The notes under the pieces were generated by a model. That model saw only the letters and a list, made by a program, of their open reading frames with translations, was not told the origin of the DNA and made no database searches. Positions 1 through 59,062 of a stretch of DNA of 59,062 nucleotides are shown piece by piece; within the stretch, counting starts at the first letter, position 1; every line of letters begins with the position of its first letter. Source of the DNA: a virus; the IMG/VR virus record IMGVR_UViG_3300037493_000177, positions 1 through 59,062 of that record. One strand, 5' to 3'. The translations under genes were made by a program, and so were the position numbers.

Positions 1-144
1 GGCGACGGCATCGCTTCGTCTAAACCAACGATGCAATACACCGGCGATAAGATGCTCGGCATTGGCACACTGCACAAATCAAATGCAGTGCCCGTCTTCA
101 GCAATCATGAAGCAAAAGAAATGGCGCGAATGCGTCGTGGTTGA
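1..144 (+). CDS. 3' end of a conserved phage protein of unknown function (partial)
   Basis: The first reading frame is open from base 1 and stops with TGA at 142-144, giving the last 47 residues of a protein whose start lies outside the window. The segment is polar with a basic tail (ARMRRG) and contains LHKSNAVPVF, a motif I associate with small conserved proteins of T4-like marine phages; no function is known to me. It reads in the same direction as the replication genes that follow and is separated from them by 35 bases. The reading frame is sure; the identity is open. Confidence 0.6.
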   Translation, partial: GDGIASSKPTMQYTGDKMLGIGTLHKSNAVPVFSNHEAKEMARMRRG

Positions 145-179
145 TTGTACATTTAATCGTAAATATATTATAATAGACT

Positions 180-446
180 ATGAATCGTAAACAAACTGAA
201 TCTGATCTTTCTACAGCTCATCTGTATAATCAACCTCACAAGATTGAAGAAATCTACATGGAGTTGATTAACTCTAAAGGTAAACTCGATCGATGGTTTA
301 CTAAATACATTGACATGTTTGATGAGCAAATGAATATGCTTCCGACTAGTCATCCTATCTGGAAATTGTATAACGTTAAGTTTAGTCAATACAGCGACAT
401 CAATCAGACTATCAAAACAGCTGAATACTATATGAAGAAAGCCTAA
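180..446 (+). CDS. Hypothetical protein, 88 aa
   Basis: Small, soluble, mostly helical-looking protein with no cysteine, no membrane segment and no motif I recognise. It lies one base before the gp33-like gene and reads with it, so it is probably co-transcribed. In T4 the gene before 33 is dsbA (89 aa, a dsDNA-binding late-transcription factor). The size and place fit, but the sequence does not visibly match DsbA, so I do not use that name. The ATG at 180 has no clear Shine-Dalgarno and sits just after an AT-rich TATAAT box (169-174). An internal ATG at 258 is possible, but would remove a third of the protein. Confidence 0.65.
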   Translation: MNRKQTESDLSTAHLYNQPHKIEEIYMELINSKGKLDRWFTKYIDMFDEQMNMLPTSHPIWKLYNVKFSQYSDINQTIKTAEYYMKKA

Positions 447-447
447 T

Positions 448-663
448 ATGTTCAAAGGTGCATCAGCATTTTCTCTTCACATCGAGGAGATCGTAAAACA
501 ATCTAGAGTATCACATATGGACGCCGTCCTTAAATACTGTGCTGACAACTTTCTAGAACCCGACGATATCAAGAGTCTCGTCAATAAACCACTCAAAGAT
601 AAGATCGCCCGCGACATGCGTGAGGCTAACCTACTCCCTAAACAAGCAATGTTGGACGTATAA
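448..663 (+). CDS. 33: Late-promoter transcription accessory protein gp33-like
   Basis: At 71 aa this is shorter than T4 gp33 (112 aa) but close to the short gp33 of cyanophage-type T4 relatives. It shares their pattern: an N-terminal helix with IEEIVKQS, a central DAVLKYC, then KPLKDKIARD and a C-terminal LLP. gp33 bridges host RNA polymerase and the gp45 sliding clamp, and with sigma-like gp55 activates late promoters. The C-terminal QAMLDV could be the clamp-contacting tail, but that is inference. Gene order supports the call: in T4 gene 33 precedes 59 and 32, as here. The start follows the upstream stop by one base, and the stop overlaps the next ATG (TAATG), so translation is probably coupled. 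Short length keeps confidence moderate. Confidence 0.65.
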   Translation: MFKGASAFSLHIEEIVKQSRVSHMDAVLKYCADNFLEPDDIKSLVNKPLKDKIARDMREANLLPKQAMLDV

Positions 664-935
664 TGAGCACTGAAATTGACAAAGAAAAACACAGTCGTCG
701 TTTGCATAAAGACGAAGTGTATATCGCTAAACAGGTGAAGATCGCTAAAGCACATGGAGTCCCAGTGAAACCCGGTGAAGAACATCGACTACACAAAGTA
801 AGTGGACTCACCTGCGGTGATTCTAACTGTGTGATGTGTGGTAACCCTCGTAAGTTTTTTAAAGAGCCTACAATGCAAGAAAAGAAATTTATTCAAACGG
901 AGAAATGGTATGATGACACCGAATCCAACCTGTGA
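663..935 (+). CDS. Small Cys-rich conserved phage protein (CxxCGNPRK motif), 90 aa
   Basis: The protein is basic and hydrophilic. Near residues 51-64 it has CGDSNCVMCGNPRKF, with three cysteines in a CxxxxCxxC arrangement that could bind a metal ion. The CGNPRK signature recurs in small proteins of phages and bacteria, with no function known to me. The start overlaps the gp33 stop (TAATG) and the 3' end overlaps the next gene by 26 bases, so it lies inside the 33-59-32 transcription unit. A role in DNA or RNA binding is a guess from charge and cysteines only. Confidence 0.75.
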   Translation: MSTEIDKEKHSRRLHKDEVYIAKQVKIAKAHGVPVKPGEEHRLHKVSGLTCGDSNCVMCGNPRKFFKEPTMQEKKFIQTEKWYDDTESNL

Positions 936-1128
936 ACTAGAGTGCAGATTCAGTACCTCGTTTGGTATGACTACGATGATGTACTATCCTCCAGTCTACG
1001 ACAAGCATGGAGTGAACCTTAATCCAGACATGAATAGCACTTCGACTACAGTCAATTGTTCTGTGTGTAATAAATCGTGGTCGAGTATAACTCGTGCCGG
1101 TGTATCAACCTTCGATGAAATCCTGTGA
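910..1128 (+). CDS. Small conserved phage protein with CxxC (YYPPVYDKHGVN motif), 72 aa
   Basis: I place the start at the ATG at 910, not the longer upstream frame. GGAG at 899-902 is well spaced before it, and the conserved-looking part (MYYPPVYDKHGVNLNPD) begins about 20 residues later. One CxxC pair (CSVC, near residues 50-53) and an earlier cysteine suggest a possible metal site. Similar small proteins with this YPPVYDKxGVNxNPD stretch occur in aquatic T4-like phages; function unknown. The gene overlaps the previous one by 26 bases, and its stop overlaps the GTG start of gp59 (GTGA). Confidence 0.7.
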   Translation: MMTPNPTCELECRFSTSFGMTTMMYYPPVYDKHGVNLNPDMNSTSTTVNCSVCNKSWSSITRAGVSTFDEIL

Positions 1129-1727
1129 TTGAAGCTTTCGCAACCTACAAATACTTCATGGCAATCAAGTTGCATTTCACGACTGATCGCTATGATGTAT
1201 TCCAAGCAAATGGAAAAGTATCTGGATCTCGTGCAGCTTTTGAAAAGCGCAATGATAGATTCCTCTTTGATAAGATTGGACGTAAGTTCGATCAACCGCG
1301 CGAGCTGATTGATTATTTTGTCGCCAACTTTGCTTATGGTAACAAGAGTGTTATCTATTCGAGTGAATCAACTGACTATCATGAAGTATGGACTAAGCGC
1401 AAAGAATCTCGAACTCATATGTTTAAGACGCAAATGTCTGACATCCAACTGCATCTAGAAAAGAATAATCTCAAGTATGAAGATTTATTTCGTATAGATA
1501 ATAATGTACCAGAACTTTTGAGTTTGTATGTCGGTGGACATGTACACTTAGAAACTATGGTTATCTTAGACGAATTTGAAAACTTTCTCCCGCAATGGGA
1601 ACCACTCGTTATGCTTTGGGGCGACCAGCTCCGTATCATCAATAAGACAAAAAAGTTTGTCAAATTCGACAAAACTAAGATACAATCAGTCTATCAACAA
1701 TACAAAGAATCATTTGCAGAACTTTAA
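1125..1727 (+). CDS. 59: gp59 loader of DNA helicase
   Basis: At 200 aa (T4 gp59: 217 aa) this is the protein that loads the gp41 replicative helicase onto gp32-coated forked DNA and restrains the polymerase at origins and recombination forks. The N-terminal part lines up with T4: Y-K-Y-F-M-A-I-K-L-H-F against YKLYLMIKQHM, then RYDVF, and then SRAAFEKRNDRFLFDKI against SDAAYQKRRDKYFFQKL. These aligned residues begin before the first internal ATG (1158), which decides for the GTG start at 1125. That GTG overlaps the previous stop (GTGA), pointing to translational coupling. Its place between gp33 and gp32 matches T4. Confidence 0.9.
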   Translation: MIEAFATYKYFMAIKLHFTTDRYDVFQANGKVSGSRAAFEKRNDRFLFDKIGRKFDQPRELIDYFVANFAYGNKSVIYSSESTDYHEVWTKRKESRTHMFKTQMSDIQLHLEKNNLKYEDLFRIDNNVPELLSLYVGGHVHLETMVILDEFENFLPQWEPLVMLWGDQLRIINKTKKFVKFDKTKIQSVYQQYKESFAEL

Positions 1728-1728
1728 C

Positions 1729-1932
1729 ATGGGCCGCACTCTACATAATTATAACGATCGAGAAGATGATCGTAAGACAGTAAAAAATAAATTTACTAAA
1801 CCCGCAAAACATACCAAAAATACCCCCGGAAGTGGGATGCGCGTTATAAATAAATGGTCAGAGGAATCAATTGACTTAGATGTTGATGATGACTTTGATG
1901 ATAACGCAAAATACTTCGCAAATCGCAAATAA
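1729..1932 (+). CDS. Small hypothetical protein between gp59 and gp32, 67 aa
   Basis: The start is the ATG at 1729, one base after the gp59 stop. The same frame is open further upstream, but that part lies inside gp59. The N-terminal two thirds are strongly basic (many Lys/Arg), then comes a GSGMRVIN segment, and the C-terminal third is acidic (DLDVDDDFDD). This bipolar charge suggests binding to nucleic acid or to gp32/gp59; that is inference. A perfect late-promoter box lies inside the gene at 1845-1852, upstream of gp32. I know of similar short proteins at this place in T4-like marine phages, none with a function. Confidence 0.65.
   Translation: MGRTLHNYNDREDDRKTVKNKFTKPAKHTKNTPGSGMRVINKWSEESIDLDVDDDFDDNAKYFANRK
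1845..1852 (+). promoter_or_regulatory. T4-type late promoter -10 box upstream of gp32
   Basis: Exact TATAAATA, 101 bases before the gp32 ATG and inside the preceding small gene. T4 gene 32 is also served by a late promoter in the upstream gene, so a late RNA for gp32 alone is plausible. Not experimentally shown. Confidence 0.5.
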
Positions 1933-1953
1933 ATCGTACACAAAGGAAATACA

Positions 1954-2868
1954 ATGGACATTACTACACTTCGCAAAATGCGCAATACAGACTTCGGTAA
2001 AATCTCTACCGAGTTCAACAAGATCGCTAATCCCCAAAGCGAATCAAAGTCTTATCAAGACGACCGTTTCTGGAAACTAGAAGCGGACAAAGCCGGTAAC
2101 GCTACCGCAACTATTCGATTCCTCCCACGTGCTGAAGGCGACGAACTCCCTTGGGTTCGAGTGTTCAATCACGGGTTCCAAGGACCTACTGGTAAGTGGT
2201 ACATCGAAAACTCTCTTACGACAATCGGCGAGAACGATCCAGTCGGCGAACTGAATTCACGTTTGTGGAATACAGGAAATGATGCTGACAAGGAAGTTGC
2301 TCGTAAACAGAAGCGTCGTCTTCAATACATTGCAAACGTATTGGTCGTATCTGATCCTAAGCATCCAGAGAATGAAGGACAAGTTCGCTTGTACAAATTC
2401 GGTAAGAAGATCTTTGACAAGATCATGGACAAAGCTCGTCCTACATTTGAAGACGAAACTCCTGTCAATGTCTTTGACTTGTGGGAAGGTGCAGACTTTA
2501 AACTTCGTCAGCGTAAGGTTGAGGGTTATCCTAACTATGACCAGTCAGTGTTCATGGCTCCAGCACCAGTTGCAGAAGATGAAGATGCTATCCTTGCAGT
2601 AGTGAATGCTCAACATAAGTTGGCTGAGTTCATCGATAAGAAGAACTTCAAGACCTATGAAGAACTATCACGCAAGTTGGTTTCTGTTCTGAACAGTGAG
2701 ATGGCTACTCCTACTGCTGCTAGCATGGATGATAGCGATGATGGATATACACCACCAGTTCGTCAAGCTGCAGCATCAAAGCCTGCAGTGAAGATCTCTA
2801 AGCCATCAGATGATGGCGAAGACGACGAAGCGATGAGTTACTTCAAGAAGATCGCAATGGAAGAATAA
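1954..2868 (+). CDS. 32: gp32 single-stranded DNA-binding protein
   Basis: 304 aa (T4: 301). It coats ssDNA cooperatively during replication, recombination and repair and recruits gp59 and polymerase. Visible features: N-terminal basic LR-K-MR stretch for self-assembly; the OB-fold core with ATIRFLP, NHGF, GKWYIENS, NVLVVSDP, PENEGQVRLYKFGKKIFDKI and DLWEGADF, all close to T4; and an acidic C-terminal tail (DDGEDDEA) for partner binding. T4 holds zinc with one His and three Cys. The His is kept (H73) but the protein contains no cysteine, so the zinc site is gone, as in cyanophage-type gp32. A good ribosome site (AAAGGAAA) precedes the ATG, and a terminator follows. Confidence 0.95.
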   Translation: MDITTLRKMRNTDFGKISTEFNKIANPQSESKSYQDDRFWKLEADKAGNATATIRFLPRAEGDELPWVRVFNHGFQGPTGKWYIENSLTTIGENDPVGELNSRLWNTGNDADKEVARKQKRRLQYIANVLVVSDPKHPENEGQVRLYKFGKKIFDKIMDKARPTFEDETPVNVFDLWEGADFKLRQRKVEGYPNYDQSVFMAPAPVAEDEDAILAVVNAQHKLAEFIDKKNFKTYEELSRKLVSVLNSEMATPTAASMDDSDDGYTPPVRQAAASKPAVKISKPSDDGEDDEAMSYFKKIAMEE

Positions 2869-2886
2869 TCTATTCGTAGATAAACC

Positions 2887-2913
2887 AAAGGGAGGCTTCG
2901 GCCTCCCTTTTTA
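2887..2913 (+). terminator. Rho-independent terminator after gp32
   Basis: Stem GGGAGGC (2890-2896), TTCG tetraloop, stem GCCTCCC (2901-2907), then a T-rich run. Three A before the stem make it potentially bidirectional, so it could also stop minus-strand RNA coming from the tape measure gene, though with a shorter U tract (TTTGG). Confidence 0.9.
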
Positions 2914-2923
2914 TTGGAATGAT

Positions 2924-3127
2924 ATGAACAACGAAATAAAATACTTAGTCTATAAGAACGGTGTGAACATAGGTTCATTTAAGAACTTAGTTCTTGGCAT
3001 CGCTCAGATCAAATCTACATGTTTGGATAACATTACTATGTATCAGATACGAGACATAGTAACACAGGAAGTGCTGTGGGACGGATTAGTAAACGGCTCT
3101 ACCACTGAAGTATCTATCGACACTTGA
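2924..3127 (+). CDS. Hypothetical protein, 67 aa (doubtful)
   Basis: An open frame with a weak ribosome site (GGAA) sits immediately after the gp32 terminator. The 67 residue product has no cysteine cluster or membrane segment; it contains KYLVYKNG and a central hydrophobic helix-like part. Its last 42 bases are antisense to the 3' end of the tape measure gene. No promoter fits between terminator and start, so expression would need read-through, and minus-strand transcripts may run through it. I keep it because the frame has sensible composition and the region is otherwise empty. Confidence 0.4.
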   Translation: MNNEIKYLVYKNGVNIGSFKNLVLGIAQIKSTCLDNITMYQIRDIVTQEVLWDGLVNGSTTEVSIDT

Positions 3128-5086
3128 TTCGTGAGTGCGAACATTAGAAGTCACCTTTGCAATAGAAGTTTGTTTAACGTTGTTATTGACTGTAGGAGCA
3201 CTAACGATATTAGATCCACCACTAGCTTTCTCTTTCATTGCAAGCGTTTGTTCCGACATACCAGCAACTCTAGATCCGCTAACAGAACTAAATGAAGCTA
3301 GTCCAGCACTAAGCTTCTCTATTCCTATCCCAGCTTGAGAAAGTCCAGGACCATAACTAGCAATTTGTTCTAATTGCTCAATAGGCGATTTCTGTCCACT
3401 TACTGCACCTAAGAATCCAGTCACCAAGTTTGCAACTCCAGCGACTGCACCACCCGCACCAAATGCTGCCATGCCAGCACCAACGGCAACTAGTCCAGCA
3501 CCAACGGCTAATAGATTGCTACCATCAACTGCACCGAGTCTCTCAATACTTGTAACGATTGAATCCATGATTCCAGTGATGGCATCTGATATTGCTGTTA
3601 CTACGTTGACGATTACGTCTCCGATTGATTTTAGAATCTCTGGAATTGCTTTAATAGCTTCAATAAACACACCACCAACTACTTCGGCGACCTTCATCAA
3701 GACAGGAGCAAAAGCAGCAATTGCTGGAGCTGCCATCTCTAATGCTTTACCGATACCCATCGCAGCTAGAGTGAATGTGCCCATGCCGATTATAGTTGCA
3801 GGGTTTGCTAATGACGCAAATCCTTTACCCAGTCCTTCAAGCAGTCCCTGTAGTCCAGCGCCAGCGCCTTTACCTAATTTAGCTAGTGCATCGCCTAAAG
3901 ATCCTATGCCTCCAGCTAAAGATGCTAGCATTCCATCGCCACCCGCACCACCGCCTGCAGAACCCGAACTTTTAGCGCCACCAGTTCTGGGTTTAGTGTT
4001 ATTCACTAATTGTTTTAGTAAGAATACCTGTTGCTCTTGAATTTTGAAAGGTGTAGACTTATCAGCCTTAGCTACTACTATCTTTCTCTTTTCAGTCAAG
4101 TCTTTCTTTGCAGTTTCAGGAGAAGGTGTATGAACTTCCGCAATCTTGATAGGAATCGGAATATCCGCTTTTCTCTTTTCTACAATAGCTTCTTTAGCAA
4201 CTTCCGGTGATGACTTTGGTTCACGTGAAATAGGTATTTCTGTTTTACGCTTATCGGCAATAGCAGCTTTTGCGTTGCCCTTACTTTCTTTAGATTTGTC
4301 ATCGGCTTCTTTAGTCATAGAAGCTCTTATATCATGCTTAGCGTATTCTGCTGTATGAACTTTCTTCACTGCTAGTAGTTCTTTCCCTTTAGGGAATTTT
4401 GCCATTTCTTCATCCGTTAGTGGACCAGCAGCTCCACCAGCTTCTTTTTTAAATTTTTCGATATCGGCTGCATTGCCCTTAATATCTTTAGAAGCTTTTT
4501 GAGCTCCAGCAAAACTAGCTTTTAATTCTTTATCTGATTTTGTCGAACCCAGCAATTTCTGCTGTTTAACAAAATCACCCTGCGCAATTTTCTTGTTGAG
4601 TAACCCGCCAACATTCACAGCGCTTAATGCAGTTCTTCCAAGATTGCCCTTACCAAACTTATCGGTGAATCCCTTCTTCATATCGCCTAGTTTTTCACCA
4701 AGCGTCTTAAAGGTTCTCATACTTTGACCTATTGCAGCTATTGCTGCAGCTTCTCGCGAACCTCTCTGGTCATTTCTCTTTGCAAGTTCTACTAATTCTT
4801 CTTGGCTTTTTTGAATAGCGTGTAGAGAAGTGTTTTCTTCTACAATAGTTTTATCTATTTTCTTTTGTTCTACTACGCTTGCAGCATCGAGAGCAGTTAA
4901 AGCAGAAAGCTTTCGAGAATCTATAATTAAAGATTCTCGAATAGACTCCAAATGTCCCTGAGATATTTGCTGCGATTCTAGCAATTTCTTAAACGAATCA
5001 GAGCTAATGCCATTGCCACCGGAGACGGAAACATTAGTGGTAGTACTAATGTTTATTGGAGTTTTTTTCGCTTGTCTTTTTGCCAT
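3086..5086 (-). CDS. 29: Tail tape measure protein (gp29 equivalent)
   Basis: At 666 aa (T4 gp29: 590) this is the longest gene of the minus cluster and directly follows the gp26-like/frameshift ORF pair, the usual place of a tape measure gene. The protein sets tail length and is later released from the tube. The N-terminal half is charged and helical, with three imperfect copies of an AK..(I/L)..KRK module around residues 275-340. A Gly/Ala-rich stretch follows (about 370-430), then a long hydrophobic, possibly membrane-active region (about 430-520), and a polar C-terminus. It ends antisense to the small gene at 2924-3127. Sequence identity to T4 gp29 is not obvious to me, so the call rests on length, composition and context. 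Confidence 0.75.
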   Translation of the reverse strand: MAKRQAKKTPINISTTTNVSVSGGNGISSDSFKKLLESQQISQGHLESIRESLIIDSRKLSALTALDAASVVEQKKIDKTIVEENTSLHAIQKSQEELVELAKRNDQRGSREAAAIAAIGQSMRTFKTLGEKLGDMKKGFTDKFGKGNLGRTALSAVNVGGLLNKKIAQGDFVKQQKLLGSTKSDKELKASFAGAQKASKDIKGNAADIEKFKKEAGGAAGPLTDEEMAKFPKGKELLAVKKVHTAEYAKHDIRASMTKEADDKSKESKGNAKAAIADKRKTEIPISREPKSSPEVAKEAIVEKRKADIPIPIKIAEVHTPSPETAKKDLTEKRKIVVAKADKSTPFKIQEQQVFLLKQLVNNTKPRTGGAKSSGSAGGGAGGDGMLASLAGGIGSLGDALAKLGKGAGAGLQGLLEGLGKGFASLANPATIIGMGTFTLAAMGIGKALEMAAPAIAAFAPVLMKVAEVVGGVFIEAIKAIPEILKSIGDVIVNVVTAISDAITGIMDSIVTSIERLGAVDGSNLLAVGAGLVAVGAGMAAFGAGGAVAGVANLVTGFLGAVSGQKSPIEQLEQIASYGPGLSQAGIGIEKLSAGLASFSSVSGSRVAGMSEQTLAMKEKASGGSNIVSAPTVNNNVKQTSIAKVTSNVRTHESSVDRYFSGRAVY

Positions 5087-5091
5087 GATAG

Positions 5092-5235
5092 TTATCTCTT
5101 TTGTGCTTCTAAGCGTTGTTTTTCTTCTTCTAAATACTGTATGAGCATAGCGGTATAAATTTCACGTTCAAAGGGGATCATATTCTCAATTTCCCCTAGA
5201 CTATACTTGTGGTACTGCATAAGTGCAAAGTTCAT
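5092..5235 (-). CDS. 47 aa ORF between gp26 and tape measure (C-terminal part of a frameshifted tail chaperone)
   Basis: This small ORF starts with MNFALMQYHKYSLGEIEN and contains MIPFEREIY and a charged helical tail ending at TAA (5092-5094), five bases before the tape measure start. The ATG at 5233-5235 has no ribosome site. The same frame is open further upstream to base 5277, exactly at a slippery heptamer at the end of the gp26 gene. It is therefore more likely made as the C-terminal extension of gp26 by -1 frameshift (product from 5987 to 5092, about 298 aa) than alone. The (H)KYSL.EIE.MIPFERE pattern resembles short proteins found before tape measure genes in other T4-like phages. Confidence 0.7.
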   Translation of the reverse strand: MNFALMQYHKYSLGEIENMIPFEREIYTAMLIQYLEEEKQRLEAQKR

Positions 5236-5273
5236 CTTATAATAATTATGCAGACTATCATGATATAAGCAAA

Positions 5274-5987
5274 TTAGAAAAAAGATTCGAGGCCTTTAAT
5301 AACCTTCTCATGATCTTTTTTACATACTGGGCAGGCGTACTTAACGGTCTCTTCAAGCTTCGGCATCGTGTCAAAGAATCCTTGAAGTTTGCCAAATTGC
5401 TCTTGCGTTAAGTTGTTTACAAACTCACGAACCTCTTCTGGTTTCTGTTCTTTAGTTGGATAAATTTCATCGCTATCATAGATAGAGTCGATACACTGGC
5501 AGATGATTTCGAATACTAATTCTACGTCTCCGTCTGCGATGCCTTCCATTTTCTTAATGATATCAAGAGTTGGATATTTCATGATAGCACCAACATCATT
5601 AAACAGGAGGATAGTCTTATGATGATCTTTTGGTATTTGTACTTTAACTTTAGTCAAATCAATAGAATATTGAACTGTAGCTTTATCATCTTCACAAGTG
5701 TCGCACTTTAAGATAACGTCTACAATCTCGCCAACTGACTTAGCTCTAAGTTGTGTGAAGATGTATTCAACATCAAAAATAGCTAGATCATTAACGTTAA
5801 TCTTATCCATGATACACGATTCAATGACAGACTTTAAAGTCTCAATCATCGTATCTGGATCTTCACTCTGCTGAGCAATCAATAGAGCCTTTTCTTCTTT
5901 AACTAGAAATGGTCTATAGGTGACAGCCTTGTTGGTTGAAGGAATAGTCAATTTGTATCGCGGCGCTTGGGCCTGTGGTAATGCCAT
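5274..5987 (-). CDS. 26: gp26-like baseplate hub / tail assembly chaperone
   Basis: At 237 aa (T4 gp26: 208) it matches the T4_baseplate (gp26) family: N-terminal LTIPSTNK and YRPFLVKEEKALL, then an alternating helical body with DLAIFDVEYIF and RAKSVGE. Two CxxC pairs (C95/C98 and C219/C222) probably form one zinc site. T4 gp26 is needed for hub assembly. The family's N-terminal layout and its position just before a small frame and the tape measure gene recall the lambda G protein, which binds the tape measure during tail assembly. The stop TAA directly follows a slippery T TTT TTC (5277-5283), so a longer trans-frame form is likely. It is three bases from the gp16 stop. Confidence 0.85.
   Translation of the reverse strand: MALPQAQAPRYKLTIPSTNKAVTYRPFLVKEEKALLIAQQSEDPDTMIETLKSVIESCIMDKINVNDLAIFDVEYIFTQLRAKSVGEIVDVILKCDTCEDDKATVQYSIDLTKVKVQIPKDHHKTILLFNDVGAIMKYPTLDIIKKMEGIADGDVELVFEIICQCIDSIYDSDEIYPTKEQKPEEVREFVNNLTQEQFGKLQGFFDTMPKLEETVKYACPVCKKDHEKVIKGLESFF
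5277..5283 (-). promoter_or_regulatory. Putative -1 ribosomal frameshift site (T TTT TTC)
   Basis: Read on the minus strand, the last sense codons of the gp26 gene are GAA TCT TTT TTC followed by TAA. This gives an X XXY YYZ heptamer T TTT TTC immediately before the stop. AAAGG, a Shine-Dalgarno-like stimulator, lies 9 bases upstream. In the -1 frame there is no stop for 61 codons until 5092. All three are the features expected of a lambda G/GT-type site; efficiency cannot be judged from sequence. Confidence 0.7.
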
Positions 5988-5989
5988 TA

Positions 5990-6406
5990 TTATTTTCCTT
6001 TTCGAATATCATCAAGCATTTTGCTCAATTCAGTTGTGCTACCGACGAAGATAGCGTTATTAGTCACAGATGCAAGTTCTTTTGTTTCACCCTTAGGTGA
6101 TTCAATCGATTGCTTCTTTTTATGTAAGTCTAGTAGTTGGTGATTAATATCTGAAAGATGTTTCATCAGTCCTCCAACTACTTCAAATGCTCTAGGATGT
6201 TCACTCTGTTTTGCAACTTCGAGTGCATGAAATAAAGCGTCTTGTCCTTGGTTTAATATCGAATGCAGATTACTGCGTGTAGTCTCATAGTCATGATCTA
6301 ATGCTTCATTTTTAGGAGCAACAATGTTTCCATCATGTGTTATAATATCTACTTTGCCAATAGGTTCTACTTCAAAAACTTGGCTCAAATTATCATCAAT
6401 TTTCAT
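5990..6406 (-). CDS. 16: Small terminase subunit gp16
   Basis: 138 aa (T4 gp16: 164). The central coiled-coil part lines up with T4: DYETTRSNLH against DYGVVRRNMH, AKQSEHPRAFEVVGGLM against AKNADSPRHMEVFATLM, LLDLHKK against ILKLHKD, and near the end NNAIFVGSTTEL against QNATVFMGSPTEL. This subunit forms a ring that recognises viral DNA and regulates the gp17 packaging motor. In T4 the gene lies between 15 and 17. Here it is on the opposite strand, inside the hub/tape-measure cluster, about 43 kb from gp17, and gp15 and gp17 are separated by only 21 bases. The match covers most of the protein, so I am fairly sure. Confidence 0.85.
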   Translation of the reverse strand: MKIDDNLSQVFEVEPIGKVDIITHDGNIVAPKNEALDHDYETTRSNLHSILNQGQDALFHALEVAKQSEHPRAFEVVGGLMKHLSDINHQLLDLHKKKQSIESPKGETKELASVTNNAIFVGSTTELSKMLDDIRKGK

Positions 6407-6410
6407 AATT

Positions 6411-6680
6411 TTATTTTACTGGTGTGTCAGTGCTATTAATTGTTGCAGTCTTTTCTTGAGTGCGGCCATATGCCGAAACACCAAGAATAGCACCAAATGC
6501 TAAGTGAATAAATCCGCCATTATCGAGAGTTAATGACTTCCACATATCAATTTCTACGCCCTTTAATTTTAAAATTAGTACGAATGCTGGTGCTATAACG
6601 AAATCAAAAATATTGATTGCCATATACGTCCAACCCATTGCTGGGCGCCATAATTTTTGTATCCAATGTTCTTCGTTCAT
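6411..6680 (-). CDS. Putative holin (small membrane protein)
   Basis: 89 aa. A short amphipathic start with WIQKLWRPAMGW is followed by a hydrophobic segment at residues 17-38 and a second at 56-72, then a polar Ser/Thr tail. WRPAMGWxY recalls the small 3TM holin family seen in gene transfer agents and marine T4-like phages. A holin would permeabilise the inner membrane at lysis. No separate soluble endolysin is seen next to it; the only murein hydrolase in the window is gp5. The start overlaps the gp54 stop (ATGA). It could instead be another small membrane protein. Confidence 0.6.
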   Translation of the reverse strand: MNEEHWIQKLWRPAMGWTYMAINIFDFVIAPAFVLILKLKGVEIDMWKSLTLDNGGFIHLAFGAILGVSAYGRTQEKTATINSTDTPVK

Positions 6681-7438
6681 GCGAATAATCCTCCCAGATT
6701 TGTCTCTATACCTTGTCGTTCTAATTGTGCAATTGCATTGCTATAAGAAGCATTGTCATTAACTCTTTGTTGATATTCTTGAAAATTAGAATAATACAAT
6801 TCATTTGTAGTAGAGTCTATACTTATAGCAGTTTGCGCGTATTCTTGTAAGGTAGTCAAATCATTTGACTTTTCTATATCCTGATTGCTGAATGCGTCCG
6901 ATGAACTAGTAGCCCAGTTTCTATTAAAGTGATTCTTATACGCAAACGTAATTGCTAATTTCATTACATCTTTAGAATTATTGTCTAATACGATTGCTTG
7001 TATGGATTTAGGATATACTTCGCGCAATTCACATTCATACGTATTACTATTCTCAGTGTCTTGAATTATAATGTTCATCGTAGTAGCGTACTGATCGTAA
7101 TATCCAGAAAGTCTAGTCGCTGGATCTATAATGATATTCATCCATTCATCAAATAGTTTTTTAACAAGCATCTTAGTATCAACTAAAAACGTGAGTGTTA
7201 TATTCTCAAAAGTTCTATCTGAAACCATTTCTCGAACTTCACCATATGTTCTAATTGGCTGAGTGACCATAGCAATACCAGGCAATGTAGCCTGTTCGCA
7301 AAATAGATGAACGATATTAAATTCTTTATATAAGTTTGGCATTCCCTTTGGAATAGCTAAATTTACAGTGAATCTATTTTGTCTCGCTAATCCATCTTTT
7401 TTAATTTGCGAAATAAAACTTGATAATGGTTCTGCCAT
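6677..7438 (-). CDS. 54: gp54 baseplate tail-tube initiator
   Basis: 253 aa starting at the ATG at 7438 (MAEPLSSFI), which overlaps the previous stop as TAATG. A 28 codon upstream extension of the frame lies inside the preceding gene and looks unrelated, so I reject it. The protein shows the tail-tube fold family pattern: RFTVNLAIP near the start, LFCEQATLPGI, RTYGEVREMVSDRTFENI, LFDEWMNIIIDP, YPKSIQAI and a C-terminal extension. It relates to the tube protein gp19, with which T4 gp54 shares its fold. gp54 sits on gp48 at the top of the hub and starts tube polymerisation. Here it is far from gp48, on the opposite strand. Confidence 0.8.
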   Translation of the reverse strand: MAEPLSSFISQIKKDGLARQNRFTVNLAIPKGMPNLYKEFNIVHLFCEQATLPGIAMVTQPIRTYGEVREMVSDRTFENITLTFLVDTKMLVKKLFDEWMNIIIDPATRLSGYYDQYATTMNIIIQDTENSNTYECELREVYPKSIQAIVLDNNSKDVMKLAITFAYKNHFNRNWATSSSDAFSNQDIEKSNDLTTLQEYAQTAISIDSTTNELYYSNFQEYQQRVNDNASYSNAIAQLERQGIETNLGGLFA

Positions 7439-8022
7439 TACATTCCTCCAGTATTTTTCCAGACTTGCGAAGAAGAAGCTTTTGTAAAACTTTCCACTGG
7501 CAACATCATTGCAGTAACCCAATCTGTTGGGGATATTAATTTAGTCGGTGTCATGACGTGGTCATAGAGATATGATTTTACACAATGCTCGGCTAACTTA
7601 TGTTTTGAAATTCCACTAATGATATTCCACGAATATCTAAGTCTAGTAGTTTCATCTAAATTTTTAGTTGATTTGAATTTTAAAAGATTGTCTAATAAAA
7701 CTACTCTAAATTTGTATGACAAGTAATGCATATTCAATCCAGTGAATCCAGTTGCCGATGTAGCAAATGGAAACACCATAGGAAATCTATCATAGTGTGG
7801 CAAAGTTTCTTTATGTTTTGGATCATAGAAAAACATATACAGACTGCCGGGTTTAATGGTATTTGATATTACACCAGAATTTGTAAACACTCCACGTGGC
7901 TTAATGCCTTCTTTAGTTAAAAGAGTAGCCTGTTGTCTAAACCAACTTCTTGAATTATTCACGACCGATTGGTCGAATTGATGCTTTTCAAAAACATCTA
8001 GCATACTTTTCTGTGGTGTCAT
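7438..8022 (-). CDS. Conserved T4-like protein of unknown function, 194 aa
   Basis: Contains the pattern PGSLYMFFYDPKHKETLP followed by YDRFPMVFPF, GLNMHYLSY, a Lys/Asp-rich TRLRYSWNI segment and near the end WVTAMMLPVESF. I recognise this as a family found in many distant T4-like phages, encoded near head-completion genes. I know of no established function, and its gene position suggests a virion or assembly protein. It overlaps gp4 upstream (ATGA) and gp54 downstream (TAATG), so the three are translated from one message. T4 itself has gp2 (DNA end protector) next to gp4; I see no basis to equate them. Confidence 0.7.
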   Translation of the reverse strand: MTPQKSMLDVFEKHQFDQSVVNNSRSWFRQQATLLTKEGIKPRGVFTNSGVISNTIKPGSLYMFFYDPKHKETLPHYDRFPMVFPFATSATGFTGLNMHYLSYKFRVVLLDNLLKFKSTKNLDETTRLRYSWNIISGISKHKLAEHCVKSYLYDHVMTPTKLISPTDWVTAMMLPVESFTKASSSQVWKNTGGM

Positions 8023-8456
8023 TTTATTCCTAGATGATGTTCAGTCAATATTATGAAATCCCATTGTCTATCATTTGCATACGTTGTTGCGGCTTTCCAC
8101 TTTGCTTCGTTTACGCCCCATGTTAATACTTCCTGTATATAACGCTTAGTTCTTTTAGATGGAGGAACCGGAGGTCTCGTTTGAGCATCTGGTTTTACTT
8201 CTACTAAATAAGTCTTAATACTTCCATCCTTGGTTTTCACTTTTATCTTGAAGTCTATAAAATATCTATGATGTCTATTGTCAACTGGAGATACATATGG
8301 GACGATAGTCTCTTCTGAGCTCCAACTTAAAACTGATGAATTCTTATCACACCATAGTGCAAATTTGGTTTCCCAGCTAGATCTCATAATAATGTTAGTA
8401 TGATCCCCAATATACTTCTCTGGATGTATCGGTTTGTACTTGCGCTTGTGAAACAT
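8019..8456 (-). CDS. 4: gp4 head completion protein, nuclease-like
   Basis: 145 aa (T4 gp4/50: 150). It shows a complete PD-(D/E)xK-type set in TnsA-like order: E29 in WETKFALWCD, D68 in YFIDFKIK, and E86-x-K88 in LVEVKP. In T4 gp4 acts after packaging to finish the head so that tails can join; a DNA-trimming role is inferred from the nuclease fold. It is the first gene of the minus-strand cluster. A late promoter box on the minus strand (8485-8492) is about 30 bases upstream of its ATG. Length, residues and context agree. Confidence 0.9.
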   Translation of the reverse strand: MFHKRKYKPIHPEKYIGDHTNIIMRSSWETKFALWCDKNSSVLSWSSEETIVPYVSPVDNRHHRYFIDFKIKVKTKDGSIKTYLVEVKPDAQTRPPVPPSKRTKRYIQEVLTWGVNEAKWKAATTYANDRQWDFIILTEHHLGIK

Positions 8457-8457
8457 T

Positions 8458-8465
8458 TATAAATA
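8458..8465 (+). promoter_or_regulatory. Late promoter -10 box for gp48 and the baseplate operon
   Basis: Exact TATAAATA, 36 bases before the gp48 ATG. It partly abuts the gp4 start codon on the other strand, so the 5' ends of the two divergent late RNAs would overlap by a few bases. Confidence 0.7.
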
Positions 8466-8484
8466 TACTATAGCTAATACTAAC

Positions 8485-8492
8485 TATTTATA
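8485..8492 (-). promoter_or_regulatory. Late promoter -10 box for the minus-strand cluster
   Basis: Minus strand reads exact TATAAATA, 28 bases before the gp4 ATG. It is the only such box I see for the cluster gp4 to tape measure. It faces the plus-strand box at 8458-8465. Confidence 0.7.
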
Positions 8493-8501
8493 GGAATTTG
8501 A

Positions 8502-9614
8502 ATGGCAACAGCAGAATCAGGAATTCCAGCAGCAAATGCTATTCCAAAAAACAACTATCAACCTAAATCTTTTGATTCCAATCAAAAGAAGTACGCTGTA
8601 GAAGGCTATTCATATCCCGAAAACTTGATGGGACACATGGCTGAATACGGCAGTAATTACGTGCTATTCTACATAAACGTCAATGAAGCATCAAAAATGC
8701 TTCAGAATCCAGATGCCTCAAGCCTAACAGTAGATATTGATACTAGTGAACGAGTAAAAAAAGGATTAGCTGGCAAGGAATACACTACTGCTAATGTAGC
8801 GGCAGTGCAAACTGGGTTTGGTGCAGTAAGTGGCGCTGGCGCTGGTGGTGCTCTTGGCGCTGCTCTTGCTGGAAAAATAGGAGGCGGAGTTGCTGCTGGT
8901 GCATTAGTTGGCGGAGCAGTAACTGGTGTAGGAGCTGCTGCTGTTGCTGCAAACGCTTCTGGATTTTCAAGAACTCAGAAGAGATTGAAAACCGCAATAG
9001 CACTTCACGTCCCTAATCAATTATCTATCAGATATGGTGCTAACTGGGGTGAAGAAGAAACGTTTGGAATGCAAGCTGCACAAACTGGAATCGAAATAGC
9101 AAAAGCACTTTCTAAAGGTGAAGGCGCAATTGCTGCTAAAGGCACCTCAGAAATAGTGGCAAGTTTAGCGTTATCAAAGGGTCCTAACGCTGGAGCGATG
9201 TCAGCAATGTCAGGATTAGCACCAAATCCTATGAAAGAACAGGTGTTCAAAGGCGTAGACTTTAGAACATTCAGTGTTGACTATAGTTTTTCTCCTAGAA
9301 ATGCTAAAGAATCTCGCAGCGTGTTAAACATCATTGCAGCATTTAAATATCACATGCATCCAGAATATAAAGATGCTAATAATTTCTTGTTCTTATATCC
9401 ATCAGAATTTGACATAGTGTATTACCATAATGGCGTTGAAAACATGAATATTCATCGACATACTTCATGTGTATTGACAGAAATGAATGTCAATTATACT
9501 CCAAATGGGAATTTTACTACATTTGCCGGCGGTATGCCAACACAGATTAATATCACGATGTCATTTAAAGAACTCACTATTCTTACTAAAGAACTTATTG
9601 CACAGGGTCTATAA
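8502..9614 (+). CDS. 48: gp48 baseplate tail-tube cap
   Basis: 370 aa (T4 gp48: 364). gp48 caps the hub and is the platform on which gp54 and the tube assemble. Visible: N-terminal GYSYPENLM and YVLFYINVNE; a Gly/Ala-rich, weakly hydrophobic stretch at about residues 105-150; FSRTQKRLKTAIALHVPNQL and IRYGANWGEEE; and a strongly conserved C-terminal half with DANNFLFLYPSEFDIVYY, HRHTSCVLTEMNVNYTPNG and the tube-fold ending. These stretches match gp48 of cyanophage-type phages as I know them. It is the first gene of the plus-strand baseplate operon and its stop overlaps the gp53 start (TAATG). Confidence 0.85.
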   Translation: MATAESGIPAANAIPKNNYQPKSFDSNQKKYAVEGYSYPENLMGHMAEYGSNYVLFYINVNEASKMLQNPDASSLTVDIDTSERVKKGLAGKEYTTANVAAVQTGFGAVSGAGAGGALGAALAGKIGGGVAAGALVGGAVTGVGAAAVAANASGFSRTQKRLKTAIALHVPNQLSIRYGANWGEEETFGMQAAQTGIEIAKALSKGEGAIAAKGTSEIVASLALSKGPNAGAMSAMSGLAPNPMKEQVFKGVDFRTFSVDYSFSPRNAKESRSVLNIIAAFKYHMHPEYKDANNFLFLYPSEFDIVYYHNGVENMNIHRHTSCVLTEMNVNYTPNGNFTTFAGGMPTQINITMSFKELTILTKELIAQGL

Positions 9615-10345
9615 TGTATTTCGCAAACTTTCCAAAAATAGTATATGATTTTGATACGACATCTGGTACTAACTATCAGATTGTAACTGATATTACGCGC
9701 AATGTCAGATTCCGCAAAATGATTCTTGAAAATATTAGTTTGTACGACTACTATGATATGAAAGAAGGCGAAACCCCGGAGATAGTATCTGAAAAGATTT
9801 ATGGTACACCATATTACCACTGGGTCATAATGCTAGCTAATCAACGATACGACTATATTAATGATTTTCCAGTAAGTCAACTTGAATTAGATGCATTGGT
9901 TGAACAACGATATAGCGTTAATAAGATAGAACATATACACCACTACAAATATAATGGCTTTATTCGCGAAGGTGTTAACATTCTCGTTGTTAGAGATTCG
10001 GTTTTGCTAGATGGTGGTATTGGCGAGATGGCTGTTGGCAAAATACTAGTTAGTCAAACAAATGGATATGTTGGAAGAATTGATGAAATTTTAGTAGAAT
10101 CTAATAATGCAACAGTGACACTCTCAGTATCTTTGCGAAATGGCAAATTCATGCCAAATGAAACTCTTACTGTACAAAATGAAAACGTGTTTGTTGAAGT
10201 TCAAACCTGTACTATCCCTGATAATTATACAGTAACGTCTAATTATCAATACGAGTTTGATTTAAATGAAGCTAAGCGTAGAATAAAAATAATCGATCCT
10301 GCATTAGTTGAACAACTAATCAAGGAATTTAAAGATACCATATGA
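9614..10345 (+). CDS. 53: gp53 baseplate wedge subunit
   Basis: 243 aa (T4 gp53: 196). N-terminal FPKIVYDF and the diagnostic ISLYDYYDMKEGETPEIVSEKIYGTPYYHW segment (about residues 45-75), followed by MLANQRYD, correspond to T4 gp53 AEELANAIYGNPQLYWVLLMCND. The C-terminal half is beta-rich and longer than in T4. gp53 binds the gp25-gp6-gp7 wedge and helps lock wedges round the hub. It is coupled to its neighbours: TAATG with gp48 and ATGA with the gp27-like gene. Confidence 0.85.
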   Translation: MYFANFPKIVYDFDTTSGTNYQIVTDITRNVRFRKMILENISLYDYYDMKEGETPEIVSEKIYGTPYYHWVIMLANQRYDYINDFPVSQLELDALVEQRYSVNKIEHIHHYKYNGFIREGVNILVVRDSVLLDGGIGEMAVGKILVSQTNGYVGRIDEILVESNNATVTLSVSLRNGKFMPNETLTVQNENVFVEVQTCTIPDNYTVTSNYQYEFDLNEAKRRIKIIDPALVEQLIKEFKDTI

Positions 10346-11628
10346 GCCAAAGTGCAATAGCAGAATCATTAAGATTTGCCGGTGACGTATCAATACGCAA
10401 ATTACAGTTAGTATCATCTAACAACTTTGCAGTTGATATCACCGATCAAATGATCGGCATAGAAATGCACGAGGATTTATTCTCGCCATTTATTACTATG
10501 ACTATAGTAGTGCGCGAGTCTCTTGACTTTATCAATTCTTTGCCTCTGCGTGGCGAAGAAATTATAAATGTAGAGTTTGCTACTCCAACTTTTACTAAAG
10601 ATAACGATATCGTAAAAGGAAAGTTCTACGTTTATAAATTGAGTGATAGACAGTTGCTCAATGATAAGAATTCGGTGTACGCATTGCATTGCATATCGTA
10701 TGAAGCTCTTACTGATATGAACGTCAAACAATCTAAAGCGTTTAGAGGGAATATTAGCGATATCGCAGAAACTCTCATCAAAGCAGATGGTTTAAATACA
10801 ACTAAAAAGTATAACATTGAACCAACTAAGAATTCAATGAAGTATGTTTCAAACTTCTGGTCTCCGATTAAAAATTTGAATTTCATAGCATGTAACGCTC
10901 TCAATAAAAATGGAAGTGCATCCTATCTATTTTTTGAAAATAGAACAGGGTTTAATTTCGTATCATTAGATGCGCTGTATGCACAAGACACGTATCAGAA
11001 ATTCGTAAAAGATAATTATACTCGTGATACAGAAGGAACTGCGTCATTTAGAAATTTAGATAGAGACTACCAAAGAATCATAGAATTTAGAATTAAAACT
11101 CTTTATGATTCTTTAAAATATACTAGTTCTGGAGCGTACGCTTCTAGATTATTCGCGTATGATTTAGTTAAAAAGAAATACTTTGCTAAAGACTTCGTAG
11201 CATCCAATGATTTTAGCAAGTTCAACCATTTGAATAAGCTTCCATTATATACGAGTTTCAAACCAGTTAGTCCAGTCAATTCTATAAGCACAGAAGTTAG
11301 ACACTTTGGAAGTCATAACGGTTTTGCCGATACTAGCAATGTTGCATTCGAACAATCTAGAAATTCTGCTATTCAAACATTAAGATCTTCGACTGTAGAG
11401 ATTGAGGTATTTGGTAGAACAGATTATACTGTTGGCCAAAAAATGTATATTGAAGTTTATAAACCAACTGTCATGACTTCAACTGACGACATGAGCACCA
11501 ACGATAAAACTGGCGTTATTGACACAACTTATTCTGGAAATTATATTGTTACTGCTATTAATCACATGATCGATAGAGAGAGTCACACATGTATTTTAGA
11601 ATTATCTAAAGAATCGATGATAGAATGA
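10342..11628 (+). CDS. 27: Baseplate hub protein, gp27-like
   Basis: 428 aa (T4 gp27: 391). gp27 forms the trimeric hub on which the gp5 spike sits. The first 100 residues look like the phage hub fold: FAVDITDQMIGIEMHEDLFSP, then FVYKLSDR-like strands with alternating hydrophobics. The C-terminus holds a beta-barrel type end (YTVGQKMYIEV, GNYIVTAINHMIDR). Direct overlap with the gp5 gene (ATGA) is the strongest support, since spike and hub genes are usually adjacent in contractile systems. I see no close identity with T4 gp27, so this is a context-supported family call. Confidence 0.75.
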   Translation: MSQSAIAESLRFAGDVSIRKLQLVSSNNFAVDITDQMIGIEMHEDLFSPFITMTIVVRESLDFINSLPLRGEEIINVEFATPTFTKDNDIVKGKFYVYKLSDRQLLNDKNSVYALHCISYEALTDMNVKQSKAFRGNISDIAETLIKADGLNTTKKYNIEPTKNSMKYVSNFWSPIKNLNFIACNALNKNGSASYLFFENRTGFNFVSLDALYAQDTYQKFVKDNYTRDTEGTASFRNLDRDYQRIIEFRIKTLYDSLKYTSSGAYASRLFAYDLVKKKYFAKDFVASNDFSKFNHLNKLPLYTSFKPVSPVNSISTEVRHFGSHNGFADTSNVAFEQSRNSAIQTLRSSTVEIEVFGRTDYTVGQKMYIEVYKPTVMTSTDDMSTNDKTGVIDTTYSGNYIVTAINHMIDRESHTCILELSKESMIE

Positions 11629-14105
11629 TATACACTGGCGTTGTAGAAAATAGATATGATCCACTGAAACTTGGCCGATGCCAAGTCAGAATAATCGGAC
11701 TTCATACTCACGATAAACAAAGACTTCCAACTGAAGACTTGCCTTGGGCGTATCCAATGCAGAGTATAACTTCAGCTGCGATGAGTGGCATTGGTTCGAC
11801 ACCTCTTGGTTTAGTTGAAGGCACGTCAGTATTAATTGCATTCCAAGACGTTGATTTACAATATCCTATTATGATAGGATCACTTGGTGGAATTCCACAG
11901 AGCGCAAGTAGTATTAGCGTAGATGATTCTACACTTCAATTAAAAATTGATGGTGAATTAAAAGAATCTAATGCACAAAGTAACATCGTCGTTGATGGCA
12001 CTGGAAACCCAGTACTCAGTGGCGATGGAACTCCTGTAACTACGACACAGCCACCACCGACTTTAGAGAATACTAATGCTCTTAAACGTGCTGCAGAGTT
12101 TACTCCAAGCGCAAACTGCATAGCACTAATTAAGAGATTTGAGGGATTGAAACTTCAATCATACCAAGATTCTGTTGGTATATGGACTATTGGTTATGGA
12201 ACCACTAGAATAAATGGTCAGCCTCTTACTAGTGGAATGAATATCACCATTGCTCAGGCTGAATCATATTTGCTTTCAGACTTATCGGCTGACCATGCAG
12301 CATCTGTAAAACGCAATACAAGAGCATTGATCACGCAATCTATGTTCGATGCACTAGCATGCTTTACGTATAATGTCGGAAGTGGCAATTTTGCAAAATC
12401 CACACTATTAAAAGACTTAAACGCTAGCAAGTATTTGGACGCAGCCGCTGGATTTTTACAATGGGATAAAGCTGGTGGAGTAATACTTGCTGGATTGACT
12501 AAGCGTAGATTAGCTGAAAAAGATTTATTTTTAGCCGATGGAATTCCAAATTCTGCAGGAGAATTACCACCAACTGAACAGACGACAGCGACAGTTGCAA
12601 CGACAGGAACTGCGACAGCCGCAGCAACAACTACGGGTGCAGTTCAATCAACTGGAAGTGTTAATGGATTTGGCGATCCAAAAGGTGTATACCCACTCTA
12701 TATCAATGAGCCTGATACTAATAGATTAGCACGACATGAAGAAATTAGTAAAACGATTGTTTATAAAAAAGATGCTGCGCTAGTCAAAGGTGTTGAAGTT
12801 GCTGGTGGAACTACATGGGACCAATCACCTAATCCGTACAACACGTCATATCCGTTTAACCATGTGATGATGACGGAATCTGGTCACGTATTAGAGTTTG
12901 ACGATTCTCCACATTCAGAACGTATTCATTTATATCACAAGTCCGGCACCTTCATGGAGATTGATGCTAATGGAACTCAAGTTACTCGCATAGTCGGCGA
13001 TGGATACGAAATATACGAGAGAAATGGGTATGTACATATCAATGGTTCGCTCAATGTGACAGTTGATGGTGCCGCTAACATTCTAGTTAAGAATGGATTA
13101 AACTTAGATGTACGAGGCACTGTAAACATCAACGTTTACAATGACGTAAATCTTAACGTGAGTGGATCACTGAATGCATCAGTGACTGAATCATTTAAAC
13201 TTAAAGCTGCTACTGTCATTATCGAAGGTGATACTGTAGATCTAAGATCTAACGGTGGGTTGACTATGAGTGGTAGTGGAGATGTTAACATTAATTCTGG
13301 TGGAACTTTACATGCAGATGGATCATTCATTGATATTGCTAATGGTGCTTCTACAGCAGTTGCATCTGGATTAGGTGCAGCAGGTGCTAAACAAACACCA
13401 GAAATGCCAGAGTTTAATCCATTGACTGTGATAGGTAGAAGTGCTGGCGCTGCTGGACAATATGAAACTCCTGAAGAAGGTGATTCATCTACGTATCAAC
13501 AAAAGCAAATTAACAGTGGTGCAATTAAGTCTGAAGAACTTAATACTGGAGCTCAAACAGAAGCCGCCGCTGCACCAACAAATACTGTCGCGCCCGCAAC
13601 AGCGAGTTGCGATATCATTATGATGAAGCAAACGTTTGAGCCATCATTCTCGTTATCTAAGAATTATACACTTGCGGCATTGACTTCGAATGGCAGTAGA
13701 ATGCCAGTAGCACAACAGGGCTTAAGCGCGCAGACAATCGTGTGCAATCTAAAAGGTCTATGTGAAAACTACTTAGAAGTAGTTCGAAATCTATATCCCA
13801 ATGTGATTATCACTTCTGGGTTTAGACGCCCTGGCGACGTTGCGGCTTCATCGAAGACATCTGATCATTATCTTGGTTCTGCTGTCGATATCGTAATTCC
13901 TAGTATTGGCAGAAAAGGTCACTATGAAGCAATTCAAAGAATTCAACAATTGGTCCCATATGATCAGTTGATTTTAGAATATCAAGGTGCAACAACCGTG
14001 TGGATTCATGGATCGTTCAGATATACTGGCGCTAGAAAACAAATATTTACAATGCGTGATCATCGTAGAATTGGTGACATGGGTCAATTCATATTAGTAG
14101 CATGA
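11625..14105 (+). CDS. 5: gp5 baseplate hub spike with lysozyme and M15 peptidase domains
   Basis: 826 aa against 575 in T4. Order: OB-fold at about 1-92 (VVENRYDPLKLGRCQVRI...); linker; phage lysozyme domain at about 160-315 with E173 (RFEGL), D182 and T188, exactly the 9- and 6-residue spacing of T4 lysozyme E11/D20/T26; Ala/Thr-rich linker; triple-stranded beta-helix spike at about 411-590 with repeating V-x-I-x-V strands; Pro/Ala/Glu linker; and a C-terminal M15-type peptidase at about 670-826 with SGFRRP, SDHYLGSAVD (H748, D755), YDQLILE (E785) and WIHGSF (H795). The lysozyme cuts glycan; M15 enzymes cut peptide cross-links. Together they would open the cell wall during tail entry. It overlaps its neighbours (ATGA). 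Confidence 0.9.
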   Translation: MIYTGVVENRYDPLKLGRCQVRIIGLHTHDKQRLPTEDLPWAYPMQSITSAAMSGIGSTPLGLVEGTSVLIAFQDVDLQYPIMIGSLGGIPQSASSISVDDSTLQLKIDGELKESNAQSNIVVDGTGNPVLSGDGTPVTTTQPPPTLENTNALKRAAEFTPSANCIALIKRFEGLKLQSYQDSVGIWTIGYGTTRINGQPLTSGMNITIAQAESYLLSDLSADHAASVKRNTRALITQSMFDALACFTYNVGSGNFAKSTLLKDLNASKYLDAAAGFLQWDKAGGVILAGLTKRRLAEKDLFLADGIPNSAGELPPTEQTTATVATTGTATAAATTTGAVQSTGSVNGFGDPKGVYPLYINEPDTNRLARHEEISKTIVYKKDAALVKGVEVAGGTTWDQSPNPYNTSYPFNHVMMTESGHVLEFDDSPHSERIHLYHKSGTFMEIDANGTQVTRIVGDGYEIYERNGYVHINGSLNVTVDGAANILVKNGLNLDVRGTVNINVYNDVNLNVSGSLNASVTESFKLKAATVIIEGDTVDLRSNGGLTMSGSGDVNINSGGTLHADGSFIDIANGASTAVASGLGAAGAKQTPEMPEFNPLTVIGRSAGAAGQYETPEEGDSSTYQQKQINSGAIKSEELNTGAQTEAAAAPTNTVAPATASCDIIMMKQTFEPSFSLSKNYTLAALTSNGSRMPVAQQGLSAQTIVCNLKGLCENYLEVVRNLYPNVIITSGFRRPGDVAASSKTSDHYLGSAVDIVIPSIGRKGHYEAIQRIQQLVPYDQLILEYQGATTVWIHGSFRYTGARKQIFTMRDHRRIGDMGQFILVA

Positions 14106-14632
14106 CAGTAATAGTAACAAGCACTCCAGCAAGTATTTCCGGAGAGGAAGATAGCGCTGTTGTCTACGAAGGCGCTTCACCGTTAAATAGACTTCCACCA
14201 GTTAGAGAGTATATTGATACTTTCGATATTTCTGCTGCGTTTACGTCTAGCGTTGCTGACACCCTGTATGTCGTTACTGGAGTAAGCGCATCTCCTACTA
14301 TAGATGGCATATCTACTTCATTTTCTGGAAATACTATAAATATAGTTGGCACGGTTATGAATGTGTTTAATTCTAAATATTATCAATTCAAAATGCCGGA
14401 TGGTAGTGTAAAAATCTTACAGCCAAACACCACTGAAGATTTTTATGGTATTATTAAATATCAGCCTGATTTTTTAAGATATGTTGAAGTTACATACACT
14501 GTAACTCTGTTGCCAACTGTATTGGGAATTCAAGATATTCCTGAAACGATTATCGTGAAGCAAACGGTGAATAATGATTGGGAATCTAATAGATTACTTC
14601 TAAAACAATTAGTAGCACAAGGACAACATTAA
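14102..14632 (+). CDS. Hypothetical baseplate-region protein, 176 aa
   Basis: A beta-rich protein without cysteine or membrane segment, with many Thr/Val/Ile strands and YYQFKMPDGSVKIL in the middle. Its start overlaps the gp5 stop (ATGA) and its stop overlaps the PAAR gene start (TAATG), so it lies between spike and spike-tip genes in one tightly coupled operon. That position suggests a part of the spike/hub or a helper for its assembly; nothing in the sequence names it. T4 has small genes 5.1-5.3 at this place, with which I see no similarity. Confidence 0.7.
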   Translation: MTVIVTSTPASISGEEDSAVVYEGASPLNRLPPVREYIDTFDISAAFTSSVADTLYVVTGVSASPTIDGISTSFSGNTINIVGTVMNVFNSKYYQFKMPDGSVKILQPNTTEDFYGIIKYQPDFLRYVEVTYTVTLLPTVLGIQDIPETIIVKQTVNNDWESNRLLLKQLVAQGQH

Positions 14633-14931
14633 TGCCAGCAGTATCATTAGAAGGACACGTATCAACCGGTCACTTGTGCTTTCCTCCAACTTCGACTGAA
14701 TCTGGATTTTCTTCTAAGACGAACGTAGAAGGAAAGGCTTGTCAACTTTTAGGATTAACTAAATACGTAGATCACGCATGCGGATCTATTCATAAAGATG
14801 CAATGCGGAAAGTATCTTCAGGCAGTAGTAAGGTTAACATAGAAGGAAAAGCCGCTGTACGAATAGGTGACTCCATCGCGTGTGGTGATACTGTAGCTCA
14901 AGGCGCTTCTAAAGTCTTTATTGGTGGATAA
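14632..14931 (+). CDS. 5.4: PAAR-type spike tip protein (gp5.4)
   Basis: 99 aa, close to T4 gp5.4 (97). It has the PAAR layout: three short strand units, each with G-x-x-S/T and His/Cys positions, ending KVNIEGKAAVRIGDSIACGD. Candidate metal ligands are H14, H48 or H54, and C84, consistent with the His/Cys iron or zinc site that sharpens PAAR tips. Such proteins cap the beta-helix of gp5 and make the membrane-piercing point. Position just after the spike gene supports this. The stop is followed by the gp25 start after 7 bases. Confidence 0.85.
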   Translation: MPAVSLEGHVSTGHLCFPPTSTESGFSSKTNVEGKACQLLGLTKYVDHACGSIHKDAMRKVSSGSSKVNIEGKAAVRIGDSIACGDTVAQGASKVFIGG

Positions 14932-14938
14932 ATAACAT

Positions 14939-15328
14939 ATGGCTAAAACAAGAACATTCTCCGATCTAGACCTGAATTTCACAGCAAATCCAGTATCTAA
15001 AGACGTCTCTAGAAAATATGATGAGAATGCTATAAAGCAGTCAATTAAAAATCTTATTTTGACTAAGAATTTTGAGCGTCCATTTCGAAGTGACATTGGT
15101 TCTCAGATAAAAACACTTATGTTTGAACCGATAACGCCAATGCTTTCAGCGCTGGTTAAAAAAACAATAGAGAATACGCTTAATTCGTATGAACCTAGAG
15201 CAAACATTCTTGATATCTCAGTGTTACTCAGTCCCGACAATAACGGAATATACGTAACTATCGTATTTGCAATAGTTAACACGAGCACCCCGATAAGTGT
15301 TGATCTATTTCTAGAAAGAACTCGCTAA
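14939..15328 (+). CDS. 25: gp25 baseplate wedge subunit
   Basis: 129 aa (T4: 132). Matches the gp25/GPW family: DLDLNFTANP near the start, AIKQSIKNLILT, then NFERPFRSDIGSQIKTLMFEP, and the YEPRANIL motif that in T4 and in type VI sheath-initiator proteins contacts sheath and wedge. gp25 joins gp6 and gp53 in the wedge core and helps start sheath assembly. It overlaps gp6 (TAATG). A GATAAATA motif at 14927-14934 lies too close to its ATG to serve it as a promoter. Confidence 0.93.
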   Translation: MAKTRTFSDLDLNFTANPVSKDVSRKYDENAIKQSIKNLILTKNFERPFRSDIGSQIKTLMFEPITPMLSALVKKTIENTLNSYEPRANILDISVLLSPDNNGIYVTIVFAIVNTSTPISVDLFLERTR

Positions 15329-17133
15329 TGGCAACCAATAAAATCAATATATCAGAACTAGATTTTGACAATATCAAATCTAGTTTAAAAGAATACCTAA
15401 AAGGTCAGGATCAATTTACGGATTATGATTTTGAGGGTTCTGCTATTAACGTATTACTTGATATTCTAGCGTACAACACTCATTACAATGCTATGTACAC
15501 TAACTTAGCTATCAATGAGATGTTTTTAGATTCTGCAAGTAAGAGAGATAGCGTAGTATCTATTGCTAATAATTATGGGTATTTGCCTACATCAAAGTCA
15601 TGCGCAAAAGCAACTATTGGCATGACTGTTGCTGTTGGTACTTCTAGTGCTAACACACTATCCATTGCAAAGTCTACGCCGTTCACCTCAACTGTAAATG
15701 GTGTAGATTATAACTTCTACACTATGAACGAAAACATTGGTATTTCAAATGGTGTTGATTTTGTCTTTAGTCAGTTTCCAATTTACGAAGGTACTCCAGT
15801 TACTGAAAAATTTACAATATTTGCTGGCACCTCGATAATTCTTCAAAATCTTAATATTGACACTAATACAATTAAAGTGACGATACAGGATGTCGCAAAT
15901 TCATTTACTTCTTCTGTATATTCATACTCTGAAAAAATCATAGGACTAGTTCCAACGAGTGAAGTTTATTTCATTAAAGAAGTAGAAGGCGGAAAATACC
16001 AAGTGTATTTCGGCAAAGATAACTTAGGCAAAGAGCCTGCAGTGGGTTCTGTAGTAACAATAGAATACATGGTAACTGGTGGATCTAGTGGAAACGGAAT
16101 TGCGTTATTTACATATTCAGGTACTAATTTGCCAAGTATGCCGGTAGTAACTGTATCTAGCATTGCTAGTACAGGAAGAGATGGCGAAACAATCGATGAA
16201 ATAAAATATAACGTATCTCACAAATACAGAACTCAAGATAGAGCAGTTACTGCAAGTGATTACATTGACGTTATTCAAACAGCATATCCAGATATTGATG
16301 CGATTAACTGCTGGGGAGGAGAAAGCATGTCTCCTCCAATATACGGAAAAATATACATTTCTATCAAACCAAAAACTAGTTTGTTTTTAACATCTAGTGA
16401 AAAGAACTATATCACTGAATCTATAATTGCTCCTAAATCAATGTTAGGAATATCGCCAGTTCTATTAGATCCAGTCTATACGACAGTAGAATTAAGCACT
16501 ACGGTGTACTATAATCCAAACTTGACAAACAAATCGTCAACACAAATAACTGAACTCGTTCGTCAGTCTGTTATAAATTATAATGACACAGTACTACAAA
16601 AGTTTGATGGCGTATTGAGATATTCTAGATTGATACGAGCAATCGATGATGCAGATAGTAGCATTATCAACAATATCACAACAATACAATTAAGAAGAGT
16701 AGTGGACGTGATCTTCAACACTTCAACTAAATATACTATAGACATTAGTAATCAAATTTATTCGTCCGGTGTTCCAGAAGAATCTGTAATGACTAATGCG
16801 TTCTATATTGATAATAGTGGTACTAAGTACTATATAGACGACGATGCTGCAGGAAACTTACGTTTATTTTATTATAATCCACAAGATTACTCTAAAGTAT
16901 TTACAAATTTAAAAATTGGAACTGTGAATTATTTGACTGGCACTATAGTTGTTAATAATCTATTCGTGACCGGCGTAGTAGAATCAGATTTACAGTTTAT
17001 CATTAAACCGCAGTCTAATGATATTCTCTCAAAACATAACGAAATTGTTGACATAAGTTTAGATTATCTAAGCATCGACACAGTACAAGAACTTTCAGGC
17101 TCGACTCATCAGTTTGCATCTAGTAGAACATAA
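15328..17133 (+). CDS. 6: gp6 baseplate wedge subunit
   Basis: 601 aa (T4: 660). gp6 dimers form the inner iris of the baseplate. The N-terminus ELDFDNIKSSLKEYLKG and FDFEGSAINVLLDILAYNTHYN-like segment (residues about 12-55), then LDSASKRDSVVSIANNYGY, are the classic gp6/J-like signature. Further on come QDRAVTASDYIDVI and INCWGGE, where the protein carries its wedge-dimer domain. Coupled to gp25 before it and to the gp7-like gene after it by TAATG overlaps, in T4 order. Confidence 0.92.
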   Translation: MATNKINISELDFDNIKSSLKEYLKGQDQFTDYDFEGSAINVLLDILAYNTHYNAMYTNLAINEMFLDSASKRDSVVSIANNYGYLPTSKSCAKATIGMTVAVGTSSANTLSIAKSTPFTSTVNGVDYNFYTMNENIGISNGVDFVFSQFPIYEGTPVTEKFTIFAGTSIILQNLNIDTNTIKVTIQDVANSFTSSVYSYSEKIIGLVPTSEVYFIKEVEGGKYQVYFGKDNLGKEPAVGSVVTIEYMVTGGSSGNGIALFTYSGTNLPSMPVVTVSSIASTGRDGETIDEIKYNVSHKYRTQDRAVTASDYIDVIQTAYPDIDAINCWGGESMSPPIYGKIYISIKPKTSLFLTSSEKNYITESIIAPKSMLGISPVLLDPVYTTVELSTTVYYNPNLTNKSSTQITELVRQSVINYNDTVLQKFDGVLRYSRLIRAIDDADSSIINNITTIQLRRVVDVIFNTSTKYTIDISNQIYSSGVPEESVMTNAFYIDNSGTKYYIDDDAAGNLRLFYYNPQDYSKVFTNLKIGTVNYLTGTIVVNNLFVTGVVESDLQFIIKPQSNDILSKHNEIVDISLDYLSIDTVQELSGSTHQFASSRT

Positions 17134-20117
17134 TGGATAAGACACCTATTTCTATAGCATTGGAACGACAAATTCCCGAATTTATTCGGGAAGAATATGG
17201 CGTGTTCGTAGATTTTATAAAAGCGTATTATGCTTTTTTAGATCAAACTCAGCAGCGCAATTTAGAAGACATTCGTTCTATTGAAAATACACTTGACGAA
17301 TTTGTAATTAGATTTAAAAAAGAACTTTCAGTAATATTTCCAACAAACACGCTGGAGAATGAAAGATTCATTTTACAACGTATTCGCGAGTTTTATAAAA
17401 CCCGTGGATCTACTGAATCGTTTCAGTTCTTATTTAGAACTCTCTTCAATAAAGAAGCTGAAATATATTACCCATCAAAGCAGATTTTAAGAGCTTCGGA
17501 TGGAAGTTGGATTCAGGAAAGATCACTATTCGTAGAACAATCTTCAGGAGATCTATTCCACTTAGGTGGAAAAATTATAAACATTAACACTGGCATGAAG
17601 AATATTCATGTCTTTTGCCCGCGCGTAGTATACTATCGCGAAAATGTGTATGAAGTTTTTATCGATAGATCTTACATCCAAGATATTTTTGTAGGTAATT
17701 TAGTCTTGTCAGAAGACGGCTTAAACTCTGGCACAATCATTCCATGTCCATCAAAATACAACATTATAACGAGTGGTTCTGGATTTGAAATTGGTTCACT
17801 CTACCATCTACCATCTGAAAGCGGTAATGGGTCATTAGTAAAAATTACTAAAATTGATGCAAATGGTGGCATTAAGAAAATTCAAGTAATTACTTTTGGA
17901 CTAGACTATGAATCTGTGTTTTATGCAAAATTAAGCAATAAAACTCGTCAAGCCTTTTCATACTATACTCCTATTACTTCATTCACAGTTGGGGCTGGTC
18001 ACCCGGCTGGCTTATTTCCAACTAGTTCATATACGACTACAAATCCATATGCTGATGGTACGACTGGTTATATTGATTTAGGTTACATAAACAAACAAAA
18101 TTACTTTGCATATGATAGTGCATATCTACCATCGGGAAATACATCAGAAAAAGTATTTTATGCCGATGGTACATATGTAGGTGAAATCATAGGATCATTC
18201 TATACTAATAATTCTAATGATAGCGTTGTCGATGACACGCTTGCTGAAATTAGAATTGATCTTGGACCGGTTGCAGTATATCCTGGGTATTATTCAAAGA
18301 GTGATGGATTCATTTCCGACGAATCATTTATTCAAGATGGCAAATATTACCAGTTGTTCTCATATGTTATTAAAGTAGAACAACAGATAGAATCTTACAG
18401 CGATATCGTAAAGGCGTTATTGCATCCTGCTGGCTTTGAAATGTTCGCAGAATATAATATCAAAAACACATATTTGGTATCTGCTAGTGCTCTTAATGCA
18501 TTCATCCGTCGTCAATTTACAGATCAGCAATACGCAACTGACGACGATGCTGCAAACGAGGTTTATAAATTTCTTGATGAATTGCAAGCTTCGTATCATA
18601 GTGATACTAACGATATTAAAGATGTAATTAAGAGATTAGAAAATGCAAACGGAGAATTCCAGACTATACTAGAATCTAAGTATTATGATATGCTTAAGGG
18701 TTCTGCTAGTGATCCTATCGAGAATAGTCTTGCGCCAGCTTATCATAATGTTTTAGACGACATTAAAGACGGCATTAAACGCACTAGTGACATTACAAAT
18801 ATACCTACTGACTACGGTGTTGGTAGCAAGAAAGATGCGTTAAAAGGTTCTGCTGCTAATCCAGTCGAGAATAGTCTTGCACCAGCTTATCACGTTGGTA
18901 CTCAAGATATTAAAGATGCACTAAAGGGTTCTGCTAGTGATCCTATCGAGAATAGTCTTGCGCCAGCTTATCATAATGTTTTAGACGACATTAAAGATAA
19001 CGTTAAGCTTACTACCGATATTACTGGTGTCATTACTGATTATGGAGTGGGCAGCAAGAAAGACAATGTTAAACTCACCAGCGATATTACTGGTGTCATT
19101 ACTGATTATGGAGTGGGCAGCAAGAAAGATGCACTAAAGGGTTCTGCTGCTAATCCAGTCGAGAATAGTCTTGCACCAGCTTATCATAATGTTTTAGACG
19201 ACATTAAGGATAACACTAAACTCACTACCGATATCACTGACGTACCTACAGACACCATTGGAAATCGTGATGGAGTTGGCAAAGGCGTTGCTACATACGT
19301 TAGAGATACTAATTACTCTAACTTCGGCAATCTACCAGAGCAGTATCCATTTGTTGCTACGACTGTTACTGCAGAAGCTATTGGAAATCGTAGTGGCGTT
19401 GGCAAAGGTGTTGCTACGTATAGTAGAGATAAGACATATGTAAACTATACTGGCGAAACAAATCCGTTTGATTCTTACTTTCCAATTGTTGAAGATGGAA
19501 GTGAAAAGGACTTTACGCCATCAGTAAAAACTGATTTTGCGGCGTCAGTGGGCGGTGATTGGTCTTGGGATGGTTCAGCATATGTTATGAACTATCCTGA
19601 GATTAGAATTGGCGTTGCTTATATCCGTAACCCAACTGTAACGCCACAGTTTGGAGAAAATCTGTCTTCTCCTACTGATACATTCCCAGATGGATCTACT
19701 CAAGGCTTGACAAAATTTGCATTCTCCGGTGCATCTTGGAATCAAACTCAGACTATCGCAGATGCAATAGGAACTCGTAATGGCGCTGGTCAAGGGGCCG
19801 TCATATACGATAGATCTATCGTGCCGTTGGCGACTGATCTTACTGGCGCTACTACCGATGAATTCCCGAATGGATCTACTCAAGGCTTAGTCAAATGGTC
19901 ATTCTCTGGTACTAGTTGGAGAGATCTTACTGGTGTAACTATTGATTCTACTCCGACACGAGTGAATAGTCCTATATACGCCGATAGTATAAATAATACA
20001 AATACAGGAACATTGTACTATAATGTGTACAATCAAAACGATGCTGCAGATCCTAACTCTTCATATTCATATGAAGCAGGAGGTTATTCAGTACATGACA
20101 CGAGAGCAATCTCTTAA
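17133..20117 (+). CDS. 7: gp7-like baseplate wedge protein with internal tandem repeats
   Basis: 994 aa (T4 gp7: 1032). It directly follows gp6, the place of gene 7, whose product links wedge inner and outer parts. The N-terminus (IPEFIREEYGVFVDFIKAYY, then RTRGSTESFQFLFRTLFNKE-like residues at about 85-110) is a pattern I know from baseplate proteins of cyanophage-type phages. Residues about 520-710 are made of repeats: KGSA(S/A)(D/N)P(I/V)ENSLAPAYH, a DDIKD linker and DITG(V)ITDYGVGSKKD units. The C-terminal quarter has two further repeat families (IGNRxGVGKGVATY and PxGSTQGLxK). Length and context support gp7, but the identity with T4 gp7 is weak. Confidence 0.65.
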   Translation: MDKTPISIALERQIPEFIREEYGVFVDFIKAYYAFLDQTQQRNLEDIRSIENTLDEFVIRFKKELSVIFPTNTLENERFILQRIREFYKTRGSTESFQFLFRTLFNKEAEIYYPSKQILRASDGSWIQERSLFVEQSSGDLFHLGGKIININTGMKNIHVFCPRVVYYRENVYEVFIDRSYIQDIFVGNLVLSEDGLNSGTIIPCPSKYNIITSGSGFEIGSLYHLPSESGNGSLVKITKIDANGGIKKIQVITFGLDYESVFYAKLSNKTRQAFSYYTPITSFTVGAGHPAGLFPTSSYTTTNPYADGTTGYIDLGYINKQNYFAYDSAYLPSGNTSEKVFYADGTYVGEIIGSFYTNNSNDSVVDDTLAEIRIDLGPVAVYPGYYSKSDGFISDESFIQDGKYYQLFSYVIKVEQQIESYSDIVKALLHPAGFEMFAEYNIKNTYLVSASALNAFIRRQFTDQQYATDDDAANEVYKFLDELQASYHSDTNDIKDVIKRLENANGEFQTILESKYYDMLKGSASDPIENSLAPAYHNVLDDIKDGIKRTSDITNIPTDYGVGSKKDALKGSAANPVENSLAPAYHVGTQDIKDALKGSASDPIENSLAPAYHNVLDDIKDNVKLTTDITGVITDYGVGSKKDNVKLTSDITGVITDYGVGSKKDALKGSAANPVENSLAPAYHNVLDDIKDNTKLTTDITDVPTDTIGNRDGVGKGVATYVRDTNYSNFGNLPEQYPFVATTVTAEAIGNRSGVGKGVATYSRDKTYVNYTGETNPFDSYFPIVEDGSEKDFTPSVKTDFAASVGGDWSWDGSAYVMNYPEIRIGVAYIRNPTVTPQFGENLSSPTDTFPDGSTQGLTKFAFSGASWNQTQTIADAIGTRNGAGQGAVIYDRSIVPLATDLTGATTDEFPNGSTQGLVKWSFSGTSWRDLTGVTIDSTPTRVNSPIYADSINNTNTGTLYYNVYNQNDAADPNSSYSYEAGGYSVHDTRAIS
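18690..19215 (+). repeat. Internal coding repeats in the gp7-like gene
   Basis: Two unit types alternate. Unit A, about 75 bases (GSA..P.ENSLAPAYH), begins near 18694, 18842, 18923 and 19134; the first and third copies are identical over about 70 bases. Unit B, about 60 bases (DI..V.TDYGVGSKKD), begins near 18780, 19008 and 19074; the last two are tandem with a 66-base period and almost identical. All keep the reading frame. Confidence 0.9.
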
Positions 20118-20135
20118 TTTTAAAAAGGTATAAAA

Positions 20136-20672
20136 ATGATTTTAATTCCTCAATTCAGAAATATCATCGAATGCGGTGGTACTCTACAAATCGCTCACTT
20201 TGGTCCAGACGGTGAACTCATCGAAGAACGCATGTATTCTAACATCGTTACGACTATTGGTAAACAATGGATCGCAGCGCGTATGAAGACAACTGGTATT
20301 CCACTTGAAATGGGTTACATGGCAGTTGGTGGTAACGCAACAGTTGGTTCAAACCCAACTAAGACTACTCCAGTTATTGCTGATCAAGCGCTTTCAACTG
20401 GTGGCACTCCAGCACTTTCAGAACTAGCTCGCGTTGGTTTGTCTACTTCTGGTGGTACAGTTTCTGGCGCTGTTGTTACATATGCTGCAAATTTTGCAGC
20501 TGGTACTGGTACTGGTTCGTTGATCGAAGCTGGTATCTTCAACGTTGCTAGTGGACCTGTTCAAGGTTCTGGCACAATCACTTCAGCACTACTTTGCAAG
20601 ACTTCGTTTGACGTTGTCAACAAAGCTGCAAACGATTCTATCGCTATCACTTGGACTGTAACCATCCAGTAA
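20136..20672 (+). CDS. Phage structural protein of unknown function, 178 aa
   Basis: Starts with a short ordered head (LIPQFRNIIECGG) and contains IVTTIGKQWIAARMKTTGIP, MAVGGNA, then a beta-rich LARVGLST..GGTVSGAVVTYAANFAAGTGTGSLIEAGIFN and DSIAITWTVTI. This layout is common in virion proteins of several unrelated phages, usually found among tail or baseplate genes. I know no proven function. A ribosome site (AAAAAGG) precedes the ATG. It could be the counterpart of a small wedge or decoration component. Confidence 0.7.
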   Translation: MILIPQFRNIIECGGTLQIAHFGPDGELIEERMYSNIVTTIGKQWIAARMKTTGIPLEMGYMAVGGNATVGSNPTKTTPVIADQALSTGGTPALSELARVGLSTSGGTVSGAVVTYAANFAAGTGTGSLIEAGIFNVASGPVQGSGTITSALLCKTSFDVVNKAANDSIAITWTVTIQ

Positions 20673-20720
20673 TTGTTTAATTTGTATTATACTCGTGCAC
20701 GATTAAAAAGAAAATAATAA

Positions 20721-23522
20721 ATGTCAACATCACTACTTAAATTCTCTCTGAAGACCAATTTAGTTAAATCGGTTATATCAGAAATCGTGTCAAACATTAG
20801 TCGTTACTACTACGCATACGGTCATGCTGGTGCCTGGGCAAACGAAACATCTCCAGACGCAGTTTCAGAATCATATGAATATGAAAATGAAACTAGAAAC
20901 GAGATGCTTCTGTACAAGCAGATAGATTCTAATGACATTGCTGCAGTTATTCCAAGAATTAACTGGGTTAGTGGTTACACATTCGATATGTTTAACGAGT
21001 ATAGCAGTGATTACCCAGCATTCTCAGGAGCTACGTCTCTAGAGAATGCTGAGTTTTATTGCCTAACAGACGACTATAACGTCTATAAATGTTTATACAA
21101 TAATAATGATAGTCCTTCTTCGCAAAGACCTATCGGCACAAGTACTGATTCTATGGTAATGGATGATGGTTACATATGGAAATATATGTACACCATTCCG
21201 TTGTCAGTACGCAATAAATTTTTGACTGCAACTACTATGCCAGTAGTTACGGCGTTATCAAATCAATTTTATTCAAAGGGTTCTATTGTCGCATACAATA
21301 TTGAGAATCCTGGTGCAAAATATCCAATAACATCATATAAGATTATTGGATTTAAAATCATAGATGGAGGTTCTGGGTATTCAGTAGCTCCAACAGTTAC
21401 TCTATCAAACCCTAATCAAAGTGGTGGTGTAAGCGCAACAATTTTAAGCGTGACTATTTCTGGTGGACAAGTTACTGGAGTAGCAATGAGTACACAGGGT
21501 TCTGGCTATTCATATCCGCCTATCGTCACTGTTGTAGGATCAGCAACTCGTTCTGCTGTGTTAGAACCAATTGTTGAAAGACTTAGCAGTACATACACAA
21601 ATTTAGTAGTAACTGGTGATGGTTACTTAGAAGAAAATCCATACCAAGTTTCAGGAATATCTATAACCAATGGAGGTAGTGGGTATTCTACTGCACAATT
21701 CTTATTCAAATCTCCTGACCTAACTAATGGTATCATTGCTGTTGCTAATGGAATTATTAGCGACGTTGTTTTACCGGGTACTCTTGCTGCATCTACGTCT
21801 ACGACAACGGTGACAGGAGTTGGCACTAGTTTCTTAACATCGCTGTCGATCAACTCTGCAGTGAAAATAAATGGCATAGTCTACAAAGTAACAGCTGTCA
21901 ATAGCAACACAGTAATTACTATTGATACAGCAATTAGTGTAACAGTTGGAAAGCTAATTTATAAAACAGGCGTAGTAACAGGTGCTATTTTAGGAGCAAC
22001 TACACCGGCCGGATCTTTCATTTCCGGTAGTTCATATAAAGTATCTTCAATTGGCACAACCAATTTTGTGAGTGTAGGGGCTACTACTTCAGCTATTGTT
22101 ACGGGATCAATTGCTACGACGACTCTTACTGTAACTGCAGTTACTTCTGGCTCATTAGCTATAGGAACATACATCACAGGCACTAACGTTACTGCTGGAA
22201 CTTACATTGCGCAACTAGGGACAGGCACTGGCGGCGCTGGAACATACGTCCTCAACAATAGTATGACTGCAGCGTCAACGACTATAACTGGTCAACCACA
22301 ATTAGGAGCTACGTTTACTGCATCTGGTCCTGGAACAGGAACTGGAACAGCAGCGTTATCTATATCAGTTACTGGATACGGATACTCCAAGCCTTTTTAT
22401 TCAGTTACTCAAGATTCAAATGCCAGTAACATCGTATTGTCGAACGTAACCTCGATATCTGGACAAACGGCTTCCGGCTTATCGTTCAATGTGTCAACAC
22501 AGAAAAACGAAGCGCAATTAACTCCATTGATTAATTCTAACGGAGAAATTCAAGGTTTACAAATAACTAAAGCTGGCATAGGATACACCTATGCATTAGT
22601 CAGTGTGGTTTCAACAATAGATAAAGTCAATACTGTGGGATTTGTTGAAGCTTCGATATTATTGAGTTTCGGAATTGGCGATATTGAATCAAGACAGTCT
22701 ACTGTCGAACTAACTGCAGTAAACGGTGCTATACCAGTTATAGATTTAGTATATTCAGGATATGCATATACATCTATTCCAACGGTTACTATTACCGGTG
22801 ATGGAACTGGATGCACAGCAGTTGCTACACTAAATTCAACTGGATCACTGGCTAACATTTTAGTGAATACTCCAGGCATTAATTATACAAAAGCAACAGT
22901 AGCAATTACTGGCGGCGGAGTTGCAAATGGAAGTACGAATCAAGCAACTGCTCATGCAATCATATCGCCTAAAGATGGTCATGGTAAAGACGCCGTCAGC
23001 GAATTATACGCAAAAACATTAGTTCTACATGGCAATTTATCTAAAGAGAAAAACCAATCGTTTTCTTCTACTAATGATTATCGTCAGATTTCTATTATAA
23101 AAAATCCTAAAATCTATGGTAAAAATTCTAATTTGAGAACTGCACTAGCATCGGCGTGCATTACAGCGATTGGTGGTATATCACAAACTGGTGTCAGTTT
23201 AATCGTTAAAGACGACATACTGACATACACAGACACCGCAGTTGTTCCGAATAGAGTCTATTCGTTTAGAGTTATTGAAAAGAACGCAACGTATTCATCT
23301 ACTGAAGCAGCATTCTTATTGTCGTACTTAGATAATTTTATTCCACCAGTCGGATCTACATTAGTTCGAACCTCTGGAACTCCTACAGCATTCAGTACTA
23401 CTAATTTGGTATACCCAGAAGTTAATAAATATTCAGGTGAAATGTTGACTATTGACAACAGAATAAGTTTTTCACCATCTACTCAACAGATAGTAGTAGC
23501 ACTTAACTCAATTACGTTCTAA
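20721..23522 (+). CDS. 8: gp8-like baseplate wedge protein with a large inserted repeat domain
   Basis: 933 aa against 334 in T4 gp8. The T4 core is visible at both ends: [16 protein letters not shown] and [14 protein letters not shown] in the first 165 residues; [12 protein letters not shown] and [12 protein letters not shown]...[12 protein letters not shown] at the C-terminus, matching T4 FRQISIITNPL and HSGEMIYMENRPPI. Between about 215 and 750 is an insert of roughly 535 residues made of beta-rich Gly/Thr/Ser segments with [14 protein letters not shown]-type repeats, like those in the sheath gene. gp8 sits at the wedge between gp7 and gp10. The insert may be surface exposed. Confidence 0.8.
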
Positions 23523-23529
23523 GAAGTTA

Positions 23530-23537
23530 GATAAATA
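23530..23537 (+). promoter_or_regulatory. Late-promoter-like box (GATAAATA)
   Basis: One base off TATAAATA, 55 bases upstream of the DUF4815 gene start. Variants of this form precede several late genes here. Confidence 0.4.
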
Positions 23538-23542
23538 TATCA

Positions 23543-23566
23543 ATAGCATAGTAATTACTATGCTAT
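23543..23566. repeat. Perfect 24-bp palindrome between gp8 and the DUF4815 gene
   Basis: Two 12-base halves, ATAGCATAGTAA and its exact reverse complement, with no spacer. No T-run follows, so it is not a classic terminator. It lies between the late-promoter-like box and the ATG at 23593, i.e. in the 5' leader of the next transcript. Confidence 0.85.
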
Positions 23567-23592
23567 GTAATTAATTTGCACGAGAGAAAAAT

Positions 23593-26500
23593 ATGGCACT
23601 AGACTTTAACATTGAACCATTCTTTGACGACTATTCTGAAGATGATAAATTTTACAGAATTTTATTTCGTCCAGGATATGCGATTCAGGCTCGTGAACTT
23701 ACTCAGATGCAGACTATTCTGCAGCAGCAGATTAAACGCCAAGGAGACCATTTATTTAAAAATGGTTCGATGGTTATTCCAGGTCAAATCTCATACGACA
23801 ATAACACGCCTTATGTAAAACTGAAGGCCTCAATTTCTTCTAGTAGCACGGTTTCTACTTTCTCTGTTCTTTCTTCTGTAATTGGAAAAACATATCGTGG
23901 CGCTGTTTCTGGAGTAGAAGCAATTGTACTTGCTGCAACACCATTAGAAGTTGTCAGTGGTATCACAGAAGCAGATACTCTTTTTATAAAATATACAAGA
24001 GGCGCTGGCAAATTTAGTTATGGTGAAATCATTTCTCCAACGGACGGATCATCTGGATTAGATTTAATCGTACAAGATCTTGCGATTGATGCTCTAACTC
24101 TTGGAGTTGGTACTACTGCAAGCATTGAACGCGGTATCTATTACATCAAAGATAATTTCGTATTAGTAACTGCACAAACTGCGGTATTGTCAAAATACAG
24201 TTCTTCACCAAGCATTAAAGCTGGACTACAAGTAATCGAAGAGATTAAATACCCAGAAGATGACGGGTATGACGTTCTATTAGATAACGCTCTTGGATCT
24301 CCAAATTATGCGGCGCCTGGTGCTGCAAGATATTACATAGATCTAGTGTTAAAATCAGTTGCGTATGATCTAGTTGTAGATCCATATGAGTTTATTCCAC
24401 TACTTACTCTATTGAATGGCTCTGTTCAATTCATGGTGGATAAAACGGAGTATGCTCAAATTGAGAAAACTCTTGCTCGTAGAACATACGACGAATCTGG
24501 TGATTATACTGTTCGTCCATTTCCAATTCAAGTAAAAGAATATAGAAATAATTACAGAGACTGGGCTGTTGACACGACTTTCATCGTTGGTGATATCGTT
24601 TATCAGAATTTAAGCGCATACAAGTGTATTCTGAACCATACGTCTGCATCAACTGGATCGTTTGCTATTGGTTCTAATTGGATCGAAGATACTACGCCAA
24701 GATACAACTATGGTCTATACACTGGTCCTACAAATAGCACTAGTATTTCAACTGAAATTACTCCGTTGACAACTCTAATGTCACTTGCAGTAGAGCCTGG
24801 AAAGGCATATGTAAAAGGCTATGAAGTTGAAAAAATCGCAACTCAGTATTTGACTATTGATAAAGCACGTACTACATCTGACATTGAAAGCGTTTCACTA
24901 AAAACAAGTCCTGGTAATTACATTATAGTCAATACTGTTAATTATATTCCAGATATCGCAACGGTGATCACATTCTATGATCGCGTTGGCACCGCAGGAG
25001 TATTGCCAGCAGGCGGCGTAGTAGTAGCTACTGCACGAGCTAAACAGATTCAATTGCACGCTACTGGAAAATACAAATTATTCTTGTTCGATATTCAAGT
25101 TGCTGCTGGAAAAAACTTTGGTAGAGATGCTAAGTTTGCTTACTCAGTAACTGGCGCATCAGCATTTCTTAGATTTACTGCACAGATAGAAGCAACACTA
25201 GTTCAGGTTCCTGGCAACTTAGTAACAGCTGCTTCTAGCACTACTATCAATGCAGTGAATAGCACATTCATCAATGACTTTAAAGTTGGCGATTATATTA
25301 ACGTAAGTGGAACAAATAGATTTGTTTCTGCCGTCGTGTCTAATAATCAACTGACTATTGATGTAGCTACTGCAGTATTAGCAACAGCGACAAACATTTA
25401 TCGAGTAGAAACGACTACATATGATCCTACAGGCGTGTTGTCAGTGTATCCTATTCCACGATACGCAACTAATTCTACTCAAAATTTGAAGTATACGTTT
25501 TATAAGAAAGCTCTATCGCAAAGCGCTAGTGTTACTATTACTGAAACTGGATATGTATTTGGAGCATCTACCGATTCTACTAATTATATCGTAGTCGATA
25601 GAGCAACTGGGATACACCAAACTATAACTGCTGGCACTCCAACAGCTGGACAATTTAGAGTTGTAGTAAGTGGAAGTTCTGCTACGTTCACAATGACAGC
25701 TGGTCCTACATATGACATTATCTACGCAATTAGAAAAGCAATAAATGGTTCTGTAGCAAAGCAGAAAGTTCTAACTAATATTACAGAAACAGGTCTCACG
25801 CTGACTTCCGGTTCTGTGACTCTCACAAAGCCAGATGGATTTGAATTAATCAAAGTTATTAATTCGAGCAATGTAAATATCACCTCCAGTTTCACGTTTA
25901 ATGGAGGACAGACTGAAAGCTATTGTGGACTTTCTAGTATTTCGACTACTGCAACAGTCACAGGTGCAATTTCGGTAACATATAGTTACTTAAACCATCT
26001 TGCTGGTGGCGATTATATCGCAGTTAATTCATACACTGCTGGAAGTTCCAATGTTACATACGAAGAACTGCCATCAGTATTCATGAATACGATCGATTTT
26101 CGTCCTCGCACAAATAACGATGGAACATGGGATGGTGCTGTTGTTCCAAAATATGGCGAAGATACTGACGTTGAATACAACTATTATTATGGTAGAATTG
26201 ATAAGTTATCGATTGACACTACTGGTGCGCTTATCATAACTAAAGGAATTCCAGGTGAAAGTCCAAACGAAGCGAAATCTCCGGATAACGCAATGGATCT
26301 ATACTTGTTCTATGTAGAACCATACACGTTCACAGCGGAGTATGGTATCGCTAGTCAAAAGGTTGAAAACAAACGCTATACGATGCGCGATATCGGTAGA
26401 TTAGAATCTAGAATTAAAAACCTAGAATACTATACTTCTCTTTCAATGTTAGAGCAGAATACTATTAATGCAAAATCATATGACAAATACGGCATTGAGC

Positions 26501-29163
26501 GTCCACAAAATGGATTCTTAGTCGATAGTTTTAATGGTCAAGGCGTTGGCGATGTCCTTTCCAGCGATTGGAAAGCATCAATCGATAGCACGTTACAAGA
26601 ACTTCGCCCATATTACAAAATGGATCAAGTATCTTTATTCGAAGATATTGGTGCGGCCTTAAGCAGAACTGGAAGAAACTACGAAGTTAACGGCGATTTA
26701 GTGACATTAAAAATTGCTAGTACTACGCCTCTGGTGAAACAACTGAGAGCTTCACATGCTGAGTCTGTAAACCCATTTGACGTATATTCATTTGCTGGAA
26801 CCGTCACAATCAATCCGTGGTCAGACACTTGGTTTGAAACTAAACGTCGTCCTGATGTCATCATCAATGATGAAGGCCAGTACAATGCGGTAGTCAATAA
26901 AGCTATTGCTGATGGCGTTTTAGGAACGGTATGGAACGCTCCTCAGACTCTTTGGTTTGGCGAAACTCTTATAAGTTCAACTGCAGACAAAGCTATTCGT
27001 CAAAATGGCGTTGGATTAGACTTTGATGCTAAGTACGGTATTGCAACTCGCAGAGATACTTCTGCATCTGATTTTAACTTCGGTGTTCGTATAGTTACGA
27101 CTAATACGATTGCAGTTAATTCTAGCGGTGTTCGCACTGGTACTACTAAGTTTATCACTGAGAAAACTGAAAACACAGTTATAAGCGATAAACTCGTATC
27201 AACAGAACTTATTCCATACATGAGAACGCGCAACATCTTGTTTAGAGGCGAAGCCTTTAAACCAGAGACAAGAATATACGCGTTCTTTGATGGCATCAAC
27301 GTTGATCAGTACATTAAACCTACGAAAAGAATCGAAGTTGTTGGATATGGCGCAACTACAACACCGCCAGCATTTCTATTAAATACCAATGTTGGTTCAA
27401 ATGTAAATTCTACTGCTAGAAAAGTGAGTGGTCTTGTCGAAAGTTCATACACATACGGCGAAGTTCTAAGCGAATATGTATCCATTAGCGGAGGAGCTGG
27501 AACTCTTACTGGTGTGACTTGTGTGTTATTGGGTCAAGAAACTAAAGGCGCAACATATCTATTTTATATTGACAATATTCTAGGCGGTAGTCTGCATAGC
27601 GATTCTGGTTCAAACGTTTACTACTTAAAAGGTGAATTCACTAATGCAACTATTAAGTACATCCCGTCAAGTTCATACAATCAGTTGACCCCAACAACGT
27701 TGAGCACTACATATAGCGGTCAACTTTATGGGACATTCAGCATTCCAAATGATGCGTCTATGAGCTTTAGAACTGGCGTAAGACAACTTAGATTCACAGA
27801 CAGTTCTAGCAATAACACCAAGAATGAACTTACATATTCAGAACAGTCATATGAATCGCGTGGTACTATCGAATGGATGGAAAAAACAATTCTATCTACT
27901 AGAACTGCTCAGGTATCATCTGCTCAAGTCTCCGAAACATGGACACTAAATACTACTCGTCAAGCTGTTGGTGGTGACACTGGCTGGTACGATCCTTTAG
28001 CACAGACGTTCTTAGTAGATGTAACTGGTGGAGCATTCATGACAGACGTAGATCTATTCTTCGCTTCTGTTGATACTACTATACCTATTAAAATTGAGAT
28101 TAGAAACGTTGTCAATGGATACCCAGGTCCTGTCATAGTTCCATTTAGTACTGTGATTAAGTATCCATCTGCAATTGCAGTAGATGCTTTAAGAGGTTCG
28201 GTTGCAACTAATTTTAAATTCCCTTCTCCAGTTTATCTTCAGGCTAACACCGAGTATTGTCTGTGTATGTTTGCCGATTCTGCAAAATATAAATTGTGGG
28301 TTGCGCAATCTGGCGAGATCGACGTTAATGGATCTGGTTTAATTTCTGGTCAACCTTACGCCGGTGTACTATTTAAATCGCAGAATGCATCTACTTGGAC
28401 AGCTGATCAATCACAAGATTTGAAATTCCAATTGAATCGTGCGGTGTTTAATACAAATACTGCTACTCTCGATTTGGTTAATGCACATAGAACTACTGAT
28501 CTATATTTTGACGTATTGCAGGCAAACGCTAGTAATATTATTCTTACTAACACTAATATCACGAGTGCATATATTGACAGTAATTCCGTAAGTACTAATA
28601 TCAATTTAGGTGAAAATTCAAACTTCACTTCTCCGAAATTAGTTAAGTCTTCTACCAATGAAGCCGGAACTCCTTCGATGAAACTTAGATTGAACTTGTC
28701 TACTACTCAGAATAACGTTTCTCCAGTGGTAGACTTGAGCAGATGTAGTGCTACTATGATTAGTAATGTCATTGATAATTTAGGTGTTGACAATGAAACT
28801 CTGCCGGACGTTGGTCTTGCAACTGCTAAATATGTAACTAAGCAAATCAATTTGAATGATGCGGCAACTACTGTTAGAATTTTATTCAGTGCATGTGTTC
28901 CCAATTTAACTAACACAGACGTCGAGGTATATTATAAAGTAGGAGATTCTGCTTCAACAACATTTGCAACAGCGTCTTATACTTTATTGACGCCTACTAC
29001 TCCGTATGTGAAGACTCAAAATTCTAAATCATTTACTGAAGCAGAATATTTAGTTCAAGACATAACACCATTTACTGCTATTAGAGTCAAACTAGTATTC
29101 AAATCAGACAATACTTCGCAAGTGCCTAGAGTAAAAGACTTACGAGTATTGGCATATGCATAA
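23593..29163 (+). CDS. Large baseplate/tail protein with DUF4815 N-terminus, 1856 aa
   Basis: The largest gene of the window. The N-terminus (FNIEPFFDDYSEDDKFYRIL, then PGYAIQARELTQMQTILQQQ and GDHLFKNGSMVIPGQ) is the DUF4815 signature of virion proteins in cyanophage-type T4 relatives. The middle is a long series of beta-rich segments. From about residue 1464 (GWYDPLAQTFLVD) comes a conserved C-terminal domain with IEIRNVVNGYPGP and a jelly-roll-like end. By position (after gp8, before the fibres) it may take the place of T4 gp10/gp11, the wedge rim to which fibres attach; this is inference. Its stop overlaps the next start by 8 bases. Confidence 0.75.
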   Translation: MALDFNIEPFFDDYSEDDKFYRILFRPGYAIQARELTQMQTILQQQIKRQGDHLFKNGSMVIPGQISYDNNTPYVKLKASISSSSTVSTFSVLSSVIGKTYRGAVSGVEAIVLAATPLEVVSGITEADTLFIKYTRGAGKFSYGEIISPTDGSSGLDLIVQDLAIDALTLGVGTTASIERGIYYIKDNFVLVTAQTAVLSKYSSSPSIKAGLQVIEEIKYPEDDGYDVLLDNALGSPNYAAPGAARYYIDLVLKSVAYDLVVDPYEFIPLLTLLNGSVQFMVDKTEYAQIEKTLARRTYDESGDYTVRPFPIQVKEYRNNYRDWAVDTTFIVGDIVYQNLSAYKCILNHTSASTGSFAIGSNWIEDTTPRYNYGLYTGPTNSTSISTEITPLTTLMSLAVEPGKAYVKGYEVEKIATQYLTIDKARTTSDIESVSLKTSPGNYIIVNTVNYIPDIATVITFYDRVGTAGVLPAGGVVVATARAKQIQLHATGKYKLFLFDIQVAAGKNFGRDAKFAYSVTGASAFLRFTAQIEATLVQVPGNLVTAASSTTINAVNSTFINDFKVGDYINVSGTNRFVSAVVSNNQLTIDVATAVLATATNIYRVETTTYDPTGVLSVYPIPRYATNSTQNLKYTFYKKALSQSASVTITETGYVFGASTDSTNYIVVDRATGIHQTITAGTPTAGQFRVVVSGSSATFTMTAGPTYDIIYAIRKAINGSVAKQKVLTNITETGLTLTSGSVTLTKPDGFELIKVINSSNVNITSSFTFNGGQTESYCGLSSISTTATVTGAISVTYSYLNHLAGGDYIAVNSYTAGSSNVTYEELPSVFMNTIDFRPRTNNDGTWDGAVVPKYGEDTDVEYNYYYGRIDKLSIDTTGALIITKGIPGESPNEAKSPDNAMDLYLFYVEPYTFTAEYGIASQKVENKRYTMRDIGRLESRIKNLEYYTSLSMLEQNTINAKSYDKYGIERPQNGFLVDSFNGQGVGDVLSSDWKASIDSTLQELRPYYKMDQVSLFEDIGAALSRTGRNYEVNGDLVTLKIASTTPLVKQLRASHAESVNPFDVYSFAGTVTINPWSDTWFETKRRPDVIINDEGQYNAVVNKAIADGVLGTVWNAPQTLWFGETLISSTADKAIRQNGVGLDFDAKYGIATRRDTSASDFNFGVRIVTTNTIAVNSSGVRTGTTKFITEKTENTVISDKLVSTELIPYMRTRNILFRGEAFKPETRIYAFFDGINVDQYIKPTKRIEVVGYGATTTPPAFLLNTNVGSNVNSTARKVSGLVESSYTYGEVLSEYVSISGGAGTLTGVTCVLLGQETKGATYLFYIDNILGGSLHSDSGSNVYYLKGEFTNATIKYIPSSSYNQLTPTTLSTTYSGQLYGTFSIPNDASMSFRTGVRQLRFTDSSSNNTKNELTYSEQSYESRGTIEWMEKTILSTRTAQVSSAQVSETWTLNTTRQAVGGDTGWYDPLAQTFLVDVTGGAFMTDVDLFFASVDTTIPIKIEIRNVVNGYPGPVIVPFSTVIKYPSAIAVDALRGSVATNFKFPSPVYLQANTEYCLCMFADSAKYKLWVAQSGEIDVNGSGLISGQPYAGVLFKSQNASTWTADQSQDLKFQLNRAVFNTNTATLDLVNAHRTTDLYFDVLQANASNIILTNTNITSAYIDSNSVSTNINLGENSNFTSPKLVKSSTNEAGTPSMKLRLNLSTTQNNVSPVVDLSRCSATMISNVIDNLGVDNETLPDVGLATAKYVTKQINLNDAATTVRILFSACVPNLTNTDVEVYYKVGDSASTTFATASYTLLTPTTPYVKTQNSKSFTEAEYLVQDITPFTAIRVKLVFKSDNTSQVPRVKDLRVLAYA

Positions 29164-29380
29164 TCAAGTAAGCATTGAAAATGAGATAGGCATGGTTAGA
29201 GATATTTCTAGCCATGCCGTGTTATGCAGCGCGAAACATAAGATATTAGACTATAATGTCAAAAGACAAGTTGCAGAGCAAAGAGATATGCTAATCAAGA
29301 GTCATGAAGAGCAAATAAATAATCTAAAGAGCGATATAACCAGCATAAAAGATATGTTGACTGCTCTAATGCAAAGGTAA
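29156..29380 (+). CDS. Small coiled-coil protein, 74 aa
   Basis: Begins 8 bases inside the end of the preceding large gene. The second half (VAEQRDMLIKSHEEQINNL to the end) shows heptad spacing of Leu/Ile typical of a short coiled coil; no cysteine pair or membrane segment. The gene sits between the baseplate rim protein and the first tail fibre, so a connector or chaperone role is conceivable. Function unknown. Confidence 0.65.
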   Translation: MHNQVSIENEIGMVRDISSHAVLCSAKHKILDYNVKRQVAEQRDMLIKSHEEQINNLKSDITSIKDMLTALMQR

Positions 29381-29383
29381 AAA

Positions 29384-30973
29384 ATGGCACTAGTTTTTAG
29401 AACAGATCAGTCAACACCACTAACAAACGATCAGTTAGATGGTAACTTTAAGTATTTGCGCGATCAGTTACTTCTAAAGTATTTGATTAGTGACTTCACT
29501 GCTGCAAATATTTCAGTTAAGCTAAATACATTTGCAGCTGGTCAAACTACTACTCTTCAACTTGCTGAAACGAATTCACTTAACGCTTGGACTGTAAAAG
29601 ATCTAGCGCCTTCGTCTACACTACCAGGTTCTACTGACAAATCGTCTTTAGTATCTAGAAATTCTGTTGGCGATATCACAGTATCAACTGTTTACGGTGC
29701 ACTTTCTGGCACTGCATCTTTAGCAACTCTAGCTGCTGACGCAACTAAATTAGCAACAGCAAGAACAATTAATGGAATTTCGTTTGATGGTACTGCTAAC
29801 ATTACTATCGCAGATGCAACTAAATTAGCATTAACTGGTGGAACCCTAAGTGGAAAATTAACACTTGCGCCCGCGTCAGCTATTCTATCTTCTATCAATT
29901 TTGGAACTAGTTCTACTGCTCCATCGAGTCCTACTAATGGAGATATGTGGGCAACTACAGCTGGCTTATTCTTTAGAATTAATAATACAACGTATAAGAC
30001 TGCACAAATAGATAGTCCTACTTTTACTGGAGTAGTATCAGCTCCCGGTTATACTGGTGTAGCCGATCAAGTTATTACTATAAGTCATCTTGATGCTGCA
30101 AAAATTACGCTGAATGCTTCCATCGCGCTAAAATCAAATTTGGCGAGTCCTACTTTTACTGGAACTCCATTAGCACCAACAGCAACTGTGGGTAACAGCA
30201 GTACTCAAATTGCAACTACTGCATTCGTTGCTACTGCTAATACAAATAGCGCAAGTACTCTAACAACACAGTATCAAGCATACACTACTGCCGCTATTAC
30301 TACATTCAGTAATAGTAATAATATAGCATTAGCATTAAAATCTAATTTGGCAGGTCCTGAGTTTACTGGCGTGCCAAGAGCACCAACGGCAGCGTCTACA
30401 GACAATAGCACACAGATCGCTACGACTGCGTTTGCAAATAGCGCGGCAGCAACAGTGCAACAACAATTAAACGCAGCGGTTATCGCGCTGAATAATGCAA
30501 TTGCATCTACTCGTCCAGTTCCAGTCGGTGCAGTATTCTATATGTTAAGAGCTACAGTGCCTTATGGGTATCTGGAAGCAAATGGACAAGCGGCGTCTAG
30601 AACAACATACGCAGACTTATGGAACTATCTAGGTCAACCTAATACTGGCAATGGTAGTAGTACGTTCAACGTTATCGATCTGCGCGGTGAATTTGTTCGC
30701 GGATGGGACGACGGAAGAGGTATCGATACTAACCGTGTTATAGGATCATCGCAATTATCAGAAAATCTAGCACATAATCATGGAAGCGCTGGCGACGATC
30801 AATTGGGTTGGGCAGCAGGCGTTGCTGGCTGGCCTGGTACTAGTAGAGGAAGCTTCCCATATGATGCGCGTTCAGCATATGGAGGTGGTTCACAGATTTG
30901 GGATACGACAACCGATGGTGGAAATGAATCTCGCCCGCGTAACATTGCTTTGATGCCTATCATCAAGTGGTAA
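29384..30973 (+). CDS. Tail fibre with C-terminal tail-collar domain
   Basis: 529 aa. N-terminal DQSTPLTNDQLDGNFKYLRD resembles the attachment end seen in other fibres here. The shaft (about 60-370) is Thr/Ala/Ser-rich with repeated SPTFTG.P.APTAT units. From about residue 378 to the end is a phage tail-collar domain: PVGAVFYM, YLEANGQAASRTTYADLW, STFNVIDLRGEFVRGWDDG, ENLAHNHG and SRPRNIALMPIIKW, as in T4 gp12-type short fibres and P2 H-type fibres. Probably a receptor-binding fibre near the baseplate. The gene starts 3 bases after the coiled-coil gene. Confidence 0.85.
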   Translation: MALVFRTDQSTPLTNDQLDGNFKYLRDQLLLKYLISDFTAANISVKLNTFAAGQTTTLQLAETNSLNAWTVKDLAPSSTLPGSTDKSSLVSRNSVGDITVSTVYGALSGTASLATLAADATKLATARTINGISFDGTANITIADATKLALTGGTLSGKLTLAPASAILSSINFGTSSTAPSSPTNGDMWATTAGLFFRINNTTYKTAQIDSPTFTGVVSAPGYTGVADQVITISHLDAAKITLNASIALKSNLASPTFTGTPLAPTATVGNSSTQIATTAFVATANTNSASTLTTQYQAYTTAAITTFSNSNNIALALKSNLAGPEFTGVPRAPTAASTDNSTQIATTAFANSAAATVQQQLNAAVIALNNAIASTRPVPVGAVFYMLRATVPYGYLEANGQAASRTTYADLWNYLGQPNTGNGSSTFNVIDLRGEFVRGWDDGRGIDTNRVIGSSQLSENLAHNHGSAGDDQLGWAAGVAGWPGTSRGSFPYDARSAYGGGSQIWDTTTDGGNESRPRNIALMPIIKW

Positions 30974-31008
30974 TAAATATAGTAATACCGACTAAGAGGA
31001 CAAAGTAA

Positions 31009-34000
31009 ATGGCAAATATAGTTTATAGAGGCGCTGCGGCACCAACTGCTGCAAACACCGCTGCTAATAAGAATGCGGCTCTAACTAACGATGAAATCGA
31101 TAAAAACTTCTTTGCATTAAACGATGCAGCAATAACAATTGGTACGACCCCAATCAAGCCAAGTGCAACTTCTCTTACGCTTGCTGGATTAACATCTGTT
31201 ACATCTGCCAGAGTGTTGGCCGGTGATGGTACTGCGGCTTCACCATCGATTGCATTTGCTGGGGACGGTGCAATCGACACTGGTTTCTATTGGGGCGGTG
31301 ATGGTTATACCTTCTTTACTAACAACGGTGTTAAAACAGGCGAAATCCAACCTGGTGGTCACTTGTCAATGGTTGGTAACGTCACAGTTGGTGGAAACTT
31401 AACAGTTAATGGCACCACTACGACTATTAACGCGACCACAATAACAGTGGACGATATTAACATTGAGTTGGGAAGTGTAGCAACTCCAACCGATACTACT
31501 GCAAATGGTGGTGGTATCACACTTAAAGGTGCTGGTGATAAGACTATTATTTGGGACAGCAGCAACGCAAACTGGACTTCAAACCAGGACTGGAATATTG
31601 CGACTGGTAAAGTATTTAAGATCAATAACGTCTCAGTGCTTTCTTCTACTACTCTGGGCACAAACGTTGTAAACTCATCATTAACTAAATTAGGAACTGG
31701 TGCTGGCTTCGTAAAGTCAGATCCATCAGGTAACTTAACAGTTGATACTAACACGTATTTAACGGCAGAATCTGATACACTTGCAACTGTCACTGGACGC
31801 GGTGCTACAACTGCAACTGCATCTACTTTCTCTGGTGGTTTGACCGCGTCGGGTTCAACTGCATTTACGTTAAGCAACGCAAATAATAATTATATCACAA
31901 CTGGTACAGACGCAAATACGTTCATTCAAACTCGTGCAAGTACTACAGCATCGACTGGTGCTATGAGTTTGTTCACCGGTGATACTACTTTTGCAACTGG
32001 CACGGCCGGGAGTGTATCAATATATCCTGGTTCGAGTTCTACAGCAACAGGCGCTAATTTATCTATTAGTGGCGGTAACGTAACAACTGCAACTTCTACG
32101 GGAGGATACGTATCTATTCGCGGCGGCGTCGCAACGACAACTGCAACTACGGCTGGAACTGGTGGCGCAGTGCATATCGTGGGTGGATATGCATATGCTA
32201 CATCTGGAACTAAAGTTGGTGGTAGCGTTTGGATAAACGGCGGACTGCCATTCCAAGCGGGCACTAATACCGGCGGCAACGTCAATATTGGTACAGGTAA
32301 TGCGAACTTTAATTCTACGACAACTGGTACTGTAGCAATCAATATTGGTACATCTACTAATACGACAACAGTCAATGGCACAGTTAAACTTCCAAACGTT
32401 GGCACATCCGGATTCGTAAAACTTGGTACTGGTGGTCAACTTAGCCAAGACACTACAGCATACTTAAGTGGCGTTGTTGCAATTGCAAACGGTGGCACAA
32501 ATATTACTACATACGCATCTGGAGACATTCTTTATGCTTCAGCAGCTAACGTACTATCGAAATTAGCTAAGGGCAGCGATGAGCAGGTTCTTAAGTTGGC
32601 GAGTGGATTCCCTGCTTGGGGCACCGATAACGATACTACGTACTCACTTATAACTGAAGCAGAAATCACCGCCGGTACTGCTACAGATTTAAGAACTATT
32701 TCTGGAGCTAGAGCTAAATTTATCGCAGATAGAAATGTTGGGACTGCTACACCATCAGCTCATGGAACAGCAGCAGTTGGAACTAGCTTACAATATGCTC
32801 GTCAAGATCACGTTCATGCTAGTGATAATACTGATACTAATACGATCACCACTATCAAAGGTGGCACTGGTACAGCAGTATCAGGGGCAGTAGAGTTTGC
32901 AGCTGGTACGAATGTAAGTATCACTCAAGCTGGTCAAGTTGTAACAATTAATTCTAGTTATACGGATACTAATACTACGTACTCAGCGAGCACCGGTTTA
33001 ACATTAACTGGAACTGCGTTTAGTGCTAACTACGGGACTACTTCAACAACTGCATGTGCAGGCAATGATGCTAGATTAAGTGATTCTCGTGCAGCTAATG
33101 GCGGAACTGCAACTAATGCAAACAATGCGTATGTTGGACAAACATCCAACACGACTAATTATGATTATTTGTTGTGTTTAGCTGCAGGCGTAAATCAAAA
33201 CATAGCACTTAAAGCGGATGGTTCAGGTGGACCTACATATAATCCATTAAGAAACGCGCTTTGTCTTGATGGATTTGCAGCGCATACATGGGTGTATCCA
33301 GCTCTTCAACTTGGAAGAGATTGGAGTATAGCTCAAGATGCGTATGGATATTCATTCGCTGCAGGTTGTAAAGCAACTACAGCAAGTGCATGGACTGGAA
33401 CTGGATCTTTTGGTAAAGCAATGCGATTTACTTTAGATGCAAACTATGGCACTTTCTACTGGTATGTTAAACCAACTGATACAGCAGATACTACTACTTC
33501 AATAAGTTTCAGAACAGCAATGTCATTAGACATTGACGGAAACTTAAATACTTTTGGCACTGTATCTGGATCTAACTTATCAGGAACAAACACAGGCGAT
33601 GAAACTACCGCGACTATCAAGACTAAGTTAGGTATTACGACGTTATCTGGTTCTAATACTGGCGACCAGACACTACCAACTACACTTCCGCATAATGGTA
33701 CTGCGTTAAGCGCGACTACTGGAACATTCACCAGTAAAGTAAATGTTAGTGATGGAAGTGCTGGATCTCCGTCTATAGCATTTACAAGTGATACTGGAGT
33801 AGATACCGGTTTCTATTGGTCTGCCGATGGATACACAAACTTTACTAATAACGGAGTGTATGCTGGCAATATGGGTCCTAGTGGTAATTTTACTACTGTA
33901 GGTAATATTACTGCGTACGGCACTGCAACAGCGCCATCAGACATTAGACTTAAAACAAATATAACTAGAATTGACAACGCGTTAGATAAAGTATGTCAAC

Positions 34001-34224
34001 TTGGTGGATATACGTTTGATCGTACTGATCGTGTTACAGCAAGACAAACTGGCGTTATTGCACAAGAAGTTCAAAAGGTATTACCTGAAGCTGTTATTGA
34101 ATTGGAAGATGAAAATAAAACTCTAACTGTTGCTTATGGCAACATGATGGGTCTAATGATTGAAGCAATTAAAGAATTAAATGCTAAAGTAACTGATTTG
34201 CAAAATCAACTTGCTAATAAATAA
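31009..34224 (+). CDS. Tail fibre with C-terminal S74 chaperone domain, 1071 aa
   Basis: N-terminal attachment-like segment (LTNDEIDKNFFALNDA) shared in style with the previous fibre; a long beta-rich shaft; and a C-terminal peptidase-S74 type intramolecular chaperone starting at about residue 975, with S977 (in PSDIRLK) and K982 as the Ser/Lys dyad, followed by GVIAQEVQKVLPEAV, LTVAYGNMMGLMIEAI and a coiled-coil tail. Such domains help trimer folding and cut themselves off before S977. A segment SPSIAF...DTGFYW..DGYT occurs near both ends. Preceded by an AATAAATA motif overlapping the previous stop. Confidence 0.85.
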   Translation: MANIVYRGAAAPTAANTAANKNAALTNDEIDKNFFALNDAAITIGTTPIKPSATSLTLAGLTSVTSARVLAGDGTAASPSIAFAGDGAIDTGFYWGGDGYTFFTNNGVKTGEIQPGGHLSMVGNVTVGGNLTVNGTTTTINATTITVDDINIELGSVATPTDTTANGGGITLKGAGDKTIIWDSSNANWTSNQDWNIATGKVFKINNVSVLSSTTLGTNVVNSSLTKLGTGAGFVKSDPSGNLTVDTNTYLTAESDTLATVTGRGATTATASTFSGGLTASGSTAFTLSNANNNYITTGTDANTFIQTRASTTASTGAMSLFTGDTTFATGTAGSVSIYPGSSSTATGANLSISGGNVTTATSTGGYVSIRGGVATTTATTAGTGGAVHIVGGYAYATSGTKVGGSVWINGGLPFQAGTNTGGNVNIGTGNANFNSTTTGTVAINIGTSTNTTTVNGTVKLPNVGTSGFVKLGTGGQLSQDTTAYLSGVVAIANGGTNITTYASGDILYASAANVLSKLAKGSDEQVLKLASGFPAWGTDNDTTYSLITEAEITAGTATDLRTISGARAKFIADRNVGTATPSAHGTAAVGTSLQYARQDHVHASDNTDTNTITTIKGGTGTAVSGAVEFAAGTNVSITQAGQVVTINSSYTDTNTTYSASTGLTLTGTAFSANYGTTSTTACAGNDARLSDSRAANGGTATNANNAYVGQTSNTTNYDYLLCLAAGVNQNIALKADGSGGPTYNPLRNALCLDGFAAHTWVYPALQLGRDWSIAQDAYGYSFAAGCKATTASAWTGTGSFGKAMRFTLDANYGTFYWYVKPTDTADTTTSISFRTAMSLDIDGNLNTFGTVSGSNLSGTNTGDETTATIKTKLGITTLSGSNTGDQTLPTTLPHNGTALSATTGTFTSKVNVSDGSAGSPSIAFTSDTGVDTGFYWSADGYTNFTNNGVYAGNMGPSGNFTTVGNITAYGTATAPSDIRLKTNITRIDNALDKVCQLGGYTFDRTDRVTARQTGVIAQEVQKVLPEAVIELEDENKTLTVAYGNMMGLMIEAIKELNAKVTDLQNQLANK

Positions 34225-34242
34225 AGCAAGAGGAATAATAAA

Positions 34243-34575
34243 ATGGCAATGACAGCATACTTAGATATTGATCAGGGTTCGGACTTCACGACGGAGATGA
34301 CTCTTGAGAACGATAATGGCACTGCTATGAACTTATTTAGTTTCACAGTGTATTCTCAGTTTAGAAAAAGTTATAACTCCACCATTGGATATAGTTTTAT
34401 TGCTACTGTGACTGATCCATCGAATGGAAAATTTACGCTTTCGCTTCCTGGTACTACATCATCTAGTATAAAGCCTGGAAGATACTTATATGACGTAGAA
34501 ATAGCAAATAGTGCATCTAAGACCCGAGTTGTCGAAGGCGTAATTACCATCAATCCTGAAATAACGAAAATATAA
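34243..34575 (+). CDS. Small beta-rich tail-region protein, 110 aa
   Basis: Contains DIDQGSDFTTEMTLENDNGT near the start, then VYSQFRKSY, GKFTLSLPG, IKPGRYLYDVEI and VVEGVITINPE, a compact beta-sandwich pattern that I associate with small proteins near fibres of cyanophage-type phages. Its stop overlaps the next start (TAATG), and a good ribosome site (AGAGGA) precedes it. Likely a structural or fibre-assembly component; function not known. Confidence 0.7.
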   Translation: MAMTAYLDIDQGSDFTTEMTLENDNGTAMNLFSFTVYSQFRKSYNSTIGYSFIATVTDPSNGKFTLSLPGTTSSSIKPGRYLYDVEIANSASKTRVVEGVITINPEITKI

Positions 34576-34814
34576 TGAAGATACGCGTAAACACACAAAA
34601 CACTAATACTGTAAGTGTAAACACACAATCTAACAGTGAAGTGATAGCTGTAGGTATTCAAGGACCGGCTGGTCCTAATTTAATATCGCAGGGATCAGAC
34701 GTGGACGTGACAAATTTGAACCACGGTTCTATTCTTGTCTATAAAACAAATACTAATAAATGGACATCTACCACTACGCTTGACGCGCAGGACATGGAAG
34801 GTGGAGAATTTTAA
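34575..34814 (+). CDS. Small protein with short collagen-like motif, 79 aa
   Basis: Repetitive Asn/Thr/Val-rich start (RVNTQNTNTVSVNTQSN), then VIAVGIQGPAGPN, a single short Gly-x-y stretch, and a C-terminal part with ILVYKTNTNKW and an acidic end. It overlaps the 110 aa gene by one base and precedes another fibre by 16 bases. The fold hint recalls fibre or connector proteins, but it is too short to be a fibre itself. Function unknown. Confidence 0.65.
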   Translation: MKIRVNTQNTNTVSVNTQSNSEVIAVGIQGPAGPNLISQGSDVDVTNLNHGSILVYKTNTNKWTSTTTLDAQDMEGGEF

Positions 34815-34830
34815 TCGGAGAAAATAAAAA

Positions 34831-37065
34831 ATGGCAAGCATAATCAGAATTAAAAGATCCACCGTTGCTGGCAATCCCAGTACTCTAGGGGTAGGTGAAC
34901 TTGCGTATTCAGCATTAGCAGACAATGGTTCTAATGGTGGAGATCGCTTATACATCGGCATGGGATCTCCTGAGACTGCGGGCAATGCACAAAGTCACAT
35001 TGTTATTGGTGGTAAGTACTTCACCGATATGGTCACCAATGCTACTGATGCAAATACAGCATCTACGCTAGTTAGACGCGATGCATCTGGTAACTTTACT
35101 GCTGGAACTATTACGGCAGCACTTACTGGTAATGCTACTAGTGCTACTAAATGGGCAACTGGTAGAACGTTATCTTTAACTGGTGACGTTGGATACACAT
35201 CACCTAGTTTTGATGGCACTGGTGATGTAACAGCTGTAGCAACTCTTGCTACTGTAAACGCTAACGTTGGCGTTTATGGTTCAGCAACAGCTATTCCAAT
35301 CGTAACTGTAAATGCTAAAGGCTTAGTTACTGCTGTAAGTACAACAAGTATTACAGTGGGCGATGCAGCACTAACGTTAGCTATTGGTACTGCTGGCGCG
35401 ACGAACACATCTGTTACTATTGGAACTGGAACTGGTTTCACTGCAAATGATTTAACGGCTGCAACCTATGATATTAAAATAGGCCCAGCGTTAACTAATC
35501 TTGTGTCGTTCATGACAACAGCGACTGCTGGTTTCATTAGACGCACTGCTCAAGATACTTACACAATTGATACTAATACGTATCTAACTGCTGGCACTGG
35601 TGTATCATCATGGTCTGGTGGTAGTACTGGTCTTCTACCAAGCACGGCAACAGTTGGCGCAGTTACAGTAACTGGAACTCTAGTCGTAGCGAATGGTGGT
35701 ACTGGAACAACAAATGGTTCTATCACTGGAACTGGTGAACTAACATACACTGCTGGCGGTAGTAATACAAACGTCAACTTGGTTCCACAAGGAACTGGTA
35801 CAGTAGACGTAGCATCTAAGCGTATCACAAGTGTTGCAACACCTACTGGCGACACAGACGCTGCTAACAAAGGCTACGTAGACGCAGTTAAGACCGGTCT
35901 GAATGTTAAAGATGCTGCTCGCTTAGCAACTACCGCTGCGCTAACTGTTACTTATGCAAACGGTACTGCAGGTGTAGGTGCTACATTAACTAATGCTGGT
36001 ACACTTGCGGCTCTTACATTGGATAGTGTACCAGCAGTCGTTGGTGATCGTGTTCTTGTTAAAGATCAAGCAGCAGCGCTACAGAATGGTATCTATGCGG
36101 TAACAGCCATCGGATCTGCTTCTGTAGCATGGGTGCTTACTCGTGCAACAGACTTCGACAATAATCCGACTGGCGAAGTTGCTGGCGGTGACTTCGTGTT
36201 CATTCAAGAAGGTACTACTCAAGCAGACAATGGCTATGTAGTTACTACTAATGGTGCTATCGCAGTTGGTACAACTACTATTGACTTTGTTCAATTCTCC
36301 GGTGCTGGTCAGATTACAGCCGGTAACGGTCTTACAAAATCTGGTAATACTATTAGCGCTGTTGGTACTGCGAATAGAATCACAGTTGCTACAGATTCTA
36401 TTGATATTGCTTCTACGTATGTTGGTCAGGCAACGATTACAACTCTTGGTACTATCACAACTGGTACTTGGACTGCTGGTATAGTTGCTGGTCAATATGG
36501 TGGAACTGGTGTTGCTAACACTGGTAAGACTATCACGCTTGGTGGTAACCTTACTACAGCAGGTGCTTTTGCTACTACATTAACGATGACTGCTGCTACT
36601 GCAGTAACTCTTCCAACTACTGGTACGTTAGCAACATTGGCTGGAACAGAAACGTTCACCAATAAGACGCTAACTGCTCCAGTTATTGCAACCATTGTTA
36701 ACACTGGTACGCTAACGCTTCCAACTTCTACTGATACATTAGTTGGTCGTGCAACAACCGATACTTTAACAAATAAGACAATTACTGGTGCAGTAATTAC
36801 AACTGGTAGTATTAACAATACTCCAATTGGTGCTACTACCGCAAACACTGGCGCATTTACTTCACTATCATCTAACGCTGCTACAACATTCACACTAGTA
36901 ACTGACGCAACAGTGTTAGGAACTGCGGCGGTTGTTCTTAGTGGTGGTATCTCAGTTGCTAAGACTATGTTCATCGGTGCTAACATTACTGGTGCAGGAC
37001 CAGGTACACTTGCATCACCAATATCTGTGATCGATGGATTCCAGATGGATGGCGGTACATACTAA
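34831..37065 (+). CDS. Tail fibre protein, 744 aa
   Basis: N-terminus IIRIKRSTVAGNPSTLGVGEL followed by LYIGMG, a fibre-head pattern found in several marine phages. The body is made of Thr/Gly/Val-rich shaft segments; around residues 350-490 is a domain seen in many phage fibres (LNVKDAARLAT, DRVLVKDQAAALQNGIYAV, EVAGGDFVFIQEGT), and AGNGLTKSGNTI follows. The end is short (ISVIDGFQMDGGTY) and lacks an S74 or collar domain. A TATAAATA box and a terminator hairpin follow at once. Confidence 0.8.
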   Translation: MASIIRIKRSTVAGNPSTLGVGELAYSALADNGSNGGDRLYIGMGSPETAGNAQSHIVIGGKYFTDMVTNATDANTASTLVRRDASGNFTAGTITAALTGNATSATKWATGRTLSLTGDVGYTSPSFDGTGDVTAVATLATVNANVGVYGSATAIPIVTVNAKGLVTAVSTTSITVGDAALTLAIGTAGATNTSVTIGTGTGFTANDLTAATYDIKIGPALTNLVSFMTTATAGFIRRTAQDTYTIDTNTYLTAGTGVSSWSGGSTGLLPSTATVGAVTVTGTLVVANGGTGTTNGSITGTGELTYTAGGSNTNVNLVPQGTGTVDVASKRITSVATPTGDTDAANKGYVDAVKTGLNVKDAARLATTAALTVTYANGTAGVGATLTNAGTLAALTLDSVPAVVGDRVLVKDQAAALQNGIYAVTAIGSASVAWVLTRATDFDNNPTGEVAGGDFVFIQEGTTQADNGYVVTTNGAIAVGTTTIDFVQFSGAGQITAGNGLTKSGNTISAVGTANRITVATDSIDIASTYVGQATITTLGTITTGTWTAGIVAGQYGGTGVANTGKTITLGGNLTTAGAFATTLTMTAATAVTLPTTGTLATLAGTETFTNKTLTAPVIATIVNTGTLTLPTSTDTLVGRATTDTLTNKTITGAVITTGSINNTPIGATTANTGAFTSLSSNAATTFTLVTDATVLGTAAVVLSGGISVAKTMFIGANITGAGPGTLASPISVIDGFQMDGGTY

Positions 37066-37068
37066 TCG

Positions 37069-37076
37069 TATAAATA
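37069..37076 (+). promoter_or_regulatory. Late promoter -10 box (TATAAATA) just before a terminator
   Basis: Exact box between the end of the 744 aa fibre and the hairpin at 37093-37114. The gene it could serve starts at 37142. A transcript from it would meet the hairpin within about 10-20 bases. Confidence 0.45.
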
Positions 37077-37092
37077 AAATAAACACCAATAC

Positions 37093-37123
37093 AAGGGGAG
37101 TTTTTACTCCCCTTTTTCTTTTC
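37093..37123 (+). terminator. Rho-independent terminator after the 744 aa fibre gene
   Basis: Nine-base stem AAGGGGAGT (37093-37101) with TTTT loop and ACTCCCCTT (37106-37114), followed by a T-rich run to 37130. Confidence 0.9.
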
Positions 37124-37141
37124 CTTTTTTAAGGCCGCGAT

Positions 37142-40100
37142 ATGTCAAATAGACTTCTTATAAAGAAATCATCTGTAGCTACTAAAGTTCCAGTTGCTGG
37201 AGATTTAGAGTATGGCGAATTAGCCATAAACTACACAGATGAAAAAATCTATTTTAAGAATGCATCTAATGTAATCAGATCTTTTAATGCGCTATCTGGG
37301 GCAGGAACAGTAACATCAGTCGCAGGTGCTGGTACCGTCTCCGGTTTAACTCTTACAGGAACAGTAACTTCATCGGGTAGTTTAACACTTGGTGGAACGT
37401 TAGCAGTATTACCATCTAACTTTGCATCACAGACAGCCACTACCGTTCTTGCTGCGCCGACACTCACAGCCGGAGTACCAACATTTAGAACGTTGACGCT
37501 AGAAGATATTCCAGATGCATGGGTTAAGAAATCAGTAGTCGCGGCAACGACTGCAAACATTACACTATCAGCGCCGCAAACTATCGATGGCAGTGCTTTG
37601 GTCGCTGGTAATCGGGTTCTGGTGAAAAATCAAACTCTTTCACAAGAAAATGGTATATATGTAGTAGCAGCAGCTGCCTGGACTCGAGCATTAGATGCAG
37701 ATACTATTGGTAAGCTTGCAGGTGCTCATGTAAACGTAGACAGTGGAGCAACTAATGGTGGCATATCTTTTGATGCAGACCTTAGATCCACTGATGTACT
37801 TGGCACTACAGCAATGGCATGGAATAGAATTGTTGATACTGCGTATACAATACCAATCACACAAGGTGGTACTGGCGCAATAACTGCTGCATTGGCAAGA
37901 ACAGCACTAGGCGCAGGCACTGTAACTTCAGTCGCTGCATTGACACTTGGCACTACTGGCACCGACATTACATCTACAGTTGCAACTGGTACTGCAGCGG
38001 CAGTTATCACACTTAATGTTCCTACTGCTTCTGCCGCTAATCGTGGCGCACTAAGTGCTGCTGATTGGACTACGTTTAATAGTAAAGCAGCAGGATCTCA
38101 CAATCATACTTCTTTAACTGGTGTTACATCTATTGTTTTTGCAGCCGAAGCTAGTGACGCTGCATCCATATCAACGACAATAACTGGTTCATCAACATTC
38201 TTTGATTTTAATTTAACAGACGATAATAGTAACGACGAATGGCGTTGGAGATTTACCCCAAGCGGCACAACAGTATATGACGCAATGCGGTTAGTCCCGG
38301 TTAGCAATACCGCTGCAAACTTAGTTGTTTCTGGTACAGTAAGCGCTGGCGGAACAACTTTGACTGGCAATACGGGTACTGTAACATCTGTTACAACTTC
38401 TGGTACTGTAAGTGGATTGACACTTACTGACGGTACGATCACCACTACAGGTACCGTTACTTTAGGCGGAACGTTAGCAGTATTACCATCTAACTTTGCT
38501 TCACAAACAGCAAATACAGTACTAGCAGCACCTGATGGCGCGGCAGGTACTCCAACATTTAGAAACTTAACACTAAACGATTTACCCGATGCTTGGGTTA
38601 AAAAGGCTGTTGGAGCCGCAACAACTGCGGCTTTAACTATCAATACTGCTCAGGTAACAATCGATGGTGTGACACTCGCTGCTTCAACTAGAGTATTGAT
38701 TAAAAATCAGGCAGCGGCAGGCGAAAATGGTATTTATACAGGCGTTACTACTACTACATGGGTAAGAGCTCTTGACGCCGATACTGCTTCAGAAATAGCA
38801 GGTGCTTTTGTTAACGTAGATGCTGGCACTGTAAACGGTGGTAGAGTATTTGACAATGACTTTAAATCTACCGACACGTTAGGTACTACTGCGATGAATT
38901 GGTCGCAGAACGTGGATGTGGGTTATTTCACTACTGTTGGTAACAGTTTTGCGACTCTTGCAAACCCAACTGCTATCACATTCCTTAGAATTAATGCAGA
39001 TAATACAGTATCTGCTCTTGCTGCTGCAGCGTTTAGAACTGCCATTGGCGCGGGTACTAGTTCTACAACTGGTACTGTAACATCGGTTGCTGCGTTAACA
39101 ATTGGTACTACGGGTACCGACATTACGTCTACAGTTGCAACTGGTACTACTACTCCAGTTATCACACTTAATGTTCCAACTGCATCAGCATCGAATAGAG
39201 GTGCTCTAAGTGCTGCAGATTGGACTACGTTTAATAATAAACAAGCTGCTCTTGGGTTTACTCCTTATAATGCCACCAATCCTTCAGGGTATATCACTAG
39301 TAGTGCTTCAATTACTGGTAATGCTGCAACATCAACTAATGCCAGTTCTGCAATACGAATTTCATTTGCTGATCGTCGTTCCGTGGTTCAAACTCCTGGA
39401 TATTTTGGTGCAGGCGCTGATTGGTCATTTATGGCTAATAGCACTGACGGTTTATCAGACGGTGGCAGTTATCACGGGGTTATGCATTATCAGCCATATA
39501 CAGATGCATCTGGCGGTGGAGCATATGAATTAGGATTTACCGATAATAATAACTTATGGTTACGTGGTAGTTCAGGAGCACTGACCACGTTTGCAGCATG
39601 GAAAAAGATTTGGGATTCTGGGAACTTAACCAACTTAAACCAACTTACGAATGGTCCAGGTTATACTACGACCACTATAACTGCAACGACTCCTATAGTC
39701 GCTAGTGCCTCTACTGGTGCAGTAACATTAAGTCACGCCGCGTCGGGTGCAACTGCTGGTACATACAACAATGTCACAGTTAATGCTACCGGTCACGTTA
39801 CTGCTGGGTCTAATGTCGCTTATAGTACCACCACTGGTACAGTCACTTCGGTTGCAACAAGTGGCGGTTACGGAGGATTAACTCTAACTGGTGGTACAAT
39901 TACTACTACGGGTACTATCACGATGGGTGGTACTCCAACTGGTACTTGGCCTATTAGTGTTAGTGGAAGTTCAACATCGACTCCGTTAGTAAGCATTGAC
40001 AATTCTATAGCATACGGCAGAAGTGGTTTACAATTTGTTCAAATTAGTGGTGCGGCTGGAGACGTAGCAACTGCAACTAATGCACCAACTGCAGATTGGT

Positions 40101-41788
40101 GGCATATTATTAGAGGTAACCATGGTAACGCAGGAGGATATTATACTGATTTAGCTCTGCCTATGACTGCTGCTACTAATATTAGGTATCGTCGAATATC
40201 TAATGGAGCGAGTTCAGGATGGATCACAGTCTGGGATTCTACTAACTTAACAAACTTAAGCCAACTCACGAATGGTCCGGGTTATGGCACTGGCACAGTC
40301 ACTGCAGTAACAGCTACAACACCAATCGTTAGTTCTGGTGGTACTACACCTAATATTACCCATGCTGCATCTGGCGTAAGTGCTGGTACATATAATAACG
40401 TTACTGTTAATACATTTGGTCACGTTACAGCAGGATCTAATGTTGGTTATATTTCTGGTTATACAGAAACTGATACGCTGGCGTCTGTGACTGGTCGTGG
40501 TGCTGCTACTGGGTCTGCAATATCAGTTGCTTCTAGTAACTCTATGAGTATGTTTACTGGTACTAAGGGCGGCGCAACTTATGCAGATAATCTTGCAGTA
40601 TTTAGAGCAGTAGCAGATAATTCAAATGGTAGTCAAAATACTTTCTTTGAAGGCTATGTAGGTGGAACTGGTGGAACTAGATCATTCTATGTTCGTGCTG
40701 ATGGTTATATCTACGGTGCCGTTGCTGCTGGATTATCTATTACAGGCAATGCTGCAACTGCTTCACAAGTTATTGCAACTGTGACAGGCACAAGTTCTAT
40801 AGAATTAGTGCGCGGTAATATGGGAGATAATGACCAGTTCCGTATTTTAGTTGGTGCTACTGCAAGTAACGCAGGCTATGTAGAAATTGCTACAGCAGAT
40901 GATGGAAATGAGCCTATTTATGTTAGGCAATACACAGGCGTATTCGGTGCACTTACTAGAACTGCAAAGCTTTTAGATGAGTCTGGTAATACTTCATTTC
41001 CGGGGACTCTTACTGCGTCTAATCTATCAGGCACTAACACTGGTGATAATGCAGGTGTAACATCAGTCACTGCAGTTACGCCACTCGTAAGCTCAGGCGG
41101 TAATACTCCTCAAATATCGCACGCTACATCAGGTGTAAGCGCTGGTACATATAATAATGTAACTGTCAATACATTTGGTCACGTTACTGCAGGATCTAAT
41201 GTTGGTTATATTTCTGGTTATACGGAAGTAGATACGCTGGCGACTGTCACAGCTAGAGGTTCACAAGCTACTGCAAGTATTACAATTGGCTCAAATGGAA
41301 CATATGTCGCTGGTTCTATTTATTCCGATACTGCTTGGGGTATGATATTTAGAGCCAAACAAGCTTCTCCCGGAAATGCAGAGTTTAGATGGGCGACTAG
41401 CGCAGACGCAGAATTAATGAGATTGACAACTGCTGGAAATTTAACAGTTCCCGGTACTTTCTCAGCGTTGTCAAAATCATTCTTGATCGATCACCCAACT
41501 AAACCTGGAATGCAGTTACGTTATGGTTCTCTTGAAGGACCTGAGAATGGCGTCTATATTCGTGGTAGACTAAAGGGTAATAAGATCGAACTTCCAGAGT
41601 ACTGGACTAAGCTCGTTGACCCAGACTCCATCACAGTGAATCTAACCGCGATCGGTAAGTCACAGGATATATATATTGAGGACATCATTGATAATGTAGT
41701 CTATGTTGGTGGAGAGAACGTCAACTGTTTCTACACAGTGTATGCAGAACGTGTGGACATTGCAAAACTTGAAGTGGAGATTGGATAA
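37142..41788 (+). CDS. Long tail fibre protein, 1548 aa
   Basis: N-terminus LLIKKSSVATKVPVAGDLEY followed by GELAINYTDEKIYF, a fibre-attachment pattern. A domain of about 150 residues (DAWVKKSV..TTANITL, RVLVKNQT...NGIYVV, STDVLGTTAMAW) is present twice, at about 125-235 and 483-590. Two copies of a segment HA.SGVSAGTYNNVTVNTFG followed by ISGYTE.DTLA lie near residues 1075-1115 and 1328-1368. The C-terminus (about 1445-1548) has KSFLIDHPTKPGMQLRYGSL and GVYIRGRL, an ending known from cyanophage fibres. It is probably a long shaft with host-contact tip. The stop overlaps the next start. Confidence 0.85.
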   Translation: MSNRLLIKKSSVATKVPVAGDLEYGELAINYTDEKIYFKNASNVIRSFNALSGAGTVTSVAGAGTVSGLTLTGTVTSSGSLTLGGTLAVLPSNFASQTATTVLAAPTLTAGVPTFRTLTLEDIPDAWVKKSVVAATTANITLSAPQTIDGSALVAGNRVLVKNQTLSQENGIYVVAAAAWTRALDADTIGKLAGAHVNVDSGATNGGISFDADLRSTDVLGTTAMAWNRIVDTAYTIPITQGGTGAITAALARTALGAGTVTSVAALTLGTTGTDITSTVATGTAAAVITLNVPTASAANRGALSAADWTTFNSKAAGSHNHTSLTGVTSIVFAAEASDAASISTTITGSSTFFDFNLTDDNSNDEWRWRFTPSGTTVYDAMRLVPVSNTAANLVVSGTVSAGGTTLTGNTGTVTSVTTSGTVSGLTLTDGTITTTGTVTLGGTLAVLPSNFASQTANTVLAAPDGAAGTPTFRNLTLNDLPDAWVKKAVGAATTAALTINTAQVTIDGVTLAASTRVLIKNQAAAGENGIYTGVTTTTWVRALDADTASEIAGAFVNVDAGTVNGGRVFDNDFKSTDTLGTTAMNWSQNVDVGYFTTVGNSFATLANPTAITFLRINADNTVSALAAAAFRTAIGAGTSSTTGTVTSVAALTIGTTGTDITSTVATGTTTPVITLNVPTASASNRGALSAADWTTFNNKQAALGFTPYNATNPSGYITSSASITGNAATSTNASSAIRISFADRRSVVQTPGYFGAGADWSFMANSTDGLSDGGSYHGVMHYQPYTDASGGGAYELGFTDNNNLWLRGSSGALTTFAAWKKIWDSGNLTNLNQLTNGPGYTTTTITATTPIVASASTGAVTLSHAASGATAGTYNNVTVNATGHVTAGSNVAYSTTTGTVTSVATSGGYGGLTLTGGTITTTGTITMGGTPTGTWPISVSGSSTSTPLVSIDNSIAYGRSGLQFVQISGAAGDVATATNAPTADWWHIIRGNHGNAGGYYTDLALPMTAATNIRYRRISNGASSGWITVWDSTNLTNLSQLTNGPGYGTGTVTAVTATTPIVSSGGTTPNITHAASGVSAGTYNNVTVNTFGHVTAGSNVGYISGYTETDTLASVTGRGAATGSAISVASSNSMSMFTGTKGGATYADNLAVFRAVADNSNGSQNTFFEGYVGGTGGTRSFYVRADGYIYGAVAAGLSITGNAATASQVIATVTGTSSIELVRGNMGDNDQFRILVGATASNAGYVEIATADDGNEPIYVRQYTGVFGALTRTAKLLDESGNTSFPGTLTASNLSGTNTGDNAGVTSVTAVTPLVSSGGNTPQISHATSGVSAGTYNNVTVNTFGHVTAGSNVGYISGYTEVDTLATVTARGSQATASITIGSNGTYVAGSIYSDTAWGMIFRAKQASPGNAEFRWATSADAELMRLTTAGNLTVPGTFSALSKSFLIDHPTKPGMQLRYGSLEGPENGVYIRGRLKGNKIELPEYWTKLVDPDSITVNLTAIGKSQDIYIEDIIDNVVYVGGENVNCFYTVYAERVDIAKLEVEIG

Positions 41789-42312
41789 TGGCGACACACT
41801 ATGGGGCTAGATGGAGTATTACTCCCGGTGTTGCAGCACCTGCATCGGTTAACTCATTGCTGCATCTTTCATTGAGTTCTTCTGGAGGTAATCTCGGCGG
41901 TAACTATTCACATGTAGTTTCTTCCAAAGGTACAACGCTATATAGTGGAGGAGCTAATAGATCATATAGAGTGAGTTCATATGGTTTAGTTAATGGCACT
42001 TATCAGAATATAGCATCTGCTGCGTTGGATGTATATGGGTCTACTACAGATGCTGCTGCGTTGAACACATTTTTAAATAATATGTCTGTTGGAAATTTAC
42101 TTGTATTAACCACTTACGATGAACCTGCTAATAATAGATCTTACTTTAACACTAATTTAGCAACCAATTTTGGCGCAAAACTTATAGATAATCTTGGTTT
42201 TCGTTACTGCTATGTTTTAGTTGCAGCAAAGGGTAAGGGCTTAGTATATGAAGATTATGGCAGTGATACTCAGTTTAAAGCTGTCACATTAGCGATAGGT
42301 AACATATCATGA
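41788..42312 (+). CDS. GG/ILEI-domain adhesin-like protein, 174 aa
   Basis: The central and C-terminal part fits the GG (FAM3/ILEI) domain: a strand region ending in ALDVYGSTTDAAALNTFLNN, then GNLLVLTTYDEPANN, TNFGAKLIDNLGFRYCYVLVA and KGKG. The same domain type is known in T4 gp35, the hinge connector of the long fibre, so a fibre joint or tip role is reasonable. It is coupled to the long fibre gene (TAATG) and overlaps the following LamG-like gene by 4 bases (ATGA). Confidence 0.75.
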   Translation: MATHYGARWSITPGVAAPASVNSLLHLSLSSSGGNLGGNYSHVVSSKGTTLYSGGANRSYRVSSYGLVNGTYQNIASAALDVYGSTTDAAALNTFLNNMSVGNLLVLTTYDEPANNRSYFNTNLATNFGAKLIDNLGFRYCYVLVAAKGKGLVYEDYGSDTQFKAVTLAIGNIS

Positions 42313-43571
42313 GTTTAAGTCATTCACCTTCAATTGTAACAGACGGGCTAATACTATCTCTTGACGCTGCTAATAGAAAGTCGTATGTAGGAGCAGCCCC
42401 TGCATCTTTAATCAATACTGATAGTTGGACTATTAGTTCTGGCAGTGTTGCTGGCTATAACCAAAATGGTAATACAGCAGAAAATACTAGACTATACGAC
42501 ATAGACCCTTGGGGTAACCAAAGCATTGTATGGGGCACTTATGCTTCTGGTGACGGTAATGCCGATGGTGGATGGAACACAGATTATCCAGCAATTGATT
42601 CTACAAAATTATATAGATTTTCAGTATGGGTTAGAAGAACTAGTGCTACCAGCTCAGGAACATTCTATTTTGGCACGGGCGGCGGCGGCGGCGAAGTTAG
42701 AAGAACAGATAATAGTGCTACTCAAGGAAACCCCTATTGGGAATGTCAAAATACTGGTGTGCTTACACAAAATCAATGGTATTTGGTATGTGGTCACATA
42801 TATCCACACTTTACTACTTATGCTGGAAAGCACCCCAATACCGGGTATTTCACAGTAGCAGGTGGAACTACTAAAGTAATGGAAACTAATGGTTGTAATA
42901 TTGGGCAAGATTTAAAATGGGATTCAGCAAGTACTTCAGCTGTACATAGAACATATCATTATTACTGCGGTGATGCTACAACTAGACTGCAATTCATGGC
43001 TCCTAGACTTGATTTGTGCGATGGAAATGAACCGTCAATATCCGAACTATTGACTAATGGGAATAGTGTTTGGAAAGACTTGAGTGGTAAAGCAAATCAT
43101 CATGTTGTATTCAATACTCCATCGTATGCTTCTAGAGCATTCAATATAACCGAATCTAACTATTTTCAAAGAACTTCTGCATTAAACGGTGTGTCAACGG
43201 CATGTACTGTTGTAATATGGTACAAGACTACTGATGGTCAAGAATTATGGGTTCGCGGAAATAGTAGTGGAGCCTTGTATTTAAGCGCTAGTGACGGTGG
43301 TAATTATTATCATGAAGGTGCGGGGACACCAACGAATTATATAGATACTGCCGTCCTCGTAAATCCAACAGCATACAGAAATGGACAGTATCATATGTGG
43401 GAAGCTAAGAATGTAAATTTTAGCGCGTGGACGACATTTGATTGGTTTGGATATACTGGCGCATGGAATATGACTGGCACAGTTGCTGCTATAATGGTTT
43501 ATAATAGAACTCTATCAGCAGCAGAGTCTGCCCAGAATTTTCAAGCAATACGTGGAAGGCACTCAATATGA
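42309..43571 (+). CDS. LamG/ConA-like lectin tail protein, 420 aa
   Basis: Starts with SIVTDGLILSLDAANRKSYV, a segment frequent at the start of phage adhesins. The middle has a carbohydrate-binding-module-like jelly roll with WVRRTSATSSGTFYFG. The C-terminal half is a concanavalin-like fold: VWKDLSGKANHHVVF, ACTVVIWYKTTDGQELWVRG, and the ending IMVYNRTLSAAESAQNF. Such domains bind cell-surface sugars. The ending closely resembles that of the next large adhesin, so they share a module. Overlaps the next start (ATGA). Confidence 0.8.
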   Translation: MSLSHSPSIVTDGLILSLDAANRKSYVGAAPASLINTDSWTISSGSVAGYNQNGNTAENTRLYDIDPWGNQSIVWGTYASGDGNADGGWNTDYPAIDSTKLYRFSVWVRRTSATSSGTFYFGTGGGGGEVRRTDNSATQGNPYWECQNTGVLTQNQWYLVCGHIYPHFTTYAGKHPNTGYFTVAGGTTKVMETNGCNIGQDLKWDSASTSAVHRTYHYYCGDATTRLQFMAPRLDLCDGNEPSISELLTNGNSVWKDLSGKANHHVVFNTPSYASRAFNITESNYFQRTSALNGVSTACTVVIWYKTTDGQELWVRGNSSGALYLSASDGGNYYHEGAGTPTNYIDTAVLVNPTAYRNGQYHMWEAKNVNFSAWTTFDWFGYTGAWNMTGTVAAIMVYNRTLSAAESAQNFQAIRGRHSI

Positions 43572-43774
43572 TATATGAAATAAATAGTTTAAACTCATAC
43601 GAAGCTGTTCAAAGTGGAGCTAAGTTTATAATTAATTCTGCTGATGGTAGTCATGCACTAGTTTTAGCAGAGACTTTACCAGAAACAATTAATATTCTAG
43701 CAACACATGAAGAAGCTTCTTTGCCAACTTTAATGAATTCTATAGAATGGAAACAGCCATGTATTGGATGCTAA
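43568..43774 (+). CDS. Hypothetical protein in fibre region, 68 aa
   Basis: Small acidic protein with two cysteines at its very end (PCIGC) and no membrane segment. Coupled to the lectin gene (ATGA) and ends 10 bases before the ATG of the polyglycine adhesin chosen here. Small proteins between adhesin genes are sometimes folding helpers; nothing in this sequence proves that. Confidence 0.6.
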   Translation: MIYEINSLNSYEAVQSGAKFIINSADGSHALVLAETLPETINILATHEEASLPTLMNSIEWKQPCIGC

Positions 43775-43784
43775 GGGATATTAT

Positions 43785-45359
43785 ATGAGTTCAGCAGCAG
43801 GATCAAATGGCGTAACCAGTGGACTAGTTCTAGATCTTGATGGTGCTTACATCGGACTAACCGCAACCGTCGACGTACTACTTGTAGCGGGTGGCGGTGG
43901 CGGTGGAATGGACATGGGCGGTGGCGGCGGAGCCGGTGGCGTTCTATACACTACGTCTAGTATCACACATGGAAATACATATGCTGTAGTCGTAGGCGCT
44001 GGAGGTGCTGGCGCCCGCGCCAGAGATGTAGCATCTGAACGTGGTGCTAATGGTGCTAATTCTACATTCAACGGATTGACTGCTATTGGTGGAGGTGGCG
44101 GAGCATCATTCCATGATAGCTCAAGTTACCCAGCTGGTTCCGGTGGTTCTGGGGGCGGGGCATCTGGTGGAGCCCAATCCCCCAGCGGTGGTTCAGGCGG
44201 AGCTGGAGGTTACGGTGGCGGAGCTGCTGGAACTGGAACTGCTGGTCAAGGATACGCTGGTTCATTTGGAATATGGGCTTGGTATCCAGGTGGTGGAGGA
44301 GGTGCTGCTGGAGCCGGTTCAACTAATCCAGCAAACGGCGGTCCTGGTATCTGCTACCCAACAATGAGTCCATATTACTTTGGAGGAGGTGGTGGTGGCT
44401 CTGGTTATGCAGCTGGTCAAGGTGGTACTGGTGGAATCGGTGGCGGAGGAGGCGGAGCATTAGGTGATACTAGTGTTGCCGGTAAGGGTGGCCAAGGTGG
44501 TGGTAGTGCATTGAATGCGGGTGTTAATGGATCTCGCGGATTAGGCGGCAGCTGGGCTAATGTGCCTGGCGGCAGTGCTGGAGCAAACACCGGTGGTGGT
44601 GGTGGCGGAGGGTCTCACTACAATTCAAATAATGCAGGCGGTGGCGGCGGATCTGGTATTGTCATCATACGTTATCTTGGTAGACAGCGCGCCGTTGGTG
44701 GTGTAGTATCTTCACTTAATGGATATACTATTCATACGTTCTTAACTGATGGAACTTTTAGCACTGCTGCATGGGTCGACAAGAGTGGAAATGGAAACAC
44801 TGGAACTTTAACTAATGGTCCAATATATAGTTCAGCAAATGGGGGTAGCATAGTATTTGACGGAGTAAACAAGTATGTTGCCTGTGGAAATTTAGGGGCA
44901 TTTTATCCACAAGGAACTGTATCTTTTTGGATGAATGCTGCAACAATTGCAAGTTATCCTAACCCCTTTGCCACACACTTTCAAGGTTCCAATGTCGGTT
45001 TTAGATTCGAAGGTAGGGCAGACGGTAATTTTAACATGGTAGTCGGCAATGACGCAGGTACCTATACCCCACATACGTTTATTGCATCAGGCATGAGCGC
45101 AAATACTTGGTATAATATTACTTTCACCTGGATAGTGGGATCAAATATTGTTGCAGGATACTTAAATGGGGTGCAAGTATTCAATGAAGCACAGACATAT
45201 TGGGCAACTACTATGCCGAGTGTTACTATTGGAAACGGATTTAGTAATAGTAGATATTGGAATGGTAATATAAGTGTTGTTCAAATCTATAATCGTGCCC
45301 TATCAGCAGCCGAAGTCAAACAAAATTTCAATGCGACCCGAAGTCGCTATGGTATATAA
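43785..45359 (+). CDS. Polyglycine adhesin with C-terminal LamG-like domain, 524 aa
   Basis: The start is set at the ATG at 43785 because AAGGGA (43773-43778) is well placed before it; an ATG at 43764 in the same frame lies inside the previous gene. After MSSAAGSNGVTSGLVLDLD comes a region of about 260 residues dominated by glycine runs separated by short strands (residues about 35-305), like the glycine-helix sandwich of T-even gp38-type adhesins. The C-terminal part (about 330-524) is LamG-like: WVDKSGNGNTGTLTNGP, GTVSFWMN, and YNRALSAAEVKQNF. Probably the tip that contacts the host. Confidence 0.8.
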   Translation: MSSAAGSNGVTSGLVLDLDGAYIGLTATVDVLLVAGGGGGGMDMGGGGGAGGVLYTTSSITHGNTYAVVVGAGGAGARARDVASERGANGANSTFNGLTAIGGGGGASFHDSSSYPAGSGGSGGGASGGAQSPSGGSGGAGGYGGGAAGTGTAGQGYAGSFGIWAWYPGGGGGAAGAGSTNPANGGPGICYPTMSPYYFGGGGGGSGYAAGQGGTGGIGGGGGGALGDTSVAGKGGQGGGSALNAGVNGSRGLGGSWANVPGGSAGANTGGGGGGGSHYNSNNAGGGGGSGIVIIRYLGRQRAVGGVVSSLNGYTIHTFLTDGTFSTAAWVDKSGNGNTGTLTNGPIYSSANGGSIVFDGVNKYVACGNLGAFYPQGTVSFWMNAATIASYPNPFATHFQGSNVGFRFEGRADGNFNMVVGNDAGTYTPHTFIASGMSANTWYNITFTWIVGSNIVAGYLNGVQVFNEAQTYWATTMPSVTIGNGFSNSRYWNGNISVVQIYNRALSAAEVKQNFNATRSRYGI

Positions 45360-45374
45360 CATGGGAGCTATTAT

Positions 45375-47087
45375 ATGGCACTAACGGATAAAAATATTTT
45401 AATAACTCCCAACATTGGAGCAGCAGCTGACCCTAAGCTGGTATTCTCGGGAGCTGATGCGTCCACGGCAGCCCAGAACATCACGCTGACAGTTTACCCA
45501 ACCAACGGAGGTACCCTAAGCTTCGACGGTTCTACCGGTCAGCTATTCTCTGTGACCAATAGTATGAGTGGTACCATCTTCTCAGCGAATGACGTGTCAG
45601 GTATTCCAAGCATTGAAGTTATTGACACTGGTTTAGTAAAGATTGCGCAGTACTCTGGCAACTTGCTACTAGGTACTGGTACTGATACTGGACTTGCTAA
45701 GTTACAAGTAACGGGTTCATTGAGCATCACGGGTAATATGCTTTATCCAACGAACAGTAAGTCCATATACGGACCAAACACAAGTTGGTCTAGTTATTTG
45801 TACGTTGGTGGTGATGGTGTAAATGGTATCACTAGAACTGGTTCTATCGCATCTGTTGTTACTACGAATGGTAATCTGCATTTGGACTGTGGTTCTGGAG
45901 ATAGAGCATTACACTTAAACTATTATTCAGGCACAAGTGGTACTAATTTTGGCAATGGTGCTAATAGTATTACGGCAAATGTGTCTGGTGCTGGTGTATT
46001 CAATGGTACCAATGTCACAGTAAATGGCAATCAAACACTGCATGCTGGCAACTATACCTCATACTCTCCAACACTAACTGGGTCCGGTGCTTCTGGAACT
46101 TGGGGTATCAATATTACTGGAAGTGCTGGATCGGTGACGGGGTTATCGCTAAACTCTTCAGCCAACGCCGCAGTTCCCGATAACGTCACACAGAACCAAA
46201 TTGGATATAATAGCTCAGTCAGTCTGTTTGGGCAGACCGATGGTGGACTCTACTCGTCGGCACACAGCACACCTTGGGTGCATCAAATTTATGGAGATTT
46301 CCGTAGTGGTCGGATTGCTGTTCGTGGAAAGAATAGTGGAACATGGCAAGCGTGGAGAACTGTACTCGATTCAAGTAACTACAACAGCTACAGCCCGACG
46401 CTGACGGGCGGGTCAGCTAGTGGTACTTGGGGTATCTCGATTACTGGTAATTCGGCATCTTGTACAGGTAATGCCGCTACTTCGTCGAATACATCATCTA
46501 TTAGTAGTGCAACGGGGGGTGCTTATACATGGACTGGATCAAACACCTTTCAATCTAATAAAGGCTCAGGAGTATATTTAGGGGCAACAAATACCGCACA
46601 ACTTCAGGCGTATTCTAGTGACTCCGGTGCTGCGTTCATGTCATTCCATCGCGGTGGTTATTTCGCAGTAAATATGGGTCTCGACCCTGACAATGTACTT
46701 CGGATCGGGGGCTGGTCTGCATCATCAAATAGATTTCAGATGGATATGTCTGGAAACTTGACTATGGCTGGTAACGTAACAGCTTACTCAGATGAGCGCC
46801 TAAAGAAAGACTGGGAATTACTACCTACAGATTTTGTAAAGAATCTGGCTTTAGTAAAAGTTGGTACGTTTACTCGTATAGATAGCAATGAACGGCAAGT
46901 AGGGGTATCTGCGCAAAGTTTAATTACTTTATTACCTGAATCTGTACAAAATGATGGCGAGTACTTGTCCGTAGCATACGGCAATGCGGCTCTTGCCTCA
47001 GCAGTTGAGTTAGCAAAAGAAGTAGTGAGTTTAAACGCTCGTATCGCCAGACTAGAAGCTCTGGTATCAAAATTAATAGAAGGATAA
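45375..47087 (+). CDS. Tail fibre with S74 chaperone domain, 570 aa
   Basis: A beta-rich fibre with GTGTDTGLAKLQVTGSLSI near residue 100 and WVHQIYGDFRSGRIAVRGK in the middle. The C-terminal S74-type chaperone begins at about residue 470, with S472 and K477 (SDERLKK), GVSAQSLITLLPESV and LSVAYGNAALASAVELAKEV, and a coiled-coil end. The first 200 bases look richer in G+C and use other codons than the neighbours, suggesting a recently exchanged module. The ribosome site is GGGAG. It is followed by a small conserved gene after 2 bases. Confidence 0.85.
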   Translation: MALTDKNILITPNIGAAADPKLVFSGADASTAAQNITLTVYPTNGGTLSFDGSTGQLFSVTNSMSGTIFSANDVSGIPSIEVIDTGLVKIAQYSGNLLLGTGTDTGLAKLQVTGSLSITGNMLYPTNSKSIYGPNTSWSSYLYVGGDGVNGITRTGSIASVVTTNGNLHLDCGSGDRALHLNYYSGTSGTNFGNGANSITANVSGAGVFNGTNVTVNGNQTLHAGNYTSYSPTLTGSGASGTWGINITGSAGSVTGLSLNSSANAAVPDNVTQNQIGYNSSVSLFGQTDGGLYSSAHSTPWVHQIYGDFRSGRIAVRGKNSGTWQAWRTVLDSSNYNSYSPTLTGGSASGTWGISITGNSASCTGNAATSSNTSSISSATGGAYTWTGSNTFQSNKGSGVYLGATNTAQLQAYSSDSGAAFMSFHRGGYFAVNMGLDPDNVLRIGGWSASSNRFQMDMSGNLTMAGNVTAYSDERLKKDWELLPTDFVKNLALVKVGTFTRIDSNERQVGVSAQSLITLLPESVQNDGEYLSVAYGNAALASAVELAKEVVSLNARIARLEALVSKLIEG

Positions 47088-47089
47088 TC

Positions 47090-47467
47090 ATGACACAAGC
47101 AACTTTCACCATTGTTATTAATGGTATCAAAACAGCAACTGTTGACGGCATTGCTGACGCAGTAAAACAAATTGAATGGACTCTAAAGGGAGAACTAGAG
47201 GGTCAAACCTTTGAACTTCCACAGACTACTATCGTTCCAGATCCAACTGAAGCTGGATTTATTCCATTGTCAAATCTAACTCCAGAAATCGTTACCGTAT
47301 GGATTGAAGAACATGACGAGAACATGGATGCAGCAAAAGCTCACATTCAGTATGTGCTGGATAGACAAGTTATTGCTGCAGCGTTGGTTGTTACGCCAAT
47401 GCCTTGGGCTCCAGTAGTAGTAGTAGAAGAAATTGTACCAGTTGAACCAATTTCACCTGCAGTATAA
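47090..47467 (+). CDS. Conserved small protein after the fibre genes, 125 aa
   Basis: Starts MTQATFTIVINGIKTATVDG, followed by a hydrophobic helix pattern (VKQIEWTLKGELEG), FIPLSNLTPEIVTVWI and a Pro/Val-rich tail with MPWAP and PVEPISPAV. Proteins of this shape occur after tail-fibre genes in many phages; I cannot say whether they aid fibre folding or are structural. A TATAAATA box overlaps its stop codon and leads into the neck genes. Confidence 0.7.
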   Translation: MTQATFTIVINGIKTATVDGIADAVKQIEWTLKGELEGQTFELPQTTIVPDPTEAGFIPLSNLTPEIVTVWIEEHDENMDAAKAHIQYVLDRQVIAAALVVTPMPWAPVVVVEEIVPVEPISPAV

Positions 47468-47470
47468 ATA
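47463..47470 (+). promoter_or_regulatory. Late promoter -10 box for the neck/packaging genes
   Basis: Exact TATAAATA, embedding the stop TAA of the preceding gene and 20 bases before the gp13 ATG. Confidence 0.75.
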
Positions 47471-47490
47471 ATAGAATAATTGGAGACAAC

Positions 47491-48231
47491 ATGGCTGTAA
47501 CAACGAGATTAGGTTTAATTGAATATTGCTTAAGAGCTCTTGGTGAGCCTGTTGTCGAAATTAATATCGACGAACAGCAAGTAGAAGATCGCGTTGATGA
47601 AGCAATTGAGTACTTTCGGCAGTATCACTTTGATGGTATCGAAAAGGTATACTTAAAGCATAACATTACGCAACAGAACATCGATGATAAGTTCATCTTA
47701 GTTCCAGATCTGATCTATGGTATCACTAAGGTATATCCAGTAGCGTCAGGTACTTCTACTTCTAAGTCAATCTTTGACTTACAGTATCAACTTCGTCTTA
47801 ACGATCTATACGATCTTACTAGCACGTCTGTGATGTACTACACTCAGGTAATGAGTCACTTGGCTCTACTTGATCTAACACTTAATGGACATCCACTGTA
47901 TCGATTCAATCGCTTAAACAATAAGCTCTACATCGATACAGTGTGGTCTGAGAAGATGCAGGTAGGCAACTATCTTCTAGTTGAGTGCTATCGTGCAATG
48001 GATCCAGCAGACGCTCCTCGTATGTATGGAGAATCATGGATTAAACACTATACCACTGCGCTGATTAAGAAACAATGGGCTGTCAATCTTAAGAAATTCT
48101 CTGGCATGCAATTACCGGGTGGGGTATCCATCGATGGTCCTGCGTTATACGCTGAAGCTATGGCTGAGATCAAAGATCTTGAAGATGAGATGATGAATAA
48201 GTCGGCACCTCTAGAATGGTTCATGGGATAA
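47491..48231 (+). CDS. 13: gp13 neck protein (head completion)
   Basis: 246 aa (T4: 309). Typical gp13 features are visible: LIEYCLRALGEPVVEINIDE with EDRVDEAIEYFRQYHFDG near the start, and further AMDPADAPRMYGESWIKHYT. gp13 with gp14 closes the portal vertex after packaging and gives the site where the tail joins. A strong ribosome site (GGAGA) and a late promoter precede the gene. It is followed by gp14 after one base, as in T4. Confidence 0.9.
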   Translation: MAVTTRLGLIEYCLRALGEPVVEINIDEQQVEDRVDEAIEYFRQYHFDGIEKVYLKHNITQQNIDDKFILVPDLIYGITKVYPVASGTSTSKSIFDLQYQLRLNDLYDLTSTSVMYYTQVMSHLALLDLTLNGHPLYRFNRLNNKLYIDTVWSEKMQVGNYLLVECYRAMDPADAPRMYGESWIKHYTTALIKKQWAVNLKKFSGMQLPGGVSIDGPALYAEAMAEIKDLEDEMMNKSAPLEWFMG

Positions 48232-48232
48232 T

Positions 48233-48880
48233 ATGCCTAACGTATACTTTTCTCACGGCACTCGCAATGAACAGTATCTTCTTGAAGATCTGATCGTAGA
48301 GTCCATCTCTATCTGGGGTCAGGAATTTTACTATATTCCTAGAACTTTAGTAGCTAAAGATGAGATCCTCGGTGAAGATCGTCTGTCTAAGTTTAAGGAT
48401 GCGTATCCAATCGACATGTATTTAGAATCAGTTGATGGTTTTGAAGGGCAGGGAGCTTTTATCCAGAAGTTTGGTCTCATGATGGAACAGTCTGCAACGT
48501 TGACTGTCGCTCGTCGCACTTGGGAACGAGTCGTTGGAAAGCACGGCAGTACTATACTTCCTAATCGTCCATGTGAGGGTGATCTACTCTACTTTCCATT
48601 GACTAAGGGTCTATTTGAGATCAAGTTCGTGGACCATCAGGATCCATTCTACCAGTTGAAGAAACTATATGTCTATAAGCTTCAAGTAGAACTATTCCAA
48701 TATTCTTCTGAGAAGATGGAAACTGGAATTCCTGCTATTGATGTCTTTGAAACTCTTAAGACTTTCGACACCACTCTACAACCTAATATCGACGTAGTGG
48801 ATTCATACGGTGATAACAATCAATTTAAAGACGAAGCAACTGCCGTAGTCTTTGATACCAGCAATCCATTTGGCGAATAA
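48233..48880 (+). CDS. 14: gp14 neck protein (head completion)
   Basis: 215 aa (T4: 256). The N-terminal half carries LEDLIVESISIWGQEFYYIPR, KDEILGEDRLSKF, and IDMYLESVDGFEGQGAF, close to the T4 gp14 pattern; the end has DEATAVVFDTSNPFGE. gp14 forms the neck ring with gp13. It is placed exactly between gp13 and gp15 with one-base spacing. Sequence and order agree. Confidence 0.9.
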   Translation: MPNVYFSHGTRNEQYLLEDLIVESISIWGQEFYYIPRTLVAKDEILGEDRLSKFKDAYPIDMYLESVDGFEGQGAFIQKFGLMMEQSATLTVARRTWERVVGKHGSTILPNRPCEGDLLYFPLTKGLFEIKFVDHQDPFYQLKKLYVYKLQVELFQYSSEKMETGIPAIDVFETLKTFDTTLQPNIDVVDSYGDNNQFKDEATAVVFDTSNPFGE

Positions 48881-48881
48881 C

Positions 48882-49616
48882 ATGCTACACAACAATATTT
48901 TCTATCATGGTATAACCCGTAAGATTATAGTCGCCTTTGGTAGTCTGTTTAGCAACATTCGTATTGAACGTAAGAAGGATGGAGTGACAGTTCAGACTCT
49001 GGCTATCCCAATCGCGTATGCGCCAAAGGAAAAGTGGTTAGTTCGTATTGAACAAGATCCAATGTTGGAGAATAATACATATACGACTCTACCAAGATTA
49101 TCGTTTGAGATCACGAGTCTAACTTACGATGCATCTCGTAAGACTAATAGAATGAATTATATTACTATCCATGACGCCGATGGTAATCACAATAAGATGT
49201 ATGCTCCAGTTCCATACAACATAGACATATCATTGTATGCGTTAACGAAGACACAGGAAGATGGGTTACAGATCATCGAACAGATCCTTCCATACTTTAC
49301 GCCAGAGTATACTCTGGCGCTTAAGACTATTCCAAACAGCGAAATCATTATGGATGTGCCTATTATTCTTGATGGCGTATCAGTTCAAGATGATTATGAT
49401 GGTGATTTCTCGACTAGACGGTTTGTTACTTACACTATGAATTTTACTTTGAAGTGTAACTTCTATGGACCAATTGTTGATGGCACTAAGATCATTACTT
49501 CATCCTTTGTCGACATCAACAACATTGAATCTGCGTTAGATAATTTTGCTAATGTAAATACAACTGGAGTTCCAGCAACTGGAGTTATAACTAGTACAGT
49601 AGTTGAAACCGAGTAA
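48882..49616 (+). CDS. 15: gp15 tail terminator (sheath/tail completion)
   Basis: 244 aa (T4: 272) starting at the ATG at 48882, one base after the gp14 stop. A 10-codon longer frame would overlap gp14 and extends beyond the family start. The N-terminus FYHGITRKIIVAFGSLFSNIRI matches T4 FYNSSFRRYATLMGDLFSNIQI. The body has VPIAYA-like APKEKW, ISLYALTKTQEDGLQIIEQILPYFTPEY, and a final VQDDYDGDFSTRR. gp15 forms a hexamer that stops tail growth and joins the neck. No gene for the small terminase follows; gp17 begins 21 bases later. Confidence 0.9.
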   Translation: MLHNNIFYHGITRKIIVAFGSLFSNIRIERKKDGVTVQTLAIPIAYAPKEKWLVRIEQDPMLENNTYTTLPRLSFEITSLTYDASRKTNRMNYITIHDADGNHNKMYAPVPYNIDISLYALTKTQEDGLQIIEQILPYFTPEYTLALKTIPNSEIIMDVPIILDGVSVQDDYDGDFSTRRFVTYTMNFTLKCNFYGPIVDGTKIITSSFVDINNIESALDNFANVNTTGVPATGVITSTVVETE

Positions 49617-49637
49617 TACAAATATATTATACCATAC

Positions 49638-51230
49638 ATGAGTGACAACTTAAAATCTTATAATTCTAATAGTGGACTAAAAGCAGCTGGTCAAGTCATA
49701 GGCTTCACTAAAGAACAACTTCAAGAATATTTGAAGTGTGCAGAAGATCCTATCTACTTTATTGACAACTATTGCATGATCGTTTCTCTTGATCAGGGTT
49801 TAATCCCGTTCAAGTTATATCCTTGTCAGGTAAATAAGATCAACGTCATTCATAATAACCGTAAAGTTATTTTAATGGAAGGTCGTCAACAGGGTAAGAC
49901 GACGACTTCAGCTGCGTATATTCTTTGGTATACGATATTTCAAACGAGTAAGACCGTTGCTATTCTTGCTAATAAGGCAACAGCGGCACGCGAAGTATTG
50001 AATCGCTATCAACTCATGTATGAAAATCTTCCAATGTGGATGCAGCAGGGTGTTACTACATGGAACAAAGGCGACATTGAATTAGAGAATGGTTCAAAAG
50101 TATTCACTGCAGCAACATCAGCTTCTGGTATTCGTGGTAAGTCTGTAAACATGTTGTATGTAGATGAAACCGCGATCATTCCAAACACAGTTGCAGAACA
50201 ATTCTTTGCTTCAGTATACCCAACAATCTCTGCTGGTGAAACGACAAAGATTCTATTAAGTTCCACTCCACTTGGCTATAATCACTTCTGGAAATTCTGG
50301 AACGATGCTGAGAATGACCGCAATGGATTCGTTCCATTGTTTATTCCATACACTGATATTCCTGGAAGAGATGCCGCATGGGCAAATGAACAACATAGAT
50401 TGCTCGGCGATCTGAAGTTCAATCAGGAGGTGATGTGTAACTTCCTTGGCTCAAGCTTAACTTTGATAAATTCTAATGCAATTTCTCAATTGTCTCCAGG
50501 ATCTCTTATATATAGTAAGGATGGTTTCGATGTGTACGAGAAACCAAAAGTAGATCGAGTATATGCACTGGTTGCAGATACTGCAAAAGGAGTTGGTGGA
50601 GATTATTCTGCGTTTGTCGTAGTTGACATGACAGAACTTCCATATAGATTAGTAGCTAAATTCCGTGATAATAGAATTAGCCCGATGCTATATCCTTCGA
50701 TTATAAATAAAGTGGGTAGAGAATACAATACTGCTTATGTTCTTATAGAAATCAATTCTTCAGAACAAGTAGCTGATATTCTCTACGGTGAATATGAATA
50801 TGATAATGTCGTTATGGTAAATAGAAGTGGCGATGGACAGACTATATCTGGTGGCTTTGGCGGCGGAAGAACTCAATTAGGAGTAATAACCGACAAGAAA
50901 GTCAAACGAATTGGATGTTCTAACTTTAAAGCTCTAGTTGAAGAAAAACGGTTATTGATTCCTGATGCAGATGTTATCTCTGAAATTTCTACCTTTATTC
51001 AAATAAAGAATAGTTACGAAGCAGATGAAGGGTATCATGATGATTTAGTTATGCCTTTAGTATTGTTTTCGTGGGCAACCACTAGTCAGTATTTTAAAGA
51101 TCTTAGCAATATCAATATTAGACAAGTGATGTATGAAGACCAGATGAAACAGATTGAAAATGACTTAACACCATTTGGTTTCTTAGATGATGGACAAACA
51201 ACGGGAGATGGTCTATTGGCCAACTTCTAA
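49638..51230 (+). CDS. 17: gp17 large terminase subunit (packaging ATPase/nuclease)
   Basis: 530 aa (T4: 610). ATPase part: Walker A GRQQGKTT at residues 82-89 with K87, Walker B LYVDE with D176/E177, and SSTPLGYNHFW coupling motif. Nuclease part: RNase-H-like D314 (VADTAKGVGGDYSAF), E371 (LIEINSSEQ) and D468/D469 (YHDDLVMP), the counterparts of T4 D401, E458 and D542. It cuts concatemeric DNA and drives it into the prohead through the gp20 portal. Its small partner gp16 is elsewhere (minus strand, 5990-6406). Confidence 0.95.
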   Translation: MSDNLKSYNSNSGLKAAGQVIGFTKEQLQEYLKCAEDPIYFIDNYCMIVSLDQGLIPFKLYPCQVNKINVIHNNRKVILMEGRQQGKTTTSAAYILWYTIFQTSKTVAILANKATAAREVLNRYQLMYENLPMWMQQGVTTWNKGDIELENGSKVFTAATSASGIRGKSVNMLYVDETAIIPNTVAEQFFASVYPTISAGETTKILLSSTPLGYNHFWKFWNDAENDRNGFVPLFIPYTDIPGRDAAWANEQHRLLGDLKFNQEVMCNFLGSSLTLINSNAISQLSPGSLIYSKDGFDVYEKPKVDRVYALVADTAKGVGGDYSAFVVVDMTELPYRLVAKFRDNRISPMLYPSIINKVGREYNTAYVLIEINSSEQVADILYGEYEYDNVVMVNRSGDGQTISGGFGGGRTQLGVITDKKVKRIGCSNFKALVEEKRLLIPDADVISEISTFIQIKNSYEADEGYHDDLVMPLVLFSWATTSQYFKDLSNINIRQVMYEDQMKQIENDLTPFGFLDDGQTTGDGLLANF

Positions 51231-51241
51231 AACTGACTATA

Positions 51242-51249
51242 TATAAATA
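51242..51249 (+). promoter_or_regulatory. Late promoter -10 box for gp18
   Basis: Exact TATAAATA, 49 bases before the sheath ATG, which has a strong ribosome site (AAGGAGA). Confidence 0.75.
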
Positions 51250-51298
51250 AAGATAGACAAAGTTCTAATTTTATTAATAACTCTCAAGGAGAATCGCA

Positions 51299-53593
51299 AT
51301 GCCTTTCGCACTATCTCCAGGTGTAACAATTGTTGAGAAAGATTTCTCATCTATTATTCCTGCTGTTTCAACTTCTGCCGGCGCGTTTGCCGGTGTGTTT
51401 TCATGGGGACCAGTGGCAGAGCCAACAACGGTTTCTTCTGAGGATGTACTAGTACAACGCTTTGGTGGACCAAATGACTCTAACTATGAGTCATTTTTCT
51501 CTGCTGCTAACTTTTTAGCATACACAAACAATCTAATTGTCAATCGTACTGACACTGCTGATCTAAGAAATGCCGTTGCTTCTGCAGGCGGTGAAGTTCT
51601 TGATGTAACATTCACGACAAAAGGTTCTGGATACAAGACTGGTCATGCAACTACTGTAGCATTCTCAGCACCAGAAACTGCTGGTGGATCTACTGCTACT
51701 GGCACTATTGTTCTTAGTGGCGGTATCGTTACTGGAATCTCAGTTGTAGTAGCTGGTTCTGGTTATCTTGCAGCTCCTACTGTTACTATCAGTGCTCCTG
51801 AAGTTGAAGGTGGTCAAACTGCTGTTGCTACCGCTGTTATTTCTGGTGGAGTAGTTACTGCTATCAACTTGACTGCTGGTTCATTGGGTTCTGGTTATCT
51901 TGCAGCTCCTACGATCACACTTAGTGCAGCCCCAGCTGGTGGCACTTCAGCTACTGCAACATCAACAGTTGCAACTTCTAGCATTAGCAAAATCAATATC
52001 ACTAGTGGTGGTTCTGGTTATGTTGCAGCTCCTACTGTTACTATTACAGCAGCTAATACTGGTACCGTTGGTGCAGTAGTTGCTCCTACTGGCGTAACAG
52101 CTGTTCTTTCATCTTCATCTGGTGTTAAGATTAGAAACACTGCAGATTACGTTGCAAACTTCCGTGACTATCAACAGTCTGTGTATGGTATGTTTGCTGC
52201 TCGTTATCCAGGTACTCTTGGAAATGGTATCGCGATTGTCTTAGTTGACAAAGCCGTATATACCTGGGCTCTTCTAAATCCAACTAGTTACATCACTGGC
52301 ACTACAGTTAAAGCTTCTGTAATTACATCAAGTTTTAGTGGAACTCCTGGTACTAGCACTGCTGCTTCGTTAAAAGGCATTGCAGATGACGAACTTCATG
52401 TATTAGTTCTTGACACCGCTCGCGGAACATGGTCAGGCACTCCATACACTACTCTCGAAAAATATTCATATCTATCGAAGATCAAAGGTGTGACACGCAG
52501 TGATGGTACTAACGTATACTATCGTGATGCTATCAATACAGCATCTAAGTATATCTGGGTTCTAAACACTCCTAGCGCTGTTCAGGTTAACGATCCACAG
52601 AATATCGATTGGGATAAGAATATCGATTCTATCGCAAATGCTGTAAATCTTCGCGATTTAAAGTCTACCGCAATTGCTATCACTCTAGCTGGTGGCGTTG
52701 ACGACTTTGATGCTACAGATGGTGAAACCCAAACTGCATTCTTGCAATTCACTAACACTGACTTGTATGACATCTCTCTTGTCATCTCCGGCGATGTAAG
52801 TGCAACTACTGCAAATGTGTTGATTAACAATTTAGCTGAAATACGTAAAGACTGTGTAGTGTTTATCTCTCCACGTAATGCAGATGCTTCTCCTATCACT
52901 ATTTCTACGACAGCAGTTGAAAACATTCAGACTTTCAAGTCAACTTTGACTAACAGCACCTATGCTGTTCTAGACACTGGATGCAAGTATCAGTATGATC
53001 GTTACAATGATACATATCGTTGGATTCCACTAAATGCAGATATCGCTGGTCTATGTGCTCGTACTGATTACACCACAGATGCATGGTTCTCTCCAGGTGG
53101 TTTCACCCGCGGTCAAGTAAAGAATGTCGTTAAGTTGGGCTTCAATCCAGGACCTACCGAGCGTGATAATCTTTACAAAGAAAGCGTTAATCCAGTTGTA
53201 ACGTTCCCAGGACAAGGTACTATCCTTTATGGTGACAAAACATTCTGGGCTAAGCCAAGTGCTTTCGATCGTATCAATGTACGTCGTCTATTCATTGTAT
53301 TAGAAAAGGCCGTTGCTACAGCAGCTAAGTATCAGTTGTTTGAATTCAATGATGACTTTACTCGCGCTCAGTTCCGCAATTTAGTTGAACCGTTCTTGCG
53401 TAATGTCCAAGGTCGTCGTGGCATTATTGACTACCGCGTTAAATGTGATACCAGTAATAATACTGGCGAAGTTATCGATCGTAATGAGTTTGTTGCAAGT
53501 ATCTTCATCAAACCAAATCGTTCAATCAACTTTATCACACTAAACTTTGTGGCTGCTCGTTCAAGCGTAAGCTTTGACGAAATCGGCGGTTAA
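51299..53593 (+). CDS. 18: gp18 tail sheath protein with inserted repeat domain
   Basis: 764 aa (T4: 659). The start LSPGVTIVEKDFSSIIPAVS and the end (NRSINFITLNFVAARSSVSF) are classic contractile sheath features, with GFTRGQVKNVVKLGFNPGP-type core residues. Between about 96 and 275 lies an insert with four GSGY units (for example GSGYLAAPTVTIS), Gly/Ser/Thr-rich, absent from T4. Three of them are coded by near-identical 26-base stretches at 51755, 51887 and 52010. The insert lies where T4 gp18 has outer, protease-sensitive domains, so it is probably on the surface of the tail. Confidence 0.93.
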   Translation: MPFALSPGVTIVEKDFSSIIPAVSTSAGAFAGVFSWGPVAEPTTVSSEDVLVQRFGGPNDSNYESFFSAANFLAYTNNLIVNRTDTADLRNAVASAGGEVLDVTFTTKGSGYKTGHATTVAFSAPETAGGSTATGTIVLSGGIVTGISVVVAGSGYLAAPTVTISAPEVEGGQTAVATAVISGGVVTAINLTAGSLGSGYLAAPTITLSAAPAGGTSATATSTVATSSISKINITSGGSGYVAAPTVTITAANTGTVGAVVAPTGVTAVLSSSSGVKIRNTADYVANFRDYQQSVYGMFAARYPGTLGNGIAIVLVDKAVYTWALLNPTSYITGTTVKASVITSSFSGTPGTSTAASLKGIADDELHVLVLDTARGTWSGTPYTTLEKYSYLSKIKGVTRSDGTNVYYRDAINTASKYIWVLNTPSAVQVNDPQNIDWDKNIDSIANAVNLRDLKSTAIAITLAGGVDDFDATDGETQTAFLQFTNTDLYDISLVISGDVSATTANVLINNLAEIRKDCVVFISPRNADASPITISTTAVENIQTFKSTLTNSTYAVLDTGCKYQYDRYNDTYRWIPLNADIAGLCARTDYTTDAWFSPGGFTRGQVKNVVKLGFNPGPTERDNLYKESVNPVVTFPGQGTILYGDKTFWAKPSAFDRINVRRLFIVLEKAVATAAKYQLFEFNDDFTRAQFRNLVEPFLRNVQGRRGIIDYRVKCDTSNNTGEVIDRNEFVASIFIKPNRSINFITLNFVAARSSVSFDEIGG

Positions 53594-53600
53594 TTCACAA

Positions 53601-53622
53601 GGGAGAGATTAGCCTCTCTCCC
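53601..53622 (+). terminator. Stem-loop between gp18 and gp19
   Basis: Eight-base stem GGGAGAGA (53601-53608) and TCTCTCCC (53615-53622) with a six-base loop. No T-run follows, so it may slow or process the RNA rather than end it; partial termination is possible. Confidence 0.55.
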
Positions 53623-53626
53623 GTTG

Positions 53627-53634
53627 AATAAATA
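53627..53634 (+). promoter_or_regulatory. Late-promoter-like box (AATAAATA) before gp19
   Basis: One base off TATAAATA, directly after the stem-loop and 22 bases upstream of the gp19 ATG. Could restart transcription for the abundant tube protein. Confidence 0.4.
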
Positions 53635-53656
53635 AAAGAATAAAGGAGTCATTCAG

Positions 53657-54253
53657 ATGGCAAACATTTCAGATTTTAAAGCACAACTTACTGGCGGTGG
53701 CGCTCGCGCTAATCAGTTCAGAGTTGGTTTAGCTTTCCCTTCGTTTGTGAATCTAGGCGTAATCGCCGGTACACAAGCGCAATTCCTATGCAATACCGCT
53801 CAATTACCAGCATCTACTATTGAACCAATCTCTGTTCTATATAGAGGCCGTCCAGTTAATTTTGCCGGTGAAAGAACATTCGCTCCTTGGACCGTTTCAA
53901 TCTATAACGATACGAACTTTAACATTCGTAACGCATTAGAACAATGGTCTAATGGCATTCAAAACAATGCAGATACTAATGGTATCACCAATCCATTGAA
54001 CTACCAAGTTGACATGGCAGTGTATCAACTCGATCGCAATGGTTCAACTATCAAGACGTATTCATTCCACGATGCATTCCCTTCTGAAGTTGGTGACATT
54101 CAATTGGGCTATGACCAAGGAAATGCAATTGAAACGTTTAACGTAACGTTCCAATATAACTTCTGGACATCTGATACTTCTACTGGTGGAGCTGCTGGCG
54201 GTTTCGGAGTTAGCGGTACCGTTAATACTCCAGTTGGTTCTTTCCCTATCTAA
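53657..54253 (+). CDS. 19: gp19 tail tube protein
   Basis: 198 aa (T4: 163). Typical of the tube fold: NQFRVGLAFPSF near the start, FLCNTAQLPASTIEPISV, YRGRPVNFAGERTFAPWTVSI and NALEQWSNGI; and QYNFWTSD near the end. The C-terminal Gly-rich extension (STGGAAGGFGVSG) is longer than in T4. Hexamers of gp19 stack into the inner tube within gp18. Good ribosome site AAAGGAG. Order gp18-gp19-gp20 as in T4. Confidence 0.93.
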   Translation: MANISDFKAQLTGGGARANQFRVGLAFPSFVNLGVIAGTQAQFLCNTAQLPASTIEPISVLYRGRPVNFAGERTFAPWTVSIYNDTNFNIRNALEQWSNGIQNNADTNGITNPLNYQVDMAVYQLDRNGSTIKTYSFHDAFPSEVGDIQLGYDQGNAIETFNVTFQYNFWTSDTSTGGAAGGFGVSGTVNTPVGSFPI

Positions 54254-54269
54254 TTAGAAGCGATATATA

Positions 54270-55805
54270 ATGAAAGTCTTTGGTTTCGAAATTCAGCGTA
54301 AGAAACAGCCTGAGCCGTTATCGGTTATAGCCCCGTCGCAAGATGATGGTTCAACCGTAGTAACGTCTACAGCTGGATATTATGCACATGTGATGAATAT
54401 GGACGATACGATTAAGAGTGAAAACGACTTAATTCGTAGATATCGCGAAGTATCGCAGTATCCTGATTGTGATAGTGCTATTGATGATATCACCAATGAA
54501 GCTATCGTAGCAGAAGAAGACCATGCACCGGTTGAAATTGTTTTAGATGATCTAAAAGTTTCCGCTGGAATTAAGACCAAGATCACTGACGAGTTTAAGA
54601 ACGTCATGACCCTATTGAAATTTGATGAAAAGGGTCATGACATCTTTCGCAATTGGTATGTTGACGGTAGACTATATTATCAGATTCTAGTGGATGAAGC
54701 TAATCCTAAGAACGGTATCGTTGAACTACGACCTGTTGACTGCCGTAAGATTCGCAAGATCAAGAACGTAGTAAAACAAAAGAATCCACAAGGTGTGGAG
54801 ATCATTAAGAACATAGAAGAGTACTACCTTTACAACGATAAAGGTATCACAGAATCTACATCGCAGGGAATTAAACTTCCTCTTGATTCTATTCTCTATA
54901 CTCCATCAGGAGTAGTAGACCAAAATACTGGTCTTATGCTATCGTACTTGCATAAGGCTATTAAGTTAGTAAATCAACTTAAGATGATGGAAGACTCTTT
55001 AGTCATCTATCGTATCAGTAGAGCACCTGAACGTAGAATTTTCTATGTCGACGTTGGTAATCTACCAAAACAAAAAGCAGAACAATACGTCAATGACTTG
55101 ATGAATAAGTTCCGCAACAAAGTTGTTTACGATGCAACAACCGGCGAAGTCCGCGATGATCGTAAACACATGTCCATGATGGAAGACTTTTGGATGCCTC
55201 GCCGCGAAGGTGGTAAGGGTACAGAAATCACTACACTTCCAGGTGGGCAAACCCTTGGTCAGATTGAAGACATTGAATTCTTCCAAAGTAAACTATTTCA
55301 AGCGTTGAACGTTCCAATGAGTCGTCTAAAAGGCGATGGTGGATTCAACATGGGTCGTTCATCGGAGATCACTCGTGATGAGATCAAGTTCACTAAGTTT
55401 GTATGGAGAATTCGTAAGAAGTTCTCTAACTTATTCCTTGATGCTCTGAAGATTCAGTTGGTCCTTAAAGGCGTTATCAATATCGAAGATTGGCCAGAGA
55501 TGGTTCAACAGATTCGATTTGACTTCATGAAGGATAACCACTTTGCAGAGATTAAAGAAAACGAGATCATGCAGGGTAGAATTAACCTATTGACTGCGTT
55601 GGATCCATTCGTTGGAAAATATTATTCTCCATCATACATTAAACGTAATATCCTTATGCTTAATGATGAACAGATCAAAGAGATCGATACAGAGAATGAA
55701 ACACATAATGCAGATACACAAGCTGCTGAAGTAAATGATATGATGGTCAAGGGGAAAGCCCAAGCTGACATCAATAAAATGCAAGATACTGGAGATAAAA
55801 AATGA
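54270..55805 (+). CDS. 20: gp20 portal protein
   Basis: 511 aa (T4: 524). The portal ring is the gate for DNA and the nucleus of head assembly. Recognisable parts: RYREVSQYPDCDSAIDDITN-like region at about 50-75, VELRPVDCRKIRKI at about 150, RISRAPERRIFYVDVGNLPK at about 250, and KSRLKGDGGFNMGRSSEI-type residues at about 350. The stop overlaps the start of the small gp67-like gene (ATGA). Confidence 0.95.
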   Translation: MKVFGFEIQRKKQPEPLSVIAPSQDDGSTVVTSTAGYYAHVMNMDDTIKSENDLIRRYREVSQYPDCDSAIDDITNEAIVAEEDHAPVEIVLDDLKVSAGIKTKITDEFKNVMTLLKFDEKGHDIFRNWYVDGRLYYQILVDEANPKNGIVELRPVDCRKIRKIKNVVKQKNPQGVEIIKNIEEYYLYNDKGITESTSQGIKLPLDSILYTPSGVVDQNTGLMLSYLHKAIKLVNQLKMMEDSLVIYRISRAPERRIFYVDVGNLPKQKAEQYVNDLMNKFRNKVVYDATTGEVRDDRKHMSMMEDFWMPRREGGKGTEITTLPGGQTLGQIEDIEFFQSKLFQALNVPMSRLKGDGGFNMGRSSEITRDEIKFTKFVWRIRKKFSNLFLDALKIQLVLKGVINIEDWPEMVQQIRFDFMKDNHFAEIKENEIMQGRINLLTALDPFVGKYYSPSYIKRNILMLNDEQIKEIDTENETHNADTQAAEVNDMMVKGKAQADINKMQDTGDKK

Positions 55806-55972
55806 GTACACGTGATTTAGTAGATGCCCTAATTTCAGGCGATTCAATCGAGATTGAAAACGCTTTTGATGCTACTATGGCTGAGAAAATGTCGTCTAGT
55901 TTAGACACATATAGAGTTAAAGTAGCTCAATCAATGTTTAATCCTGCCGTAGCAGTTGAAGATTCGGAATAA
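55802..55972 (+). CDS. 67: gp67-like prohead core protein, 56 aa
   Basis: A very short gene, starting with ATG at 55802 (overlapping the gp20 stop as ATGA) and stopping with TAA at 55970-55972. The product begins MSTRDLVDALISGDSIEIEN, is acidic and helical, and contains AEKMSSSLDTYRVKVAQSMF. T4 has the small core protein gp67 (80 aa) at exactly this place between 20 and 21. Assignment rests on position, size and character. Confidence 0.7.
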   Translation: MSTRDLVDALISGDSIEIENAFDATMAEKMSSSLDTYRVKVAQSMFNPAVAVEDSE

Positions 55973-55990
55973 TTCTAATCTCTATTTGAT

Positions 55991-55998
55991 GATAAATA
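55991..55998 (+). promoter_or_regulatory. Late-promoter-like box (GATAAATA)
   Basis: One base off TATAAATA; 19 bases before the next ATG. Confidence 0.4.
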
Positions 55999-56017
55999 TA
56001 ATCAATAAGGAACTAAT

Positions 56018-56449
56018 ATGGCGGTCGTAAAAAGCTTTTTAAAATTAACAGAATCAGACTGCGTAGTTAAAGTCGCAGGAACTGCTGGCTCTGCTACGAT
56101 TGGTCTAGCGACTGATCTGCTTCGTTCAACTGAAGCACTTACTGTTGGTGGTACTCCAACAGTTGTAATCAGAACACTTACTTGGAGTGGCGCAGCAGCC
56201 GGTGTAATCACCATCACTAGAAATAACGTGGTTGTATCTACACTTCTTGGTTCTACATGCGGTCAACTAGATTTTGGCGGTCAATTCTGTGTTGCAGATA
56301 ACACAGAAGCAACGTCTGATATCGTCGTTACAATCACCGGTGGACAAGCAGAGCTTATGATTCGTGTTGCTAAAGTAACTGGTTATTCAAGCAAGATTGA
56401 AACTTCACAGTTCAGCGTATATGATAATACCTCAGTAGTAGGAAGCTAA
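56018..56449 (+). CDS. Conserved head-region protein of unknown function, 143 aa
   Basis: Beta-rich protein: SFLKLTESDCVVKVAGTAGS at the start, then TPTVVIRTLTWSGAAAG, ITITRNNVVVST, LDFGGQFCVADN, and VTGYSSKIETSQFSVYDNT near the end. I know proteins of this shape between gp20/67 and gp21 in aquatic T4-like phages. By position it could be part of the prohead core or bind the capsid; T4 gp68 stands here but looks different. Good ribosome site (AAGGAA). Two bases separate it from gp21. Confidence 0.7.
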   Translation: MAVVKSFLKLTESDCVVKVAGTAGSATIGLATDLLRSTEALTVGGTPTVVIRTLTWSGAAAGVITITRNNVVVSTLLGSTCGQLDFGGQFCVADNTEATSDIVVTITGGQAELMIRVAKVTGYSSKIETSQFSVYDNTSVVGS

Positions 56450-56451
56450 TC

Positions 56452-57105
56452 ATGTATTTAATTAAAGAAGTCGTAGAGACCTGTACACTTATTACCGAGA
56501 ACAAACTCGGTAAGGGTAAAGAATATTTTATTGAAGGTGTATTCCTTCAATCAGAAGTTAAAAACCGTAACGGTCGCATGTATCCAGAGTCTACAATGGA
56601 TAAAGAAGTTGCACGTTACATGCTTGAAAAAGTAGGTAAGAATACTGCTTATGGAGAACTTGGTCATCCAGATTCTCCATCTATCAATCTAGATAGAGTA
56701 TCACATATGATCGTTGACCTTCGTAAAGAAGGCACCAATTATATTGGTAAGGCAAAGATCATGGAAACACCAATGGGCAATATTGCACGAAGCCTTCTTG
56801 AAGGTGGAGCAAATCTCGGCGTTTCCAGTAGAGCACTTGGATCACTTCGTATGAATAAAGAAGGCGTTCAAGTTGTTCAAGACGATTTCATGTTGTCAAC
56901 CGCAGCAGACATCGTCGCAGATCCTTCAGCACCAGATGCTTTCGTAAGAGGTATCATGGAGTCGGCAGAGTGGGTTTTTGTTGATGGTCGCTTTGAACAA
57001 AAGCATATTGAACAAACTAAGAAACTTATTCAGAATGTTCCATCTAAGCGATTGAACGAAGTTTCCGTACAAGCATTTCAGAATTTTCTGAATAATCTAA
57101 AGTAA
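56452..57105 (+). CDS. 21: gp21 prohead core protease
   Basis: 217 aa (T4: 212). The protease of the prohead core cuts gp22, gp23 and other core proteins during maturation. Catalytic candidates are H72 in YGELGHPDSPS and S125 or S126 in GVSSRALGS, corresponding to the T4 His/Ser pair. A conserved EGVFLQSEVKNRNGRMYP segment precedes them and DFMLSTAADIVADPSAPDAF follows. Order 67-x-21-22-23 matches T4. Confidence 0.95.
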   Translation: MYLIKEVVETCTLITENKLGKGKEYFIEGVFLQSEVKNRNGRMYPESTMDKEVARYMLEKVGKNTAYGELGHPDSPSINLDRVSHMIVDLRKEGTNYIGKAKIMETPMGNIARSLLEGGANLGVSSRALGSLRMNKEGVQVVQDDFMLSTAADIVADPSAPDAFVRGIMESAEWVFVDGRFEQKHIEQTKKLIQNVPSKRLNEVSVQAFQNFLNNLK

Positions 57106-57138
57106 TAAATAAATAATCTAGTTTAGGAGAATAAACAC

Positions 57139-57981
57139 ATGTCTATCGAACAAAAAATTGCCGACCTTCTTGAAGAATCAAAGAAGCTGCAAGAAGAACA
57201 AGTTGAAGTGGTTGCTGAAGTGGTTGCTGAAGAAGTAGCTGAAGAAGTGGTTGCTGAAGAACTTACAATCGACGTATCTGAAGACGTCGCAGCTCTCATC
57301 AATGGTGAAGAGCTATCAGAAGAATTTAAAACTAAAGCTGCTACGATTTTTGAAGCAGCGGTAGTAACTCGTGTTAAGCAAGAAATTGCTAAACTCGATG
57401 AACAGTTTGATACTAAACTTGCTGAGCAAGTAGAGTCAATCAAAGAGGGTCTTGTTGAAAAAGTTGATGGATACCTCAACTACGTAGTTGAGCAGTGGAT
57501 GACAGATAATGAGCTTGCCCTTGAAAATGGTATGAAGAGTGAAATCATGGAGAGCTTCATCACAGGTATGAAAGGTCTTTTCGAACAACACTACATTGAT
57601 GTACCTGAAGAAAAGTTTGATGTTCTAGGCGAAATGCAAGAAGAAGTTAGTGCTGTAAAGTCTAAACTCGACGAGCAATTGGCTGCTAATGTTGAACTAA
57701 CTAAGCAAGTAAATGAGATGAAGAGAGTTGCTGCGATTGCAGAATCCGCAGCAGGAATGGTTGATACCGACGTAGAGAAGTTCAGCGGCCTAGCTGAAGA
57801 ACTTGCCTTCGAAGATGCTGACACCTTCAAGACGAAACTTCAAACCATTAAGGAAAATTATTTTGGTAAGAAGGTAAGTAAGACTGTTGACTCAGTCGTG
57901 ACAGATGAACCAGTGCAACTTTCTGAAGAAACTATCAGCCCGAGAATGGCTGCTACTCTTCGTGCACTAGGTAAGAAGTAA
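57139..57981 (+). CDS. 22: gp22 scaffold protein (prohead core)
   Basis: 280 aa (T4: 269). Highly acidic and helical: near the start repeated VVAEEV units (residues about 20-45), then coiled-coil stretches, LDEQLAANVELTKQVNEM at about 175-195, and a C-terminus RMAATLRALGKK. gp22 is the main internal scaffold around which gp23 assembles; gp21 then digests it. No cysteine is present. An AATAAATA motif (57104-57111) and a ribosome site (TAGGAGA) precede the gene. Confidence 0.93.
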   Translation: MSIEQKIADLLEESKKLQEEQVEVVAEVVAEEVAEEVVAEELTIDVSEDVAALINGEELSEEFKTKAATIFEAAVVTRVKQEIAKLDEQFDTKLAEQVESIKEGLVEKVDGYLNYVVEQWMTDNELALENGMKSEIMESFITGMKGLFEQHYIDVPEEKFDVLGEMQEEVSAVKSKLDEQLAANVELTKQVNEMKRVAAIAESAAGMVDTDVEKFSGLAEELAFEDADTFKTKLQTIKENYFGKKVSKTVDSVVTDEPVQLSEETISPRMAATLRALGKK

Positions 57982-58004
57982 ACATCCATTAAAAGGAAAA
58001 TAAA

Positions 58005-59062
58005 ATGACAACACGTCAAGATTTAATTAAAAAGTGGTCTCCAATCCTGGAAGCTACTGAGGCAGCTCCAATCCAGTCTAACTATCGTAAAGAAGTTACC
58101 GCTGTTCTTTTAGAGAACCAAGAACGCGCAATGGCTGAGAGCTACCAAGCTCTTAACGAAATTGCTAACACCGGTGGTGCTGGTGTTGCTTTGGGCGGTG
58201 CTGGTACTAATGCAAATATGGCCGGTTACGATCCAGTGCTTATCAGCTTGGTTCGCCGTGCAGCTCCACAGATGATCGCTTATGACATCGCTGGCGTTCA
58301 GCCAATGACTCAACCTACAGGTTTGATCTTCGCTATGAAGAGCAAGTACTCTACTCAAGACGGCGCAGAAGCGTTGTTCAACGAAGCAGATACTGACTTC
58401 TCTGGTACTGGTACCCACGCTGGTTCTAATCCAGTTGACGGCGCTTACACCAAGGGTACTGGTATGACTACAGCTAATGCTGAAGATCTTGGTGCTGGTG
58501 TTGCATTCGGTCAAATGGCTTTCTCTATCGAGAAGACAACCGTTACTGCTCAAACTCGTGCACTAAAGGCAGAATACACTACCGAATTAGCACAAGACTT
58601 GAAAGCAGTTCATGGTCTTGACGCTGAAGGCGAACTAAGCAACATCCTTTCATCAGAAATTCTTGGTGAAATCAACCGCGAAGTTCTACGTACTGTGTAC
58701 ATCGGTGCTAAGGTTGGTGCTCAAGTTGGTACAGCAGCTGCTGGTACTTTCGACTTGGATGTTGATGCTAACGGCCGTTGGTCAGTTGAAAAATTCAAAG
58801 GTCTAATGTTCCAAATCGAACGTGAAGCTAATGCGATCGCTCAAACAACTCGTCGTGGCCGTGGTAACTTCATCATCTGTTCTTCAGATGTTGCAAGTGC
58901 TCTAGCAATGGCAGGTGTTCTTGACTATGCTCCAGCATTGTCTACCGGTCTAAACGTTGACGAAGCAAGCACCACTTTCGCTGGTGTTCTAAACGGTAAG
59001 TACAAAGTGTATGTTGATCCATACTCTGCTAACCAAGCAAATACTCAGTTCTTCGTAACTGG
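58005..59062 (+). CDS. 23: gp23 major capsid protein, 5' part (cut by window end)
   Basis: The first 352 codons are in the window; T4 gp23 has 521. The start has a ribosome site (AAAAGGAAA). The N-terminal part (about the first 65 residues) is the region removed by gp21 in T4. Recognisable core: DPVLISLVRRAAPQMIAYDI, PTGLIFAMKSKY, TRALKAEYTTELAQDLKAVH, EILGEINREVLR and RGRGNFIICSSDVASALAMA. These form the HK97-type coat subunit. Confidence 0.97.
   Translation, partial: MTTRQDLIKKWSPILEATEAAPIQSNYRKEVTAVLLENQERAMAESYQALNEIANTGGAGVALGGAGTNANMAGYDPVLISLVRRAAPQMIAYDIAGVQPMTQPTGLIFAMKSKYSTQDGAEALFNEADTDFSGTGTHAGSNPVDGAYTKGTGMTTANAEDLGAGVAFGQMAFSIEKTTVTAQTRALKAEYTTELAQDLKAVHGLDAEGELSNILSSEILGEINREVLRTVYIGAKVGAQVGTAAAGTFDLDVDANGRWSVEKFKGLMFQIEREANAIAQTTRRGRGNFIICSSDVASALAMAGVLDYAPALSTGLNVDEASTTFAGVLNGKYKVYVDPYSANQANTQFFVT

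Follow-up and report, generated by a model that had tools for sequence, protein, structure and literature searches.

Frameshifting of the G-T type was described in a 2016 review as conserved in long-tailed phages 'except T4' (PMC5009743). The chaperone genes of T4-like phages were identified by Vladimirov, Gautam and Davidson (Virology 2022, 566:9-15; cited in PMC10885494 and PMC12846349). Drawing on that study, the authors of PRFect state that some T4-like phages do not frameshift but have two genes, one short and the other a fused long form, and the paper on phage Adele cites it for poly-T -1 signals in the TAC-N genes of T4-like phages. T4 itself requires gp51, a protein whose function is unknown and which is missing from the particle (PMC3004832).

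The window analyzed here is the whole 59,062 nt of a 59-kb IMG/VR virus record. The neighbors of its gp26-like gene form a T4-like morphogenesis block, with homologues of the terminase small subunit, a holin-like protein, the tail tube protein, gp2 (DNA end protector), gp4 (head closure), gp48, and gp53. The elements discussed below are:

3086-5086, minus strand: tape measure protein gene, 666 aa, directly downstream of the gp26 locus; weak match to phrog_6090 (E 3.7e-4)
5092-5235, minus strand: 47-aa ATG ORF within the -1 extension, without a ribosome site; probably no independent gene
5092-5277, minus strand: -1 frame extension (TAC-C, 'gp51' domain), 61 codons plus stop; phrog_634
5274-5987, minus strand: gp26-like gene, very probably the short tail assembly chaperone (TAC-N), 237 aa; PF12322, phrog_150
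5277-5283, minus strand: slippery heptamer T_TTT_TTC, in phase and abutting the gp26 stop TAA (5276-5274)
5293-5297, minus strand: AAAGG, a weak Shine-Dalgarno-like (SD-like) element and candidate stimulator, 9 nt upstream of the heptamer
6677-7522, minus strand: tail tube protein gene, upstream; phrog_45, E 1.4e-34, residues 32-248 matched

The listed start of the tail tube gene is mechanical; the true start is probably an internal ATG near 7435. The holin-like ORF (89 aa, window positions 6411-6680) lies between the genes for the tail tube and the terminase small subunit and scores just over the Pfam cut-off for GTA_holin_3TM. Farther along, positions 11625-14105 encode an 826-aa baseplate-spike-like protein in which a lysozyme-like middle domain and a peptidase-like C-terminal domain can be recognized by eye.

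The gp26-like product matched PF12322 (E 2.6e-63; 214 bits against a Pfam cut-off of 24.5) and phrog_150 (E 2e-67), and its AlphaFold model had a pLDDT of 86. Relatives of solved structure were sought by sequence; the sole match, to MtrB, was non-significant (E 0.08). The gene ends in TCT TTT TTC TAA, and the heptamer, divided as T (5283), TTT (5282-5280), and TTC (5279-5277), is phased so that two tRNA-Phe could slip to -1 at the same time. From there the -1 frame provides 61 sense codons (5277-5095) and a stop (5094-5092), 5 nt short of the tape measure ATG (5086); gp26 and extension together make 298 aa (TAC-NC). The original prediction had described the heptamer directly before the gp26 stop, AAAGG 9 bases upstream, and a -1 frame that stays open over 61 codons, through the 47-aa ORF, to 5 bases before the tape measure gene. 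Its heptamer position was exact to the base, AAAGG was found at 5297-5293, and the frame was confirmed as described. Among the 59 window ORFs of at least 100 aa, only two have an in-phase X_XXY_YYZ within their last 15 codons, and a long open -1 frame follows in gp26 only (60 codons past the stop; 10 in the other ORF). When the same stretch was shuffled, the -1 frame stayed open in 0.5% of cases.

The -1 product matched phrog_634 ('baseplate hub assembly catalyst', gp51) at E 2.6e-26; the match covered positions 56-116 of the 121 in the profile. A further match, to the C-terminal part of phrog_150 (E 5.9e-7), implies that both parts occur in a single chain in some members of that family. No second copy of the gp51 domain was found in this record, a 59-kb fragment.

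Conservation was assessed in 94 frameshift-type loci, 91 of them distinct: 79 IMG/VR contigs, 14 isolates, and the window. The isolates were the Kyanoviridae S-RSM4, P-SSM4, and S-WAM2; Pelagibacter phage HTVC008M; Methylophilales phage Melnitz-1; Stenotrophomonas phages DLP6 and YB07; Sinorhizobium phage phiM19; Rhizobium phage RL2RES; Pseudomonas phages pf16 and Astolliot; Desulfovibrio phage 7757; Vibrio phage D481; and Aeromonas phage AS-szw. An alignment of related gp26 genes had been proposed as a check on the prediction, and it bore the prediction out: in each of the 94 loci gp26 closes with X_TTT_TTN in phase, and the -1 frame is open and codes for the same domain (phrog_634). The IMG/VR relatives taken alone have the T run, the open frame, and the domain in 79/79, the short -1 frames of two of the relatives (L004, L013) being cut by contig ends. 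In 94/94 the first slippery codon is TTT, although 30% of the Phe codons in the rest of these genes are TTC (p = 2e-14), and the codon before the slippery one has T as its last base in 94/94 (p = 1e-11); these p-values overstate the strength of the result because related sequences were counted as independent. Even so, both results are unanimous across very divergent phages.

Vladimirov, Gautam and Davidson (2022) reportedly found that several T4-like groups retain frameshifting and that T4 makes use of genes 26 and 51. In T4, gene 51 lies divergently from gene 26, and its product is a paralogue of gp26 (PF12322, E 4e-52) whose last ~50 residues correspond to the -1 domain of the present phage. 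T4 gp51 thus joins a gp26-family domain to the same C-terminal domain, and the long product exists in T4 as one ORF. For this kinship we relied on the Pfam and PHROG results, because the gp26 alignment (A1), compared directly with T4 gp51 as a profile, matched it locally but in a shifted register. Phages that have lost the slippery site offer a clean natural control for the signal. We used 11 with the gene 51/26 arrangement, among them T4, PG7, CHI14, VR20, RB49-like kvi, Acj61, fHyAci03, Rgz1, and AhMtk13a, drawn from isolates because a search of IMG/VR with T4 gp26 gave 6 loci only. None of them (0/11) closes gp26 with a slippery heptamer in phase. Phe-Phe is kept there in 6/11, now written TTC TTT or TTC TTC; the T4 site reads GAG TTC TTT GAG. 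When a tree was built from the shared domain, gene 26 fell into one supported group and gene 51 into another, and the frameshift forms stood apart from both. This topology is compatible with one duplication, as far as long branches and an arbitrary root permit. Given the conservation in 94/94 loci and the loss of the heptamer in two-gene phages, it is very probable that gp26 serves as the short chaperone and that the -1 shift yields its long form.

An SD-like element stands 8-10 nt before the heptamer in 72/91 distinct loci, most commonly GGAGG at 10 nt; compared with the GGAGG that most relatives have, the AAAGG of the window is weak. The dnaX -1 site has a similar spacing. A match to the SD sequence of at least 4 nt was present at the site in 79/91 loci, as compared to 32% at random places in the same genes. 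Where a Glu codon precedes Gly at this site, GAG outnumbers GAA by 42:10, against 15:47 for Glu-Gly elsewhere (p = 2e-9, overstated in the same way). The aligned loci indicate that codon-level selection is acting on both the slippery site and the upstream element. A conserved downstream hairpin or pseudoknot was not found (RNAalifold on 14 close relatives: 2 pairs, -1.2 kcal/mol), and single-sequence folding against simple shuffles gave no convincing structure (mean z -1.6; window -0.2). In E. coli, U_UUU_UUN sites shift less readily than A_AAA_AAG (PMC5009743); together with the weak AAAGG and the lack of conserved downstream structure, this means that the slippage rate could be low. It is conceivable, if on balance a little doubtful, that marine T4-like phages tune the frameshift with a codon-selected SD-like element 8-10 nt upstream and without conserved downstream RNA structure, that the T4 lineage lost the site at the point where duplicated genes came to replace it, and that the weaker AAAGG of this phage reflects a different short-to-long ratio.

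The small ORF might instead be an ordinary separate gene (gp51), started at its ATG (5235) or by coupling after the gp26 stop. An ATG ORF is indeed present, many cyanophage records annotate it in this way, and some distant relatives (VibD481, YB07, RL2RES) show a TAATG or TGATG overlap. In the window, however, no start overlaps the gp26 stop, and the ATG, as originally predicted, has no ribosome site (CATAATTATTATAAG-ATG); in most relatives a start codon is missing from this position, where the residue is usually Thr, Val, Leu, or Ile and is Met in 15/91. At four loci there is no ATG, GTG, or TTG anywhere between the heptamer and the ATG position. The prediction had also held that the extension before the ATG looks like real protein, and this stretch is in fact conserved as protein among relatives (LxHxxLxNYYK), with codon entropies of 1.20, 0.84, and 1.57 at positions 1-3, the third being the most variable. 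This pattern indicates that the -1 extension is under protein-level selection and has no independent start. A separate gene would also leave the heptamer and its codon choice unexplained, and we regard it as very unlikely.

A long form could also arise if RNA polymerase, and not the ribosome, slipped on the T run. Close relatives do have runs of 8 T, but in the window and most relatives the run stops at T6 before a C, which is short for such slippage, and both the conserved phase of the heptamer and an SD-like element held at 8-10 nt fit ribosomes; polymerase slippage is very unlikely. Poly-T is common in AT-rich DNA, and the heptamer and open frame might both have been thought fortuitous; conservation in 94/94 loci, the codon-choice tests, and a homologous domain in the -1 frame reduce the likelihood of chance to practically nothing.

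Ribosomal frameshifting is thus the preferred reading: we consider it very likely that gp26 is a tail assembly chaperone and that minority -1 slippage on T_TTT_TTC gives the long form, as for lambda G/GT. This lambda-like reading, which the original prediction had proposed, is supported by the site, the frame, the conservation of residues upstream of the ATG, and the usual lack of a start codon. From sequence and analogy we infer that slippage occurs, at what rate, and with what chaperone function and binding partners. Most ribosomes would end at TAA, releasing the 237-aa short form (TAC-N). A minority, with two tRNA-Phe on the heptamer, would slip back one base, read CTA ATT TGC onward, and produce the 298-aa TAC-NC ending in a small helical domain (TAC-C). 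If lambda gpG/gpGT is a guide, the short form, in excess, would coat the tape measure protein encoded next, the extra domain of the long form would recruit the tail tube protein and so link tape measure to tube, and neither form would stay in the virion. We favor this scheme as the simplest account: the gene precedes the tape measure gene, the place expected of a frameshifting chaperone, and the genetics of T4 gp51 fit.

If so, what routine annotation lists as 'gp26' and 'gp51' in cyanophages, vibriophages, and uncultured phages is one recoded gene cut in two. In public cyanophage records (S-RSM4, P-SSM4, S-WAM2), the -1 domain is either a separate 'gp51' with assorted arbitrary starts or omitted. 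Five gp26 homologues, from Ackermannviridae and two Vibrio phages, lack the T6 site and were kept outside the 94 loci. The positions are:

L082 3765-3899, L083 3717-3902, L084 1514-1689: -1 domain in cyanophage records
L093 2798-2970, L095 2750-2910, L102 2780-2980: Ackermannviridae gp26 homologues without the T6 heptamer
L088 2755-2935, L092 2718-2905: Vibrio gp26 homologues without the T6 heptamer (K447, K475)

These five (e.g. GAG ATT TTC ATT TAA) keep an open -1 frame and a conserved C-terminal domain, which in Ackermannviridae reads ..SYFVMCDEL..GYSIFEI.E.MPWHL... Some have a TAATG overlap, and the five group together in the tree. It is possible that their long form is made through another shift site or by coupled initiation.

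The locus shares with lambda G/GT a short and a -1 extended product, a position just before the tape measure gene, and a C-terminal part reached by slippage (PMC5009743); it differs in its slippery site, and no sequence relation to lambda is claimed. The Vandenendeviridae and Andersonviridae, though different phage families, likewise have a conserved -1 signal (GTTTTT) ending TAC-N (PMC12846349). With T4 the kinship is one of sequence, gp26 being a TAC-N homologue and gp51 its paralogue with the same C-terminal domain, but there the genes are two and divergent and the heptamer is lost; our results support reading T4 gp26 and gp51 as tape-measure chaperones, not hub parts. The closest match is to the T4-like frameshifting chaperones of Vladimirov et al. 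(2022), which, as that work is cited by others, belong to the same gene family (26/51) and use a poly-T -1 signal. Since the core idea has been published for T4-like phages, the present phage is no discovery; it is a good new example, an uncultured member of that group, and the findings on codon choice and on the SD-like element may extend the earlier work.

Follow-up and report, generated by a model that had tools for sequence, protein, structure and literature searches.

Computation on sequence and on predicted structures shows that two genes of a four-gene cassette in this virus, here called B and D, encode proteins of one architecture, in which the loop that follows the first strand of a LamG/ConA-like jelly roll is interrupted by an independent domain. 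Sequence comparison likewise shows that related viruses use the same LamG site with or without inserts, and that inserts and frames reassort. We think it probable (about three chances in four), judging from sequences and models, that the cassette supplies a T4-like phage with modular adhesin subunits for binding its host, with the split LamG as a putative socket.

Architecture of genes B and D

An ORF scan of the window (the whole stretch analysed, 59,062 nucleotides of IMG/VR record IMGVR_UViG_3300037493_000177) found four coupled ORFs, A to D, where the original prediction had placed four coupled genes after a long fibre gene (Table 1). Gene D has two candidate starts, TTG 43764 or ATG 43785; the ATG is the more probable, and the related locus L002 starts there too.

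Table 1. Features of the cassette and its flanks, in window coordinates
Feature	Position	Strand	Basis or remark
C-terminal module of preceding fibre protein (gene 37142-41788)	41393..41785	+	anchor for finding cassettes in other viruses
Gene A, GG/ILEI-domain protein	41788..42312	+	domain aa 71-149, about 41998-42234; PF15711
Gene B, whole	42309..43571	+	ORF; LamG frame with insert X
Gene B, first LamG strand (strand A), aa 1-26	42309..42386	+	strand-A/C-part analysis; model strand 14-19
Gene B, insert X, aa 27-251, CBM4/CBM61-like beta sandwich	42387..43061	+	model fold; X homologues elsewhere
Gene B, remaining LamG jelly roll, aa 252-420, and stop	43062..43571	+	frame profile positions 31-234; fold
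Gene C, conserved small protein, 68 aa	43568..43774	+	homologues in 5 other contigs
Gene D, first LamG strand (strand A), aa 1-26 from ATG 43785	43785..43862	+	L002 identity; model superposition
Gene D, polyglycine insert G, 277 aa	43863..44693	+	Gly_rich_2 PF21722; 11 glycine-rich segments
Gene D, return linker from insert to frame	44694..44771	+	20/26 identical in L002
Gene D, remaining LamG jelly roll and stop	44772..45359	+	PF13385 match; AbnA domain 4 fold match
Following fibre protein, S74 chaperone end, cassette flank	45375..47087	+	PF13884, E 2.8e-6

Gene D matches both Laminin_G_3 (PF13385; E 2.2e-17, 64.1 bits against a curated cut-off of 27.6) and Gly_rich_2 (PF21722, E 5.2e-10), so Pfam bears out the two domains first proposed for this gene; the polyglycine part appears, however, to be nested inside LamG and not simply combined with it. 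The AlphaFold model aligns to AbnA domain 4 with Z 19.6 over 182 residues, strand A included, the range 12 to 516 giving only the first and last aligned residues. Model confidence is low at strand A of D (pLDDT about 41), whose strand-A profile score of 9.6 is to be read against an impure control set in which 85 of 1151 sequences scored 10 or more and the 14 top ones resemble LamG-frame ORFs. Insert G comprises glycine-rich segments with variable spacers, and its entropy across seven sequences is 0.53 inside the segments and 1.12 outside. The sole helix of at least four residues in the model is 508-522, and the fold lists are filled by LamG matches, G having been modelled jointly with LamG. 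Strand A is identical to that of L002 at 22 of 26 positions, and return linkers resembling GG..HTF..GTF occur in L005, L012, L019, L051 and L092. Polyglycine and LamG share a protein in these five loci and also in L002 and L106, and a combination that had been called unusual thus has seven further examples. Gene D is, as modelled, a LamG/ConA-like jelly roll split after strand A with a polyglycine domain in the gap.

For gene B, Pfam gives nothing at E<=1, CBM profiles included. Its C-terminal half is LamG by a profile built in this analysis, by fold and by PDB profile search, where the family alignment of B finds LamG-type chains (5hon_A, for example, at E 2.1e-8). Residues 10 to 412 of the model align to AbnA domain 4 (Z 11.8, 170 aligned); the block holding the strand-A residues has pLDDT 80, the frame part about 60. 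Residues 31 to 238 align to CBM4-2 and CBM61 structures with Z 12.2 in both cases (2y64_A, rmsd 2.6, 150/167; 2xon_L, 140/146). Because these fold matches come with no Pfam CBM match, we call insert X CBM-like by fold and not a CBM member. The lectin jelly roll predicted for this gene is confirmed as LamG by profile and fold, while an additional CBM-like domain had been overlooked. The model of B is that of a LamG/ConA-like jelly roll split after strand A, with a CBM4/61-like domain in the gap.

Genes B and D both end with the motif YNR.LSAAE..QNF, which had been taken for a shared closing module. The motif is there, but the PF13385 match in D reaches profile position 151 of 151, the end of LamG, and 93 distinct ORFs from the fetched loci and the window end with such a motif. 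We therefore rejected the idea of a separate closing module: the motif forms the final stretch of LamG itself. A BLASTN comparison of B with D inside the window gave matches at chance level only and hence no sign of a recent duplication.

Gene A belongs to the ILEI family (PF15711; E 1.1e-10, 42.3 bits against a curated cut-off of 27), as predicted for the first gene, and profile search finds FAM3C chains (E 5.5e-5) and the N-terminal part of POMGnT1 (E 0.015) as PDB relatives. The stem of POMGnT1 binds sugar. T4 gp35, to which the original prediction likened gene A, is a hinge connector with a GG domain. A weak PHROG match (E 2.8e-4) is to a tail protein. L002 has a plain LamG gene in place of gene A, and the GG gene may be one alternative module for its position in the cassette. 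The homologues of gene C each lie immediately 3' of a LamG-frame ORF, and C might be a small accessory protein. Its conservation had escaped the first reading of the sequence, as had the second domain of B and the position of both inserts inside LamG.

The split LamG frame in other viral loci

The fibre module used as anchor has 526 confirmed relatives in viral contigs, of which the best 80 were kept. A LamG-frame ORF follows the fibre end in 47 of 79 loci, and the remaining 32 have none within 4 kb. We collected 1218 distinct ORFs from the fetched loci and the window, and scanned them for strand A and for the C-part of the frame, the profile of the latter being built without strand A. Both parts are present in 146 ORFs, and the gap between them is bimodal: 32 aa or less in 67, 146-546 aa in 79, and nothing between. 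Among 148 ORFs with strand A, 146 carry the C-part as well. In all 54 split ORFs the frame resumes, at a median profile position of 32 (interquartile range 29-33 of 234). In both AlphaFold models, strand A and the distant C-part together superpose on a jelly roll that is contiguous in the solved structures.

The inserts themselves are diverse. Clustering by phmmer gave seven clusters, of sizes 35, 12, 2, 2, 1, 1 and 1, in which the X and G clusters are joined solely through L019, which carries both; a search of 42 other inserts with the X profile gives no match at E<=10. These two results rule out a single sequence family for all inserts. Nor are X and G confined to split frames: homologues of X occur in other frames and contexts, X followed by G stands without a frame in L017, L018 and L021 to L024, and X is C-terminal in Vibrio phage D480. 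Inserts can apparently also nest, since L051 has polyglycine within polyglycine within LamG, and L040 another domain within polyglycine. When ten split proteins were searched against Pfam, the LamG part alone was over the cut-off in nine and nothing in one.

Frames that are 80% identical carry unrelated inserts, and inserts that are 84% identical sit in frames that are 27% identical. Exchange in the closest relative has affected the GG gene, B's insert and the greater part of the LamG in D. The mixing of modules proposed earlier is supported by this independent exchange of inserts and frames; profiles support the LamG and GG folds, and the cassette is not completely conserved among the relatives compared. 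The break between D and L002 falls inside LamG and not at the insert border, so exchange is not purely socket-wise. In the literature searched, which included PMC8651126 and thinly covered subscription journals, no paper was seen to describe recognition domains inserted into LamG.

Possible role of the cassette

The LamG frame may be a structural socket, its two retained ends completing the jelly roll and serving to dock it to the fibre or the baseplate, while the insert and the variable LamG loops would present glycan- or receptor-binding surfaces. Conserved gene ends could allow homologous recombination to replace the middle of the gene, which would change the recognition domain while the attachment part need not be remade. 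The host is perhaps a Bacteroidota bacterium; the terminase, with its nearest relatives at about 50% in Methylophilales and Synechococcus phages, indicates no clear host.

We considered whether anything is nested at all. The N-terminal 26 residues could be a docking tag, followed by insert and LamG in series like beads on a string, and the retention of D's N-terminus where LamG diverges from L002, the low pLDDT of its strand A and the reporting of just the end residues of the D alignment would all fit. The same 20 residues, however, run into the C-part in the ORFs with short gaps, strand A occurs without the C-part in just two ORFs (one of them cut by a contig end), and in both models the two parts align to a single solved jelly roll; we regard the serial arrangement as unlikely. 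Slightly less improbable is a role as decoration of capsid or tail, in which these proteins would bind glycans of mucus, algae or other environmental sources and vary with habitat instead of host. The LamG parts match phrog_8510, of category head and packaging, which makes a capsid or other virion site possible. Against this, the cassette lies between fibre genes, after a fibre C-terminal module, and in the cyanophage neighbourhoods viewed (L115-L120, from feature tables) that module is near baseplate hub and tail fibre genes.

The original prediction also likened D to gp38 of T-even phages, which would make it an adhesin capping the fibre tip with LamG as an extension. According to PMC6851490, S16 gp38 has 10 glycine-rich motifs separated by variable segments. 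The 11 segments of D are similar, and D too might form a polyglycine (type II) sandwich that presents loops. Kinship to gp38 beyond these motifs finds no support: Pfam matches of D at E<=1 include no gp38 family, sequence search at E<=1 finds no gp38 chain, the model has no N-terminal helical bundle for attachment, and the polyglycine part sits inside LamG. We ruled out gp38 membership on the first three grounds, and consider a tip-capping role of the gp38 type very improbable. The modular split-LamG adhesin remains our preferred reading. As a tentative extension of it, the split LamG might serve many uncultivated T4-like phages as a general standard for exchange, its one jelly-roll loop accepting receptor-binding domains, with nesting inserts and a pool of plug-in recognition domains shared by phage and host; the shared pool is suggested by X in Bacteroidota RHS-type proteins, where X once more sits within another domain.

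It has long been asked how a phage can alter its receptor-binding domains and still assemble correctly. A conserved jelly-roll frame with one constant insertion loop supplies a rule here: any sequence lying between strand A and the C-part can be treated as a candidate recognition domain. Applied to the fetched loci and the window, this rule picked out 79 inserted stretches. With it, predictions of module function and of host become directly testable in uncultivated phages, and the presence of X in Bacteroidota proteins is a lead to hosts.

Known systems and cultured relatives

In the 'evolved Dit' of lactococcal siphophages, a carbohydrate-binding module inserted in a structural protein adds host binding (PMC6669499). 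The present cassette likewise has a carbohydrate-binding-type module inside a phage protein, but the carrier there is the distal tail protein and here a putative LamG adhesin, whose site takes several unrelated domain families, polyglycine included, and is often empty. No Dit profile was among the Pfam and PHROG matches at the cut-offs used in a general scan. By analogy, the cassette may work as evolved Dit does, and we do not file it as a member.

The fibre module occurs in 49 phage records, including, at 55% identity, the cultured Flavobacterium phage immuto (MW353176), which infects Flavobacterium sp. LMO8. In immuto, LamG genes follow the same fibre end: genes 219 and 220 are adjacent plain LamG genes annotated as structural protein, and gene 221 can be read as a split frame enclosing a CBM-like insert, its strand A giving no significant strand-A profile score. 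In contrast to this cassette, the immuto genes viewed include neither a GG gene nor a polyglycine insert.

AbnA domain 4 and sialidase lectin domains have the same LamG/ConA-like fold as the frame, but are contiguous, enzyme-attached and without an inserted domain. The DUF6443/RHS-type proteins of Bacteroidota have the same X domain, likewise inserted in another domain; these are cellular, with a different carrier domain, and their X is mostly 32-39% identical to the copy in the window. DUF6443 was matched in two stretches, the best of them resuming at profile positions 26-46, in all five proteins scanned out of 45 loci.

Cassette genes and the split LamG frame

The window is a complete virus record of 59,062 bases carrying T4-type genes (gp32 and gp59-like, baseplate, portal, terminase and sheath). 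Four ORFs, overlapping or tightly packed, separate its 1548-aa fibre protein from an S74-ended one, and the cassette of the original prediction is borne out, with GG/ILEI in gene A and LamG and glycine-rich domains in gene D recognized by Pfam. Gene D probably starts at the ATG at 43785, since its counterpart in L002, the nearest relative, begins at the same point. Most likely the four genes make up a modular cassette for adhesins, with exchangeable domains held in a LamG frame (a LamG/ConA-like jelly roll); the split-LamG anatomy is well supported, and we infer the adhesin function.

Coordinates and assignments of features in the window and in fetched loci (L-numbers)
Feature	Position	Strand	Assignment
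Gene A	window 41788-42312	+	GG/ILEI protein (PF15711, E 1.1e-10)
Gene B	window 42309-43571	+	zero Pfam matches at E<=1
Gene C	window 43568-43774	+	68 aa
Gene D	window 43785-45359	+	Laminin_G_3 and Gly_rich_2 domains (Pfam)
TnsA-like endonuclease	window 8019-8456	-	N-terminal domain (PF08722, E 5.9e-20)
L051 protein	10704-15578		1624 aa; several polyglycine domains, set inside a split LamG frame
L040 protein	11411-13849		polyglycine domain, then split LamG frame with a different further insert
L114 protein (Synechococcus phage S-SKS1)	3599-6481		LamG
L112 protein (Phage C48C1)	record 141011-151054		very long, 10 kb gene; low-complexity NYTGNYTR-type repeats; X-like domain

Read against relatives, genes B and D are built alike: the first LamG strand (strand A; IVTDGLILSLDAANRKSY in gene B, GVTSGLVLDLDGAYI in gene D) is followed by a large domain, CBM4/CBM61-like in gene B (X) and polyglycine in gene D (G), after which LamG resumes, closed in both by the C-terminal end YNR.LSAAE..QNF. 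Our ORF counts (motif, frame, strand-A tests and identity groups) take in L001-L110 and the window, which is itself L001, and the frame profile was made from 35 plain (uninterrupted) proteins. The C-terminal motif occurs in 93 distinct ORFs, of which 34 are plain and 54 split. The five others comprise a protein with additional sequence at its N-terminus, a plain protein whose score fell into two pieces, two ORFs lacking a detected strand A ahead of a polyglycine region, and one truncated by the contig end. The split class was defined by a resume position of 18-62, none of the five others being split elsewhere, and within it the median profile position at which the frame is taken up again is 32 (IQR 29-33, range 19-60), after inserts of 142-542 aa. 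At 80% identity the 93 ORFs form 89 groups, with split members in 53.

In a second test, strand A and the rest of the frame (C-part) were modelled separately and sought in every distinct ORF of 100 aa or longer (1218 in total), at a strand-A score of at least 9. Strand A was found in 148 ORFs, 146 of them also having the C-part; another 26 ORFs have the C-part but no strand A at that score. In 67 ORFs the two are separated by no more than 32 aa (mostly 6-10, one value of -20 being an overlap), and in the remaining 79 by 146-546 aa, with zero ORFs in between. Strand-A scores of at least 10 were reached by 50 of 54 split ORFs against 0 of 1080 shuffled N-termini; gene D, at 9.6, lies slightly under this.

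Module exchange and the inserts

L002 resembles the window on both flanks (fibre end 107/120 identical; gene after the cassette 84/90 over the first 90), and a plain LamG stands in place of gene A. The gene B insert is unrelated to its counterpart (35/161 aligned); as DNA, gene B and its L002 counterpart match in their last 96 bases only. Gene D matches from base 1 to 1064, with strand A (22/26), G (263/277) and linker (20/26) largely identical, and identity falls to 44/152 beyond the first 36 LamG residues; because this breakpoint falls inside LamG, it is evidence against a strict socket. Elsewhere, L107 and L002 have frames 80% identical and inserts without match, L036 and L083 have frames 70% and inserts 20% identical, and L037 and L042, one split and the other plain, have frames 63% identical. 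Conversely, inserts of L005 and window gene B are 84% identical and their frames just 27%. In other pairs insert and frame stay together, for example L033 and L067 (74% and 87%). The mixing of tip modules originally proposed is upheld by the comparisons with L002 and among the other pairs, but the combination of polyglycine and LamG in gene D is better described as an insert within a split LamG.

The 54 inserts fall into seven phmmer clusters (35, 12, 2, 2, 1, 1, 1), the cluster of 12 linking X and G solely via L019, which carries both; an X profile found no match in the 42 other inserts. Pfam scans of ten split proteins gave LamG above cut-off in nine and nothing in one, with a sub-threshold CBM_4_9 match (E 0.0018) in the insert of one of the ten. 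The gene D insert is 39% Gly, with 11 glycine-rich segments that are conserved (entropy 0.53 vs 1.12 for the rest; seven sequences); by comparison, ten such motifs build the polyglycine sandwich of S16 gp38 (PMC6851490). G lies within LamG frames of the window, L002, L012, L005, L092, L106, L019 and L051. Read by eye, one G domain of L051 seems to lie inside another, and G of L040 seems interrupted by ~115 aa of other, CBM-like looking sequence. In L114, the middle loops of a LamG seem to contain further complete LamGs, a nesting at other sites. A structural phage protein with an inserted CBM is already known in the evolved Dit (PMC6669499), a precedent for the design of the cassette.

Predicted folds

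AlphaFold2 models were computed from alignments that combined window and locus proteins (B, 24 sequences, mean pLDDT 74.3; D, 23 sequences, 70.6). AbnA domain 4 (5hon_A), a single 206-residue domain, aligns to B residues 10..412 (170 residues, Z 11.8, rmsd 3.4) and to D residues 12..516 (182 residues, Z 19.6, rmsd 2.5), these ranges marking the first and last aligned residue only. B residues 31..238 separately match CBM4-2 (2y64_A; Z 12.2, rmsd 2.6, 150/167) and CBM61 (2xon_L; Z 12.2, 140/146). The models thus lend strong but not final support to a split LamG in both proteins, because the ranges give end residues only and the stretch of D holding strand A has low pLDDT (block mean 41). Many of the fold matches are to binding domains of clostridial neurotoxins and to trypanosome sialidases, with C-reactive protein also among the Foldseek matches of D; these have the jelly roll in common, and imply no function.

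Neighbourhood and host lead

Fibre-anchored loci were found via the C-terminal module of the preceding fibre protein (best 80 of 526 viral-contig relatives). Among 79 such loci with at least 1.5 kb downstream, which are partly redundant, a LamG-frame ORF lies within 4 kb downstream in 47 (31 directly) and none in 32; GG-like ORFs occur in the window, L011 and L008. Homologues of gene C in five other contigs all lie directly 3' of a LamG-frame ORF, and its role is perhaps in assembly or chaperoning. The cultured Flavobacterium phage immuto (MW353176) shares the fibre end with the window at 55% identity, and two of its genes, annotated "structural protein", are plain LamG; its gene 221 looks like a split frame holding a CBM-like domain, strand A not being significant by profile.

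Scanning genomes for X with two patterns turned up 45 loci. Judged by title, 44 belong to Bacteroidota and one to Falkowbacteria; by genus, 42 of the 44 are Flavobacteriaceae. X was observed within DUF6443 of Bacteroidota RHS-type proteins (L122, L124, L128, L131, L159). All five proteins Pfam-scanned of these 45 loci have DUF6443 in two stretches, two with RHS repeats also; in four proteins read out, three of them among those five, X is always close to the N-terminus and in three lies between the DUF6443 parts. The host is perhaps a Bacteroidota bacterium; the window terminase is nearest, at ~50%, to those of Methylophilales and Synechococcus phages. L121, a 14.7 kb contig of a Chitinophagaceae MAG, looks like a phage contig.
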